In this document: positions 1 to 64,000 of the stretch, piece after piece | Layout: the number at the start of each line of letters is the position of its first letter | How positions within the stretch are numbered: position 1 is the first letter of the stretch | NCBI GenBank assembly: GCA_020080175.1 | Contig: JAGHQL010000099.1 | Coordinates: 3,937 to 67,936, forward strand | DNA: 64,000 bases | From: Glutinoglossum americanum | Lineage: Eukaryota > Ascomycota > Geoglossomycetes > Geoglossales > Geoglossaceae | Direction of reading: 5' to 3' | Notes under the pieces: generated by a model | The model's database searches: none | The model's input: the letters and a program-made list of their open reading frames with translations, nothing else | Told to the model about the DNA's origin: nothing | Position numbers and translations under genes: made by a program

Positions 1-330
1 ACCGCCTCGTGTCCGTTCGCGGCCGCCCACCGCAGCGCCGTCCATCCGTCCGCGTCCTCCGCATTGACATCAGCCCCCTTCTCGATCAGCAGCCACACCA
101 TCGCCTTGTGCCCTTTCATGGCCGCCAGCTGCAGCGCCGTCCATCCGTCCGCGTCCTCCGCGTTGACGTCAGCCCCCTTCTCGACCAGCAACCGCACCAC
201 CGCCTTATGCCCGTTTGCGGCCGCCAGCTGCAGCACCGTCCTTCCGTTCTCGTCCTTGACCGTGTTGGCGTCGGCCCCCTTCTCGACCAGCAGTCGCACT
301 ACTCCATCTAAGCCCCTCCTGGCCGCCCCT
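1..330 (-). repeat. Near-identical ankyrin repeat units
   Basis: Within the NACHT-ankyrin gene, successive 99-base units encode the pattern EKGADVNAEDADGWTALQLA. The two outermost repeats share EKGADVNAEDADGWTAL exactly and the next differs at only a few positions. Repeats further upstream in the protein (330-770) are much more diverged. The array is cut by the window edge. Confidence 0.85.
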
Positions 331-3300
331 TGCAGCGGAGCACCCCCCCATAGATTTTCCAGGTCAGAAACGGCCACCTTGAAACCGGCAGCTTTGCCAA
401 GTAGCACCATTAGTACCCCATCAAAGCCCCTTTCCGCGGCTTCAACCAGCGCCACTTTGCCCGGTTCAACCTGTAAATCAAGTGGCGGTTCATTCTGCAG
501 TAGCACGTGCATCGCGGCCATGTGTTCAGACCTAGCTGTTATTTGTAGGACCTTAGTCGTTGTATGTAGAGAGAGCCCATACTCTAGCAAGAGTCGCACC
601 AACACCTCATCGTTGTTGAGCGCTGCTTCGATAAGCAGCTTTCCATATCTGCCGCCTATACACCCTTGTTTTGCCAAAAGCTTGACCACGTTTGTGTGGC
701 CGCCGCTCAATGCACTAAGCACAATAGATCGGTCTTTCCCGGACTCCCAACGGCAATAGTCACGGAGGTTGGAACCTCTCGGTAGTGACAAGAGAAGCTT
801 CAAGAGAGGCACGTGTCCTGTACGAACTGCCCAGCGGAAAAGCGAGGTATATGGTAAATGGTCTGACATGCTATTATCGCCCCAGATCCTGACGTCAAAC
901 GCCATTGGCTTTTCCATAGCCAGGTACTTGAACGTCTTCCACATGGTTGTGTTGTCTTCTGAAAAGTCCGATGCATGACCTATCCAGTTCTCAATAGCGT
1001 AACTCAGGAAGAGGTATTTTCCCTGCAGGCCCGGCGGCGGTGGCTTTTTCAGCCTAGCGAACTTTGCAAGGTCGAAAGTCGGCGACTGCTGCCCGATGTT
1101 TCCTACACGCACATATTGATAAAGCTTGAATATGCTGGACGTGATATAGCTGAGTCCTAGCAGAATTGTTGTGCCGTTCAGAATCGCAGCTGGACCAGGT
1201 ACGTCAATAGTTGATACATTATTGTTAAGTCTTGACGTGGTAAGCTGCGTTTCGAAGTCCGAAAATGACAGATACACAATGCATATCTCCCCGGCTTCAA
1301 CATTGGCTTGCGAGAGCTGAAAGTGAAATTCGGGGATTGAGCATTCAGCGGGCGGCTCAAGTAAAAACTGTTGAACCGTATGGTGGGCAAGCCGGACCGT
1401 TTTGTCGTCTTCGTCAAAGACCACAAGGCTTCTACAGGCTTGAATCAAGCGTGTAGCGTCCGGGATTTTCTCCGTGTTCCACCATCGGTCGCCTGGTCCG
1501 AATGCAACAGCCTCTCCTAGTTCCGTTATGAGCAGTGGACGTTTAGCGCAAACGACCCACTTGAAAATTCGCTGAGCTAGAACCATATTCGGTTGGCTTC
1601 CCCATATCTTCCGTAGCACTCTTGCATAGGTTTCGGCCATACCCTTTGGTAGGTTTCGAAGAGTTTCTCTGATACCGAAATCGGACACAGCATCACAAAG
1701 GTCGGCAAGCTGAAATTGAACCCACAGGAACCTACTGTTTTTAGTCCCCTGAGCAAGTTCAGTCATGGCAATGAACTGGCCACTTACATCCCACCTGCAC
1801 CACCTATAAGTGCAGACATAATATCTGACTTCAGGGAAGGATCTCGGATCGTCAAGGCTCCGGATCCGATATTCGACTCTACCGTCTCTTCAATGAAGGC
1901 AGTGATGTCGGGGGAGTTCTTGTCTGCCGAAACCAGGAGATGAGGAAATCCTCTCAGCGATGTCGAGATAAGAGTCTCTTCGCGGCTTGTTATGACGACT
2001 TTAACTGCTGTGTGATTAGATTGAGCCAGTTGACTGATCATCGATAGGATCGTGGTTTGCTCGTCCTTTTCGCATTCGTCGAGGCCATCAATGCAGATAT
2101 AGACTTTCGAGAAGTGCTTGACAACTGCATAAAGGATGCTAACTAGTTCGTCGTCTGCTGCAGTTCTCGTACCAAGTCGATAAAACCTGTCAATCTTCTG
2201 TTCTAGATCGTCAGGTATAATAATATTCTCCAATAGCTGTCTGATTATCGTGCCGAGGATGTTTTGCGTCTCAAGCGATTTTGGATCTGAGAAATCACAG
2301 TAATAGTAGTTTATTGTCGCCTCGTGACTAGTGATATCTCTGTCGATTATTTCTTGACTAGTGAAGCGCTGAACGGTGACGTCTTTCCCTGTGATGCTCA
2401 TAGACAACGTATCTATGAGACTCGACCTAGATCAAATTTAATTAATCGCTCCCAGAGAAGACAGGGTAATATACGTACGCTAGGACCGTCTTTCCCGAGC
2501 CCGCTAGGAGAGTTGTGACATAAGCCTCGCACCACACGATTGCTCAACAGGAGGAGCGTAGGGGCACCTACGTATCCCGTAGCACCAGAGACAAGCTGAG
2601 CGGTCTCCTGTCATCCACTTCTTGAATTCGTCGGTTTGTGTTAGCCAGGAGCCGGTCCCGGGGTGACGTCTTTTGCGCTCCTTTATATGCTTGTCGACAT
2701 ATCTAAGAGATGATAGCTGAGACAACAGCAGATCCCTCTTTGCGGCTACTAATACGTCAATAATACTACACTCGCTCCTAAGGTATTTGAAAGCGTACTC
2801 TTTCTCCGTCTCTCATTTTCTGCTCTGTCAGCTTGTACCAGTGCTCTTTCAGTTGAGGCTTCTATCAAGTTCGATATACCAGCTTCCTTCTCTACATTCT
2901 TTATGTGATTGCGAAATCTGTTCAAAGTCTCCTCAAACTCTCCATTGAAATCCTTCCATAACGATTTCAACGTGAAGTGCACTGCCAGGATGCTTAGCCA
3001 GTTCAAATTTCTGAGCAGAAAGGCAATACCTTACCAGTCGTCGATCTCTTCAGCTTCCGAAATATTGCCTTTGCATCCATACAGAAATATATGATGTCTA
3101 GGTACGCCACCGATATAGCTTGCAGCAGCCGCCCATGACTAGGAAAAAGAGAGTAGTAGACTTGGCACCTCGGAAGAACGTCCCCGATCCTTGTGAACAT
3201 GTCGATGAGCTTCTTGAAGTACTTTTCGAATGTTTTAGCAATCTAATATCGGGTATCAGCATACGGTCGCCAGAATAGCCGACGTGTGTGGGTAGACGGT

Positions 3301-3613
3301 GAAGATTAGACTCAACATGTAAAAGGACCCTAATACTACCCCACAAAGGAGCCATGGCGAGAGAATAGGTATTAGAATATACGTCGAGTGCTGAGCCATA
3401 CTGGTCTATCGCGGAGACGAAGGGCTCTAGCCTTTGAGAGATAGCTCGGGATATACTCTTCTCCTCATGGTCTTTCTGTGCTGCGCTGGCGCTGCAGAAG
3501 ATATTCTCTAGAGAGGCGGTTGCGAATGTCTTCTTTTCCTCTTCATTCAGGTCTTCCATGTAACGGTTACGCGCGAACTGCCATGGGTCTGCAGGAGCGG
3601 AATTACAGGCCAT
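1..3613 (-). CDS. NACHT-ankyrin STAND (NLR-like) receptor, partial at left edge
   Basis: Signal-sensing NTPase of the fungal NLR-like class, probably cytosolic. Seven exons join in frame: 3613-3317, 3242-3035, 2981-2799, 2748-2572, 2503-2479, 2426-1788 and 1731 to the edge, giving at least 1086 residues with no stop. Residues 1-290 form the helical N-terminal domain typical of these proteins. The Walker A loop GIPGSGKTVLA (about residue 290) is split by two introns, so one 25-base exon carries GSGKT. Walker B is VYICIDGLDE near residue 405, followed by the sensor-like VVITSREE. FLWVQFQL opens the post-NACHT helical region. Ankyrin repeats occupy the last 250 residues and continue off the window; the outermost are almost identical to each other (see findings). 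The start is the ATG at 3613. Very sure of the family; the ligand is unknown. Confidence 0.93.
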
Positions 3614-6600
3614 GTCTTAATAACAAACATCTCACAGGACTAGGATCCAGGGCAGGATCCCCAGTGAGGTGAATAAGAAATTGGTGAGAGTGTGAGCTTC
3701 TGTGACGCAGTGAGATCGATCAGTGAAGTTGAAGTGAAGCAGAGCCGAATAAGACTGGCGGCCTCCAGCCTTGGATCCATGCTCGACACACCAAAATTTA
3801 CCCCACAACCGGCAAAGCGTAGTACATGTACTCAGTCGCAAGGCTATTTCAAGCGAAACTTTGGTAGGTTCGCTTCGCAAGCGTATCAAGACTTCTCTTA
3901 ACCACATAATAACCCCCACCCTCGAAGACTATAGTAGAAAGAAGAACGATACCTTATTGGCTATATCAGAATAGAGTTATGAGTTGCGACTATTTAGAAT
4001 ACAGGAGGGGATTTGAATAAACCGAATGTTGACTGGCAGAATCGCCAGAAGGTCCATTACCACCCAATGTCGGCACTAATACCAACATCCCACACCTTCC
4101 TCTTCTTCTCTGACTCCCATCCCAAGGCAGGATAGATGGCGGAACAGGAATTGCTCATGTTCACCGAACAGCACTTAGCTGATTCTCCCAGGGTAGGTGG
4201 GTTGTGTTGGAAGAGGCGTTTTCTTGAGGCTCCGTTCGCATGGCATGTTTCGATTTTGCTTTCGCAGTATGGCCGTTGAAGAAACGATCTGCTCCGTTGA
4301 TATCGTCGGACACCTCACCATGATAGGGATCAGGATCCTCCCTCGAGTCCGTGTGGTATAGTTTGGTGTAATTTTGCTATGGTTTAAGTTGGTTCCGTCT
4401 CGCAGCGGCCTGAAGCGCTAGCTAGGCCATGGCCATATCGACACCTAGGCGAGCCTACCATCCTTTAACCGGTTGGTAGCTGAGGATTTCATGGGCGTCT
4501 TGGCTCTCGTGCTCGTCGTATGCGCCGACGCAAATCGCCGAATACACCGCGATAAAACGTATTGGCGAAATCTAGTACTTCTCGAGGTCCTCAGGCCGTA
4601 TATCATTCCGTATGTGTTTACCGAATACGGCTGGCAAGGGCGCTTGCCGCGACGATCCACTCTGGGAATTATTTCTTTCTGCGGATTTGAGAGGTAAAGT
4701 GGGATGAAGCGATGGTCGACTGTTGGAACCGGACCGCCGCAGTGGTGGGGTCCATTGTTTCCGCTGAATCTATCAAATGAAACATGGTTTTAGGTGGAGA
4801 CCCTGGATGTAAGAGAAAAGGCCAGCTCTTTGTTGGAGTCGAGTTGACATTATCCGGTATGGTGAAGTACCAGAAGTTGGCCGACGGGGGAACGCTGATA
4901 CGTCCATCGCGTCTTCCCCCTCGATGGGCCTAGGACCGTCGCAGTGACAAGAGTCATTGCCCCTCTGGGTTTCCCAACCTGATAACCCACAAGTTCCCCT
5001 CTCTCAGCCTTTCACCTTTCGGTCTTCTCCTCCCTCTCCACCTTCTCTAGTTGATCGGCCACGGCATCAAAGATTTCCCGGATGCCCTACCTGTACCAAT
5101 CGGCATCCTTCTGCATGTCGGTTTCTCCATGAAGTTCCGTCATGACGTAAGTAAAAAAGAGGCTCCCAGCCAGTTCGTTGGGTGGATACCCCCTGTGGCC
5201 TTCATGCTGTCGAGGACTTCGCCCAGTCTCGATACTAGGTAATCCGGCTGATATTCTGGCAACCCGGCCGTGCCGGAGATCTGCCCCGAAGTAGCCGCCC
5301 AAGGTGTAACTGGCGGCGGATGGGTGGCAGGCGACGTAACCACATCTCAACAAGATGAGCCGTTGCTCCCGCCATCGCCGTCTTCTTTCTTCTTTTGCTC
5401 CCTCACTTCTTCATCCCCCCTTGTTTCTTCTCCTCTGCTCCCTCGTACGTACAATCACCGAGCGTCAACTATGTCCCTCACTCCCACCCTTCCTGGGTTT
5501 TCTCTCCCCCATCCCCTCCTCGGTGAAATTTCCGCGCATGAAGCTATGCTATGGTTTTAGGTACCGGGAGGGAAGTGAAGCGGGGCATGTCTGCTCTAAG
5601 GTTCAAGGTCTTGAGAGATTTAAAGGGGCCGGCCCCTAGATGTTAGTCTGTCTTGGTTGGATGACAGAGGTCACTTTCCCGGAGAGGCGGATCATCTAGT
5701 TCCTGTATTTGACGAGGAAATGCTAGGAATTGAGCTCTCCCTGGCCAACTGGTTTAGTCTAGCTCCCGTATGAAGACTATGCCCCCGCTAAGCGGAAATT
5801 GCATATTGGGTAACCCTGAGGATTGAAGGCTTACTCTTTCATGCACCCTCCTCCCTCGAAGATCTCTGCGTCCCCTCGTCCGTACCCCCAAGCACGTAAC
5901 CGACGCTGCCTATAACATGTGGCGTATCTCAATGGAACCAAATGGGCTACCATTCAGAGCCGCAAGCCGCAGCCCAATATTTCCCCTCCCTCCTCAACTC
6001 CCTACGGAGGGGTTTGTTGCCTTCTGTTTCCCTGATATGCAAGGCCCACGGGCGATGGAGGGATACTGTCAAGACGCCTAGGCCATAGCAGACGAAGCCC
6101 CACCAGTGGCTCCGTCTTAGGCCCTAGCTTCGGCACGGGCAACTTGCCCTCTTCTGGGCCTGGCGCTAACAGAATAGGTACCCCAAGAACTTGTGCCCTT
6201 ACTTCCCACTTAACTCCCTGAGGAACACATCACGGCCTAAGTATCCTCGAGGCTTCCCCGCACGTAAACAATTCACGCAATATTCAATTGCGCCCGTGAA
6301 TCGGGTGGAGGTCCTATACCGAGCGGAAGACACGAGATTAGATAGGTATCCCAATACAAAATATTTGAAACCCTATACAAATCACCAAGCAAGAGGGGGA
6401 GCAAAAGAAAAAGGTCTTACATCTCACCCGCCCCAGGGGGTGATCCTCTAGTCGCGGAGGGTCGCTGCGCATGAAGCCCACCACGGCCATGTTCGTGGTC
6501 AGGAGACGCCCAGAGCACCTAAGGTGTGCCCAGAGTGTCGGCACAATCCCACACGCTCCCTAACCCGTTCTCTTCCAAACACCATAACATTAGCACATGT

Positions 6601-6730
6601 CCTATATATTGATAACAATAAGAATAGAAGTCGTGAATAGGGTACTCACATTTACAGCCGCGGGAGCGCCGACGGACGTGAGGCAAAGGTAGGATTGGGT
6701 GACGGTGGCCACCGTCACCTTCATCCTCTA
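3614..6730. other. Gene-poor spacer, no supported gene
   Basis: This lies upstream of the NACHT-ankyrin gene. Short open frames occur on both strands, but none has family motifs, consistent splice sites or a plausible start. The first few hundred bases should hold the promoter of the NACHT gene. A coding-like relic near 5000-5343 is listed separately. Confidence 0.6.
5000..5343 (-). pseudogene. Coding-like relic of unknown family
   Basis: On the minus strand, stretches with normal protein composition lie close together in different frames; one reads LPEYQPDYLVSRLGEVLDSM and a later one is a charged helix-like segment. The pattern suggests an eroded gene or element. I do not recognise the family, and chance cannot be excluded. 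Confidence 0.3.
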
Positions 6731-6736
6731 GCAGTC

Positions 6737-7010
6737 TTAAGCTGCAGCAAGCATCTCCCTCCTTCCCTTCTTGGATGAGGAGCTCCCGCCTCTCGCTTGA
6801 GGATAGCGAGAGTTCGGGACGAACTGCTTAGATGCTTGCCGCAGCACCATCCTCCTCTCCCTTTTAAATGGAGAGCTGCTGCCTCTCACCCAAAGTATCC
6901 GGATAAGCTATTCAGATGCTCGCCACAGCAAGCACCAATCTCTCCTCCATTTTGGAGGAGGAACTCCCGTCCCTCCGTCTAAGAGAAACGGCGGAACTGG
7001 TTTGGGGTTC
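6737..7010. repeat. Degenerate tandem repeat with hairpins, period about 85 bp
   Basis: Three diverged units recur, anchored by gatgcttgccgcagcac near 6831 and gatgctcgccacagcaag near 6916, with an earlier copy from about 6741. Each contains a short self-complementary core (for example ctcctccattttggaggagg) followed by a ctcccgcctct-like tract. There is no coding signal across units. Confidence 0.55.
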
Positions 7011-8533
7011 CATAGCAGTTACCACAGTTCAGGCTCGGCCTGATAGCCAGAAGAACTATCCCGATGCTTACCGCTCAGCCATGAACGTAGGTGTAAGAAG
7101 GAAAGAGGAAAAAGGACGAACGAAGAATCGCAGGTTTATATACCCGTTAGGGCGTCGTCACAAGTGAATGCTCAAACAGCCCCGGTGAATGCCCAGATAG
7201 ACCCAGTGAATTAACACGACAACCACATGACAAGAAACCAAAGAGACATCTTAGTACCTCACTCTTTTGGAGACGTGCTGTGCCATGCGAAACTTAATCA
7301 GCCACAAAAGACACGCTTCGAGATACCCCCAAGACCAATCGATAAAGGCACGAATGGGAACAGAAAAGCGCCACAACCACCCCCAAAGCACAGACAAAAC
7401 CCACAGACCCCAAAACCCAGACGTTGACATAAAAGAGCCCTCAAACCCCTACAAAATCCTACCCCCCCACACCGCCCAGCGCTCAAACCCCTTACAAACC
7501 AACCCACCCCAGTCCCAGTCCCACCACCACAAGCCAGCCAGCCCAACCACCAACCCAACCCAAGGCAAAAAAAAAAAAACCCCCCATCCCCCGACTCTAG
7601 GTAGCCGGGCGCACAAACCAACGCACGAAGCAAGTCAGCCTGAACCCTGAAGCCTGCGATATAGCCAAGCTCTTTTTCCCCCTGCAGGAGACATCAGCAA
7701 GGCAGGGACAGCCCATGGTTGGGGGGGAAATGACATTCCCGGGGGGGGTTTGTTGGGGGGCGGGCTCACGTAAGCGGACTGGGGGGTGTGGCATCACGTG
7801 ATTTAACGGGATCGAATGGGGTGGGGATTACAAGCGGTGTTGATGTTCCGTCGTGCGCGCCCGATCGAGTGTTGTGATTGCGATGGTGTCTAGGGTCTGG
7901 GGTGTGGAGCCCTAAGCGTTAAATCTCAGGCGGAAAAAACTTCATCGCTCGCAGCACCCTTGGTATCAAGGGGAGGAAATCTATTATTTATTATTCTATC
8001 TACCATTTATACTACCGAAACACAAGGGAGTGAATCCCCTTTGATCATAGTACACATTGAAAGATGAAGAAAAAAAAAGAATCCTATGTTGGGGATTCCG
8101 GACGACAACTCACCCTCACCGCCTTGTCCGTCCATCGAGAAGAGAAAAAGAAAAGAAAAGACGAAAAAAATTCTCCCCATTGTTTTTGTTTTCATCAGAA
8201 ATTAAACCCACCCCCCGAACACGATCCAGTTACTCCAGTCCCCCCCGAAGAACCGGAATGAAGAGAGGAAGAAAAAGATTACAAACGTGCCTTCACAACA
8301 TGGAGAAATCTTTTCTTTCCCGCAAAGAGACATACAACTCTCCACCTTAGAAACACGTAAAAAAAAAACACATCAGAACGACAATAGTAGGACATCATCA
8401 AGTCAAAGGAGACATGTCCCTGAAACCGCGAAGGGTTTTCCGCGTGTGGCACCCGGGTGTGGTGATACAGCAATTTCATAACAACACCTTTAAACAACCC
8501 AGCCGAAGCCGTGATTGTTGGTACGTGAACCGT
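7011..8533. other. Low-complexity spacer downstream of the MFS gene
   Basis: This is C- and A-rich sequence (7370-7590) with poly-A and poly-G runs (7567-7578, 7720-7760). A short direct repeat containing gtgaatgc lies at 7164-7210. Open frames here are compositional artefacts rich in Pro, His and Lys. The 3' untranslated region of the MFS gene probably occupies the right end. Confidence 0.6.
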
Positions 8534-10788
8534 TCATAACACCGTGGTATCATGCTGGGTGTCTCTGATGGTGCCAGCGTCGGAGAAGGATTCTTCTTTG
8601 CGCGGGCCGAGGAACAGGAATCCCTGGATGGCTGAGAAGGCGCAGAGGAGAGCTTTGCGTGGCGGTTAACATTCAGATTTGAAGTAAGGAGGGTTTTCCT
8701 GGGAGAGGGTTACCTAGCGCGAGGTTCATGTTCCCATACCCCAGTTTATCTTTCAAGTAACCAGAGATCTCAGGCCCGATGAAGGTTCCCACTGTGTATA
8801 TCATACTGGACACGGAATAGAGTCTGGAATAGGCGCCACCGGGGCCAAAGATCCCGGGCTGACTCGCTTCGAGCTCGTCGATAACCACTAAGGAGCGCGG
8901 TAAGAAATAGTTCAGTAATGTGCTATACTAGATGAAATTGCGAGCCGGATGTTAGAGGGTTGTGACTAGGGAGAAGCTTACAGGTACATTCCACCGAACC
9001 AGCTCCAGTGACTAGCTCTATGACAATACCGATCCAGATCATCACCCAGATATACAATGTCTTACCAGCTTCGAGGGAAAGCCATGGGAACAGTGGGTTT
9101 GCAGGCATACCAAGAGCGAAGATGAGAGGAGCCAATAGAACAAACCCAATGCTGGTCGGATACCGAACACCAACTCTGCAAATTATTTCTTTGGTCAGCG
9201 TTCATCACTCATGCTGTTTTTATAAAAATGAAAAACAAAGGAGCGCAAACCTGTCTCTCAGCCACCCAGCCAACGGCCCAAAGATGATTCCAGGGGCTTG
9301 CAATGCGAGAAACATCGCTCCAGAACCAGAGCTACCCCAGCCGAACGCCTCCTGGACGTGGAGAGGGAGAGTTGCATCGAATGACGAGACCAAGATGGAG
9401 TAGGTTAGGATCGAGAAGAGAGACGCTATGATTCGCCGTTGTGTGGAAAGGAAAAGGTAGAATTGAAGAGTCGTCAACTCGGTGCATGAAGGCTCGGCTC
9501 TCTTATCTGGCTTACCGTGTGCGATAAGAGGGCTTATCTCATTGAATCCTTCATCCGTAGGGGATGTCGCAGGAGAGACCGGAGGGGTGTAGTGAGGATT
9601 TGGCTCATACGTAACTACTACTTCCTCCATGACGGTAAGCCCGGGAAATTTAAACGTGGCCGAAGAGACCAAATCAGGCTCATTGGGGAAATCGCCGGAT
9701 ATGGGGGACGATGCGGGGCTATTTTGTCCAGACGTGCATATGGTCTTAGTCCCGAAACAAGTTCCATCGTCACAGCAGGAATCGGTGGTGTCTTGCGGAT
9801 GGGCGGCATTCCACGTCTCGGCAGACTTCCGTGAAGACCTGTTCTTGGAAGCATCCACCATGAGAATCCGCATCACGATGTCGACCAAGAGCTTTAAGTG
9901 CGACGAAGCGCCACCGGTCAGTCTCAAGAAAGCTTACGGGGCATTTAAGAAGACTTACCACCGCCATTGGAACACACCAAGTGGGGTAGTAGCCGATGGT
10001 CTCCAGCAACAGCCCACCAGTCATTGGCCCGGTGAAATTCGCAGAATTCATAAAGACGGTCACTATTCCGAGAGTCTTGCCCATATTGGCGGCACCCACA
10101 GTGTCCGCGAGCATAGCAAACCCAACAATCCAGACTACAACGCCTGAGAGGCCTTGAATGAGTCGTGCAAGATAAAGCAGCCCAACTAGCGACGGTATTA
10201 GTTACCCAGGCACAAGATCAGCTAACTTTGAACAACAGGGGGGGTCTCACTATTAGTTGACAAGGCAAACAATACTGTGCCTCCCAGCCCTGAAAACAGA
10301 GCTACGAGAAACATGGTCTTTCTTCTCTCCGTCCTATCTGCAATAATTCCAATAACAGGACTGAATATGACCTGAGAGAACGCGTACAACCCAAGCATGT
10401 TGGATGTAATGGCTTGAACCCTACTGTGGGCAAGCTTGGCCCTCTGCTCAAGCATATACGGAAGAATTGGAACTACAAATCCATAGAGAAAGAGGTCTAG
10501 GCGCGCAGGACAGGAAGCGCGTTAGACGTGTTAGTGGGAAGGCTTAAAAAACGTGGGGCCGAAGACAGGGAGAGACGGATACGTGCATGCACGCGAAAAA
10601 CAAGGATGAGAAGGAGGGGGGTTTGCTTCCATCCAAGAGAGACCACGCATGCATCTGGGGGATAAAGGAGAGAAAAGACTTGACGTACCGGCAAAGAGTC
10701 CAACGGTGATGCAGCTCACGACAAAGAACGTGGATGATCTCCACGATCCGCGGCCCATCTTGCCAAAGCTATCCATACTCGCCGGCAT
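8534..10788 (-). CDS. MFS drug:proton antiporter-like transporter (VMAT/SLC18-like)
   Basis: Membrane transporter of the major facilitator superfamily, DHA1-like group. Seven exons close exactly: 10788-10689, 10496-10251, 10185-9959, 9891-9251, 9175-8982, 8887-8714 and 8652-8534, giving 566 residues. Motif A appears as GIIADRTERRK in the loop between helices 2 and 3. The antiporter-type motif C appears as GPMTGGLLLETIG in helix 5. A hydrophilic central loop of about 100 residues separates the two six-helix halves, as in fungal relatives of vesicular amine transporters. The start MPASMDSFGK precedes the first helix; the stop follows a short cytosolic tail. The substrate cannot be read from sequence; a drug, amine or secondary metabolite is possible. 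No biosynthetic cluster lies alongside. Confidence 0.92.
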
Positions 10789-13183
10789 ATCTAACTAGAA
10801 GCAATACGAATACAGAAGCAGAGAAGAGCCTTGTTTTGTCTTTGCTTCCTGGGCTCACTCGCAAACGCACTCACAGCCCCAGTTGACGATGTGCGAGGAA
10901 GAGACGTGCGAGAGGGGGAGAAGTATCACAAGTTAGCAAGCGACCCCCTCCACCGTTGTTGTCACGGAGACAGAAACGGAAAAACAACCAGCCCCCCACC
11001 CCCCAGCTCCGGTCCGCCAGCTAACAACGCTCAGACGACAAATTCTCACAAGCACGCACGAACACCAGGCAATCGTGAAAGAAGAAGACGAGTGAGCAGG
11101 TACACGCGCACGCAAGATCTCGAAGAAAGACGAAAAGGCAGAAAAGCCAAGTTCGGTGCGGGTCAGCGGGTGACAGGTGACATACGGGACTATCTCTTTC
11201 CTACGCTTCCCCAATCCGGAAGTGCGAGGGGTTAGGTTAGGTTAGGTTAGGTTAGGGTTGTGTTGCGCAGGGCTGGATTAGGAAATATGTATGCAAGAAT
11301 CAGCCCATGGTCTCCCGAGCGGAAAAAAACGAGGTGGAAGGGAGAGGGAAGGGAGACGAAAGGGAGAGGGTTTAGGGCAGAAAATCCAAAAGAACCCGTC
11401 CTGAGCTTTCTTCCGAGTGCATTACATTTGTACGATAGCGAGAAAAGCAGACGGGATCAGGAAAAACTTCGTGCACACATAGGTATATCGGAGGAATATA
11501 AAAGCCCATTTTTCGTGACTCATTCATTTTGTTCTTCAAGCGGTGGTTACACACGGCTCGACGTAGCCGGTTCTCGCGGAGACGAGCGGATACATTGCAC
11601 TTTTTTTTCCCTCTCTCTCTCTCCCAGACGAAAGACAACGATGGAGGGAGACCAAAAGCGTCCTCTCCACCTCTCCCCTGGCAAAAAAAAAAAAAAAAAG
11701 GGAAGAGAAACACACAGACACGCACCCGCAAGGCTCATTCTTCCCAACCTCCACGCTACATCCGCGCCCCTCGACGAACACACATACACGCACGACGTAT
11801 ATACCGAGAACCCCTCACGCGCCATCCCCCCACCCCACAAAAAAGCGCAACCCCAACCACCCGCGGAAACGACCGCCCCCGATCCCCCGCGCTCCCCTCG
11901 CACATAGAAAAAAACCCCCTCACCCGCCCACCGGCCTCGTATCCCACTTCCTCCCTCCCTCGCTTGCTTTTTCCCCTCCCGCACCCCGCCAACCAACCAA
12001 CCAACCAATCCAAAAAAAAAAAAAAAGAAAGAGTAATAATAATAACAATAATCTAGCGGGCCCCTCCCGCTCGCCGCGGACAGCTCGAGACGGACGGATG
12101 GGGTGTTGGGGTTGGCGGCGTGCCAGAGAAGGAGGAAGGGCGTATTTGTGGGGATGGGGATGGATTGCAGGAACGGAGGGGGGGAGGGCGTTGGGGTGCT
12201 GTTGGTACGGCCCAAGTTGCGCCGCCTCAAGGGGCTCAAGGTGGTGGGTTGGTCTCGCAACGGGAAAAAAAAAAAAAAAAAGCACGAGTTCGGAGAACTC
12301 GGGGTTATTTTTTTTTTTTTTTTTACTTTTTTTAATTATAAATCCACACACAGCACGCCAAATCAAAAGAATATGTTTGAGATGATCGGGAGAGTGTATG
12401 AATAGTAGTAGTAATAGTAGTAGTAGTTTGTGGGAGGGGGGGGGGGTTGGGATATTCCCCCCCGCCAGAATAGAGGGAGAGGGAGAGAGAGTTATTGGCG
12501 GTGAACGGGTTAGAAATGGAAAAAAAAAAAAAAAGGTAATCGCCACAGGAGTTTTAGAAGATCGTAAGAGAGGAAAATATTCAGCCGCCGCGAGGGTTTC
12601 CCCGATTATCAATGTGCCCTTTTCGAAACCCCCCCACCCTCGTTATAAGAAGAGCTCCATATGTTGTTTCTCAGCTCCAGGCTCAAAAACCCAAGTCTCC
12701 ATCCTCGAGAAAAGTATAAAAAAAACCCCTCCCCTCCCCTCCCCTCCTAAAATAATTATAAAAAATTTTCTTTCTAGTAATGATGAAATATCGGATATAT
12801 GAAATATGTAAGGGAAATTGGTCGACATATGAACATAAAAATAAGGAAATATCTCAATGAAAAAAAAAAAAGAAACACTCCTTGCGCCGGGATATATAAC
12901 AATGATGAGCAGTGGTTTTCCCCAGTGCTTCCCTGGTTCGCGCCGAATCCGGAAATCCCGTGATGATGATGCTTTGTACATGATAGGAAGATAAGGGCAA
13001 ACATGTAAGTCGTGTAGATCGTTACAGGTATCCCCTAGTTCTTCCCAGTGGTTGAATTCTACCTTCCTCTCCGTTCCGGGCAGAGGGCATATCCGTAGCT
13101 GGTAAAAGAGCTAGGACTCCGTCGCTACCAGCGCCGGATACAACTGGTTTCGCTCCTCCATTCGTATATAGGACTGGCCTTTC
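10789..13183. other. 2.4-kb low-complexity intergenic region
   Basis: This lies between the MFS start and the stop of the Bim1-like gene. It contains polypyrimidine and polypurine tracts, poly-A/T runs (11681-11699, 12265-12280, 12309-12324, 12519-12534), a tag/agt trinucleotide stretch (12400-12427) and a G run near 12437. Long open frames on both strands are simple-sequence artefacts. It should hold the MFS promoter at its left end. I see no gene. Confidence 0.65.
11231..11256. repeat. Interstitial (TTAGG)n-like repeat
   Basis: Five head-to-tail copies of GTTAG are followed by a GGTTG variant. Ordinary unique sequence flanks both sides. The usual fungal telomere unit is TTAGGG, so this is a five-base variant and not a chromosome end. 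Confidence 0.8.
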
Positions 13184-14015
13184 TTATAGGAAGGCTCCAG
13201 CAGCCAGAACCAAAACCATCGATAGCAATATGGCTTCTATATTGCTGCTTGATGACAGTGACGAAGGCGCTGCGGATAAGGATTGTGTTGTAAAGACCTG
13301 GTTGAAGCTAAAGGAGGACGAATTGAAGCAGTTCGATGAATTGACTTCCGCGACATCTTTTGGGTCAGCGAAGGTGATGTCAACACACTAGGCGAGAAAG
13401 GCGAACGTAAGTAATTGCCACGCACATCTTGACTAAGGGTAGAGAGGTCTTACGTTGAAAAGAGATGCGCCATGCAGAGCCACCTCAATGATTTGTATCG
13501 TCGCATTGTCTCCAACATTTACGCTGGCATTTACGGGTAGAGGTACCTGAGGCAGACAGAAGGTTCCCGGGTAAGGATCTTTACTGGGACCCACGAGTTG
13601 GAATACCGGAACCATAGGGTTGCTCATGTTTGGTGGTGAAGTACCAAAGCCCAGATTGATGTAGAAAAACGCGGTTGGATGGCCTCGATTCCATCCCGGT
13701 TGGATTGCGATCGCGCCGCCACGAACCGGCCATTTTGTTCGGTTTGTTGATAACCCCATGCCACCACCTGCCGAAGGGGGCGGGTTAGTAGCCGAACCAT
13801 CTTGTAGCCAAAGGATAGCAGGCCAAGAGGTGTAAACCACACGTACGAACTAGGTACTACTCACATGGATACATCCACTGCATACCATAGGGGAATGAAT
13901 CGTTCGTGTTCAGGTTATCTCCTCGCCATCCTGGGTACGTGATTATCGTGTGTGCAGCCACCAGGCACCAGCTGGCCGCAAACGCGATCAGCGAAGATAA
14001 GGACGGCCGATGCAT
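13184..14015 (-). CDS. Bim1-like (X325) copper-binding protein, predicted GPI-anchored
   Basis: Secreted, surface-anchored relative of lytic polysaccharide monooxygenases that is linked to copper uptake rather than sugar cleavage (Bim1/X325 family). Three exons close exactly: 14015-13865, 13767-13454 and 13387-13184, giving 222 residues. Signal peptide residues 1-21 end in CLVAA, so the mature chain begins with His (HTIITYPGWRGDNL), as the copper-brace site requires. Family signatures follow: YPCGGMG, PVRGGAIAIQPGWNRGHP and CLPQVPLP. The tail is a Ser-rich stretch and then a hydrophobic C-terminus ending LVLAAGAFL, typical of GPI attachment. Potential N-glycosylation sites are present (NDS, NRT, NMS, NAS, NAT). 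The ATG at 14015 is preferred over upstream in-frame codons because it begins the signal peptide. Confidence 0.9.
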
Positions 14016-15732
14016 CTTTAGTGCCGGTCGATAGGCTTGATGAGATGAATTTCTCCAGGTAAGGCTTTCGCGTATGGAGTAGAATCGCAATCGTCGAGCG
14101 GAGACCAAACTCTCTGGTGAGGTTGAGTAGGGTTCTGTAGAGGTTGGACGAAAGTGGTCAGCAGGAAAGCCCAAGCAAGTCGAGGGCACGCTTCCTCCTC
14201 TTAAGCTGGACCCACCATTTGGAATGTCCAGACTAGCAGAACGCCACAACTCCATGGTATTGAAGAGCGAGACTGCAGTTGGGCACCCCCGCCCATTCAC
14301 GCACAGGCATCTTCTTCCCGGGAAGGCCGTAGCACACCGGAGCTGCATGGTTCACAATCACACCATTGGGTGATTGGACCAACGACATGGCGTACCTCGC
14401 GCATTTGGTGTGATGGGGGCCGCACGAGTACGGCAGGCCGACGCTCTCGGCTCAACGTGATTGCCAGGGCATCGGCGAATGAGGGACGAACTGCTATTAC
14501 CACCCCGGTCCGGTCACCAACATGGTATCGGCAACACTTGCAGATTGTCTTGGCTCCCCCCTAATCACTGTGATGTTGGTGATGATATAGGTCGCCCGGC
14601 TAAGATGATTCGCGGGGATCCTCCATTCAAACCCTCGGACATGCCTCTGAAAGCCACAATCACTCGCTTATCCCTGGCAAGTCCTCTGTGGAAGGAGGGT
14701 GCCCAAAATATTACAGTGGTGGGACCTGGCCCCGATGCTCGATTGCCGAGTCGTTTGGATGTAGGAGTTGAAATAAAGATGGGCCTTTGGCGCGGGAGCT
14801 GTATCAAGGCTGGCCTTACCCTACAAGCGTTGTACTTTGTACCTGTGTTGCACACACTCGTGCATACATACGTACACATGGTACGTACACGGTGTATCCT
14901 GAAAGGCAGCATCGGTGACTGAGGCATTCCGGATGCTGTAAAATAGCGGTAGATTCCGATTCGTGTCTATATTGGGCGGTTCAAGCCGTCTGCGTGCCTT
15001 GTTCTCCCATCGCACGCATTCGAACGACGTTATACTTCCACCGGTCACTTGCATCCCGCCATTCAACGTTGATGTGCGACAGAAGACCAGGTCAGAAGTT
15101 CTGGAGCAGCGAAATGTGGCTTGTGAGGGCACAAATCACAGCACATGGGCGGTTACCAACGTATGCACGAAATGTTCGGCGCTTAGAACGTGTGGAGATC
15201 TGACAAAGCCACATATGGGGAAATCCCTTTTCTTAGACGCTGTGGCTGCGGCCATGCATAAGAAGTTTAAATAATAGGGACCCAGGAACCAAGTATCAGG
15301 CTCAGGATCGGGTACAAGACAGTGTACTACACACGAAAAGCCTAACACATTGGCAGTTCAGCCAAAACACATGGAAAATTTCGACGCGCTGAAGATAAAT
15401 CAGAGAAAGTCCATGCCATGCAGCAATGAGTGCTGAAAAAGCAATTGGACTGTTGGTACTTTAGCATGTCAAACATGAATACCTAACCGCTGTCTTTTTT
15501 GCCACGCACATACATGCAAGATTTGGAGCTATGTAGCACTAAGCAATATTGTTCAAAAATCGCAAATAATCAATATTTACTCGATATTCCATTTCAGGAG
15601 ATAGATAAAATATCTTTAGGCCCCTTTTCAGGTGGGTGACTTGTAACTACTCCTTCGCGCTTGCGCGCAATGGAAACTTTGCACCAATTTTAGCGCCGAA
15701 CATGTCATCACGAAATCCCCTAGATCATCATC
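14016..15732. other. Divergent intergenic region between the Bim1-like gene and SRR1
   Basis: Both flanking genes start here and run outward, so the ends should hold promoters. The middle has several open frames of 60-150 codons on both strands, none with recognisable domains or a coherent splice model. The right end (15350-15620) is A+T-rich. Confidence 0.6.
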
Positions 15733-16695
15733 ATGCCGCACTCGTCCCACAAAAAGAAACCACCCACGCACTCCCGGAAAAGGCAGCTCCTCGATGCTGG
15801 CGATGGCTGGACTACCGTCGTTTCTTCCTCCTTTCCAAAGTCGCTCACATCCCCACTACCAACCCCCACGTTCGAACCAGCTACCATACCTCCTGGCCTT
15901 ACGGTTGAGAAGCTGAACGATGAGTACCTCCGATACAAGGAGATGTGGGAGAGATCCGAATGTTGTACGAGTATCTTAGAGGTTCTGAAACAGAGGAGAA
16001 CTGGGGGGGGGAGGGTGGAGGGGTGCGTGTGTTTGGGATTAGGGAGTTTGACGGAGGGGAGATCAAGAAGGGTGGGAATGTTACAGCTTGCGGTTTTGGA
16101 GACGATTATTGGAGCGATATGTAGGGGGCTCTTTTCCCTCCTCCTGAGAAGTGTCACTTTGAGTGGTGGTTCGTTTGTTTGAATATTATTAATATATCGG
16201 AGGCTGATACCGCAAACGATCATTCTAGGGTCTAGCCCCACCGATGACGTCTCCATTTACGCTCAAGATCCCGTCTTCAACACTCTCGATATATCTTTCC
16301 TCTCTTCTCGCTCCATCACCGTCCTTACATCACCTGCCGCACTCTCCCATATCACATCCGCCACGTTCCTCTTTGCTCCGCATTGCGAGCGATCGTTCCT
16401 GCTCCCCGCACTAGAGGGCAAGGATCCCGAGGTAGTGATGTGTAACGATGTTGAGGCATCAGTTATAGGGTATGTATATATTGCGTGCGGCTAGACGTTT
16501 ATATTGCGATGGGTTCGCTGACCAGGTATCGGGGACAGGGCTATGAGTGGGATGGTGGGGAAGAAGGAGAGGGAGGTTGCGGGGAAGTTTTTGAGGGGAA
16601 GGACCGGATGGAGGGTTCCTGTTTGGAGAGGGGCCGAGAGTGCGGTTAATGATTTATGCATTTACTTTCGGGAGTACATGGAGGAGACAATATAG
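15733..16695 (+). CDS. SRR1-domain protein
   Basis: Small soluble protein of the SRR1-like family, whose members are linked to heme-dependent regulation and circadian output in other eukaryotes. Three exons close exactly: 15733-16120, 16229-16469 and 16539-16695, giving 261 residues. The N-terminus is basic with an aromatic DGWTTV motif (about residue 25). The SRR1 core contains EGCVCLGLGSL, the QLAVLETI helix, YAQDPVFNTLD, a SPAALSHITSATFLFAPHCE segment and the closing VNDLCIYFREY. The third exon uses the AG at 16537-16538; using the earlier AG at 16524-16525 would shift the frame and lose the conserved ending. The regulatory role in this organism is inferred from the family only. Confidence 0.88.
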
Positions 16696-16800
16696 AAGGG
16701 CATCTTGCCGAGGGAGTTATCCTTGTGGGCCCTCGTCATGACCTCACCGCGGATATATATTATTTGAGATTTAATGGCTCTCGGACTATCGTAGTATAAT

Positions 16801-17800
16801 AGTGTCAAAAAAGTGTCCGTACAGCCACGTTCTCGCGCATATATGCCGCGTAGCAACGGAAAACAGCCATAAAGATAGTCGGTATTATGAGAAATAATGT
16901 AAATAGGAATGGCACACATGGCTATCATCAGAAAAGAGCATTCTATTGCAAGGCGCTCCGCTATCCTGACCCGGCGCAAGGCAGGAAAGTCGCTTTCTGA
17001 AATTGTCAAAATTGAAAAAAGTCGTACGCAGCACTGTACAGTCCATTTTAGACCAATACAACCAAAATCCTGAGTCTTTAGCCAATAAGAAGCGTTCTGA
17101 AAGACCACCAAAAATTTCTGCGCGAAGAGAGCGATCCTTGATTCGTGCAGCAAACCTAGATACTCGTCTACCAATCCTCACGCTCAGCACCCCTTCCAAG
17201 ACAGATGGCAAAAGGATCGGCAAGCCAACCGTTCGAAAATTTTTGAAAAAGAAGGGATTGAAAAAAAGAAAAGCTAGGGAAAAGTCTTATATGTCAATCC
17301 TTCAGAAAAAAAAAGAGGATGAGGTGATGTGAAGAGCATAAATTTTGGGATGAAGATTAGATTATTTGGACCAACGAAGTTACATTTGAAATCGGCAAGG
17401 AGAGTAGAATGGTATAGGTAACTAGGCAACCAGAAGAAGAATAATTCGGAAAAATTCTCAAACCATCGTTTAAGAGTGGTCGAGTATCAATTAGTACTTA
17501 GGGTACTGTATGTGATGATGCGGTTGGACCATTGGTGTTTTTACCAAAAGGCAAACAAATACACCTCGCATGTGGTGGCCAGCCCAATCAACAGACCTCA
17601 ATCCTATCGAGAACCTTTGAGCTATTTCCAAGCGAAAAATCACTGCTAAGAAGTATAGAATTCGAAGTGTTGAAGAAATGGAGCAAACTGCTCAGGAGGA
17701 ATAGGCCTGGCTTTCAAGAGAAGAAGTGTTAGCATGTACACGCAGTATGGAGAAGCCGCGTTATATGGTTTTACTTAATAAAGGAGGCCCTGTGAAGTCA
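16801..17800 (+). mobile_element. Degraded Tc1/mariner DNA transposon
   Basis: Plain cut-and-paste DNA transposon, dead. The left end has a Tc1-like terminal sequence, agtgtcaaaaaagtgtccgt (16801-16820), next to TA. The transposase begins at ATG 16918 with a helix-turn-helix region (MAIIRKEHSIARRSAILTRR), then shifts frame near residue 35 and continues as SILDQYNQNPESLANKKRSE. Further stops follow. The part holding the second catalytic Asp is deleted. The C-terminus is recognisable as WPAQSTDLNPIENL (17575-17616), followed by KRKITAKKYRIRSVEEMEQT. No matching right terminal repeat is visible. It lies about 105 bases past the SRR1 stop. Confidence 0.85.
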
Positions 17801-18431
17801 GAAATATTCTCTAGCCTCTTTTCTTTCTTTTAATTCACTTTTTTTATTCAAATCCGACAAGGTTTCGTTATACTAGAGCATTTTTTTACCACGTATAGTA
17901 TTTTCGCGGGTGTACGATCGCTTTATTAACACTACCACTGTACCTTATGGACCGGATAGATGGAGTCGAAATTATATTGCTGTCGTGGCTTGTGGATTTC
18001 TTCTCGCTACTAATGCCTGCCAAGTCACGGGTGGCGAGTTGCGGCGGGCCATGTACATCATCGTCATTGAACAACGCCCGACGCCACCGGCCTCGGAATT
18101 CAATCGCGTGTTCGAATGGGCATCTGCCTGGAGTGGTTTCTTGCACTGCGTAGTAGTATTACTCACTTCACCTCCTGTCCTTCTCATCTTCTTCTGAACT
18201 GTCGATCGCGTTCCTTTCTTTCCTTTACCCCGTGGAGGATAGCATTGCTGCTGTAATTGTCCTCGCCAATCGCGTTCTGTTTTTAGCCTTGGCAACTACG
18301 GAACCCATGCATGAAACCATCAATTACAGCGAAGGACCAACAATTATACACGACGTCTGTTCATCGGCTTCGCCATCTGGAGGGAAGGCTACCGACGGGT
18401 CTGGATGTGGTTTTGACTTCGGCTCTACAAA
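17801..18431. other. Upstream region of the large disordered-protein gene
   Basis: A T-rich stretch follows the transposon, then 500 bases of mixed composition with no supported gene. The right part should be the promoter and 5' leader of the gene beginning at 18432. Confidence 0.5.
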
Positions 18432-21400
18432 ATGTTTAATCGTAGGAGGCACTTGTCAATTTCAGTAAGTTAAAACAATAACAAATGAGCTAACCGCCGT
18501 CATCGCATGCGATTATCCAATGTGCTCTCGATATCAGTGGCCATGTCGGAAGCTGACTAAAATCGATGTCTCTTAGGCTGCAAATCCCAATCCGGATCCT
18601 TCCGCCGCTACCGCTGCTGTTCAAGCGTTCCTGTCCTCTCGCGCATCCAGTCAATCGTTGTCGTCTTCCGCCGCCGCAACAGCGCTGCGAACACACGTCG
18701 CACCACCAAAGCCAGTGTCTGAGGTGCAAACAAAGCGGACGCTGAGACGACAGGCGTCTATATCTTCCAATGGCAGTGCTAGTGACAGCCGTCGGGGACC
18801 ACAGCGGCGGGCCAGCTCTGGATCAATGACAGAGAGGACATTCCGAGATACGTCGCCTGTTGGCGTTGGCCGTGGGAGAATTAGAGGTGCGCCTCCAGTT
18901 CCTACGATGCCTGGTACAGTTCCCGATCCACGACGAGCGGCGGGCCTGGAGCCTCTCCAATTTAGTTCACCTGAATCAAAGAGCGCAGGGAGAGGGGTGA
19001 ACACTGACCGCACTGAGGAGCACACGCCTCACGCTGCGCGGATCAGCGACCTGGACCCGGTGGTAGAACGGGAGTTTGATCGTATGGACGATACCGGGTC
19101 CGTAAAAATTTCTTACCCAGCAAAAGGACTAAATTCGCCCAAACCCGCCCCGACAGATGGCACGAAGCTGACTTCGGGGCGAAGGCCGGGCTCACCGTTG
19201 GCTGGCACCCCAAGTACGGCAAGAGGTCTCGATAGTGGAGAAGTAGCAAATATTCATTATTCTATGAGGGACGCTGCGGAAAGGCCAGTTAAGAGGAAGA
19301 AAAAAGCTGCTGCAAAGGAGGCAGTGCAAGGGAGTTACCTTGGTGAGGGAGCCACAGGAGGCGGGCCGAGAGGCACTGTCGTGAGTAAAACGGAGTGTGA
19401 CGGTGATGCCGACGGCACCTACCAACAAAGAACCGCGAAACAAGACGAACAGCCTATGCTAAGTACCTCTAGCGCAGCCACGAAAGCACCAAGGAAGAAG
19501 AAAAAGAAAAAGAAGATCGCTCCTCCAGTGGAGCCTAGAGAGTCCCAGAACCTAGGTATGGAATATCCGTCTTCGATAACTTCACATTCTTCAGATCTCG
19601 ATTCGATACCTGAAATTGTAGAGAATACTCGGCGCGGCCAAAGAAGCCGTAAGGCTAGGGCGGGCGGCCAACTCGCTAAACAACCGTCTACCGTCCGTGA
19701 AGATCGAGAGCGTGAGGAACAAGAAGAGCAAGGGGGAGGGAAAGGGCTGGAAAGTAGTCGATGGAAGCCAGGAGCACCTTCGGCAGAGAACAAGCAAATC
19801 CTACAGGGCCGCAGTGAATACCCATCCCTGGTTACGGCGCTCCCTGCGCCAGCAACAACCGCATCCCCAAACAAGGAATCGGAACCGGGTCTACATCCTA
19901 ATGGCCATGGCGGTGCCCACGGAAATAACCTTCCATCTTTGAGTCAATCCCGAACAGCTCATTTCTCCACGATGCCTCTGCTATCCACGGACACTGATCA
20001 AATGAGGCACGAGCCTCCTCCACGGGCAATTTCCCCCGCAAAGTCAGCGATGAAGCCTTCTCCGTCCTCAAGGACAGGGTCGCCGATAGGGAGTCTTCTC
20101 GGAAGGGGCCATGGACAGAAACCTGGCGAGGCTTCTGACGAAAATTCCCTTCGGTCGGAGGACGGAGAAGCGGGCTACCCGCGAGGCGCTTACAAAGGCA
20201 AAAAGAAAGCTCGGGTCAGCTTTGATGAAGAGTCTGTGGTTGTTGGACGCGCCGCAACTCCACCTACGAGTCCTGATTCTCCTGTTGAGAGAAAGGGCTG
20301 GCATAGTCAGGATAAGGGCGAAGCTAGGGGTGAGGGAATTTCGGACCAAGGGATTAAACCGGTCCCCACGCTTCCGACCTTTGATAGCGTACGTTCGAGA
20401 AGAAAACGCGCTGATGGGGAAGAGGGTATTGAGAAAGTTACAGAGAGCGTTCCTGGGGTCTCTTCCGCTTCTGTCTCAGGCAGCTCGATTAAGAATCAAA
20501 TGGGAGCGTCTAGTGACTCTGCTCTTGGCGCGGTCATAGCTCACGACCTTGCCTCGAAGGGGGCGCCAGCGCCTTCAAGCTCAGAGCGGATCGAACGAGG
20601 ATCGTCTCAGTCCTCCCCTAGACAGGTAGATCCTCTCCCTCCGTTGGTTACATCGGTTGAAGGTACTGGCTGGGCCTCGGATAGCGAAGAGAGCATTCCC
20701 GATGATGATAGTATCGAAACCTATGTTCTGCTAGAATCGCCCAGCGAGGGCGTGCCTAAACTCAACATAAACGGGAAGCCGCCTACCAGTCCTGACCAGG
20801 ACGAGAGTAGCCATGTGGAGACAGGCAGAGCAAATGGAAATATCCCGCAACTTATTTTGGTGCAGCCGACCCCCACTCTCGACGAGACTGTTGACCGGGA
20901 AGAATGGCTGAACATTCCGGGTAGCTTTCCTACGGGTACCGAGACTGAAACCCCCGAAGGGCAAGACGCGAGAAATATTGTTGAGCGTCGCGCCACTGAT
21001 CCGACTCTTGCGTCGTTGGGTATCTCCGAGCCCGAGCCTGAAGAGGCCGCGGCATATCACCGTTCGGGGTCTCCTATTGTAGGGGAGTTTGGCACAGGCC
21101 TCAGCTCTCACACCCAAGTAAGGCCTGAGGAAGAATCAGACAGTTCTGGAGGTAGCATCTATAGCGACGCTGCAGAGGATCTTTCCGATTTGGAAGGGGA
21201 TGGTTTTGGGTCGATTGACGCTGTAGTGGAAAGCCCCACAGTGAATAAAATAGTTATGCTTCCGATTGCGGCTACAGGCCTTAAGACGGCAGCCTCTCAG
21301 ACCCACCGGCCTCTAAGGCCTCGGACGGGAGACCATGCGGAATCATCATCCGAGGAAGATGGGAATAGGGCGCAGATATATCAGCCAGGGCTGAGGGCAC

Positions 21401-23154
21401 AGAAAAAGCAGCAGATAGAACGAGCTGCGGCCCCTCATGCACCACAAGGAACCGGCACCCTTGGTGCACAAAAGCCAAGTGCAATGAAGCCACAACCAAT
21501 GAGGGTTCCTCTGAAATCACACCGTTGGACAGAGTCTGAATCCGGGTATCACCTTGACCCTCAGGCGGCGGGCCGGAAGTCTCCAGCGCCCGGCGCAGAC
21601 TCGGTAACTGCTAGCGGTATAAAAAAGCCTGTTCGAGACCTTGCCACAAACTCAAGCTCCGATAATCGTTTGCGAAGTTCGATGAAAGGCTCCACGCGAA
21701 CCTCGGTTCGCGCTCCGCCTGCCCACCCTCCATCTGCAAATGCCCCCCATCACACCGAGCCACAGCACCCAAAAGGCCTGTTGCAGAAACGGCACATTCA
21801 AAGCTCCGCCCCTGTTCAAGCTATACCATTGTCTGCACCCGCAGTCGGTGGGGTCCACCGTAGTATGTCCGAGAGCACAACGTCACACCCATCTCCTCCA
21901 CCGGTAGTGCCAGCTTCACCGAAGAAGACAGGGAAGAGGGCAGCCTTATGGCGTACGTTGTCGAATGAGAGTGACTCCGACTCTGGAAGTAGTTTTAAGC
22001 GTCGTCCTAGGACTACTAGTGGCGTCGTAGGTTTGAGGAAGACCATGAGAAGCCCACCACCCGAGCCTGGAACCCCTCCCACAATAGGATCTGGTACCCG
22101 CCCTCTATCCCCACCTGCTGGTAGCCAACGGCGGCCTTTCAGCCACGGTGGTACCCTACGCACGACGATGCGAGACCCTTCCGCTCGGACGCCAAGTCTT
22201 CGCTCGAATTCTCCTGAGCGAACAAGATCACCAATCCGCTTCTCAGGCTTTGGTAAATCGTCCAAACAGAAGGCGTCCGCACTCCAACCAACCCGATCCG
22301 GCTTTGCTAGCCGCTTCTCACACTCCACTAGACCAGCTTTTAGAAGCCGTTTCGCAGACTCAAGCGATGAGGATGAGGGTGTCCATATTCCATTAACGCC
22401 TGTAAGGGGTATCCCAAGGAAGTCTGGGGCATCGAGTCGAGAATCTACCGAGCTCTCCGATAGCTCCGATTACGATGATAATGCGGTCGCGAGATCCGCC
22501 CCCCCCATAAAATCAAAGAGGTTCCTAGAAGGATATGGCCAAGCATCTAGCCACCTCCGCCACAGCGGCTCCGGCCGCGACCTGACCACTACTGCACGCT
22601 ACCACACCGAGACTTCCAAACCGGACCTACAAAAGACAGACAAGAAGCGCTTCACGTTCGGTTCCTTAGGCCGCCATAAAAAGGACTCCACAAACAAAGT
22701 CCGCAAATCTGACATCGAAAGCGCAGCCCGTCGGGATACTCCGCTCGAGCGTAGCAAGCTCGAGCTGCAGGCCTCCAAAGCGATCGCGTCAGCCTCTTCG
22801 CCCAGCGGTGGCCCCGCAACAGTGCAGAAGAAAATGTTTAGGCATTTGGTTGATGGGGATTCTTGGCCGTTGAGGAGACACCACTACAGCCCTAAGGGGG
22901 ACGCTGGAGGGGTGTTTGCTGGTGGTGAGGCAGCGGAGGCAAATACGCAGGGGGGGTTGAAGAGTGATGGTGGTGGCATTTCTGAGAGCGGAGGCGGGAA
23001 AAGGACTCCTAGTGCGAATGCAGGTGGGGCTTACGAGGGAGGGGGCGGGGAAGAGAGCGAGGGGGAGAGCAGTGTGATTGTGGTTGTTGGGAGGAAGGGG
23101 AGGAGGAAGAGGTTTCCGTTTCTGAGGAGAGTGTTTGGGTTGGATGAGGGATGA
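18432..23154 (+). CDS. Large disordered basic protein, possibly Seg1/eisosome-like
   Basis: Two exons, 18432-18464 and 18577-23154, give 1536 residues. The first exon encodes only MFNRRRHLSIS and is chosen because it is in phase and leads into AANPNPDPSAATAAVQAFLS, a typical N-terminus of this fungal group. Yeast Seg1, an eisosome scaffold under the plasma membrane, also begins with MFRRR and an Ala-rich helix, so a cortical role is suggested but not shown. The rest is low-complexity: Ser/Pro/Glu-rich, with a lysine run (residues about 315-322), repeated R-x-x-S sites that suggest kinase control, and a basic, aromatic C-terminus KRFPFLRRVFGLDEG. No enzyme domain is visible. The gene is certain; the function is not. 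Confidence 0.85.
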
Positions 23155-23939
23155 GCTTAGGGGTAATGGAGTAGCAGTAAAAAAGCCGCCATCCCCCAAC
23201 CCGGTCCGAATGTTTCGGTTCTACCGCCATTTACCCAGCAAATCCCCCTTTTTCCCTAAAAGGAAAAATACCACCTCACTCGCTACAGCGTTCCCCCGTT
23301 CCAATTCTCCCTACTTTTCCTTCGTAACGATTTTCTCATAAGGATACCTCTAAGCTAGGCCTGGCATATTCCCTGGGCGTTTTTCCTCTCCCTCTTTGGA
23401 TGCGCGTATACACACACGGCTGCTCCCGGAGCTTTCCTTTTCTTCTTGGGTCGGGATAAGGGTGCATTTTTTGGGTTGAAGGGGGGGATCTTGGGGTAAT
23501 GTGAAATTGTGTAATTAGGTAATCAATCTATCGTGAGGGGGGGCCGGGGGGGGGGATAGATAGATACACGTGCGCAATTATAATTCTTAATATCCGTTGA
23601 CGCCTCTGGTTCCTTTGTAACCGCCGTGGAGATAAAACGCGACGCGGAATCTCGAGTTGGACGGATGAATGGGTGGTTTTATATGGTAGATATATCTACA
23701 GGAACAAAACGGAAACCCCAGACTCCGCCCCGGCTCCGACCCCCCTATAAATGGAAATCGAAAGATATAGAAACGCACGAAAGATTCTATCCACCTGTTT
23801 GTTAGAGTGAAAATGGAAGGAATGGTGGTGGTGCGTTAAGGGCTGTCCGCCAATAGTTACATGTTACCAGCCACTTTTGAAATAGTATGTATGTACAGCG
23901 TTCCGAAAGGCTGTAAAGGCGATGCAGCCGGTCTTCCAT
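23155..23939. other. Convergent 3' region
   Basis: Two genes end toward each other here. It contains a G-rich tract with two G runs (23537-23555), short gatagatagata repeats and no supported gene. It probably holds both 3' untranslated regions. Confidence 0.6.
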
Positions 23940-26900
23940 CTATCCACCAATCTTCGTTTCGCTGTAGGCTTCGGCCCCGTAAATCTCACTATATACATCA
24001 AAGTCCACATCGTCATCCTCATCATCTTCAGCGTCGTAGTCCTCTATAATAATGCACTTTGGTGGAAAAAGACTCTCCCTTGAAGGGATATTGTGATCAT
24101 CCAGTAAGGTGCCGATCTCCCATATTGTAGAGTCGTGAATTCTGCTGCTCGTAGATCCATCGTTAAAATCATCGAAATTATCGAAAGCAGTTGAGTCATT
24201 GTGTGTGGGTGGCCTCCATTTTTGGCTCGCAGCGGCTGATGGAACTCGGAGCGTTGGTGGCCGAGCAGAGTCGGTTGGGCCCCACGGCGTTTGGAAGATC
24301 CCTAGAACGCCGTCTTTTCCTGGTATGGGTGCAGGGCTCTCGACTTCGGTCCGTGGTTAGCAGAGCCTCATAGCACCGAGATTCTAGAAACTTACCGATA
24401 TCGGGAAGAAGGGTGTATCTCTTAGACTTCTTCTGAGGCTTGTGTGAAGCTCTCTTTGCAACTTCGATCTTCGGACGGTCGAACCTTTGGCCCCAGAGGT
24501 CCACCCTTTGGGTTTGTCTGGGCTCGGGTTTCGTCCATAGATGGGAACTGGAGATGCGAAGAGGGGCTTCCTGCCTGCGCTTCACAGTTCTTAGGGACAA
24601 TGCCGGTGGTTTCGCCGCCTCGGATACGAACCTCCTTGTTAGAGGCGGAGCCTCCCACAGGAGGTTTGTAGATACCACTTGTTGTCGAAAAGACCTCCTC
24701 CATAAACGAGCGTTTGCGGCTAGAGCCGCCGCTGGGGGGTGAGGATTTCCGCCCGTTTCAGGAAGAGCCTTGTCATCATTATCAGGTATGCTATCGGTCT
24801 CATCATCAACATCTGACATAGTGTGCTCGCTCTCTGGGGGGGTCGGGTTTGTTTGAATTATGTAGTTGTCGATGGTTAGGAAGTTTACACTTCCCCTATT
24901 TAAGGGCGTCGTAGTGCGATCGAAGTAATCGCTCTGTGTTTCTGCAAGGTGCCCCTGCGAGGTACTTGCACGGGAATTTTCGGAGGTTCCAGTAGGAATG
25001 AGGAGGTTAAGGCTTCGGTGATTGAGGCTGATTCGTTTGTGGATGCTGTTGCTTAAGCGTTTTTGATTGGGAGTGGCGCCCCTTGGGGAAGTTGACAGGA
25101 CGTCGTAATTTGTACTCGACGTGGGTGGGTTTCCATTGAGGGAATCTTGCAGCCGAAGCCAGTCTTGTTCCTTCAGATTTAATTCTCTCTCCATTTTTTC
25201 TAACAGGCTCCCCCGACCCCTGAACAAGTCAGAATAGGTTTCACCACTTCCCACCGAGGCATCGTCAGATTCGTGGTCCGTCGATTCTGGCGTCTCCGGC
25301 TGCCCCCGTAAGTCTCTTTTCCTCGTTTGTTTGATTACTGGCTCGGCCGCCTGTGTACGTATAGCTACTCTGGCGTACCTTTCAACGGAGTGGAGTAGTA
25401 ATGGGACTGGGGGTGGCATCGCCTTCGATCCTTTCTGTCTTCTTCTCTCAGAGAAGAGTGGAATAGTATCTCCGACTCTATAGTGCCATTTCCTAGACCG
25501 TGCTAGAGGCCGCGAGGAACGGATATCATATCCAAGTTGAATAGGTACCTCCATCTCAAAGTCGCCCTCGCTTCCGCTCAGCGCCTCCTTGTCCTCTTCC
25601 GTTGCTAGTTCTTTGGTACTAGACCGCCTGCTAGCTTCACTGTCCACTTTTTCCATGTCATGCGGGCTTTTGGATTCCCCGCCGGAAGCCCCTTTAGGAA
25701 TTTCTACAGCCGCCTGCAATGGAGTTGCCATCTGAGAAATGCTAGCTGGCAATGGGCTTTCGCCACTCTCTGCAGCCCTATGGTCAGCGGCTTTTGTTAG
25801 GCTACTGTCAATAGGCAGAATTTGCGGGATCGAGAATTGTGAAAACCTCGGGAGCGGTAAGGGTGCTGATGATGGGGGCGCTGGGAATCGGTGTTCAATT
25901 CCGGAAGTTCCCATGCTAATCGTTACACCGTCAGGTATGAGAGGCTCCAGTTTTGCAGCAGCCGTAGGCATCGAGGATGGTTGGTATGGTTTCAGAGGAA
26001 CGCTATCCTCGAGCTGCTGTGTGAAAGGAGTCAACAACCACGGGGTCTCACGCAGATGCGATTCCCTCCTTGGAAATATTGTCCTGTCTGTTTCTTTACT
26101 AACCTTTGGCCTCTTCCTATCCATAATCGACATCGCCGGCGGGACAAACCCGGTAGGAGATAGAAGCTCCCAAACGGCGTCTGGGGTTTGGGGTGTCTGT
26201 GTTTGGGACCAACTAGAGGTAGCAATGAACCCGCTCTTCGCAGCCGCGGGATTCTCGTAGGGAACAGCCAGGGAGTCTACTGGTGGGGCAAATCCGGCAG
26301 AATGCTGAGTCAAAACTGTAAGCCCCGAAGAAACAGAGGCCGCCATCACTGTTTCTCCGAGCTTTGCTTCAGAATGTCCTGAAGCCCTTGGGTTAATCGG
26401 AGATCGCCTTCTTATCTCGTCTGAGCCTTTTAATCGCATAGAGCCCGATACGGCAAACGTAGAGCCGGGCGAGGCTGACTCATTCAGTCTAGATACTGGA
26501 AGGGTTAATAGTCCCCTCGCCGAATGCTCTGCTAAAGCCGAGCTCGGAGGGCCCTGAGTCCTCCTCTCTGCCGCCATCAAGTCAGCCTCGAGGCAGGTGT
26601 CTCGTCTAGCTTGACGCTGTAGTTGTCTTTGCCGCTGCAGCTCCGCAGCCGCCGTAAGGTCGACCGTCTTGAGACCGGAAATGGGCCCGCTAATTGCGAT
26701 AGGCTCCGAGATCTTAGTTCGTGGTGTCGGCAAGGAGTCGCTCCGAGAAACTATTGATTTCTTTAACGCCTTCGATGAGCTACGAATACTTCCGCTAACA
26801 CTCTTCAGGAAAGGAGCTTGTTTCGGTGGCGCTGGAAGCGTTGACTCTCCAGTGATAGTAATCTCGGTCCCTGATAAGGGTGCGCTGATGATGGACCGAA

Positions 26901-28075
26901 AGATAGATCCTGAATTTCTCTCCCTGTGCTCTTTGCGAGTCTGGCCTGGCGCCGTTCCTGATATCTGCCCTCCCGCAGAGGTTCCGTTCTTCGCCTGAGA
27001 GCCTGCGCCTCTCTGATCAATGGGGTTGATGAAGCGTAGAAGACCTCGTTGGTTGACCTCGCGATTGTCCACTGGTGACCTAACCAGTTGAGAACCCTCA
27101 TGATGTCGCGCTACTGTAGGTGTCCGCAAAGGTGCAGCATGAGCTCCTTGATTAGGTAGAAGCGACCCTGACGCTAAAATCACCAGTGCTGTTTCCCGAA
27201 TATAGTTAGTCCGAAAGCGTGCGGCTATGCTTGCTACCGGGGTTCTCACCGAGCAGAATGAGCAATCCAATAGACGGAACCACAATGCGTGAGACCAGAG
27301 TCACGCCGCTTGTACCAAGTTGCAAGGGAATGCTCATCTGTTACATATGTCAGCAACTCTAGGAAATATGACGCTCAACCAGGGATGCTTACTGAGGACC
27401 ATACGAAAAACCCAAATGTAACCGAAGCCAGCGCAAGCCCTTCTGACTGGGTATCCTGAAGCCCAGCTTCTTTGGGATCGCCCAGAAAGCCCCGTTGGTA
27501 AATACAGCAGACTAGCAAACAGATAGCAGTGGCATCAAAGGCTATTGTGGCTATAGCTAGTGGAGGGATTCGAGATCTTGCCACACAGAGCGGTGCAAAC
27601 TGAGGAGCTGTAAATCCGGAGAATACAATGCCTTGAACCACGCGAAGCCCAATAAGTCCCCGCAGTGCGAATCTCTCGATTCGGGAATTTGCTGTGGTAG
27701 CGAGTGTCCAGAGAAGTAACCCTGAGATGGTCGCTCTAGCTGCTTGGTCTGATGCTGTGGAAAGGATCACTATGGCATAACACCCAATTCGCGATTGCAG
27801 GAAAAAGCCAATGAACGAGACTTGTGCCCACAGGACAGCAAAGGTAAGGAAAATAAGGAGGACCAGCCTCCTGCGGTCCCGTAGTAGAGACTTGAGGTGG
27901 CCTTTAGTGTATACTATGAGGGTTACGAAGGCGGTCTGGGATAGTATGCCTCTGTTTGAACAAGCTCATTAGAATGTTGTGTCCTTCGAAGATATTCTCC
28001 TCTAACCTGACTGAAGACTTACAGCACGAAAGCAGAGGGCAGAGTCTGGGAGACTTTCAGCATATCCATCATCAT
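23940..28075 (-). CDS. Seven-helix membrane protein with a 1000-residue disordered tail
   Basis: Five exons close exactly: 28075-28023, 27951-27393, 27337-27250, 27173-24396 and 24319-23940, giving 1285 residues. Seven hydrophobic segments lie within the first 240 residues, including LVLLIFLTFAVLWAQVSFIG, IPPLAIATIAFDATAICLLV and SRIVVPSIGLLILL. The remainder is hydrophilic, Ser/Thr/Pro/Arg-rich and probably cytosolic. The last exon ends with a conserved fungal motif, TIWEIGTLL then PSRESLFPP, and an acidic tail EDYDAEDDEDDDVDFD. Similar long-tailed proteins occur across Pezizomycotina without a known role. The seven-helix layout resembles a receptor, but I see no diagnostic GPCR motif. It is transcribed away from EMC1. 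Confidence 0.8.
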
Positions 28076-28982
28076 AATCCATCAACGTTCAAAATATTCT
28101 ACAAAGGCCAGCTCTAAAGGAAAACGGGACTGATATTCCACAAGGGTGGACCAATGTCGTTAGAAAAAGATGGAAAAGAAAGAATTAGAGCAAATCTCAC
28201 GGACTCATGATGACTCCGCAGAGAGCAAAAAACACATCACCATCCTCTAAGTTACAATAGGAAGGACCCGCGCTCTTGAGGGTCTGGGGCTGGGTTTACT
28301 ATCAGTGATCATAAGGTTTTGAACGAGGGACCCTCGAACCGCGTCTAGCACCAGCAACCCATTACGGCATACAATATAGTAAGCGCAAGTATAGCGGAAC
28401 GTTTCAAAAAAAACTGATATTTAGAGTGCGACAGTTCAAGACAGACATTGCCTTGAGCGGGACATCCAGCCCAATATACCGCCCCACGCGCGGGACGGGA
28501 GAGTGGCTGGAAAATCAGGCAATTCATTCATGCGTATACTCGAAGAGGAGGGAAGAAGGTTGGAGGCTTTGCCTCAGGACTGCACACAAGGTTTCAGTCG
28601 ACACGCGTCAAGTTTCATCGTGAATATCCCGTCGGTCACCCGCAGTCCGTGCCGACTGATTTCCAAACAAAAGACCAACAAACTTGATATCTGGCAGGGC
28701 CCCTTTGTACGCCGGAGTAGATGCTACAAATTCGAGGAAGATGATCGGAGTCCAGAGTAGAAAAAGAAGCGTGCTACGCATTGTACCCCGTTGATAAGCC
28801 AGTCGGAGTAGTGCCGTGGCTGCGTTGGTCGTGGAACCCAAGAGGTTTAGTTTCAAAGCCGCTTTTGACAGTGATGATGTAAGGTAAAAGCGACACTGGA
28901 TTTCCCAAACCTCCGGAGAAGGCCTGAATCTGCAAGCATATTAAGGGCTAAGGGCTTGCGATCTATTCCCCGTCCCAAGATA
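28076..28982. promoter_or_regulatory. Divergent promoter between the seven-helix gene and EMC1
   Basis: The start codons are 907 bases apart, pointing outward. Two short minus-strand frames lie inside, 28856-28608 and 28527-28345, each with one hydrophobic segment (for example STLLFLLWTPIIFLEFVA). Either could be a small membrane peptide or chance; I did not find splice sites joining them to the neighbouring gene. A palindrome, gagggaccctc, lies near 28326. Confidence 0.45.
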
Positions 28983-31900
28983 ATGCGTACCCACGCGCTG
29001 TTCGCGCTTTTAGTGTCGTTTGTTCCTTCTGCAATTGCTGTTTTTGCCGACGATGCGTACCACACGGACTATCACCACCCACTAGTAGGCATACCACAGG
29101 AGCACAACACGTTCTTCCACCGTCCACAAGCTTCTTCAAGGGCCTCCCTACTGTATACCCTATCTGAGAAGCTCATACTGGGAGCCATCAATCCAAAGGA
29201 TGGTGCTGTGGTGTGGCGGCAATTTCTAAACCCTTCCTCGAACTTGACCTCTTCGACCGAAGGTTTCCTCCGTGCAGGAGAAAATGAAAATACCGTGATC
29301 AGTGCGGTGGGCTCGCAGATAAGCGCGTGGGATGCGCTGGACGGGAGATTGGCGTGGAGAAATGAGTTCGCCGATGGCGTAGCAAAGGACTTGGAAGTTA
29401 TTGAGTTTGAAGACGGGAAAGCCAAGAAGAGTGGGAAGGATGCTGTTGTGCTGTTTGAGGGAGATCATGCAGTAGTGAGGCGGATTTCTGGGGAAACGGG
29501 TGATGTTCTGTGGGAACACAGAGATGGAAGGTACACTTGAGCCAAAACTAGAAGCACGGCATGGTTGTAACTAACAGACGCGCTTAGTGGCGGTATTCCG
29601 CATCAATTATCAACATCCAACTCCAATATCTACCTTGTATCTCTAAGCTCCGCAGGTCGGGCGGGCCTAAAGATCAAAGTTACGTCTCTTGACCCCGTGT
29701 CGGGTCGCGAACGCAATCATTATGCCCTCAGTTCAGAAGCTGATGTGTCGACTCCTCAATCGATACTGTTTGTTGGAGCAAACTCCGCATCACCCATCAT
29801 TGCGTGGTCAGACAAGGCTTCAAAGGTTTTGAAGGTCAATGTCATTGGGTCGAAGCACATCAGTTCCATAGACATTCCAAACGAAAACGGCGAAGACATC
29901 AAGAAGATAAGAGTCCACGCGCCTCACATAACGCGGTCTTTGCCGCATTTTCTGGTACATTATCAATCTGAGACTAGAAACTGGGCAGAGGTCTACCACA
30001 TCAATCTCTCAACTTCGACGGTGTCAAAGGCATATAGTCTTCCGAAGCTCGCGGGACCGGGGGCATTCTCGACCAGCACGCAAGATGCTAACGTATTCTT
30101 CACACGCAACACAGAAAATGAATTGCTTCTTCTCTCCTCTACCTCTCACGGCGTCCTCGCCCGATGGGAGACAGCCTCCGCTGCAGCTCCCCAGGACGGG
30201 GTTGCAGAGAAGGAGCACCCGCTACATGGGGTTTCTGAAGTCATTTCTCGACCAGACTCTAGCTACGCCGTCAGATCGGCTTTGGTCAGCTCCGCCGGTG
30301 ACTGGAATCTTGTGCGTAATGGGAAGGCCGTTTGGAAGCGCACTGAAGCACTAGCTGGTGCTGTCGCTGCCGAGTGGGCCGAGCTCCCCGAACTTAAGGA
30401 CTTAGCTCGAGAGCTCGAAGTGGAGGTTCATGAAAACATCCTTGCGGCTTACATCCATAGGGTCAAGCGACACGTGAGGGATTTGCAACATTTCCCAAAA
30501 TGGATCGAGTATTTGCCAACAAGGATACTGGGAGCTCTCAGTGGAGACGAAAAGATAGCAGAATCTGCCAAAGGATTTAACCGTGATAGCTTTGGCTTCC
30601 GGAAGCTTGTTATTGTTGCCACTGAGACTGGCCGACTCTATGCGCTCTCAGTCGCTGACCAAGGCCAAGTGATATGGAACATAAAGGCTGCCGATCTTAA
30701 GGACGGGGAGCGGTGGGATGTAACGGGTATGTATGCTGACAATGCTGAGGGCTTGATGATTGTGCAGATTGGTTCAGGAGAGAATATTGTTGTGGAAACT
30801 ACAACCGGTAGGGTCGTGTCTGCATCCCTAGAAGGGTCAGACACTGGCAGGAAATGGTTCACTGGCGCCAATGAAGGCGACCCGGTACTACTCTCAAGCG
30901 GCTTGGTCCCCAGAAAAAACATCACTGTGATCGCTAGAGGCCCAAACGGGGAAGTCCGAGGGAAACGCTACGCAGGAGATGGGTTTGCTACAACCGCATG
31001 GGAATTCGCCCCGAGTGCCGGCGAGCGTATCGCGGAATTGACGGTCCGGCCGTTCCATGACCCAGTTGCCTCCATCGGGCGAGTCCTTGGCGACCGCTCT
31101 GTCATGTACAAATACCTCAACCCGAACCTCCTCCTCATAACCACCGTCTCCGACGCCAAATACTCGGCTACATTGACTCTTCTCGACTCCGTATCCGGCA
31201 ACATCCTCTACACCACCACCCACCATGGCGTCGACACCACCCGCCCAATCGTCTCCGCCCTAAGCGAAAACTGGTTCATCTACTCCTTCTGGGGCGACGT
31301 CGTCCCCTCCAGCGACAGATCTTCACCCCCTGCCCAGTCCTCAAAAGGCTACCGCCTCGTAACAACCACCCTCTACGAATCCCCCCTCCCTAACGACCGT
31401 GGCCCCCTCGGCCCCTCTAAAAACTTCTCCAGCACCTCCCCCCCTTCAACCCCACCATTCATAAAATCCCAAGCCTATCTCATTCCCTCTGCTCTTAGCG
31501 CCCTCGCCATCACCTCTACCCGCCAAGGGATAACCTCCCGCCAAATCATCGCTTTCCTAGCAGACACCCACGCTATAATCGCCATACCAAAACTTCTTCT
31601 CAACCCCAGCCGGCCCATCGACAGGGACCCTACTCCCGCCGAGGCAGAGGAAGGTTTATCGCGATACCAACCCCTCCTGGAATTCGACCCGAAATGGATT
31701 ATCTCGCATAAGCGCGACGTCATAGGCGCTCAGAAAATCATTACATCCCCCGCACTCCTCGAGAGCACAAGTCTAGTATTCGCGTACGGGATAGATATAT
31801 TTGGCACGAGAGTCGCGCCGAGCATGGCGTTTGATATCCTGGGTAAAGGCTTCAATCGGATGCAGTTGATTGGGACCGTAGTCGCGTTGGGGGCTGGAGT

Positions 31901-32074
31901 AGCATTCCTAGCGCCCATGGTGAGCCTCCTTTTCTATTTTTACCCGAGTCAAGACCAAAACCCCCAAGATCTCCGAGATCTTCTTAATTGTTGTTTTGTC
32001 TTGTTACTGACCCCAGACTTTATGCGTCGCAGGCAAGTCGGAAGACTATCAACTTGAGATGGCAGACTTCGTGA
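28983..32074 (+). CDS. EMC1: ER membrane protein complex subunit 1 (EMC1)
   Basis: Largest subunit of the ER membrane protein complex, which inserts tail-anchored and multipass proteins. Three exons close exactly: 28983-29530, 29588-31919 and 32033-32074, giving 973 residues. The signal peptide MRTHALFALLVSFVPSAIA leads into the lumenal beta-propeller, with blade motifs such as INPKDGAVVWRQFL and ISGETGDVLWEHRDG. The C-terminal DUF1620-type domain contains FGTRVAPSMAFDILGKGFNR. One membrane helix follows (LIGTVVALGAGVAFLAPM), and a short cytosolic tail ASRKTINLRWQTS is encoded by a 42-base last exon. That last exon uses the second of two candidate acceptors, chosen because it restores the usual RK-x-x-x-x-RW ending. 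An in-frame CTG/TTG start further upstream is not used. Confidence 0.96.
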
Positions 32075-33050
32075 AATTTCCCGAGTTTGTTTTTCGATCC
32101 GCTGTTGATAGTTAATAGAAATTATCGTGATTTGAACCATGCCAACCCGTGAGAAACGCATTAGACGGCCATTCCCCTCAATTACATGCACATCATGACG
32201 AATAACGATGGCGTCCTATAATACAAATAAACTCACGACTAGTGGGGATCGTTTTTCTGACTTTCACGAGCTACGCGAAGTTCACACTACCATACAAACC
32301 GCATAAAAGGGGGAAAGATATCCAACAAACGCAACACCAAGACCTGAACCCCTAACCAAAAGACGGCTCGCAAAACATCCTTCTTTCATCATACGTGATT
32401 ACAACCATGCTTTATTTTTCATCACACTTCAAGTCCCCATCTCATCGTTATATACACGCCATCAATCAATCCCCCATTGACATGACCCATCACCCATAGA
32501 GCCTCCCGACCGACCGCCAACATATAATGCGCGGGGACCTGGGGATCCCCAGGTCCAGAATCTAAAAAAAAAAAGAAAAAGGGCCATGATGGTGGGATAC
32601 ATGCGGGGTGTGAGAAGCGGGAGAAAAAAAAAACATAAAGGGAAAATAGGTTGGGTAGCCCGCTTCTTCTCTTTCTTTTGGTGAGGGCGTTGTTCCGTCG
32701 CTGGTGACGATAGTGTGGAATGGCAATGACGCTGGTAATGCAGGGAATATGACAGACAAAATAAAGGAGAAAAGCCGCATTAAGTACGTACATCCACGCA
32801 TGCATGCATAAAAAACGCGCCTCGCAGTCCTGATAGTCTATAAAACGAAAAAGTTTGTTTGTTGGGAGGGTATGGACAGAAGAGGGGAGGCGCCGTGAAC
32901 GAGCAGGTTATTCTCATCCCATAAAAGAGTATGACGGGAGAAGAAAGGAGAGCGGGGCTTTAGAAAACATGGGGAAGCAAATAAAACGCCCCCAATCGGA
33001 AATTGACTCCATTTTTTTTGCCCGAAATTACTTGAAAGATAGATTTATTT
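32075..33050. other. Convergent 3' region between EMC1 and the Cti6-like gene
   Basis: Both flanking genes end here. A-rich runs (32562-32580, 32623-32634) and T-rich stretches occur; no gene is supported. Confidence 0.6.
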
Positions 33051-35437
33051 TCACTTTTCGCCATACTTCCCAAATTCCTTCTGCCATAGCACCAGCTTCC
33101 TTGTCAAAATGTCCATCATCTCTAAACTCGTCATCTCTCCAAAATCCCGTTCCTCCCCACCTAAACCTGAGCTATTACCGTTGACCATCAGGTACCCCGG
33201 CAGTGCTTCACTGATGCCCCTAAGAGCTGTGACTGTTGCTGTGGTCATGGAGGAGCTAGAGCCACCTGTAGGAGGGGTGTGCTCTCCTGCCATCTCTACC
33301 TGGGTGCGAGAGATAAACTCGAGGATGGCAGCGACGCGGCGTTTCATCTCATTCATGGTGGTGCGTTGCGGATGCATGTAACGAGGCTTGCTAGGCTTGC
33401 TACCATCATTGGATATCACGGGCCCCTGGCCATTACTATGGGAGTGGTGATTGCCGTTGACGTGTGCGTTGGCGGTTGGCCCATCGTCTAAAGGAGGTCC
33501 ATCACGGGATTGGGAGCGGTTGGGGGATGCTGCAACACCATTCTCGCCTGTAACAGCGTCATTGTGGAGATCCCGATCTTTCGTATACTGATTGCGGCCT
33601 ACACGACCGCGGCGAGCAGGTGGTCGCCCGGTTTTACGGTGTGAGTTTGAGGTTGAGGTTACAGGCGGGGTATTATTAGTTGGGGGGGTGTTAGGCGGTG
33701 GCTGAGAGGACACCGGAGGCTCTAAGAGTTGCGAAGCTGTTTCTATGATACCTTTCGTCGACGCAGTACGGGAAAGAGGGAATTCGTCTGATGGGTCGGA
33801 GTCTACGGAAAAGTCAGCAATCTAAATTTCCTAGATAGTAATTGGCCGCATCTACCATCACCTCTCCTTCGCTCAGCACGCCCCTTTCGCCTTCCAGCTG
33901 CGTCGGCCCTCTCTTTCTCCTTTTCTTTCTCCCGATCTCGAGGTTCCTTTTCTCTGTGATTCCGGGAGGCTGCACCACGAATCCTCTTGCCCCCGCTGCT
34001 GACAGAATTCTTGTTGGAGGGTGCGTCATCGTCAGAATCTCCTATCCGAGAATTCGTATGGTGGGTGGGGCCGGGTAGTGGTGAAGGTGAGTTAGAGGTT
34101 GTACGCTGACGTTTAGATTCATGGTCTTTCCTGTTTGACAGCAAGAATTATTAGTTATTCGACTGCCGATTATAAACAAAATCAGTCGTATAGACGTTGA
34201 TGCATTCTGCTCCGGATCGTGCTACCGGCTTTTGCAGTGTAACGGCTCTAGCCACAGGAACGATGAGAGTCGACTTACTCCTCACTATCGCTCCGCCCCC
34301 GCTTACCCCTACGGCTGAAAGTATCAAGATTCTCCGAGCCTTTCCCATCCCTCTCACTCTCCTCAATTGCCTTCCGAAGCTGTACTTCCGCGTCGTATGC
34401 GGCGTCCCTGCTGTTCATCGTTGAGCGACGTTTCGTCGGGCCCGACCCTGTTGATGGTCGGTTGGATTTATTATTAGAGGAAGCTTTAGATTCGCGATCC
34501 TTAGACTGTGAGGTCGATCGAAGAGGTTTGGGAGATGAAGCTTCGAGAGCGGGAACGTAGCGGGAAAACCGTTGGCTTGAAGCATCAACGAGTTAGCAGT
34601 CTAATTCTTGAAGATAAATTACGACATAAGAGCCTAGAAGGCAAGGGAACGAAGCGATAGCGCATGCTCAATTCTGGCCTGCATCGACTGTTTCGCGCTT
34701 CTTTGTTGCCGTGAAATAGTTTCGCTCAAATTCTCGGCGGGCGGGCCAGCGTCATATTTTGCGCAAACCGAATTTTGGTAGCAAAGATGAACTTACCCAT
34801 TCATCCCTATAGTAATCCTGTGTAAATCTCTCCTGCATTGCTCGCAGAAGTATTCATCTGGAGAAGTGCTCTGATCCCAGATCCCCACACAACCTCCATG
34901 TTGCCATACCTTACACATGTCACACTGAATGAAGAGCCCACCATATTCATCGGATGGTACATCAGAAGTAGTTATGGATGAATCCGGGTTAGCTTCATCT
35001 TTGATATTTGATTTCGGATCGGCATCGGCTTCAATGGACTGTGTCGTTATTGGCACTGGCGCGCCAGGATATTCTTGATTCCCACAGACACAACGTGTTA
35101 TTTCCTCCTCCTCTTCTTCTTCGTCTTCTTCGCCCTGAACATCTTGACCGTCAGTACGCGAAATGTCACGATCTAACTCTTCATCATCTTCTCGTTCTCG
35201 TTTTCGCCGCCGAGTTTGGAGCGGTTCGCTGCTCGCGATCCGTGATGCCTCGTCGTCTTCTTCGGAAGATCGCGAGCGAGGTGGTGTGGACTTTTGGGAA
35301 GATTGATTCTTATGGTGTGATCGAGTGCTTCGGTCTGCTCGGCCTGAGGAAGTAGAGGATGAGGAAGAAAGCGTCTGGCTTGGATGTGATGTTGAAGGTT
35401 GCGTCGTACGAGCGCGAGAGGATCGTCGTGGTGACAT
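33051..35437 (-). CDS. PHD-finger protein, Cti6-like subunit of the Rpd3L histone deacetylase complex
   Basis: Nuclear chromatin protein that reads histone tails for a Rpd3-type deacetylase complex. Four exons close exactly: 35437-34797, 34575-34279, 34130-33856 and 33802-33051, giving 654 residues. The N-terminus is Ser/Arg-rich and then acidic (EEDEEEEEEE). The PHD finger spans about residues 112-206 with CVCG, CDMCKVWQHGGCVGI and YFCEQCRRDLH, giving the Cys4-His-Cys3 set. A long insert separates the first two cysteine pairs. Exon 2 contains the family segment RFSRYVPALEAS. The C-terminal block, MHPQRTTMNEMKRRVAAILE to QKEFGKYGEK, is also typical of Cti6 relatives. The gene shares its upstream region with the divergent gene at 37120. 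Confidence 0.9.
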
Positions 35438-37119
35438 TGTCAGAGTGCAAGACTAGGAAGCCGTTTGGGTGCTTTTTCTAATAGATGTCAGATACAACAA
35501 AGGATACGGAGTGAGGAAGGAAGCTTCCTCATAACGCAGGGTGTTAGTTGCATGTAAGACATGTAATCGGTATGAAGGAGAAGAGCTTACCCTCACAGGC
35601 GCTGCAAGCCACCCCCCAAGGCAGCGGAGGCGGCGAGTCCCAGCAGTAATTGTAGATCGAGTGAGAATTCAAAGCGAAAGTAGGTTATGGGTTCTTCACA
35701 GACTGCGTGTTGGAGAGCAGATTGGCGGTAGGAAGTGGTTTGTGCATGTTTGACTGAGCTGGTAAGGTATTTCCCGTCTCTCGCTGCTTGGAGATTTCCT
35801 TTGTTACGCTGAAATGATTGGTGTGATTTCGGCTCTAAAATCGCGGGGAGCGGATTTCCCAACGCCAGCGTGACTTTGGAATATCCTCATACAAGCCAAA
35901 TTAAATAGACCCAAGTGCATCTTTTCATTTAGCTTACTCCCCTTCAAGCAATTGCGATTTGGTTTGAAATTATAAGGTCCTGACTCCTGTCATCCAATCA
36001 CGTGTATGACGTGGAGGGCGTGAAACGGTAAACGGTGGCATTTCAACAACCTTGGGTTTGTGCATTTCAACGTTGTACAACCACCTCCCGGAGAAGATCT
36101 CAGAGCTTGAATCTTGTTGGAGAGGGTACAGAGCCATGGCCGATGTAAAGAGAGATATTAAACGTGGACACAAGTGTTGGCATGACCTATCTGAGCCCAC
36201 ACCGTGTTCCTTCGACGTCCACATAGCGCACGAGAGAGGAAGAATCATGCACATGCAACGCTCTTAAAACAACCCACTAGATAGCCGCCTGGGTCAAGCA
36301 AATTGAACTATGCAGTCGATCAACTCCCGAGCATCGAAGCCCAGATATATGTGAACTCTGCGTTGCGATAGGAGAGAATTGTAATTTTGGTCCAAATGCG
36401 GTTAGCTTATGCACACAACCCTCTCTCCCCTGCCGGGAATAGTTCGTCCACGACGCCATAGACTTCTACGGCCATTCCAGCAAGTCACCAGCCTGTACAT
36501 CATCTACAATTGCCGAACATATCAGCCACCACAACGTCCACCTTCTTTACTCCGCCTCGGGATTGCCCACTCGTCTCTCATCGGTTGCAGAATCCCCCAG
36601 GCACGGTGTTTAGAGGGGCTCGGGTGTCGGGTGCTGAATAATATTCAAATCTGTTCTGGTGAGAAAAAGAATCTAGCACCGCATCCCCAACAGAAGTCTG
36701 CGACAGACTTGTGTGCTATCTCAGACGCCGCTGTCCATCGATGTTGAGGTGTCCCCACTTTGTCGGCTTCCATTCACTCACCAAGACTGAGCCTTTCTGA
36801 CTCCAACTCCAATAGCCAATTCCTCCGGTTTGGCCTTTACCGTTATCCAGTATCATTTCAAACTGATTGTTCGCCCTGTTGGACTTCATTCGTAGCATCC
36901 TCCCCAGGATGTCGGCCGCTGTGATGGGTAGGTCATGTTTATTCACAACCCTTCTCCACGGTTGTCCGCTACACGATAACACCATCTCTACTGAACCCCA
37001 CAACTCCCCACAATACCAACACCACACAACAACACCAAACAACAACATCCACAACACAACTATCCTCTATCCGAACTTCACCAGCGCAGAGCTACCGACC
37101 TATTAGCAGCAGGCCCCCA
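35438..37119. other. Divergent intergenic region
   Basis: The Cti6-like gene starts at the left end and a plus-strand gene at the right end. An ACAAC-rich stretch (36990-37065) just before the right start is probably its 5' leader. Open frames of 60-110 codons show no domain. I see no further gene. Confidence 0.55.
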
Positions 37120-39123
37120 ATGTCAACACCGTTTGACTACATAAGTGACCTGCTAACTCGGTTCACTCGTTTGCATATAGGCTCTACCTATCCTGCTCCC
37201 GCTCCACGTTCTCAATCCGCCGATACGACTTCCTCGGTATATCCGAACCGGCCGATCCGTCCACTGCCCAAGCGTCGGCTCCGTTCCCGTCTTGCCCCAG
37301 ACGTCGCTGATTCAATACTGTATCCTCCTGCGCCAAGTACAACAACACCGTTATTTTACTTTCCGTACAGCTACGCAGATCCCGGTTACGCAAAAGCAGC
37401 TCAGGCTAGCCAGCAATGTATTGCGCAAGATGGACATGAACACCGCTGTCAAGAAGACGATTTGGAGAGCGAGGAGGAGGAAGACGGAGGTCTCGCCCGG
37501 CGTCACCAGAGTGCTCACAATATCTCCACTTCCAGCGCTTCGCGCACATGCTCGGGAAACGCCCAGCAGCATCAGCTAAAGATGAACATTTCGACTACAC
37601 TACCCATGCCCAAACCCCAGGGACCCAATTCAACCACGTCCTCTGCAGATGGGTACGAGTCGTTCGAAAACACAAACAATAAAAAGAAGCGCAAGATACC
37701 TACACCAGGCAATGCGAACGGACATCACTCGCATCTATCCGCTGACCTGGCCAACTTGGGCATCTCTTCACCAAACGAAGCCGGTCGTCCGTCCCACGAC
37801 GAACTCGACAATCCAGGTGGCCAGCATTATGGCCCAGGCAATGCTGCCGTCTCTTCTGCGTCCGGGAATGGTATGTCAGGTTCTGGTTACGGTAGGGGAC
37901 GACCATCTCGTAGGGGTTATGGAGGAAAGCTTGCCACCAACTATGGAGGGAGGAGTCCATTGGGTGTGTCAACAAATGGTATTAATGGGTTGTCAAGCGG
38001 AAATACGGCGCCACAGAGAGAGAGAGTATCTCCGCTAAGGCCACAGCATCGCCCACCAGTAGTGAATACAGTTACCGGTATGAGTCTTCTTCCCTAACAT
38101 AACTTAGATGCTAATCCTTTCGAAGAATCCGATAGTCAAGGTATCATATCTGCGGCGATTGCAAGAACCGCAGAGAAGCGTGTCGAATTGCCAGCAAAGG
38201 GACAAGAGAACGTCAGCTTGTTGCAGCAACCATCGAAAGCGCAGCCAAACAAGACCCAATTCACGTTCACATATGAATCGCCCCTTCCCACAACTATTAA
38301 CTTCACCGCGGAAGAGCGAATCCGAAGACCGCCCCCGGCTTCTTCCACTGAGCCTGTGAAGCCTCGTATGGCTGTACGTAGTGGACACCCAGTGCCGGGA
38401 CCAGCGTCAGGACCGAGCCACCTAAGTAGAGGTATGGCGACCCAAGGTACACAAACAAGCCCTGACATGGCCGGCACGACCGGACGATCGGCGCAAGGGA
38501 CAGAATCCTCGGTGCATACACCAGGTAGCCAAAGCCAGGCGCATCAGGCTTCTAGTACAAACCAACCAGCAGCTCAACAACAGAAGAAGCCTCGGCCCCG
38601 TCGTACCGGCAAAGAGTACGCCCTAGCTGCTGGACGTCGCCGCTTGCGACAGGAGTATAACAATTACCATAACCCTCCTACGAGTAGCGATGATATTTGG
38701 ATCTGCGAGTTCTGCGAGTACGAGAGCATTTTCGGCGAGCCCCCAGAGGCTTTAATGAGGCAGTATGAGATCAAAGATAGGAAGGAGCGTAGGCGCTTAC
38801 TCGAGAAAAGGAGGCTATTAGAGAAAGCCAAGTTGAAGGGCCGTAAGGGGAAAAAGGGGAACAAAGCTGCAGCAAAAAATTCGGGGACTTCTACAAACCA
38901 ACAGCAGCAGCAGCATCAACACTCGGCGGAGCAAACACATAGCCAGAGCACTCAGAGTGAAGAGTACTTAGCGGATGAGGTCGAGGAAGATGTTGTAATG
39001 GCCACAGCACCACAAGCTCCTGCCAAGGGTGTTTACGGTGGAGGACTTCAGCATGGCAAATCATTGACAAGAAATTCCGCAGCGGCAGTTTGTGGAGGTG
39101 GCGGAGGGACTATAGTTGCCTAG
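37120..39123 (+). CDS. Conserved fungal protein of unknown function with a WICEFCEYE motif
   Basis: Two exons, 37120-38077 and 38108-39123, join in phase and give 657 residues. Known role: none that I can name. The N-terminus STPFDYISDLLTRFTRL is hydrophobic and ordered, followed by a proline/tyrosine-rich stretch and an acidic run. The middle is disordered and Gly/Asn/Ser-rich. The only strongly conserved block is near residues 485-560: RRTGKEYALAAGRRRLRQEY, then DDIWICEFCEYESIFGEPPE, then a very basic helix (RKERRRLLEKRRLLEKAKLK). The two cysteines in CEFC could be half a metal site, but no second pair is nearby. The intron is only 30 bases, very short for a fungus, so that boundary is less sure. 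Confidence 0.8.
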
Positions 39124-40381
39124 TATTGGCAGGGACGGTGTGCGCCGTTCCGCCTGTTGGACTGGATACTCTTTGCTCTATTTTTGTTTCTGGTCCTTCT
39201 ATATGCCTTACACGGAAAGCTATGATCTAGCCTAACGCTCCCCCACGGTGCAATTACACGATATCCACAAACCGCGATAAGTGACGTTACTATTCACCAT
39301 GCGGGTTAGCATTCAGACGCTTTCAGGTCCAGTCCTTTTTTTGTTCTATCGGCGCCATCCTCACCTTTGTCTGGCCCCTAGATTAGTTCGTCTTTCTCTC
39401 CTCAGCCTTTCGACAAGAACAATAAGCGCTCTTTTAGAGTGTTTTCTCTACATCGCGAGACGCTTGAAATCATGGAAATCGACGAGCCACTTATTAGAAG
39501 TCAAAATTCCATCTCGTGGGTGAAAGGCCGGTCGCATCGGTACTGCCCCCATCCCATCACCTTTCCAGTCAGTCAGATGGAATGTCGTGATGGGCTCCTT
39601 TCTCTTGTCTTTCCTAGAGGCAACATCCCTACCGCATAACTTGTCCCCCCCGTTGCATCATCCCGGAGCCCTTGCTTTCTCCTACGTTTCACTCATCCCA
39701 GCTCTTTCGACTGTTATACACTTTTTGTTTCCATTCATTCTTTCTCTTTGGTTTTCTGTGTCCGTGCTGTTGTCGCGCTGGTGTACCCTCTGGACAAGCA
39801 GGGTAGGAAGCTGCACATACTCTCTACTCCCCAATATCCCAGCTTAGTTTCAGAAGGATTTTTGCACGGCTATCTTGTGCGTTTTCCCTGCCCATTTGCT
39901 TGTCTCTGGTGGATGGCGGTAGACAATGCTGGCGATGGAGGCTGTGTGGCTGAAGATCAAGATGAACGCGTGCGAAGAATGGCGGATCGGAGAATTGGAT
40001 GGTGCATGAATGCATGGATTGTTCATAGATGAGGGCACAGTAGTGTTTGGACAATACGGCAGAATAAAGAATCCTTTAACCTCGAGTTCTTGCAGGACTC
40101 CGACCGATGCTCGACGTCTTTGCCATATCCTCGAGCAAGACCCTCCAGCCGAGTCACTATAGAATTTGATAAATCGGGGGCAGTTTTTGGATACCGCTAA
40201 TGCCATTTTGATAGATCCTAGACAAAGAGCACGTGATAAAGATGTCCAAAGTTCACCTCTCGCGCTCCAAAGGAGACTTGCCCCAACACCACCGCTTTCC
40301 TCGCAACCATTGTTGCCCATCAAACAACACAATTGTGCTTAAATATCCGGGAGCCCCATATAACCACCGCCGATTTCGATC
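39124..40381. other. Intergenic region upstream of the ALY/REF gene
   Basis: Pyrimidine-rich in the left half; no frame has recognisable domains. The right end should be the ALY/REF promoter. Confidence 0.55.
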
Positions 40382-41938
40382 ATGAACAAGAGTTTAGATG
40401 AAGTAATAGCCGATCGACAGGTTGGAACTTCCTTCAGCCCAGTGCCCTACCCACTACATATATCCGATCACATGGAGGAGCCCTCTAACATCGCTACCGT
40501 GTACAGGGTGGAAACAATCGTGGACGCAGAAACCGCCGCCGTAATGACTGGCCTCGAGACGGCGTAAGAAAGGTCCGACCCAAGTCCCCACCCATTCACA
40601 GCACCACACGCACCAGATCAAACAACTAAGTAGTATGATCCCACGCTAACCGGTTCAACCAGGTTCCCTCACCTCACTCCTCCCAGCTTCAGAACACCCT
40701 TCGCAGCATTCCGTCCTAGTCGCATCAAAGTCGACCTGGAAGCCTCGGTGTTCTATAGTGTGATATCATTGATGAGATTCGCTGACCTGGTCCTCTTCTC
40801 TTTCTATAATGGCTTTAGTCAAATACGAGAGATGAACCTACCAATCTAGACCGGTATTAAGGCACCAAATTGCATCGTCTCAAGCTATTTTAAGCGGCAG
40901 AGCTAACAATGCTACGCGGCATCAGTGATTGGGTTCACGACAAATTCGATGACGATCAATGTAAGTTGAGAAAGACCGAGAACCCACCTTTACATACAAA
41001 ATGGCTCACGTATTTCGCAGCACCCAAGGCATCACGAACTCCCCATTTCAGATCCAGAAACCGACAATCTCCGGAGCCTGAAGGGTGAATCGAATTTCGC
41101 CCGCCAAATTAACATCCACTAATATCTCCGCACAGTAACCTGGTTGGTGTGAAGATCCGAATAGATAATCTACATTACGAGCTTGGAAAAGAAGATCTCG
41201 AAGTGCGCGACCTTGCTCATCCCAGCCACATGTTATAACTAACGCGATATGAACCCCAGGATCTTTTTTCACGTAAGGGGCCAGTGCTCAAAGTCGATAT
41301 TCGCTACGACCGCGCCGGCCGTTCCGAAGGCGTAGCTTTCGTCACATATGAATCAATTGATGATGCCAGGGCAGCGATTCGTGACTATGACTGTGCTAAC
41401 GCTAACGGTGTGTGACCAAACTCTATCCTTGACAAATCCCTTAACGACTAATTGCTGGGGCATAGGCCAACCGATTCGTCTAACCCTCATGTCAAACTCT
41501 ACTCCTGCAGCAAGACCTCGAAACCCATTTGACACTGCGCAGAAACCATCTCGTAGCCTCTTCGACCGGATTTCCGACCCTGCTACGCGCTCGCGCTCTC
41601 TCTCTCCAGACCGCAACCCATTCATCCGTCACTCTGACGTTTCGAAACCGCCCCCAGGCCACATTGACCGTTACATCCCCGGCCAGCGTACGCGCTCGCC
41701 TTTCCCGGCACGCCGAGGCGGCGGTACTGGCGGGAGACGACCTGGCTCGAGGAGGGATGAGAAAGAGAAGGGTTCTGGAAGGTTGGGCAAGGATGGCCGT
41801 CCGAGGAAGACACAGGAGGAGTTAGATGCGGAGATGGAAGATTATTTCGGGGGGAAGGATGAGGGAGAGGGAATTGCTGAGACCGGCAATAGTATTGGTA
41901 CCGCTACGGCCGATGGCGATGTAGATATGGTGGAATGA
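40382..41938 (+). CDS. ALY/REF mRNA export factor (Yra1/Mlo3-like)
   Basis: Nuclear adaptor that couples mRNA processing to export. It starts MNKSLDEVIADRQ (40382-40420), the short helical motif at the N-terminus of this family. Exon 2 from 40509 gives the Arg-rich box GGNNRGRRNRRRNDWPRDG. A later exon gives SDWVHDKFDDDQ. The RRM follows with RNP2 as IRIDNLHYEL and RNP1 as GVAFVTYES, ending NGQPIRLTL. The tail has an SP/RS-rich region and closes with KTQEELDAEMEDYFG, the C-terminal copy of the same family motif. About seven exons; the joins between 40564 and 40920 are the only uncertain part. The protein is about 270 residues. Confidence 0.88.
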
Positions 41939-42770
41939 GCGAGGATCGATCGATCTTGTTGGTTAGCAAGGCTTTTTTTCACGGGATAATTTCCTAAACA
42001 CCACCCGTAACTTTTTGTTTTATTTATTTGGGTACCACAAAAAGTTCACCAAATCGCCACACACAAGTCAATACGTAAAATATCAACCGGTAATGGTTGC
42101 GAGTCGCACATGCTAGGGAAAGATCCCCAATAGTGCCTTAGACAAACCCCCCCTCCCCTCCCGAGGTTCACCATATCGGATACGTCCCTTGAGGGACCCC
42201 ATAGCCCCCACCCAACCCCCCAAGAAACTTCCCCAGATTCCTCCCATCCATGACACATTGCTGGAACCCAAAAGCAACGCAATGCAAAAACCCCACCACC
42301 CAAAAAAAAACTCACGAATTTCTTTTTTAGGGAAATAAAAGAAAAAGGCGAATACAGGTGTGCTTGCTTTGTTAGTTAGGGGTTTTAGGCTCCTTTTTCT
42401 CCCTGGTTTTTGCAAGAGTATTTACGGGGTTGGGCACGTTTTTGTTCAGACGCTTACCTGAGCCTTGGCTCAAACTAACTAGAAGGGCGAGCCCCAAGAA
42501 ACTTCCTGGTGAATTAAAAAAAAAAACTTTTTTTTTTTAAACAGCAAACCCGCATCAGGAAACGGCGCGTGCACGGGCCCACCGCCGCTTTCGCGGGGTA
42601 TAGAAGTCTCCATCCTCCTTTTCCCCTCTTTTTCACACAACAATACACCTGTGCTCGCGACGCCCGGCCGACCTTTTCCACTCCTGCACACGCCTTGTTT
42701 TTGGCCCTTCTGCCTAGCCTAGGCTCACCTGATTGGCCACGCCGCAGCTGAGATTCATGTATCTAGCAGG
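41939..42770. other. Low-complexity 3' region of the ALY/REF gene
   Basis: Poly-A, poly-C and poly-T runs (for example 42517-42538) with no coding signal. Minus-strand Gly/Trp-rich frames are compositional. Confidence 0.6.
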
Positions 42771-42779
42771 ATCCCCGAT

Positions 42780-43790
42780 CGTCCCTCTTAATTTGGATGC
42801 TGCAGACCCTCTGCGACGCTGATGATATCCTCAGATTCGAAGTGGCAGGATTATGCAAGGCCCTCTCAGAGCATTGCTCAGATCTGTTGTGCCAACTGCA
42901 CGCTTGGAAGCTGAGAAGCCGATAACGTGTGAGACCTGGGATGTGACCTTCCCACCATCGAACAACCGCTATATACCGCGCTACAGAAAAAGGGCTTTGC
43001 AACGGAGGGTCGGCGTCCAGACAATACAGCCCTCGGAGTCAAGGACGCAACTGCAGAGGAGAGAGGCGGCTCTATCGACCACAGCAGGCCAGCACCGGGA
43101 GATGATTCAGGCGGTAGTCCGGATGGGCATGCCTACTACCCTCTGTCGTGGAAACAAACGACCAGTTTTCTAACACGATGTAGAAGATCCAATTGTCCTG
43201 CTGGGAGATGACGACTCAAGTGACTCCGAAGCCAAGGTCGCTTACGGTCTTCGTGCCGAAAAGTGCATAGCCAGATGGGGGTCTTTTCAATGGCCCAGAG
43301 ACTGCTGTCGATTCGACATCTCTGGCCCCTCCCTCCAGTCTCGACGGATGGTACGATATTGAGAGTAATGACTTCACCGAGACGGCTCAGTGCCTACGGC
43401 GCTCTGAACAAAAACTTTCGACACGCCCCTATACCTCCTCTTCCCGTACTTTGAGCGAGCCGCTGCACGACCACATCAGTGCAGGAGACCACTGTACGGT
43501 CCGCGCCAGATTCGAGGCAGCGATGTCCATTCTGCTCGTTCTCAACCCCCAGACCATCTTCCTACGGATCGAAGTGCAGTAGACGAACATAAGTTGATTC
43601 ACCCTGCACTGTATCCCGATATCTTCGATGAGGAGGACGGACAGCGGCAGGTGGGTGAGGACTGCGACAACGACAATGAGGACGGCAGGCAGCCGCAGCA
43701 AGAGGTGGAGGAAGATGTGGCAGCGGGGCTGATGACCGGAAAGTTTGGCGATACCCATATATCCAGTAAGAAGGATGAAAGTCTTTGAGT
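42780..43790 (+). pseudogene. Probable gene relic, unknown family
   Basis: Segments of normal protein composition follow each other on the plus strand in changing frames: TWDVTFPPSNNRYIPRY (about 42930), RARFEAAMSILLVLNPQTIF (about 43500-43560) and an acidic tail at 43594-43788. No simple set of GT-AG introns joins them cleanly, so I read it as eroded. I do not recognise the family, and an unrecognised multi-exon gene remains possible. Confidence 0.35.
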
Positions 43791-43799
43791 TTGCTGAAG

Positions 43800-44863
43800 C
43801 CTCAATCACCTCAACAATGGCCAAGGGCTTAACCCTATTGACAGTTCAGCTGCCAGTCACGCCCACTGTGACAAGTGATCAGTCATATGAGGGTATTATC
43901 TTATGATATTGGCGATCTTTTGCATTTGACCACTTGACTATTACTGTGGTGCATCCCTGAATTATCATTATTGCAAGCCAGGTTCAGTGCTGACAAAATA
44001 ACCAAGCCCTCATCTTAGTGCTACTGGTTACCACTTAAAAGAGATCATTTTCCCTGCCACCGGCCCTTGGTTTCCCGTCTCCGCTAGCGTAGGTGACGCC
44101 TACTGAGTGGTCGAGCTGGACACCCCGCCTTGACAACATACTAATTGGAGGTGGCGGAGAAAGGTTCCTGAGTGGTCGAGATGAACAGCCACATGTCCTA
44201 ATTGGCATCCCCCATCGACAAGCGAACAAACCATTTTGCCTTGAATCTCTCTAATTTAGTATCATGTTAGTCATGGTTACAACTCCATGAGTACGGAGAC
44301 AGCTAAACCCATCAAAAAAGAGCAGGTTCCCCACGACTACTGAGTCTTCAACACTGAAACCGGCAGTCCGATTTCTCATCTCATCCCTCGCATCTGCTTC
44401 CCTATACCTAGTTATTGTCGATAATGATAATTAATCTAGGTTAAAAATACTTAGGACAACTGACGACGGGCGCCGACCGAGGCCGGGAGACCTCCGATTT
44501 CGCCACCAAAAAAGCAAAACAACTGCAGCCCTCGAACCACCCCACTCCTCCATCTCATGATATTTATTGCCCAAATTCTCCCTTTGGCTACTCGGAGGAT
44601 CGCCAAGGCAGTGTTATTACCATTCGCCTTACTACTAAGTGAAAGTTTGGTAAGAAATGTAATTTTCTTGATGGGCATTAAATAGACTTTGCTGGCAATA
44701 TGCTATCTTCTACCGGACCGTGTTTCTGTTTATGTGTATAGCTGCATCTATCATCAGATGGTGACGCTATGGATCATCTCGGATCATTACTATATAAATA
44801 CGCATCCAGGCCTAGTGAACGAGTCAAGCATCAGCACGATTGATCTAATAACTACGTGATTCC
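43800..44863. other. Upstream region of the large membrane-protein gene
   Basis: No supported gene. The motif tgagtggtcgag appears twice, at 44104 and 44170. A TATA box lies at 44791. Confidence 0.55.
44791..44800 (+). promoter_or_regulatory. TATA box of the large membrane-protein gene
   Basis: The sequence tatataaata lies 64-73 bases before the ATG at 44864, a normal fungal core-promoter distance. Confidence 0.55.
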
Positions 44864-47212
44864 ATGGAATATCCTTCTTATGCAGCTAACAGGACGTACA
44901 CTATTCCGAAACCAGTTGATACCATTTCCCAATCAGAGCCGGATAGTAAGTCCCACCAAATACCATCTGAGCCGGTAGAATGCTAAGCACCCCCAGACCG
45001 CTACAGTTATGTCTCCGGGAAAAGCCGGGATACCAGTCATCTCCCATATGTCCCAGGTTGGCCGCAGGAGCCTTCTCGGTTGAGGATCTCTTTCTTCAGG
45101 AAACTCGGTCATGTATTTCCGGACCTCTTCCTTCTCGTCTTGTCATTATGCTTTGCAGGTAAGCCGCTCGTCACGCTGCATGGCCGAGATTTTTTTTTTT
45201 TTTCCCCTTTTTTGAAGACGTCACTCCGCAAGTGAAAGAGCACACTGACTAATTTCCCAGTCCTCGGCGCATTCGTTGTCCGACTTCGAGATCAGCCCAA
45301 ATCCAACTGGGGAGACATCGTTGTGCAGTCAACCAAAGTCGCTCCAACCATCTGGCCATTAGTCTTCGCTGCTGTGATAGGAAGCATGCTCAAAGCCTCC
45401 GCTCATCGCAAAGTGCAACGAGGAGCATCTTTAGGCGTGAGTGTCCGCCTCATCCCCCACCATGACGGTACACTGATATTCCAAAAGTCTATTGAGCAGA
45501 TGATGAGAAGCCAAACAGTTTTCAGTACGATTCAATCTGCTCTCAGCCTCCGTTTGTTCAGTTTTTCCACGCTCATCTTATTGAGCCTGTGGAGCCTCAA
45601 TCCGATTGGTGGTCAAGCTTCTCTGCGTGCCTTGAGCCTAGACACTCCAATTAGCACCCACTCAACACCAATCAGCTACATGAGTCTCGATCCCCAAATT
45701 GCGCTGAAGTTCGACGTTTTCGGAGGATTGTCATCTATCACATACTACAGACCTCTGATCTCTTCTTTGTTTGGCAGCGCGCTGTACTCTCCTGAAGCTG
45801 CCGTGCAATATTTAGTCGGCTCTGAACAAGAAGCTAACTTGACCAATGTCATTACTCGGCTTGGCGGCATGGATACGGCCATTCTTAGGTCTGAACAAGA
45901 TTCATGGGGCAACGTTCGCATCCCCGTTCTCCACCTACTTCCAGGCTTTGATCCCGACGCTCCAGATACATGGGTTCATGTTCCAGCGGATGAGGTACCT
46001 TCGTTGAGTTCAATCATTGGTGTTCCTATACAGTATCTCCCAACCAGATTCGGTGGTATTAGTTCTGGCAACATCACGTTTAACATGGAATCTAATTACC
46101 ACCGGTTTGAGGTAAACTTCGCACCCTTTATTTATATTGCAGGAATTTGCTAGTAACATAGCTTTCAGTGTTTTGATTGGAAACTACTTAGCGGTGATGG
46201 CGAGGTTGCCTGGCTCGATGCCAACAATTACAACCTTTCCGCCCTACCATTTTCGGTCCACGAAAGCACCGGATTCTTCCTCGATACAAACACGTCCGAT
46301 ACGAGCCGCGTAAAGCCATGGGCGAACAACGACACAACGACCCAAATGCCGGCTCGCACGATATGGTTCGCTTCTAGAGGCGATGATCTGGGAAGAGACT
46401 TAGAAATGATAACCTCAGTTACTTACTGCGCCATCAGCCAAGAGTACGTCGAAGCAAGAGTCCAATGCTCCAATGCCGGACCCGATAGTAGAACGGGATG
46501 TGCCATCACGGCTATGCGTCAATCCCAGAAACCACATTTTTGTTCTAATTTCACGGAGCTCGATGCTGGTATATATGAAAGCCATCTTTCCGTACTTTCA
46601 AATATCCTTCCAGAGTCGCATTCCTTCACCTCGAGTCCTCAGGAATTCTTCTTGTATGATCCTCCCGGCGCCTTCACTAATATCAAATATTCTGTCAGCG
46701 CGGTCCAGATGAGTCATGTTCCAATTAATGTATTTCAAGACCGATTAGCTTTTCTCTACAACACCTTCTCCACCATCACAAAGGCTCCAAATTTGATTGT
46801 TGGTGGTGAATTTGTGTCTCCATTTGGAGATGGATCTATTCTCGTGAGCGCCAACGCCGAGTGGAGTTATCTCCTTGGTCCCGTGTATAGACTTCACACT
46901 GATTGGGCAGCGGTGTATTTCTTTGCGGTGGCGGTCCTTTGCATCTGTGCCTTTTGGACCGTCATAGTGCGCTTGCGACTTCGAGTCCCTGACATGCTCG
47001 GAAGTGTGTCGAGCCTGACCAGGGATTCTGCATTCATCGGCGTGCCTAGCGCCGCAAGCACTCTGGACGGAGATGAGCGCGCTAGGTTATTAAAGGATAT
47101 GTGGATTCGGCTGCAAGATGTCCAACCGGGCGCTCAGATTGGAAGAATCTCTTTGAGTTCGAATCAATCGTTAAGGGATAATGGGCTTGATCGGCAGAGG
47201 TTTTACGAGTAG
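44864..47212 (+). CDS. Multi-pass fungal membrane protein with a large glycosylated domain
   Basis: Unnamed family widespread in Pezizomycotina; function unknown. Four exons close exactly: 44864-44945, 44997-45158, 45261-46111 and 46169-47212, giving 712 residues. A short cytosolic start leads to helices at FPDLFLLVLSLCFAVLGAFV, TIWPLVFAAVIGSML and FSTLILLSLWSL. A domain of about 400 residues follows, with many N-glycosylation sites (NLT, NIT, NLS, NTS, NDT, NFT), so it is probably outside the cell or lumenal. The last helix, WAAVYFFAVAVLCICAFWTV, precedes a cytosolic tail with a Ser-rich and then Asp-rich segment. The ATG at 44864 gives the first in-phase exon and sits 64 bases from a TATA box. 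Confidence 0.85.
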
Positions 47213-48368
47213 TTTGGATCAATCCTGTCTATTTACACAGATACGTGAAAGCTCCTAATATCGGACCCATTATCGTTGCCGGAAGAAGAGCAATCGACCG
47301 GTTGACGACAGCACATATTAATTTGATCTATCTCGAGAGACGATGACGATGATAATTAAGGCAGACTAGAAAAGCAGGTGTTGGAAAAATACTGCTGACA
47401 ATAGGAAAAAGACGAAGAGAAACGGAGTAGAAGATGTTTAGGAGAAGAGCTGCCATCGTGAGACAGAAGGGGGTAGGGATCCTATTTTGGCTCCTCGAGA
47501 AGTTATAAATGTGAATTTATAAATGTGAATTGGGAAAGAACCCTTTTCTCGGGCCCACAAGGTGTTGCCGCCTCAGCCACCAGTAAGCGGACGTTAAAGC
47601 AGCGCGATATTTTGGCAAGTTGGCTGCGGCCGAGCCCCCCCCTCAAAACGGCAGCCGTTTAGTGGTTCAATAGAGTAAAGTATTTGGTAAATTATTTTAT
47701 TTTTTTTAAAAATTAAATCTACATATATATTATTATCAAAACCTCATAAAATATAAAGAAAAAGGCAAATTTCTATATATTACTAATTCTATAGTTGAGT
47801 TATACTACACTACTATAACTACTCTACAGAACGACTTTAGATGTTTGCTTCTAACACAAATATAGTACAATATTCGAAGATTAGGAAAAAAGCTCTGGTT
47901 CTTCGCAAGATAACGGATTTGACCTGAACTTCTATTTTCGGACATGGATCCTTCGCTCATCTCATAGCGAGATCTGGCGGCTATTGTCCAAGTAGCAACA
48001 GCTTAAGGTGGATAGCTATATATGCAAGCAAGTTGCCGGAACCGGATCTTCAAGTTCGTGCCTCCACCGGCCCCATGCTGGGCCTTCATCCGTGCGCGCG
48101 CAGCCCTCCTGCTGCCGTCCGTACTTCCTTGCTGGTTCCTTATGACGCCTTTAGCAGGGCCCGGCCGGACCCCACTCAATTACATATAGAGGTAGCCTTC
48201 CCTATGCTAGCCCTCCTCCTAGGCTGTCCGGCGGCCGCCGTGACATTAGAGTTACTATTTCCAACGCTAAACGTAGTCGATTTGGCATGGACCAAAGGAT
48301 GTTTCTAGCTATATGGCATCCAAATTAGTGCGAACCTGTTATCCATTTTCAGCTCCGAATTCACATTT
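47213..48368. other. A+T-rich spacer with a short G+C-rich island
   Basis: 47690-47900 is strongly A+T-rich, and 48030-48260 is G+C-rich with no domain. The 14-base unit tataaatgtgaatt occurs twice at 47505-47531. The sharp composition changes suggest decayed inserted elements, but I cannot assign a family. Confidence 0.5.
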
Positions 48369-48629
48369 CTACAAGACTTTTTCCACCATCTTGATACCCT
48401 CCCGCTCCGCAATCTTCCGGATAGGATCGCAGATCTCCTCCTTATACGGTGCAAGGATACCTGGAATATTAAGAGCCGGGAGACCGTCCAGTAGTAATTG
48501 AGTCGCGATACCACAAGTAATACCGACTGAGAGCGCCATGGCGGAATACCCCTTTGGATTACCCAGTAGCTCAAGCGTGGACGTGAAGGTATCCTTGATA
48601 TATACATCGAATGCACTGTTGGCGTAAAG
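48369..48629 (-). pseudogene. C-terminal fragment of saccharopine reductase (LYS9-like)
   Basis: The 86 codons read YIKDTFTSTLELLGNPKGYS and then GILAPYKEEICDPIRKIAER, ending in the family terminus MVEKVL and a stop. This matches the end of NADP-dependent saccharopine dehydrogenase (glutamate-forming), the penultimate step of the fungal aminoadipate lysine pathway. The intact enzyme has roughly 450 residues; nothing before this piece is present, and an in-frame stop lies directly upstream. It sits 18 bases from the stop of the protease gene. It is read as a stranded duplication, with the working gene expected elsewhere. Confidence 0.85.
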
Positions 48630-48647
48630 CTATGAAAACGCAATCCT

Positions 48648-50188
48648 TCAAAACCCTTGCTCTCCGCCACAAATTTCATACCCAAAATTGCGAAGCTCCA
48701 TTGCAGATACGCCCCAACACTGATTGGAATTTATTTTCTTGAATCGAAACAACCCAACAACCTTTCCGTCAGAGTCAAGAAAAGGCGACCCGCAGCTTCC
48801 ATCAATCGGCTCACTCCCATTCTCGAAGACAAACCACTGATGGTGGATATAATCCCTATCCCCTTCCTCTCGGAGCATTGCCCCTATCCCAAGCACAAGC
48901 CCTTCACAAAAGCCTGAAAATGGGTTGTCCATAGTAATCGGATCATATACCCGAAGGTTTGGGGGGTAACCTGGCGATATACCGCTCATCTGAATACCAC
49001 CCAGGCCGTCTTTTGAACTAAAGGTCTCGTTCACATACCTAAGCCCTGAGTTGAGCTTCACAATCGAAATATCGGTCTCAGGCAGCCGGTCCACAACCTT
49101 GCCAATTACTGAGCCTTTAATAGGGTCTGGATGATAGACCAAGCCATCATCCTCAAAGCCATGCGACGCCACAGTGATAAATGGTTGGCCATGGTGATTG
49201 ACAACAAGCATTCCAGAGGTTGTGGTCTTGAATGTCTCCTCAGTTTTTCCGTCTCTTGTAATTTGGCGGATTGATGAGCTGACCATAATGCCAGGGCGGA
49301 GGAGCGCATCTGGGGTAGTTGTGTAGAGGGTATCATCGTATTTGACGCCTTGTGGGATTTTCGATCCAAGGACTGATGGATCTGGATCTAGGCCTTCCGA
49401 CTGGGACTTGTAAAAGCAGACCTGATGGGCAATCCACGACGGCAGGACTTTCCAATCGGTACCATCAGGTACCGTAATCCTCCAGAATCCCGGAGACCAC
49501 ATGATGTCTCGAATTTTGATCTGTAAAGCTTGAAATATTACAATAGCTTCCTTCAGGATGCTCTCCGAAAATTCTTCTTTGCGCTGTAGGTCAACATGTT
49601 CAAGCATTTTTTTGCCTTTCCCAACTTTTCCTGGGTCAAAGCAGTGCTCCAGTTCGTCCGTTGTCAGCCACAAGAGAAGCCCGCCCACTGTGAAGGGCCA
49701 GGGCTTAGGTGGCAGTGTTCGGACTCGGATTATCACGTAAGGTGGGGCGACTTCGGCAGCAAATGCTGTTGGGAAAAGCCTCAGCAGCTCCGAAAAATCC
49801 CCATAGGGCGGCGTCGTGGGCTTCCCGTTTTCGACAAGGGAATAGCTGAGCTCAACCCGTTTAGATACGGTCAGAGATTCCATAAGGCCTTGATTAGGCT
49901 GCCCTAGCTGAATCTCAAACTGCGCATCTATTTGCCCATAGTTAGTATAATCCGAAAACTATCCGATGGAATGTTCTCACCTAAAACTGAATTGTCTTTC
50001 CCTGGCTTCTTTTTCACCGGTGAACTAGCCTCAGCGGCAGCACCCGCCCACTCTCGCGGTACGATCACAGTCGTACACGGTAAACATCGCTTCTCCGGCG
50101 AGGGTTGTATCTTTCGCTGCGGTGGCGTAGTTGCTAATCTGAGGATAGACTTGGACGGAGAGAATTGTAACACTGTATGAGTTGACAT
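48648..50188 (-). CDS. Chymotrypsin-fold protease with a cysteine-type nucleophile motif
   Basis: Two exons close exactly, 50188-49981 and 49927-48648, giving 495 residues. There is no signal peptide, so it is probably intracellular. Residues 1-210 show no family I know. The protease-like half has the expected order of a PA-clan site: His325 in TVASHG, Asp355 in ETDISIVKL, and the nucleophile loop DGSCGSPFLDSDG around residue 448. In PA-clan enzymes the nucleophile is third in G-x-S/C-G; here that residue is Cys, not Ser. Related fungal proteins usually have Ser at this position, as I recall them. Such domains are also found as effector parts of fungal NLR proteins. Substrate unknown. Confidence 0.75.
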
Positions 50189-50790
50189 TGTGAGACGGGA
50201 GTAGAAGAAAGGTGAAGAGTGAGAAGAAAGGTGGGAAGTAAAGTAGAAAAGATAACGTATTTTATGGCGAGATTGCTCACCCTTCGCGGAACCAACAACA
50301 CAACTTTAGGAGAATTCCACATAACCAATTCTTCATAGAATTCCATAAAATTGAAAATAGAGCATATCCAATATTGAAACGACAATACAATAAAATATTA
50401 GACCCGCGAGCCTTGTGGTTGTGGTGAAATAACTTCAGAATATAGATTACCTGCTCTTTTATTATTCTTCACTTATAGCATTATTACATAACTATCTATT
50501 AAGATCTGACTTAATATAGTTTAGGAGATCTTAAATAGGACCTGACCTGCTTGCTAATAAATTTCCAGAGTATTAGCTGTAGTATTTTACCCGCAGTTCT
50601 GTATTCTCTGCTAGTCGCTCATAGGATTTTTAATAGAACTGCATATAGAACTTGCAAGAGAACAATACAATCTGCATGAGCCATAAATTTTTCTGATGAT
50701 CATGGGAAGAGTCAATTTAACACCGTAGATTTCGAATTTGAACTCAGATTTACAGAATTGTTAGTAGTTGTGGCATCACTGAACAACAAA
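50189..50790. other. A+T-rich spacer
   Basis: About 600 bases rich in A and T, with many TA and few CG steps, as seen in mutated, silenced repeats. No coding frame. It separates the protease gene from the MULE-type relic. Confidence 0.5.
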
Positions 50791-50804
50791 TTCAATAAAC
50801 ATGC

Positions 50805-51283
50805 CTAGAAAAACTCAAACAGCTGAAAGCTATGCCATTGAGCGCCTATATCACCATCAAGAAGACGCAGCTTACACCGTTGTGCTACCTTATAGCCGAT
50901 CTCCTCCGCAAAGCATACACGGAGGAGGTCCTCAATATCCTTGGGACGAGCCCCTTTTGTCACATTCAGGCGACGAGAGACCACAGGATCAAGCCACCCT
51001 TCCTCTGAAGAAGAAGCGAACTTTCGAACCCCCCGTCCTATACAGCAGTGCTCATCGTTGTCGATGACGAGCACCCAGGGCTCATCATCCGGGGACGAAC
51101 TCGCACCTGCCAGCCACACCCCTCCTCCGCGCAGATGCAAACTGCCCTCCGGGCATCTCGTCGTAGCATCCGAAAGGAGAACTTTTTCTTCATAGCCCAG
51201 TCGTCGAGGGCACGGATGAAAGAGCCGATATCGAGATACTCGGTACCATCGCTAGACACCGAGTGCTCCGTCAAAGCAGCCAT
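50805..51283 (-). mobile_element. Relic of a MULE-type DNA transposon (FAR1-like zinc domain)
   Basis: The N-terminal part of a Mutator-like transposase is visible. It starts MAALTEHSV at 51283 and contains CICAEEGCGWQV, the first half of a FAR1/WRKY-type zinc site. After one frameshift near 51108 it continues through NDEHCCIGRG, which supplies the His-Cys half, to DIGAQWHSFQL. The catalytic domain is missing, so the element is a stump of about 150 codons. Plain DNA transposon; no terminal repeats recognised. Confidence 0.6.
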
Positions 51284-51919
51284 CTTCTGTATAGGCTTAG
51301 CACCTGCGCTGAGGTTTTGGTCTCACGACAAGGGTTTTGTCTATTAGCTCTCTCCTGTACCGCAAGGAAGATGGTAGTACTTTCTACGTTTTATTTCTAA
51401 CGCCTCATACGGTGGCGTTGAAGTACTCGTGGCCTTGTCGTGTTAGAGGCTTTATGGGGTAGCAACAATGTGTTGTATGCGACGCGTATAGTGAGAAAAT
51501 CTATTGGTAGTTAGTACAGGGTTAATGGTTCTTTACAGGGGTTAAACCGAGTTGATAGATCTTTTGCCCTATAAATATGCACATATATATGGAGGGAAAA
51601 TAAAATAAAATAAAATAAAGTAAAATCCCCCCTTCCCATATTGTACCAAGGAGAGAAAGAGGTCATGTTCATATCCCGTACGAAAGCTCCCCCACACGCG
51701 GTATGTGAGGGTGAGGTATCCCTAAAAGAAAAAAAACCCAAAACAGGCAATCAGTAGTATTCCCCAAGCAAAAAGTCATATACGTAACCCCGTGTCGAAC
51801 TCCGTAGATCCCCATCGACCCTTTTCATAAACCCCCCTATTCCCCTGTTCACCTTGCGGTGTATATGTGGAGGGATGCTCCGGGAAGTGATCCAAATAAA
51901 CAAACCAAAGCATTACGGT
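51284..51919. other. Spacer downstream of the first small membrane-protein gene
   Basis: Contains an aaaat microsatellite (51597-51625) and no supported gene. The right end is probably the 3' untranslated region of the gene at 51920. Confidence 0.5.
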
Positions 51920-52569
51920 CTAGCCCTCAAGTTCAGCGTAGAATCTATGACCGTCTTCATTAGGGTCTAATCGAGAGTGTTGGTGCGATTCATCGTCGCC
52001 GTCGCTGTCGTTGATATTGCCGTTATTCCCGCGTATGGGCACCAGCTCAGTGCTCGGATCGGCTACTGTGATAATACGCCAACGTAAGCCATTGTCGCCT
52101 ATTCCATACACACATCAAATACCAGTTGAAAAGAAAAGGATTCAATTAGAATCTCAAACTCACATTCCACGATCCCCCTGCTCCACCGCCTTCGTCCCTG
52201 TAACCAAGTCGCGAACCCAAGCACTATAGTCAATGCGCCGATTATGATGCCGAAGATGCTGAAGATCATAGAATTATGTGGCGGGTCGGAACGAGGAGGA
52301 AGAGGTGGTGGTACGCGGGCTAGAGTATATTTTTTTTTATTAGCTCGGCAATTACTTCTAAAGGATTCTTATTATTGCAAGTGTGGAGGGGAGGGGAGAA
52401 TATTTTGCTCTGGTGGTGTAAACATTGTTGGTTGATAAATAATTATTTTCCGACCGATCGGAGGCCTAAAAAGTCTATTTGGAATAACGTCTTGAATTCT
52501 CCGGAAGCATAAACGAAAGCGAGACTCGGCAGCGAAAGTTGCAAACTTACCCATGTGGTTCGTAAACAT
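51920..52569 (-). CDS. Small single-pass membrane protein, family member 1
   Basis: Three exons close exactly, 52569-52551, 52319-52164 and 52065-51920, giving 106 residues. Exon 1 encodes MFTNHM. Exon 2 has a Pro-rich lead (PPPLPPRSDPP), one membrane helix MIFSIFGIIIGALTIVLGFA and the basic stretch QGRRRWSRG. Exon 3 begins ADPSTEL and ends RFYAELEG. With no signal peptide and basic residues after the helix, the N-terminus should face out and the tail in. A TATA-like gtatata lies at 52641-52647 (minus strand), 72 bases upstream. Function unknown. Confidence 0.7.
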
Positions 52570-52721
52570 CGCTAATCGTGTCTAGGTAGATAGATAAGTA
52601 ATGTTAAATAGTGTTGCTTTGGCTGCGTGTGCAAGTGGTTGTATATACTTGAGTAGGCGAGGGAACACGCGGGTGGCGGTTGGCGAAAGTGTGTGATGAT
52701 TCCTGGAGCGGCAACTACTAG

Positions 52722-53254
52722 TTGCCTGAATTGATTGGGGTCGAAGCCTCAAGCTTGTTCGACGACACTAAACAAAATAATTTGATCGGAATGATTCCCG
52801 ACCTAATAATCTCTGCGCCTAGTGATTCACGTTGTAGCCCTAGGATCTGCGTTGTAGCCCTAGGATCTGCGTTCAGTTCTGTGTGGAATGGGAGAGGAGT
52901 TTAAGTACTTGATTCCCAGCATGAGGAGTCTATATTGCATGTTCGGGCACATAGCCGCTTTGGTAATGAGATTAACTGATTGTCGTAGATCCGCTATCCG
53001 AAGTTTCGGGGGCAATTCGGCCGTGCGTACTATGTGGTCTAAGGCAAGGCACCCGCTTTAACACCTCATTTGTGCAGGGATATATCGCCGCTTTCAGAAC
53101 TTTAGGCGAAGCGGTTCCTCGTCCTCCATGCTTCATGGTAAAGGAGGAAGCCACACTACATGCCACCCACATTGCCTCTGACGATCCACATTGCATCCCT
53201 CTTGAGAAGGCTCTGCTAATGCCACGTGATACAGAAACCGTGGAGTCTCCGTGA
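52722..53254 (+). pseudogene. Two-exon gene fragment, unknown family
   Basis: A plus-strand frame begins after an acceptor-like actactag: LPELIGVEASSLFDDTKQ to PDLIISAPSD (52722-52831). A second open stretch, from about 52988 to the stop at 53252-53254, contains SGAIRPCVLCGLRQGTRF and PLEKALLMPRDTETVESP. The composition is gene-like, but no start exon is seen upstream and a 20-base tandem duplication interrupts the first part. Likely a truncated host gene; family not recognised. Confidence 0.35.
52831..52870. repeat. 20-bp perfect tandem duplication
   Basis: Two exact copies of gttgtagccctaggatctgc lie head to tail inside the gene fragment at 52722-53254. Confidence 0.95.
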
Positions 53255-53567
53255 TATGTAGTTCCGACTAGGGACCGCACCCATCCGAACTGCGCTTCTA
53301 GAAAGACGAGCCGGTAGCTAAACTTCTAGACAATATGCAGAAACATACCAAGGGCGGTAATAGCCCAAAGGAAAAGAAGCGGTAACACTGTTCTCGGGAG
53401 AATACAGACGGATATGTATCGGGAGCCATCTCCAGAAATCGCCCTGATTTAGGATATCCATTTTGCCACCTTCACACCGTCAACACGATCAAGCGCGAAA
53501 GGGGTGGGAAAAAAGGTAAAAAATAAACCCCAAACCCCAAGGGGAAAAAAAGAAATTTACACAGCCT

Positions 53568-54018
53568 TCACGCTTCCAGCTCGGCGACATAAAGCCCCTC
53601 GTCTAAGTGGTGTCGATGGTCGCCGTCAATACCCCGCATCCTCACAAGCGCCATTAAATCCACTACTCGCCCAAAAAAAAAAAAGCTCCCAAATCAGTCA
53701 TCTCTACACGGCACACACGAAAAGGTAGTAATTCCAAGAGCTAGATAACTCACCGTGCTCCCTCCCTATTATCCTCAACCCCCTCGGGTGACGGCGACGG
53801 CCCTGTATCAGCATCCCAACGGCCAAAACAATAGACAGGGCGCCAACGATGAGGCTGAGGACGCCGAAGACGATCGTAGTAGTAGTGCTTGTATCCGCAA
53901 GTGAACGTGTTTGCAACGATAACCCTACGCGAGAGGATTTATTAGTTTTCAGATATACATGGTTTCTTTCTGGACCAAGGGATTTTTTTTTACCTCTGCG
54001 AGCTGGCGGGACGAACAT
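53568..54018 (-). CDS. Small single-pass membrane protein, family member 2
   Basis: Three exons close exactly, 54018-53994, 53924-53754 and 53662-53568, giving 96 residues. Exon 1 encodes MFVPPARR. Exon 2 contains LSLQTRSLADTSTTT, the helix IVFGVLSLIVGALSIVLAVG and a basic run QGRRRHPRG. Exon 3 begins VDLMALVRM, is His/Asp-rich and ends YVAELEA. All splice junctions are phase 1, as in the other members. A TATA-like element (ttataaaa on the minus strand) lies at 54127-54134, about 110 bases upstream. Function unknown. Confidence 0.72.
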
Positions 54019-54899
54019 GATAACTGCGAATGAAGGCGAACGGGTAAGGTAATTGGTGTTTTCTTTGCGTTGCGGGTTTCGCGGTGATGTCTCGATGGCC
54101 ACCTCCCACTGCGGGCGCATCGTACATTTTATAAGGATGAGAAAGCGAGGGACCAGAGCCCGGTCTCCAGCTTTGCCGACGGGCGTAGTTTCTTCCCTCC
54201 ATACGATGGCCGAAATTGTCCTAAAGAGGTAATCGTCCCACACAGAACAGTTGCAGGGATCAAGCCGATTTTACGAGTAAAACAACTCTTCAGCTTACAA
54301 GCCAAGATACGTTGGTGGCAAAGCGCAGCGTGTGGCTGGACAAGTCATCCCCCAGAACTACGGCGAAAAGTTGTCTTAAAAGGTATTGATTGATTGGGTC
54401 GGCTAGTAAGGGTGGTGCGGAGGGCAAAGGATTGAAATTTGTTTTTTTTTACTATGCAGGGGCGCGTGGCATAGTAGCGTACGTACATAGCTCTACACCG
54501 AGCGGGTGGTAAAGTGGGACGTTAAGAGATTGCTGAGGATACGGTCATCAAGTAGTTCGCGATCAACATTAACCGGTGCTGCGAAACCCTCCTGGCTACA
54601 TCATCCCCTCTATCGATTCGTCATGCCGCTGCAGATGCACGCACACCTCTACCGACCTGCAGAAAGTACAGCAATGGGAAAGAACATGATAGGAGAATCG
54701 GCGGCGATGGCAAGCGGGAGACGGACGTAAGGTTAACTAGCGTATGGGAGGTTGAGTTGTAGCAGCGAATGTTGAAGCGAAAAGACAGTTGGATCGCTAG
54801 CCCGTCCACTGCTGGAGAAGAAGTACGGTACCAGAAATTTTGTTTTGCAACGCTCAAGCCTCCGCTCGAACAGTGCCTATAAAATCCTTAGACTCGTAG
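54019..54899. other. Spacer between small gene 2 and the zinc-finger gene
   Basis: Contains the promoter of small gene 2 at its left and the 3' end of the zinc-finger gene at its right. No other gene supported. Confidence 0.5.
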
Positions 54900-56250
54900 T
54901 CAACTCACCCGACACCTAGCCCGCTCAGGCCTCGGCTCATTTGGGTGCTGTTTCTTCCAATGTGGTTTTATGTTAGAAAACCTAGTAAACGACCGAGGGC
55001 AGTAGGGACAAAGGAATAGATTCTTTTCGCCGTGCCGTTCCTGACGGTGTCTGTTTAGGTTCATTTCCACCCATTTCGGCTTGTCTGCTTTGCCAGAGAT
55101 TATCTTTCCGCAGATGTCGCAGCCCACCTCTATGACCGACTGTAGCGGTGGAGTCTGACTTGGGCTGTGGTTCATAAGTGGCTCGGGAGGTGAGATGCTT
55201 TGTTGGTTTACGGGAAGCGGTTCTATTCGTTCGCCGATGTTATAAAATAGACTAGATATCGGTTTGTCAGAACATTGTGCATGCGGCACTCAAGATACCG
55301 GTAAGTAAAACTTACCCCTTCTCAGGCGGGTCACTGCCGTAGCCGCGAAGAGACAGGCGTGGTGAGTTAGAGTAGTAACCAGGGTCAGGAGACTCGGAGG
55401 TGTTCCCGCTACTACTGTAGCTGACAATTGGCGAATATACGACAATGTCGTAGTCGGCTTTCCAAGGCCAGCCTGCCGGATTGGCGTTCTCCATGCTGGC
55501 GGTTTCGCGGGGTGTGGGTGAAGAGGGGAACTGGCACCAATGAATGACGGCCTGACCCAAGAAGTTTCCTCCGTAACCGCCACCTGCGACAGGCTGCTGG
55601 TTGGCCATAAGCATGGGATAGCAGGACGCCATAGAGCCTTGGGCGGTGGGGTTGTCGGAGTATGAGCCCATGTGATAGACTTCCAGCATATCTTGGTAGT
55701 CTATTCCAAGAGCGTTTTGGCCTACGATAGCCTGAGCGAGATTAGCCTGAGCACCACCGAAGCCTAGATCACAAACTAGGCTTAGTGATCCACAGCCACA
55801 ATAGCCCAATGTCCAACTAATGTCGTTCGTGGCGGAGATATTAGAGGTGGGGTTGATACTGTCTACAAGACAGGTGACGTTGGGTTGCCAATACTCGGCT
55901 TCGTCGGAATTCACGGCAGCCTTTAGGGGCAGGCCGTGTGATGGGCAAACAAAGCAGTCCTATAGCTCAGTCAGCGAGGTGCCTCCGAGCTCGAAAAGGT
56001 AACTAGCATCTTGTTTCTGCCAGGTAGGGCGACCATCCAGCAGCTGAGCGGATCGGGGCTCACTCCCAAGCGACGCGGAGTTATTTTCCATCGGATAGTT
56101 ATTGACCGAGGTCATATCGTAATTAGTTGATGCCGTCAGTTCGTCGAGCGATGTCGCTTCGTTACTGAAAGGGCTGTCACAAGAGACAGATCTAGACTTG
56201 TGAAAGGTCTTGAACAGCCGGCGAAGCCCCTTTCCTCTCTCGCGAATTCC
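54900..56250 (-). CDS. C2H2 zinc-finger protein, possibly decaying
   Basis: Probable nuclear DNA-binding protein. The last exon, 55251-54900, joins in phase to the exon ending at 55316. It carries two zinc fingers: CDICGKIISGKADKPKW with H-x4-H spacing, and LCPYCPRSFTRFSNIKPHWK followed by QH. The upstream exon is open from about 55957 to 55316 (for example WQPNVTCLVDSINPTSNIS). The same frame continues further upstream to 56240 (NYDMTSVNNYPMENNS), but a TAG at 55960-55962 interrupts it. That TAG is either inside an intron I could not fix or a real disabling stop. The start codon is not identified, so the right boundary is approximate. Confidence 0.6.
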
Positions 56251-58676
56251 CTTTTGCGAGGTCTCTCAAATCGAAGACGCGGGATTGCCTAGTGTTATCT
56301 CGCTTTGCGAAGTAACAGAGGACGTGGCAGGTAGATCGCCCACCTCTTTTTCAAGGCTAGGTGAAGAGAGTGGTCAACCTCTATTCTGGGACGGTAGCAG
56401 GTACGGTATAATCCTGGGTCCCGATTCCGCTGAAAGCTCAAAAGCGCCTTGGCCACGGCACTCGATACAGATGGAAGTAGGTCCGCCCGCGAGGGTATCA
56501 CCGCCAGCCTTCGAAGCCGTCTTCTTCCAGAACCTAGTGCACAGCATAAAATGCGCGAGGGGGGAACGGATTAAGCACCAATCTTGAAGGTGCAGACAAG
56601 AATGCCAGGGGCGTATCACAAATGTCGGTATAGCAGGAGGGGGACAGTGTTCGTAATGGAAAGAAAGCGCCGCGGTGACCAGCGGATTTAAAAGTCAGAG
56701 TAGGTAGACCAACACCCCAGTGTAGACCCGAAGGGCAAGAAGGGGCAGATGACCTCTCAGGTAGCTATCCCGTAGATGTGCCCGCAGTCGGAGTCTAGAT
56801 GCGAACAAGGCCATTCGATAGCATTGTTACATGCAATAAGGCAGTCATGTCGTAGCAGAAGCGGTGACGCTGACCCAACCCCCAATTGGGTTGGAAGGAC
56901 TAGAGGCCGATGGGAAAATTATCCACACGCCACACCACGATAAAAGTGTGATCAACCAACTAATCAGCCAGCGAACCAACCGGCAGACCGAGATAAAGGG
57001 TTGGGTTCAGGGAAGTGGAGGAAATGAATGTCAAGCCCGTGCCCTCTCACACATGCCCTATAACTCCCACGCCATAGATGTGTCCCGTTACACGATACGG
57101 CTCATGAGCAACTGGTCCGCGGGATAGGGAGAGCCTAGAAGAATATCGGTTTGTGATCCTGAGTTGTCAAAGCGAGAAGCAGGGGAGAGGGCAATAACAG
57201 CTCGTAGTCCTTCCAGAGATCGATGTCAGCGATCGATGTCAGACTAACAAATAAAGCAGGTTCGTGCGTTGGGCGGTGGCCACACGGGAACTCGGCCGAG
57301 ATTCCTCCTAAACCCAAAGGACGATTTGTTAACAAAGCAAAGCGGATAATTCTTTTGCGATACATGCTACTCACATGTTGCTCCGGTCCCTTGCAAACCG
57401 AGTAGGTCCAGTATTTGTTGTGGTATGGGGCTGCCACAGGTTGACTAAGTCTAACTTGTTAAAATTCCAGGTCAGAGCAGACACCGGATGTGGTGCGAAT
57501 TACCACATCCTAGATAGCGCTGAAAAAGCTCCAGTTTCCGGCCAGAGTCCGAGGAAAGCGTCGACGTGGGCGAAAGGATGAAAAGAATGAGGGGATCTAA
57601 CTCCTTAATTATATTCTTCCTATTCTAACTTCACGATATCGGCCGAAGGACATCGCCCAGCCCTTAGTACAATATCCCTTACTCACGTTGATTGAAGGCG
57701 CACCCCAAGGTTGAATTCTATGATTTAAGCAATCAGTATAGGTAGCCTAGCTCCCGGCGCCCTTTTTTTGATACTCCAAAGGACTCGCATAAATGAACCA
57801 GTAGGGTGTCTCTAAAGAGCATCAGCCTCGTTTCTCGAGGCGGTGTGCGGAGTCCTGTAGAGTCTACACCGACCTCGGTACAGAAGATGCAGCCTATGCT
57901 TCCACGTAATGCCTTCTAGAGTAAATTCGCTGAAGATCTCCCGAGGCAAAGAAAAGAAAAGAGGCAAACAACACGGGGTTCATCGGTGGTGTTCGCAACG
58001 AGTCGTTGCACTTGTACATAGGGTGTAGAGGAGACTCTCTACACACCGGTGTTCCCACGCGGGTCCGCACGGACGCTACAGGGGTATTTTGTATGGAAGA
58101 AAAAGTCTCTGCTCCCTATCCTCCAAGTACGTAGGGAAAGAACGATCTAGAGGGGCAGATAATGGGAAATGCCAACAATAATAGGGCAAGAAAGTAAATA
58201 GTGATGTAGGTATAGCCCAAAAAGCTTTAGGAAAGTAGAAATAAAATAATTGTTCGTTGAAGCATAACATCCCTACCGACAAGGAATAATCCTTGCCGCA
58301 AAAGACCACCCCTATCAGCTTGATAGGAGAAGCGGTAGACAAATGCTAAAATATGTTAATTCTCATACTAGCAGCCAAAAAGAAAGGGGGTGTCCCCTTT
58401 ATGGAGATCCAGCCCTGATAATCATCGAGTCTTATCTGCGGGGTGATATATTCGTAGCCGGTTGGCCAGGAGGCCTATTGAGCGAAGGATAAAGCCGAAG
58501 TTATCCACCGGCTGTTTGGCTCAGGATTGCAACCTTAGCTTTTATGGAGAAGTAGCTCCGTCGTTGAAAAAGAGTGGGAAGATAATTTTTCGGGAGTTGC
58601 AAGAATTCTAAAATGATTTTTTATACGCTTGTATACGCATTTCTGAGTACTGGGCAAAGAGTATTCTGCGCTAAGC
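56251..58676. other. 2.4-kb spacer before the duplicated gene array
   Basis: Open frames of up to 125 codons show no domain. A self-complementary pair, gtgtagag and ctctacac, lies at 58023-58045. The left end may hold the first exon of the zinc-finger gene. No gene is supported. Confidence 0.5.
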
Positions 58677-59000
58677 CTAATACTGGAGTTGAACCGTTCG
58701 AATCACGTGATTACGCGATGGACAATGATATAACCTTGCTAGAGAGCGACTTCAGGTCACAGAGGCACTGGCTTAGAAGGCATATGTAACTAACTAACAG
58801 CAACAAAGGGTGGGCTAGGATGCCCAAATCTCAACTCAGGAGGCACGAACAGAGCTCGTTTTACCTTGAAGAACGTCCTTTTTACACCATGTATACTCGT
58901 ACAACGCCATCCAACGACTCCTGAGAAGGGATAGACACGAACCAACCCAATAAAATAAAACTAAAAAATCCATATCCCTATATCCTATCCCCCACTCCCT

Positions 59001-59451
59001 TCACGCCTCTAGCTCGAACCTCCCTGCAGAATACCGACCACCAATTCCACTCAACCCCATAAACGTCCAAGGGTCCACTACCGAAAAAAGAACCAAAAAA
59101 CAATCAGCCTTCTGATCCCGGGTTACACAAATAAAACAAAATGGAAAAAATAAGAAATAAAAAATCCAGAGCATCTACTCCGTATATTACTCACCAATCC
59201 TCCTCATCCACATCCCAATTACCATCAAGACGGTAGTTAGTATACCAATAACGACGCCGGAAACGCCAAAGATGATGGAGATGTTGTTGTCATTCGGTGA
59301 TCCTCCTACATAAAAAAAAAGGGAGTTGAGAAAAACGGTTAGTATTATTAATTACTTTATTACTTCGGGATGGACGGAGGACTAGGGTTTGTCAGATAGG
59401 CCGGTGTTAGGGGGACGAACCCGTGTTAGGCAGTGGCGATGAGATAAGCAT
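59001..59451 (-). CDS. Small single-pass membrane protein, family member 3
   Basis: Three exons close exactly, 59451-59421, 59305-59195 and 59077-59001, giving 72 residues, the shortest of the family. Exon 1 encodes MLISSPLPNT. Exon 2 is SPNDNNISIIFGVSGVVIG and then ILTTVLMVIGMWMRRI. Exon 3 is VDPWTFMGLSGIGGRYSAGR and FELEA. The extracellular part is nearly absent compared with members 4 and 5. The exon 1 donor is gttcgt, a weak match to gtaagt but shared by members 3-5. Function unknown. Confidence 0.75.
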
Positions 59452-60248
59452 AGCGATGTCGCTCTCTCCGTTTTTATTTTTATTTTTACTTAAATTTTTT
59501 ATTTTATTCCTGCTGAATAAGAAGCGGGGGAGAGTATAAGAGTAAAAGAGTAAGGTTAACTGAATTGTTCGACTTTATATCATTGTTTCAGTGTTTAGCC
59601 GTCGGGCCAGGTCCTTACATTCTCTCACCAGCCGTGGGTTTTTAAGCCGTTAGTCGGCGCTGCGGAGACAACAGGTTAGCGAAGTAGTGGGTGACAAGGG
59701 TGCCGAGCTTAGAGCGAAGCTATTATGCGGATATCATTCTAGCTTCGCCTTAACTCTGCCGCAATGTGACACCCACGCTCTCACTTGTCGGTGTGAGTTA
59801 TCCTAGCTGTTGCTGCGGCGGGGGGGGGGTCAGGAATGAAGGAGGATGGGAGGGGTTACGAAAGGAGTTGGGAGGGGTTAGGAAAAACGGTGACGAAAGA
59901 GGTGGAAGGGGTTGGGAGGGGTGGGAGGGGTAAACAAGGTGGGCGGAGTAGCGGTTTGTAGGGGATGACGGTGGTACGAACTTTGTGCGGAGATCACTCT
60001 AGCCTTGTTCTAATTCTATAGTACGCAATGAAACTGCCTTGTTGGTTGGGTTGGTCATTGAAGAAAAACGAACCTTAGCTGGTGTGGCGGCCTCCAGAGG
60101 ATCTAACCACCTCGGCACTTTTGGCAGGGATTGGGGATCCGGGCTACCCTAACCCTGTAGATAGAACCAAAAGAAAATTTTAAAAATTTCAATAGGTGCC
60201 TTAGGTTACATGCCCCTAAACATGCTCGGTAAGCCGATACAAAATAAC
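59452..60248. promoter_or_regulatory. Promoter region of small gene 3, with G-rich minisatellite
   Basis: A block with ttgttcgactttatatc (near 59563) also occurs upstream of gene 4. A purine-rich minisatellite lies further out (59820-59945), built on gggaggggt; it could form G-quadruplexes on this strand. Confidence 0.5.
59820..59945. repeat. G-rich minisatellite
   Basis: Repeated gggaggggtt and ggaagggg motifs after a run of ten or more G. Present only in unit A. Confidence 0.75.
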
Positions 60249-60513
60249 CTAATACTACGGTTGAATCGTAGGATCGCGTGATTATACACTGTAGAGATAT
60301 TCCAAGTAATGTTTTCTAGAGAGTGATTTCAAGCCACAGCGGCCCTAGCCTAAAAGATACGTGTAACAAACAGCAGAGGGTAGGCTAGGGTACTCAAGCC
60401 CCAACTTAGACGGCGCAAATAGAACCTGTTTCACCTCGAAAACCTCCTTTTTAACACCGTGTATACGTGAACCAACCCAATAAAATAAAACCAAAAACGC
60501 ATATCCCTACCCT

Positions 60514-60971
60514 TCACGCTTCTAATTCAAACCTCCCCGCAGAATACCGACCGTCGCTACCGCTCAACCCCATGAACGCCCAAGGATCCACTACCGAAAA
60601 AAAATAATCAGCCCTGTGTTCCCGGGCTACACATAATAGAATAGAAAATCCAGAGCATCTGCTCTTTATTTTACTCACCAATCCTCCTCCCCCACATCCC
60701 GATTGCCATCAAGACGATAGTTATTATACCAATAACGACGCCGAAAACGCCAAAGATGATCGAGATGTTGTTGCCCGCGCCGTTGTTGTTGTTGTTGTCG
60801 TCGCCCGGAGAACGCGTGTGGACAGCGTATAGGGATAAGGATAATTTTCCTAGGTGGAAAGAAGTGAAGAAAAAAAAAGTTAGCGTCATTATTATTTTAT
60901 TATTATTTTTTGGGATGGAGGATTGGGGTTTGTGGAGACGAACCCGTGTGGGGCAGCGCTGAGATAAGCAT
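60514..60971 (-). CDS. Small single-pass membrane protein, family member 4
   Basis: Three exons close exactly, 60971-60944, 60849-60679 and 60590-60514, giving 91 residues. Exon 1 encodes MLISALPHT. Exon 2 has LSLSLYAVHTRSPGDDNNNN, the helix ISIIFGVFGVVIGIITIVLM and the basic MWGRRI. Exon 3 is VDPWAFMGLSGSDGRYSAGR and FELEA. A run of gttgtt codons makes the Asn tract. A TATA-like element (gtataaaaag on the minus strand) lies at 61181-61190, about 215 bases upstream. Function unknown. Confidence 0.76.
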
Positions 60972-61034
60972 AGCGAAGCACGGTGCGTAGATTGGTTTTT
61001 GACCTTTTTCCGCCAAACGAGTGGGGGGAATGGA

Positions 61035-61106
61035 ACAGAAGAGCGAAAGAGCGAAAGAGCAGAAGAGCAGAAGAGCAGAAGAGCGAAAGAGTAAAAGAGC
61101 AAAAGC
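61035..61106. repeat. agaagagc/gaaagagc minisatellite in the promoter of small gene 4
   Basis: Eight or nine copies of an 8-base purine unit lie between the TATA-like element and the ATG, so they probably fall in the 5' leader. Unit A has only a short remnant near 59533. Confidence 0.85.
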
Positions 61107-61206
61107 TAACTAAATTGTTCGACTTTAGATCGTTGTTCGCTGCGCTGTTTCGATGTTTTGACATTTGGTCTTCGAGCGCGCTTTTTATACATTCTGGCCG
61201 GACATG

Positions 61207-61272
61207 TTGGAAATCCCTATCCTGGCTGGCTGGACAGTGTTGGAGATCCCTATCCTGGCTGGCTGGACAGTG
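61207..61272. repeat. 33-bp tandem duplication upstream of small gene 4
   Basis: Two copies differing at one base, each ending ctggctggctggacagtg. They lie just beyond the TATA-like element. Not seen in units A or C. Confidence 0.92.
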
Positions 61273-61990
61273 TGACAGGGTATTGTGACCATCCTTGTCC
61301 GTTTGTACAACGACTACGTAGGCTCACACCAAACGTATTCGGACTCTCGCTCAGGCACTTACCCCACTAAACTCTAGTTGAAACTCTAGTGAAGCAGCCT
61401 TTTGCTCTCTGCTGCTGTCGCTGCGCATGGAGGGTTATTGGGGCAGCGCGACCCGGCCATTTTTTGGTGTAGAAAGTTGATGGGGTGCCAGGGCTCGCTT
61501 AACTAAATTCTAGTTGAGAGTCCGAATGCTTTTGGTGTGAGCCTCCGTAAACCACCTACAGATAAAAATAACGAAAAAAAGCTGAGGGAAAAAAAAGAAA
61601 GAGGCATGACTTTTCATACAAAAACCAAAGACGGCGACCACCGGAAACATGTGAGGTATATAAAATGATCTAACGCTGTAGTCGAATCGCACAAATCACG
61701 TGACTATACACTTTGCGTTGTAGAGATATTCCGAATATTTTCCGATGGATATAAGGTTTGCGAGAGAGCGATTTCGAGCCACAGAGGCCCCTGGCTTAGA
61801 AGGCCGCATATAACTAATAGCAACATAGGGCGGTCCAGGATACCTAGATCTCGACTTAAAAGGCATGAATAGAGCCTTGAAGAACCTCTTTTTATACCGC
61901 GTGTATACCCGCACAACGCCATCCCAAGACCCCCGAGGACGAACCAACCCAACAAACCGAAAAAAAAAAAAAAAAGAGCCCATACACCCT

Positions 61991-62477
61991 TCACGCTTCC
62001 AGTTCAAACCTCTTCTCAGAATACCAACCTCCACCAAACCCCATAAACGCCCAAGGATCCACTAAATACCGCCCCAAAAAAAAAAAAATCAGTCTTCTTT
62101 CCACATCCCCCAAAAACTAAAATTAAAATAAAATAATGATAAAAATTCCAGAGCAACTCACCGCCGCCGCTCCTCCGCCTCCACATCCCCACCGCCATCA
62201 GCACGACGGACAGCACGCCGACGACGACGCCGAATACCCCGAAGATGACCGAGATGTCGTTGCTGCTGCTGCTGCTGCTGCTGCACGTGCTGCTGTTGCT
62301 GTCGTCGTCGTCGCCCAGCGAGCGCGCGCGGATGTCGTAGAGGGACAGGGCTAGTCTTCCTGCTTTTTTTAAAAAAGAAAAGAAGTCAGTATTATTTACC
62401 ATTATCACCATCGATATTATTATTATCATTATCTTTTTCTTTTTTTGTGATTGGACGGGACACGAACCCACGTGCAT
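61991..62477 (-). CDS. Small single-pass membrane protein, family member 5
   Basis: Three exons close exactly, 62477-62468, 62359-62162 and 62061-61991, giving 92 residues. Exon 1 encodes only MHV; this start is the nearest ATG in phase and aligns with the splice site of members 3 and 4. Exon 2 has LALSLYDIRARSLGDDDDSN, a Ser-rich run, the helix ISVIFGVFGVVVGVLSVVLM and the basic MWRRRSGG. Exon 3 is VDPWAFMGFGGGWYSEKRFE and LEA. A TATA box (gtatataagg on the minus strand) lies at 62631-62640, about 155 bases upstream. Function unknown. Confidence 0.74.
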
Positions 62478-64000
62478 GGCGAGAGGGTACCACGCACCCG
62501 TTTTTATTTGGTGTTTTTTTCCCTTTTTTTTCCGCGGGGAAGCGATGAGCAAATAGAACAGATCAGCGACTGAAGCCCCGTTGTCTTCTGTCAGGACTTG
62601 CTCGTCAGCGTCCCCGTTTGCCGGCGCGCTCCTTATATACCCAGCCCCCGGATCTTGCTAGGTAAAAAATCATATTCCGCAAAAATGAAGCCGACCAAGC
62701 GCCGGCCGAAAGAGGAAAAGGTGAAGCGGTGGGTGGCGGTGCCGGATGGGACGCTTTCCGCGCGCGACTGACGTACTTCGCCCGCCAAGTATTGCCTGCC
62801 CCGCGAAATCCTGCACCCCCTCGCCAGATCCTGACGGTTCCCCCGCGAGATCCTGCCTGGAAACCGGGCCCCGTCGTCCTGAAATAGGCCACCCGACGGG
62901 TGCACGGGCTTCCCGCATTGCCTGGTATAGTAAGAGTCGCGGAAACGAAACGTCTCCACCTTCGCTTAGCCCTTCACCCCGGCGTCGAAGCTTGTGTGTT
63001 AGTCGGGCAGCCTTATGGTACGATGCCGGGCAGCTGAAACCGTGCTTACACCACGTATTTGGAAGAGTCAGCGGGCGGAATCGCCACGTTCTGCCTTGTC
63101 TCGATGCGGTTTCGGCATGTACTAGGGCCGATGGCTCCTAAAAAAGCCTTCCAATGTCTCTCCGGGCATACATGGTGACGATACGTACGCCAACCAGCCC
63201 GCGTCCCGTTGGAAATTTGTGAAATTTTCTTTTTTTTTCGGGGGACATTCTTTGTGTGTTCTCTACCTACAGGGTGTAGGGTACTTTGGATCCTCTCCCC
63301 ACCACTACAGACAGATAAAAATAACGAAAAAAAAACAAGACCATTCGTACAAAAGCCAAAGATAGCCAAGGAATGACACAACGGGGGGGGGGAATCGAAC
63401 CGACGAACGGGACCACCGGGAAAACGTGTGAGGTATATAAAATAAAGCAGCCTCCCAGTCCCTCCAGCTCCCGGTGTTAAGTTTTAGCTTACACGGACCG
63501 TTTGACGAAAGTGAGTGCAAAGCGGAATATTAAAAAAAAAAACACCTCCAGGATCCAGTGCTGCCACTCCCGGTCGAGACAAGGGGAGAAGGAGAGGATT
63601 CTGAAAGCGGGGTATGCGCTAGATGTATATGATTGTGACCACTTTCAATGTACCACCGAGTTTGAAAAAAAATTGAAGGAAAGTCGAGCAAAGATATAAA
63701 GGCGAGAGGATGAGAATAAAAAGTAAAAAGAGGAATGAAGGCGAGAAGGTTTATCTATCGTAGCGTGAGTGTGTGCGTGACGCGAATATCGTTTCGGACG
63801 TGTTGGGTGAAAATCAAAAGATAAAAAAGAAGAAAAGAAAAAGGGGCGTTGGGCGTAGATCCACCTGCGTTCATCACCTTTTCCCCACGCCATTCCATAC
63901 CGCAATACCTGAACCCAAGACTCCCTAAAGAAAAAAGGAGAGGGGACTTTTTTTTTTCTTTCTTTCTCGTTTTCTTCCACGTTTTCTTCCATAGCACACC
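62478..64000. other. Promoter of small gene 5 and right-edge sequence
   Basis: Includes a short tandem repeat at 62803-62868 and the duplicated border near 63311-63444. From 63450 to the edge there are A-rich and purine-rich stretches and no supported gene; the lysine-rich frames there are compositional. Confidence 0.5.
62803..62868. repeat. gatcctg repeat upstream of small gene 5
   Basis: Three or four diverged copies of about 22 bases, each with cgcgagatcctg or a close variant. It lies beyond the TATA box of gene 5. Confidence 0.7.

Follow-up and report, generated by a model that had tools for sequence, protein, structure and literature searches.

A putative family of single-helix membrane proteins with a conserved E-L-E ending in the fungus Glutinoglossum americanum

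Introduction

According to PMC6597760, the signals of Sec24 include D/E-X-D/E and aromatic motifs, and the fungal transporter UapA requires an E-X-E motif for its ubiquitination and endocytosis. Small genes of unassigned kinship have been described in fungi as a class: in PMC3778014, the orphan genes of Pyronema confluens are reported to specify short peptides, with upregulation in sexual development for more than 20% of them. Here we describe a group of predicted small membrane proteins from Glutinoglossum americanum. The stretch of DNA analysed (hereafter, the window) comprises 64,000 nt of contig JAGHQL010000099.1 from the 25.8 Mb assembly GCA_020080175.1; an initial annotation had placed in it five genes for tiny single-pass membrane proteins.

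Results

All five genes (m1–m5) could be built as three-exon models on the minus strand with the shared splice phases that the initial annotation had proposed. In these sequence-based models the introns are of the GT...AG type, both are in phase 1, and the stop codon directly follows ELEA (four genes) or ELEG (one gene). Three close copies, m1 (61991..62477; exons 62477-62468, 62359-62162 and 62061-61991), m2 (60514..60971; exons 60971-60944, 60849-60679 and 60590-60514) and m3 (59001..59451; exons 59451-59421, 59305-59195 and 59077-59001), are predicted to encode 92, 91 and 72 residues, respectively, each protein ending in RFELEA. The diverged genes m4 (53568..54018; exons 54018-53994, 53924-53754 and 53662-53568) and m5 (51920..52569; exons 52569-52551, 52319-52164 and 52098-51920) would give proteins of 96 and 117 residues that end in YVAELEA and FYAELEG. 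The lower bound of the size range originally given (72–106 residues) is thus retained, whereas the upper one has to be raised, because the m5 model (52569-51920) yields 117 residues; the range becomes 72–117.

Exon 1 is the weakest part of the models, being only 10 nt long in m1. The donor of intron 1 is an unusual GTTCGT in m1–m3, as against GTAAAA and GTAAGT in m4 and m5, and translation could continue in frame through the first introns of m1 and m4. Long unspliced frames were nevertheless dropped, since stop codons are met in the first introns of m2, m3 and m5 and, in the sixth gene described below, at the acceptor (as judged by eye). An alternative start of m2 inside intron 1, which would produce a signal-peptide-like N-terminus, was discarded because that ATG is absent from m3.

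Searches of the assembly found six intact genes in total and one decayed copy. The sixth intact gene, m6, is located on contig C285 and the decayed copy on contig C44. With exon 2 as query, m4 and m5 retrieved each other genome-wide (E-values of 3.2e-4 and 1.4e-4), both recovered m6 (0.0023 and 0.027), and the decayed copy appeared as a weak match to m5. Gene m6 (C285:75097-75694) possesses phase-1 introns, bringing this phase to 12 of 12 introns across the six models; its flank reads LLQGR and its ending ERFYAELEA. Since m6 is dispersed and has the same structure, it strengthens the reading of all these genes as a single family.

Exon 2 of m2, searched genome-wide at E-values up to 1, matched m1, m2 and m3 only, and the link between m1–m3 and m4–m6 was therefore tested separately. 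In all nine cross-group pairs the BLASTP score exceeded those of every one of 40 shuffled versions, the helix and its flanks having been randomised separately, and comparison of the m1–m3 profile with the m4–m6 profile gave a probability of 95.9 and an E-value of 6.4e-9 over the helix and its upstream flank. These results support one family made up of the close trio m1–m3 and diverged members, and agree with the layout of a close trio and two diverged genes originally outlined for the window.

A consensus helix query recovered all six genes; its single shuffled control gave no match, which shows little. Because the query was composed from the six genes themselves, the search indicates the absence of further members at that depth and does not bear on kinship. 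The tail consensus recovered m5 alone, so members cannot be found by their tails alone. Endings of the R-F-Y-A-E-L-E-A type, with at most one mismatch, were located at three sites of the 25.8 Mb assembly, each within a family gene, and the endings are thus nearly specific to the family within this genome. A match on contig C12 with an S-F-E-L-E-A ending was put down to chance, as the frames read there lack the family helix and the reversed control also produced one match. Weak profile matches were seen for the tail on L027 (E-values of 0.07 and 0.34) and for the helix on L005 (0.76).

Genes m1–m3 form a tandem array (58677..62477, minus strand) with copies about 1.5 kb apart, corresponding repeats being spaced by 1442–1577 bases. 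Intron 2 and the 3' flanks can be aligned throughout the array. Between m2 and m3, similarity amounts to 0.86 in intron 2 and 0.82 in the 3' flank, compared with 0.88 and 0.82 in exons 2 and 3, and between m1 and m3 the value for intron 2 (0.79) exceeds that for exon 2 (0.72). Intron 1 of m1 and m3 and the 5' flanks of m1 and m2 are similar at, or barely above, the level of shuffled sequence. Since intron 2 and the 3' flanks thus match the exons in degree of similarity, it is only the codon pattern that singles out the latter.

This pattern was examined in the three close pairs. In each of them pS (0.31–0.51) exceeds pN (0.09–0.19), with values of 0.44/0.18, 0.51/0.19 and, for m2–m3, 0.31/0.09, and the bootstrap intervals exclude zero. 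The difference persists when the low-complexity stretch is left out, a core of 41 codons giving 0.49/0.12, 0.61/0.15 and 0.30/0.05. Change among the close copies is therefore not relaxed; relaxed change, equal at all codon positions, is what the initial annotation had named as refuting its proposal. One count runs against our preferred explanation: over all 83 codons of m1 and m2, differences number 26 at first and 24 at third positions. Within the helix (18 codons), second positions show 0–4 differences in all 15 pairs of the six genes, while first and third positions each differ 6–13 times in 14 pairs, the exception being m2–m3 (1, 2 and 1). As far as can be read from the genes themselves, the codon pattern of the close copies is that of purifying, not diversifying, selection, and the family genes appear to be real and under selection.

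Each of the six proteins contains one hydrophobic segment (mean hydropathy 2.17–2.89; next best at most 1.04). The N-termini are short and polar and, judged by eye, seem to carry no cleaved signal peptide. Lysines and arginines around the helix number 2–5 on the C-terminal side and 0–1 on the N-terminal side in five of the six proteins, and are equal on either side in m6. The single segment and the basic C-side flank, clear in five of six, are as expected for small bitopic Nout-Cin proteins. Each of helix positions 5, 8, 12 and 15, with a 3-4-3 spacing, is a G, S or T in every protein (24 of 24 instances, counted by eye), forming a stripe of small residues. The seven-helix receptor class was rejected on account of the single hydrophobic segment. 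In tail-anchored proteins no more than about 30 residues separate the helix from the C-terminus; this class was also rejected, 33–75 residues following the 19-residue hydrophobic segment in the family, with the value of 33 near the limit.

The tail had been described as starting with VDPW or a similar sequence. VDPW is indeed found in three of the five window members, but another has VDLM and the remaining one ADPS, positioned deeper in the exon. The opposite end of the tail is uniform: E-L-E is present in all six proteins, which terminate in ELEA or ELEG, and an aromatic residue precedes E-L-E-A/G by one to three positions. The leucine of E-L-E is specified by five different codons across the six genes, which bears out the proposed constraint on the C-terminal tetrapeptide. 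E-L-E conforms to the di-acidic D/E-X-D/E motif in all six tails. YxxL is limited to m5 and m6, so that, among known signals, E-X-E alone covers the whole family. E-X-E is a short and common motif.

None of the six proteins reached a curated cut-off in Pfam-A; the best result for m1–m5 was an E-value of 0.0019 (18.3 bits, where the cut-off is 30), and m6 had no match at an E-value of 0.1. Among the literature matches listed, no named family fitted this layout.

Discussion

The gene models, the kinship of their products, the purifying codon pattern, the single hydrophobic segment, the small-residue stripe and the conserved ending together define the sequence basis for any explanation of the family. 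Our tentative preference, held with less than even confidence, is that the six intact genes and the decayed copy represent a family of single-helix membrane proteins, each a small Nout-Cin adaptor or regulatory subunit with an E-L-E sorting or docking tail. Expression, topology, oligomerisation, recognition of the tail and the adaptor role itself are the parts that we infer. In the probable orientation, the short polar N-terminus would face outwards and the basic flank and tail would be cytosolic. The helices would probably pack along the small-residue stripe, either with each other or with a larger membrane partner. A coat or adaptor protein might recognise the E-L-E-A/G ending as an acidic signal for ER exit or sorting; alternatively, a dedicated partner might dock there. 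The protein would then be brought to one particular membrane and act in it as a small adaptor or regulatory subunit. Several observations weigh against this view: the exon-like similarity of intron 2 and the 3' flanks, the even balance of lysines and arginines in m6, the shortness and commonness of E-X-E, the lack of a TATAWAW box in two of the six genes, and the nominally significant PDB match described below. A more specific form of the proposal, which we regard as possible but doubtful, has the small membrane adaptors associate with themselves and belong to an undescribed fungal family, with the aromatic residue and the E-L-E-A/G C-terminus constituting a new docking or sorting signal for a dedicated partner.

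The genes might instead be lineage-specific orphans linked to sexual development or stress, with products that function at membranes but have no dedicated partner. The orphans of P. confluens, short and in more than 20% of cases upregulated in sexual development (PMC3778014), offer a precedent. Upstream elements point the same way: TATAWAW occurs within 300 nt of four of the six genes, against an expectation of 0.105 per 300 nt of the window. TATATAAG lies at 62639-62632, 162 nt 5' of the m1 ATG, TATAAAAA at 61189-61182, 218 nt 5' of that of m2, and TATAAAAT 115 nt 5' of that of m4; no TATAWAW is present within 300 nt upstream of m3 or m5. However, the invariant E-L-E and the helix stripe suggest specific contacts, and we consider this origin unlikely.

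It is somewhat less probable again that the proteins are remnants of larger cell-surface proteins, having kept only the anchor and cytosolic tail of an ancestral sensor that crossed the membrane once. In fungi, the tails of some single-pass surface proteins terminate in short acidic motifs, and one copy of the family is plainly decayed. Yet the start, both splice phases and the tail are kept in six genes, the close trio is under apparent purifying selection, and no gene of the assembly outside the family carries the R-F-Y-A-E-L-E-A type ending at up to one mismatch.

Membrane-acting effectors of cell death or non-self recognition, with Gly-rich helices that disturb membranes when triggered by NLRs and with expansion by tandem duplication, would account for the array and for a decayed copy. 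Fungal NLRs activate membrane-targeting death proteins (abstract of PMC7885112), and an NPHP3_N/NACHT-type fragment is present at 1784-2431 of the window. That fragment is, however, about 50 kb distant, m6 and the decayed copy have housekeeping-like neighbours (identified by eye), m1–m6 contain no Pfam domain, and selection on the close copies appears purifying rather than diversifying; such a function is improbable. Chance open frames in a tandem repeat, which the exon-like similarity of intron 2 and the 3' flanks might suggest, can practically be dismissed in view of the clear excess of pS over pN in each close pair, the same structure in the dispersed m6 and the near-specific ending.

Gene predictors easily overlook membrane proteins that are very small and have tiny first exons. 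The present family, with its dispersed member, its decayed copy and its clear codon signal, provides a firm entry point, and the three tandem copies together with the three diverged genes are natural variants with which the tail could be tested as a docking signal. Should it be one, an unrecognised partner in filamentous fungi would be implied.

Among known structures, the best profile matches in the PDB were to the prostaglandin F2-alpha receptor (8iuk, 8iq4 and 8xjk; E-values of 3e-4 to 7.9e-4 over 45 profile positions), followed by 7qhm_J, a chain of a hypothetical membrane protein (0.066). The receptor match covers its N-terminal part with the first helix, and the receptor has seven helices where the family has one; although nominally significant (3e-4), it was set aside, by judgement, as a matter of composition. 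The ErbB2 transmembrane helix resembles the family in carrying a small-residue stripe within one helix, but the family profile matched it at chance level (0.45–0.62), and in comparison with ErbB2 and other small-xxx-small bitopic proteins the family lacks receptor domains and has a 3-4-3 spacing over four positions. The P. confluens orphans are likewise short, come from a filamentous ascomycete and lack known homologues; they are treated as a class in the available part of PMC3778014, which does not describe the layout of the family. Finally, in UapA the motif adjoins the fourteenth and last membrane segment, whereas the family has one helix and E-L-E at the extreme C-terminus; we claim no homology, the likeness being that UapA and other NATs, as presented in PMC6597760, share with the family an acidic E-X-E in the C-terminal tail.

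Gene models and protein anatomy

The initial annotation had proposed that the window encodes a five-member family of small single-helix membrane proteins; its members 1 and 2 are here denoted m5 and m4, and its members 3-5 are m3, m2 and m1. This proposal stands, and finds further support in a sixth intact gene (m6), a decayed copy and the codon comparison. The genes m1 (62477-61991, 92 aa), m2 (60971-60514, 91 aa), m3 (59451-59001, 72 aa), m4 (54018-53568, 96 aa) and m5 (52569-51920, 117 aa) are all located on the minus strand and were each modelled with three exons. The ten predicted introns uniformly start with GT, end with AG and are in phase 1. A branch-site-like pentamer is present within the final 60 bases of all ten, which is a weak sign because chance occurrence is estimated in about every second intron.

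Each of the six proteins possesses one hydrophobic segment (mean hydropathy 2.17-2.89), flanked by 20-38 residues on the N-terminal and 33-75 on the C-terminal side; no second segment in m1-m6 reaches a mean hydropathy of 1.1. Lysine and arginine are more abundant on the C-terminal side of the helix in five of the six proteins, m6 having three on each side. Under the well-established positive-inside rule, this bias suggests a topology with the N-terminus out and the tail in the cytosol. Counted by eye, helix position 4 is invariably F, and all 24 residues at positions 5, 8, 12 and 15 are G, S or T; helices commonly pack along such a 3-4-3 stripe of small residues. These features are shown at the level of sequence.

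Further family members in the genome

Searches covered the assembly of 25,765,983 bases in 317 contigs, in which the window corresponds to bases 3937-67936 of contig C317. Exon 2 of m2 matched only m1, m2 and m3 at E up to 1. Self-matches aside, exon 2 of m4 hit m5 at E 3.2e-4 and one place on contig C285 at 0.0023; exon 2 of m5 hit m4 (1.4e-4), the same C285 place (0.027) and, on contig C44, a place with an internal stop (0.52). The C285 gene, m6 (exons 75097-75130, 75196-75348 and 75576-75694), has two phase-1 introns and encodes 101 aa ending in ERFYAELEA; its own exon 2 matched itself, m4 (0.003) and m5 (0.08). A query built as the consensus of the family's own helices matched the six intact genes and no further members in the assembly. 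The member counts are lower bounds, as the genome search scores the best candidates only.

The C-terminal endings were searched for with degenerate DNA patterns. With at most one mismatch, R/S-F-Y-A-x-L-E-A/G-stop occurs at three places in the assembly (the C44 copy, C285 and m5), and its reversed control has no match there. The pattern R/S-F-E-L-E-A/G-stop, with no mismatch, occurs at four places, namely m1, m2, m3 and one on contig C12, against one match for its reversed control. The C12 place displays no other family feature and was rejected as a member. The ending of m4, YVAELEA, falls outside both patterns. In the order m1-m6, the genes spell the ELE leucine as CTG, TTA, CTA, CTG, CTT and CTC.

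Judged by its sequence, the C44 place is a decayed family copy: helix remnants are split over two frames with stops, and the ending DHHRFYAGLEA is read in a third. The helix evidence alone is weak (E 0.52 with m5 exon 2; profile E 0.045 and 0.13), and the stronger sign is the exact match of its ending to the ending pattern.

In order to compare the close copies m1-m3 with the diverged group m4-m6, BLASTP scores were set against 40 shuffles per pair, with helix and flanks shuffled apart. The cross-group scores (18.9-31.2 bits) exceeded all 40 shuffles in nine of nine pairs, the narrowest margins being 1.2 bits each for m3-m6 (18.9 vs 17.7), m2-m6 (23.1 vs 21.9) and m3-m4 (23.5 vs 22.3). When the two group profiles were aligned to each other, the helix and its upstream flank matched with a probability of 95.9 (E 6.4e-9), and the kinship is further backed by common intron phases and endings.

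Selection on the close copies

The comparison of synonymous with non-synonymous change that the initial annotation had suggested for m1, m2 and m3 came out in favour of the family, with pS greater than pN in all three pairs: 0.44 vs 0.18 for m1-m2 (83 codons), 0.51 vs 0.19 for m1-m3 (63 codons) and 0.31 vs 0.09 for m2-m3 (71 codons). Bootstrap intervals rule out equality in each. Over their full length m1 and m2 differ at codon positions 1, 2 and 3 by 26, 11 and 24, the first as many as the third, a pattern probably due to the low-complexity N-terminus; in a 41-codon core the differences are 10, 2 and 14. Complicating this picture, m2 and m3 resemble each other in intron 2 and the 3' flank about as closely as in their exons, and m1 and m3 more closely in intron 2 than in exon 2. 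Protein-level constraint on the close copies is therefore seen in the codon pattern alone.

Genomic surroundings

The genes m1, m2 and m3 are tandem units spaced about 1.5 kb apart. Their second introns and 3' flanks align above the shuffled level, whereas intron 1 (m1 vs m3, 0.55 vs 0.52 shuffled) and the 5' flanks (m1 vs m2, 0.52 vs 0.54 shuffled) are at or near it. The 3' flanks of m3 and m1 share, at 76% identity, an element of 37 bases (58677-58713 and 61670-61706, respectively) whose core reads CACGTGA; octamer repeats lie upstream of m2 (61025-61113), and 33 bases are tandemly duplicated at 61205-61270. Four of the six genes have a TATAWAW box no more than 300 nt from the start, the window average being 0.105 per 300 nt. 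By eye, m6 and the C44 copy have housekeeping-like neighbours, so family members are not confined to a single cluster.

The m3-m4 spacer (54900-57900, minus) holds a 215-residue open frame (55312-55959) and, by eye, a C2H2-finger-like stretch with stops around, and may be a worn gene. Further away on the minus strand, 48648-49958 is a 436-residue open frame matching Trypsin_2 below cut-off; the genome search with this family gave five places, the other four above cut-off. An NPHP3_N/NACHT-type NTPase fragment (NPHP3_N E 1.4e-20) with an upstream open frame lacking a Pfam match (1784-2431 and 3098-3616, minus) looks like an NLR-type gene. The plus strand carries the C-terminal domain of EMC1, ER membrane protein complex subunit 1 (29571-32057, E 8.3e-73). 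About 5 kb past the window end, an open frame matching IF5A-like Pfam families (L005:5123-6061) fits HEX1, the Woronin-body protein, and probably is HEX1, which would point to a filamentous ascomycete from the Pezizomycotina.

Relation to known families and possible mode of action

None of the six proteins attains any Pfam cut-off. The PDB search scored best against a single helix region of a receptor (E 3e-4), a similarity that we judged to reflect composition and not kinship, and nothing fitting such a family was found among the literature matches listed. Measured against Pfam, the PDB and the literature matches listed, the family is likely to be new and possibly unnamed: a solid family, ordinary in kind, whose tail motif can be tested. 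The favoured reading is that its proteins are small membrane adaptors or regulatory subunits, in which the small-residue face would mediate packing of the helix, and a coat, an adaptor or a dedicated partner would recognise the E-L-E end of the tail. Among known systems, UapA endocytosis requires an E-X-E motif, and di-acidic and aromatic motifs are listed among Sec24 signals (PMC6597760).
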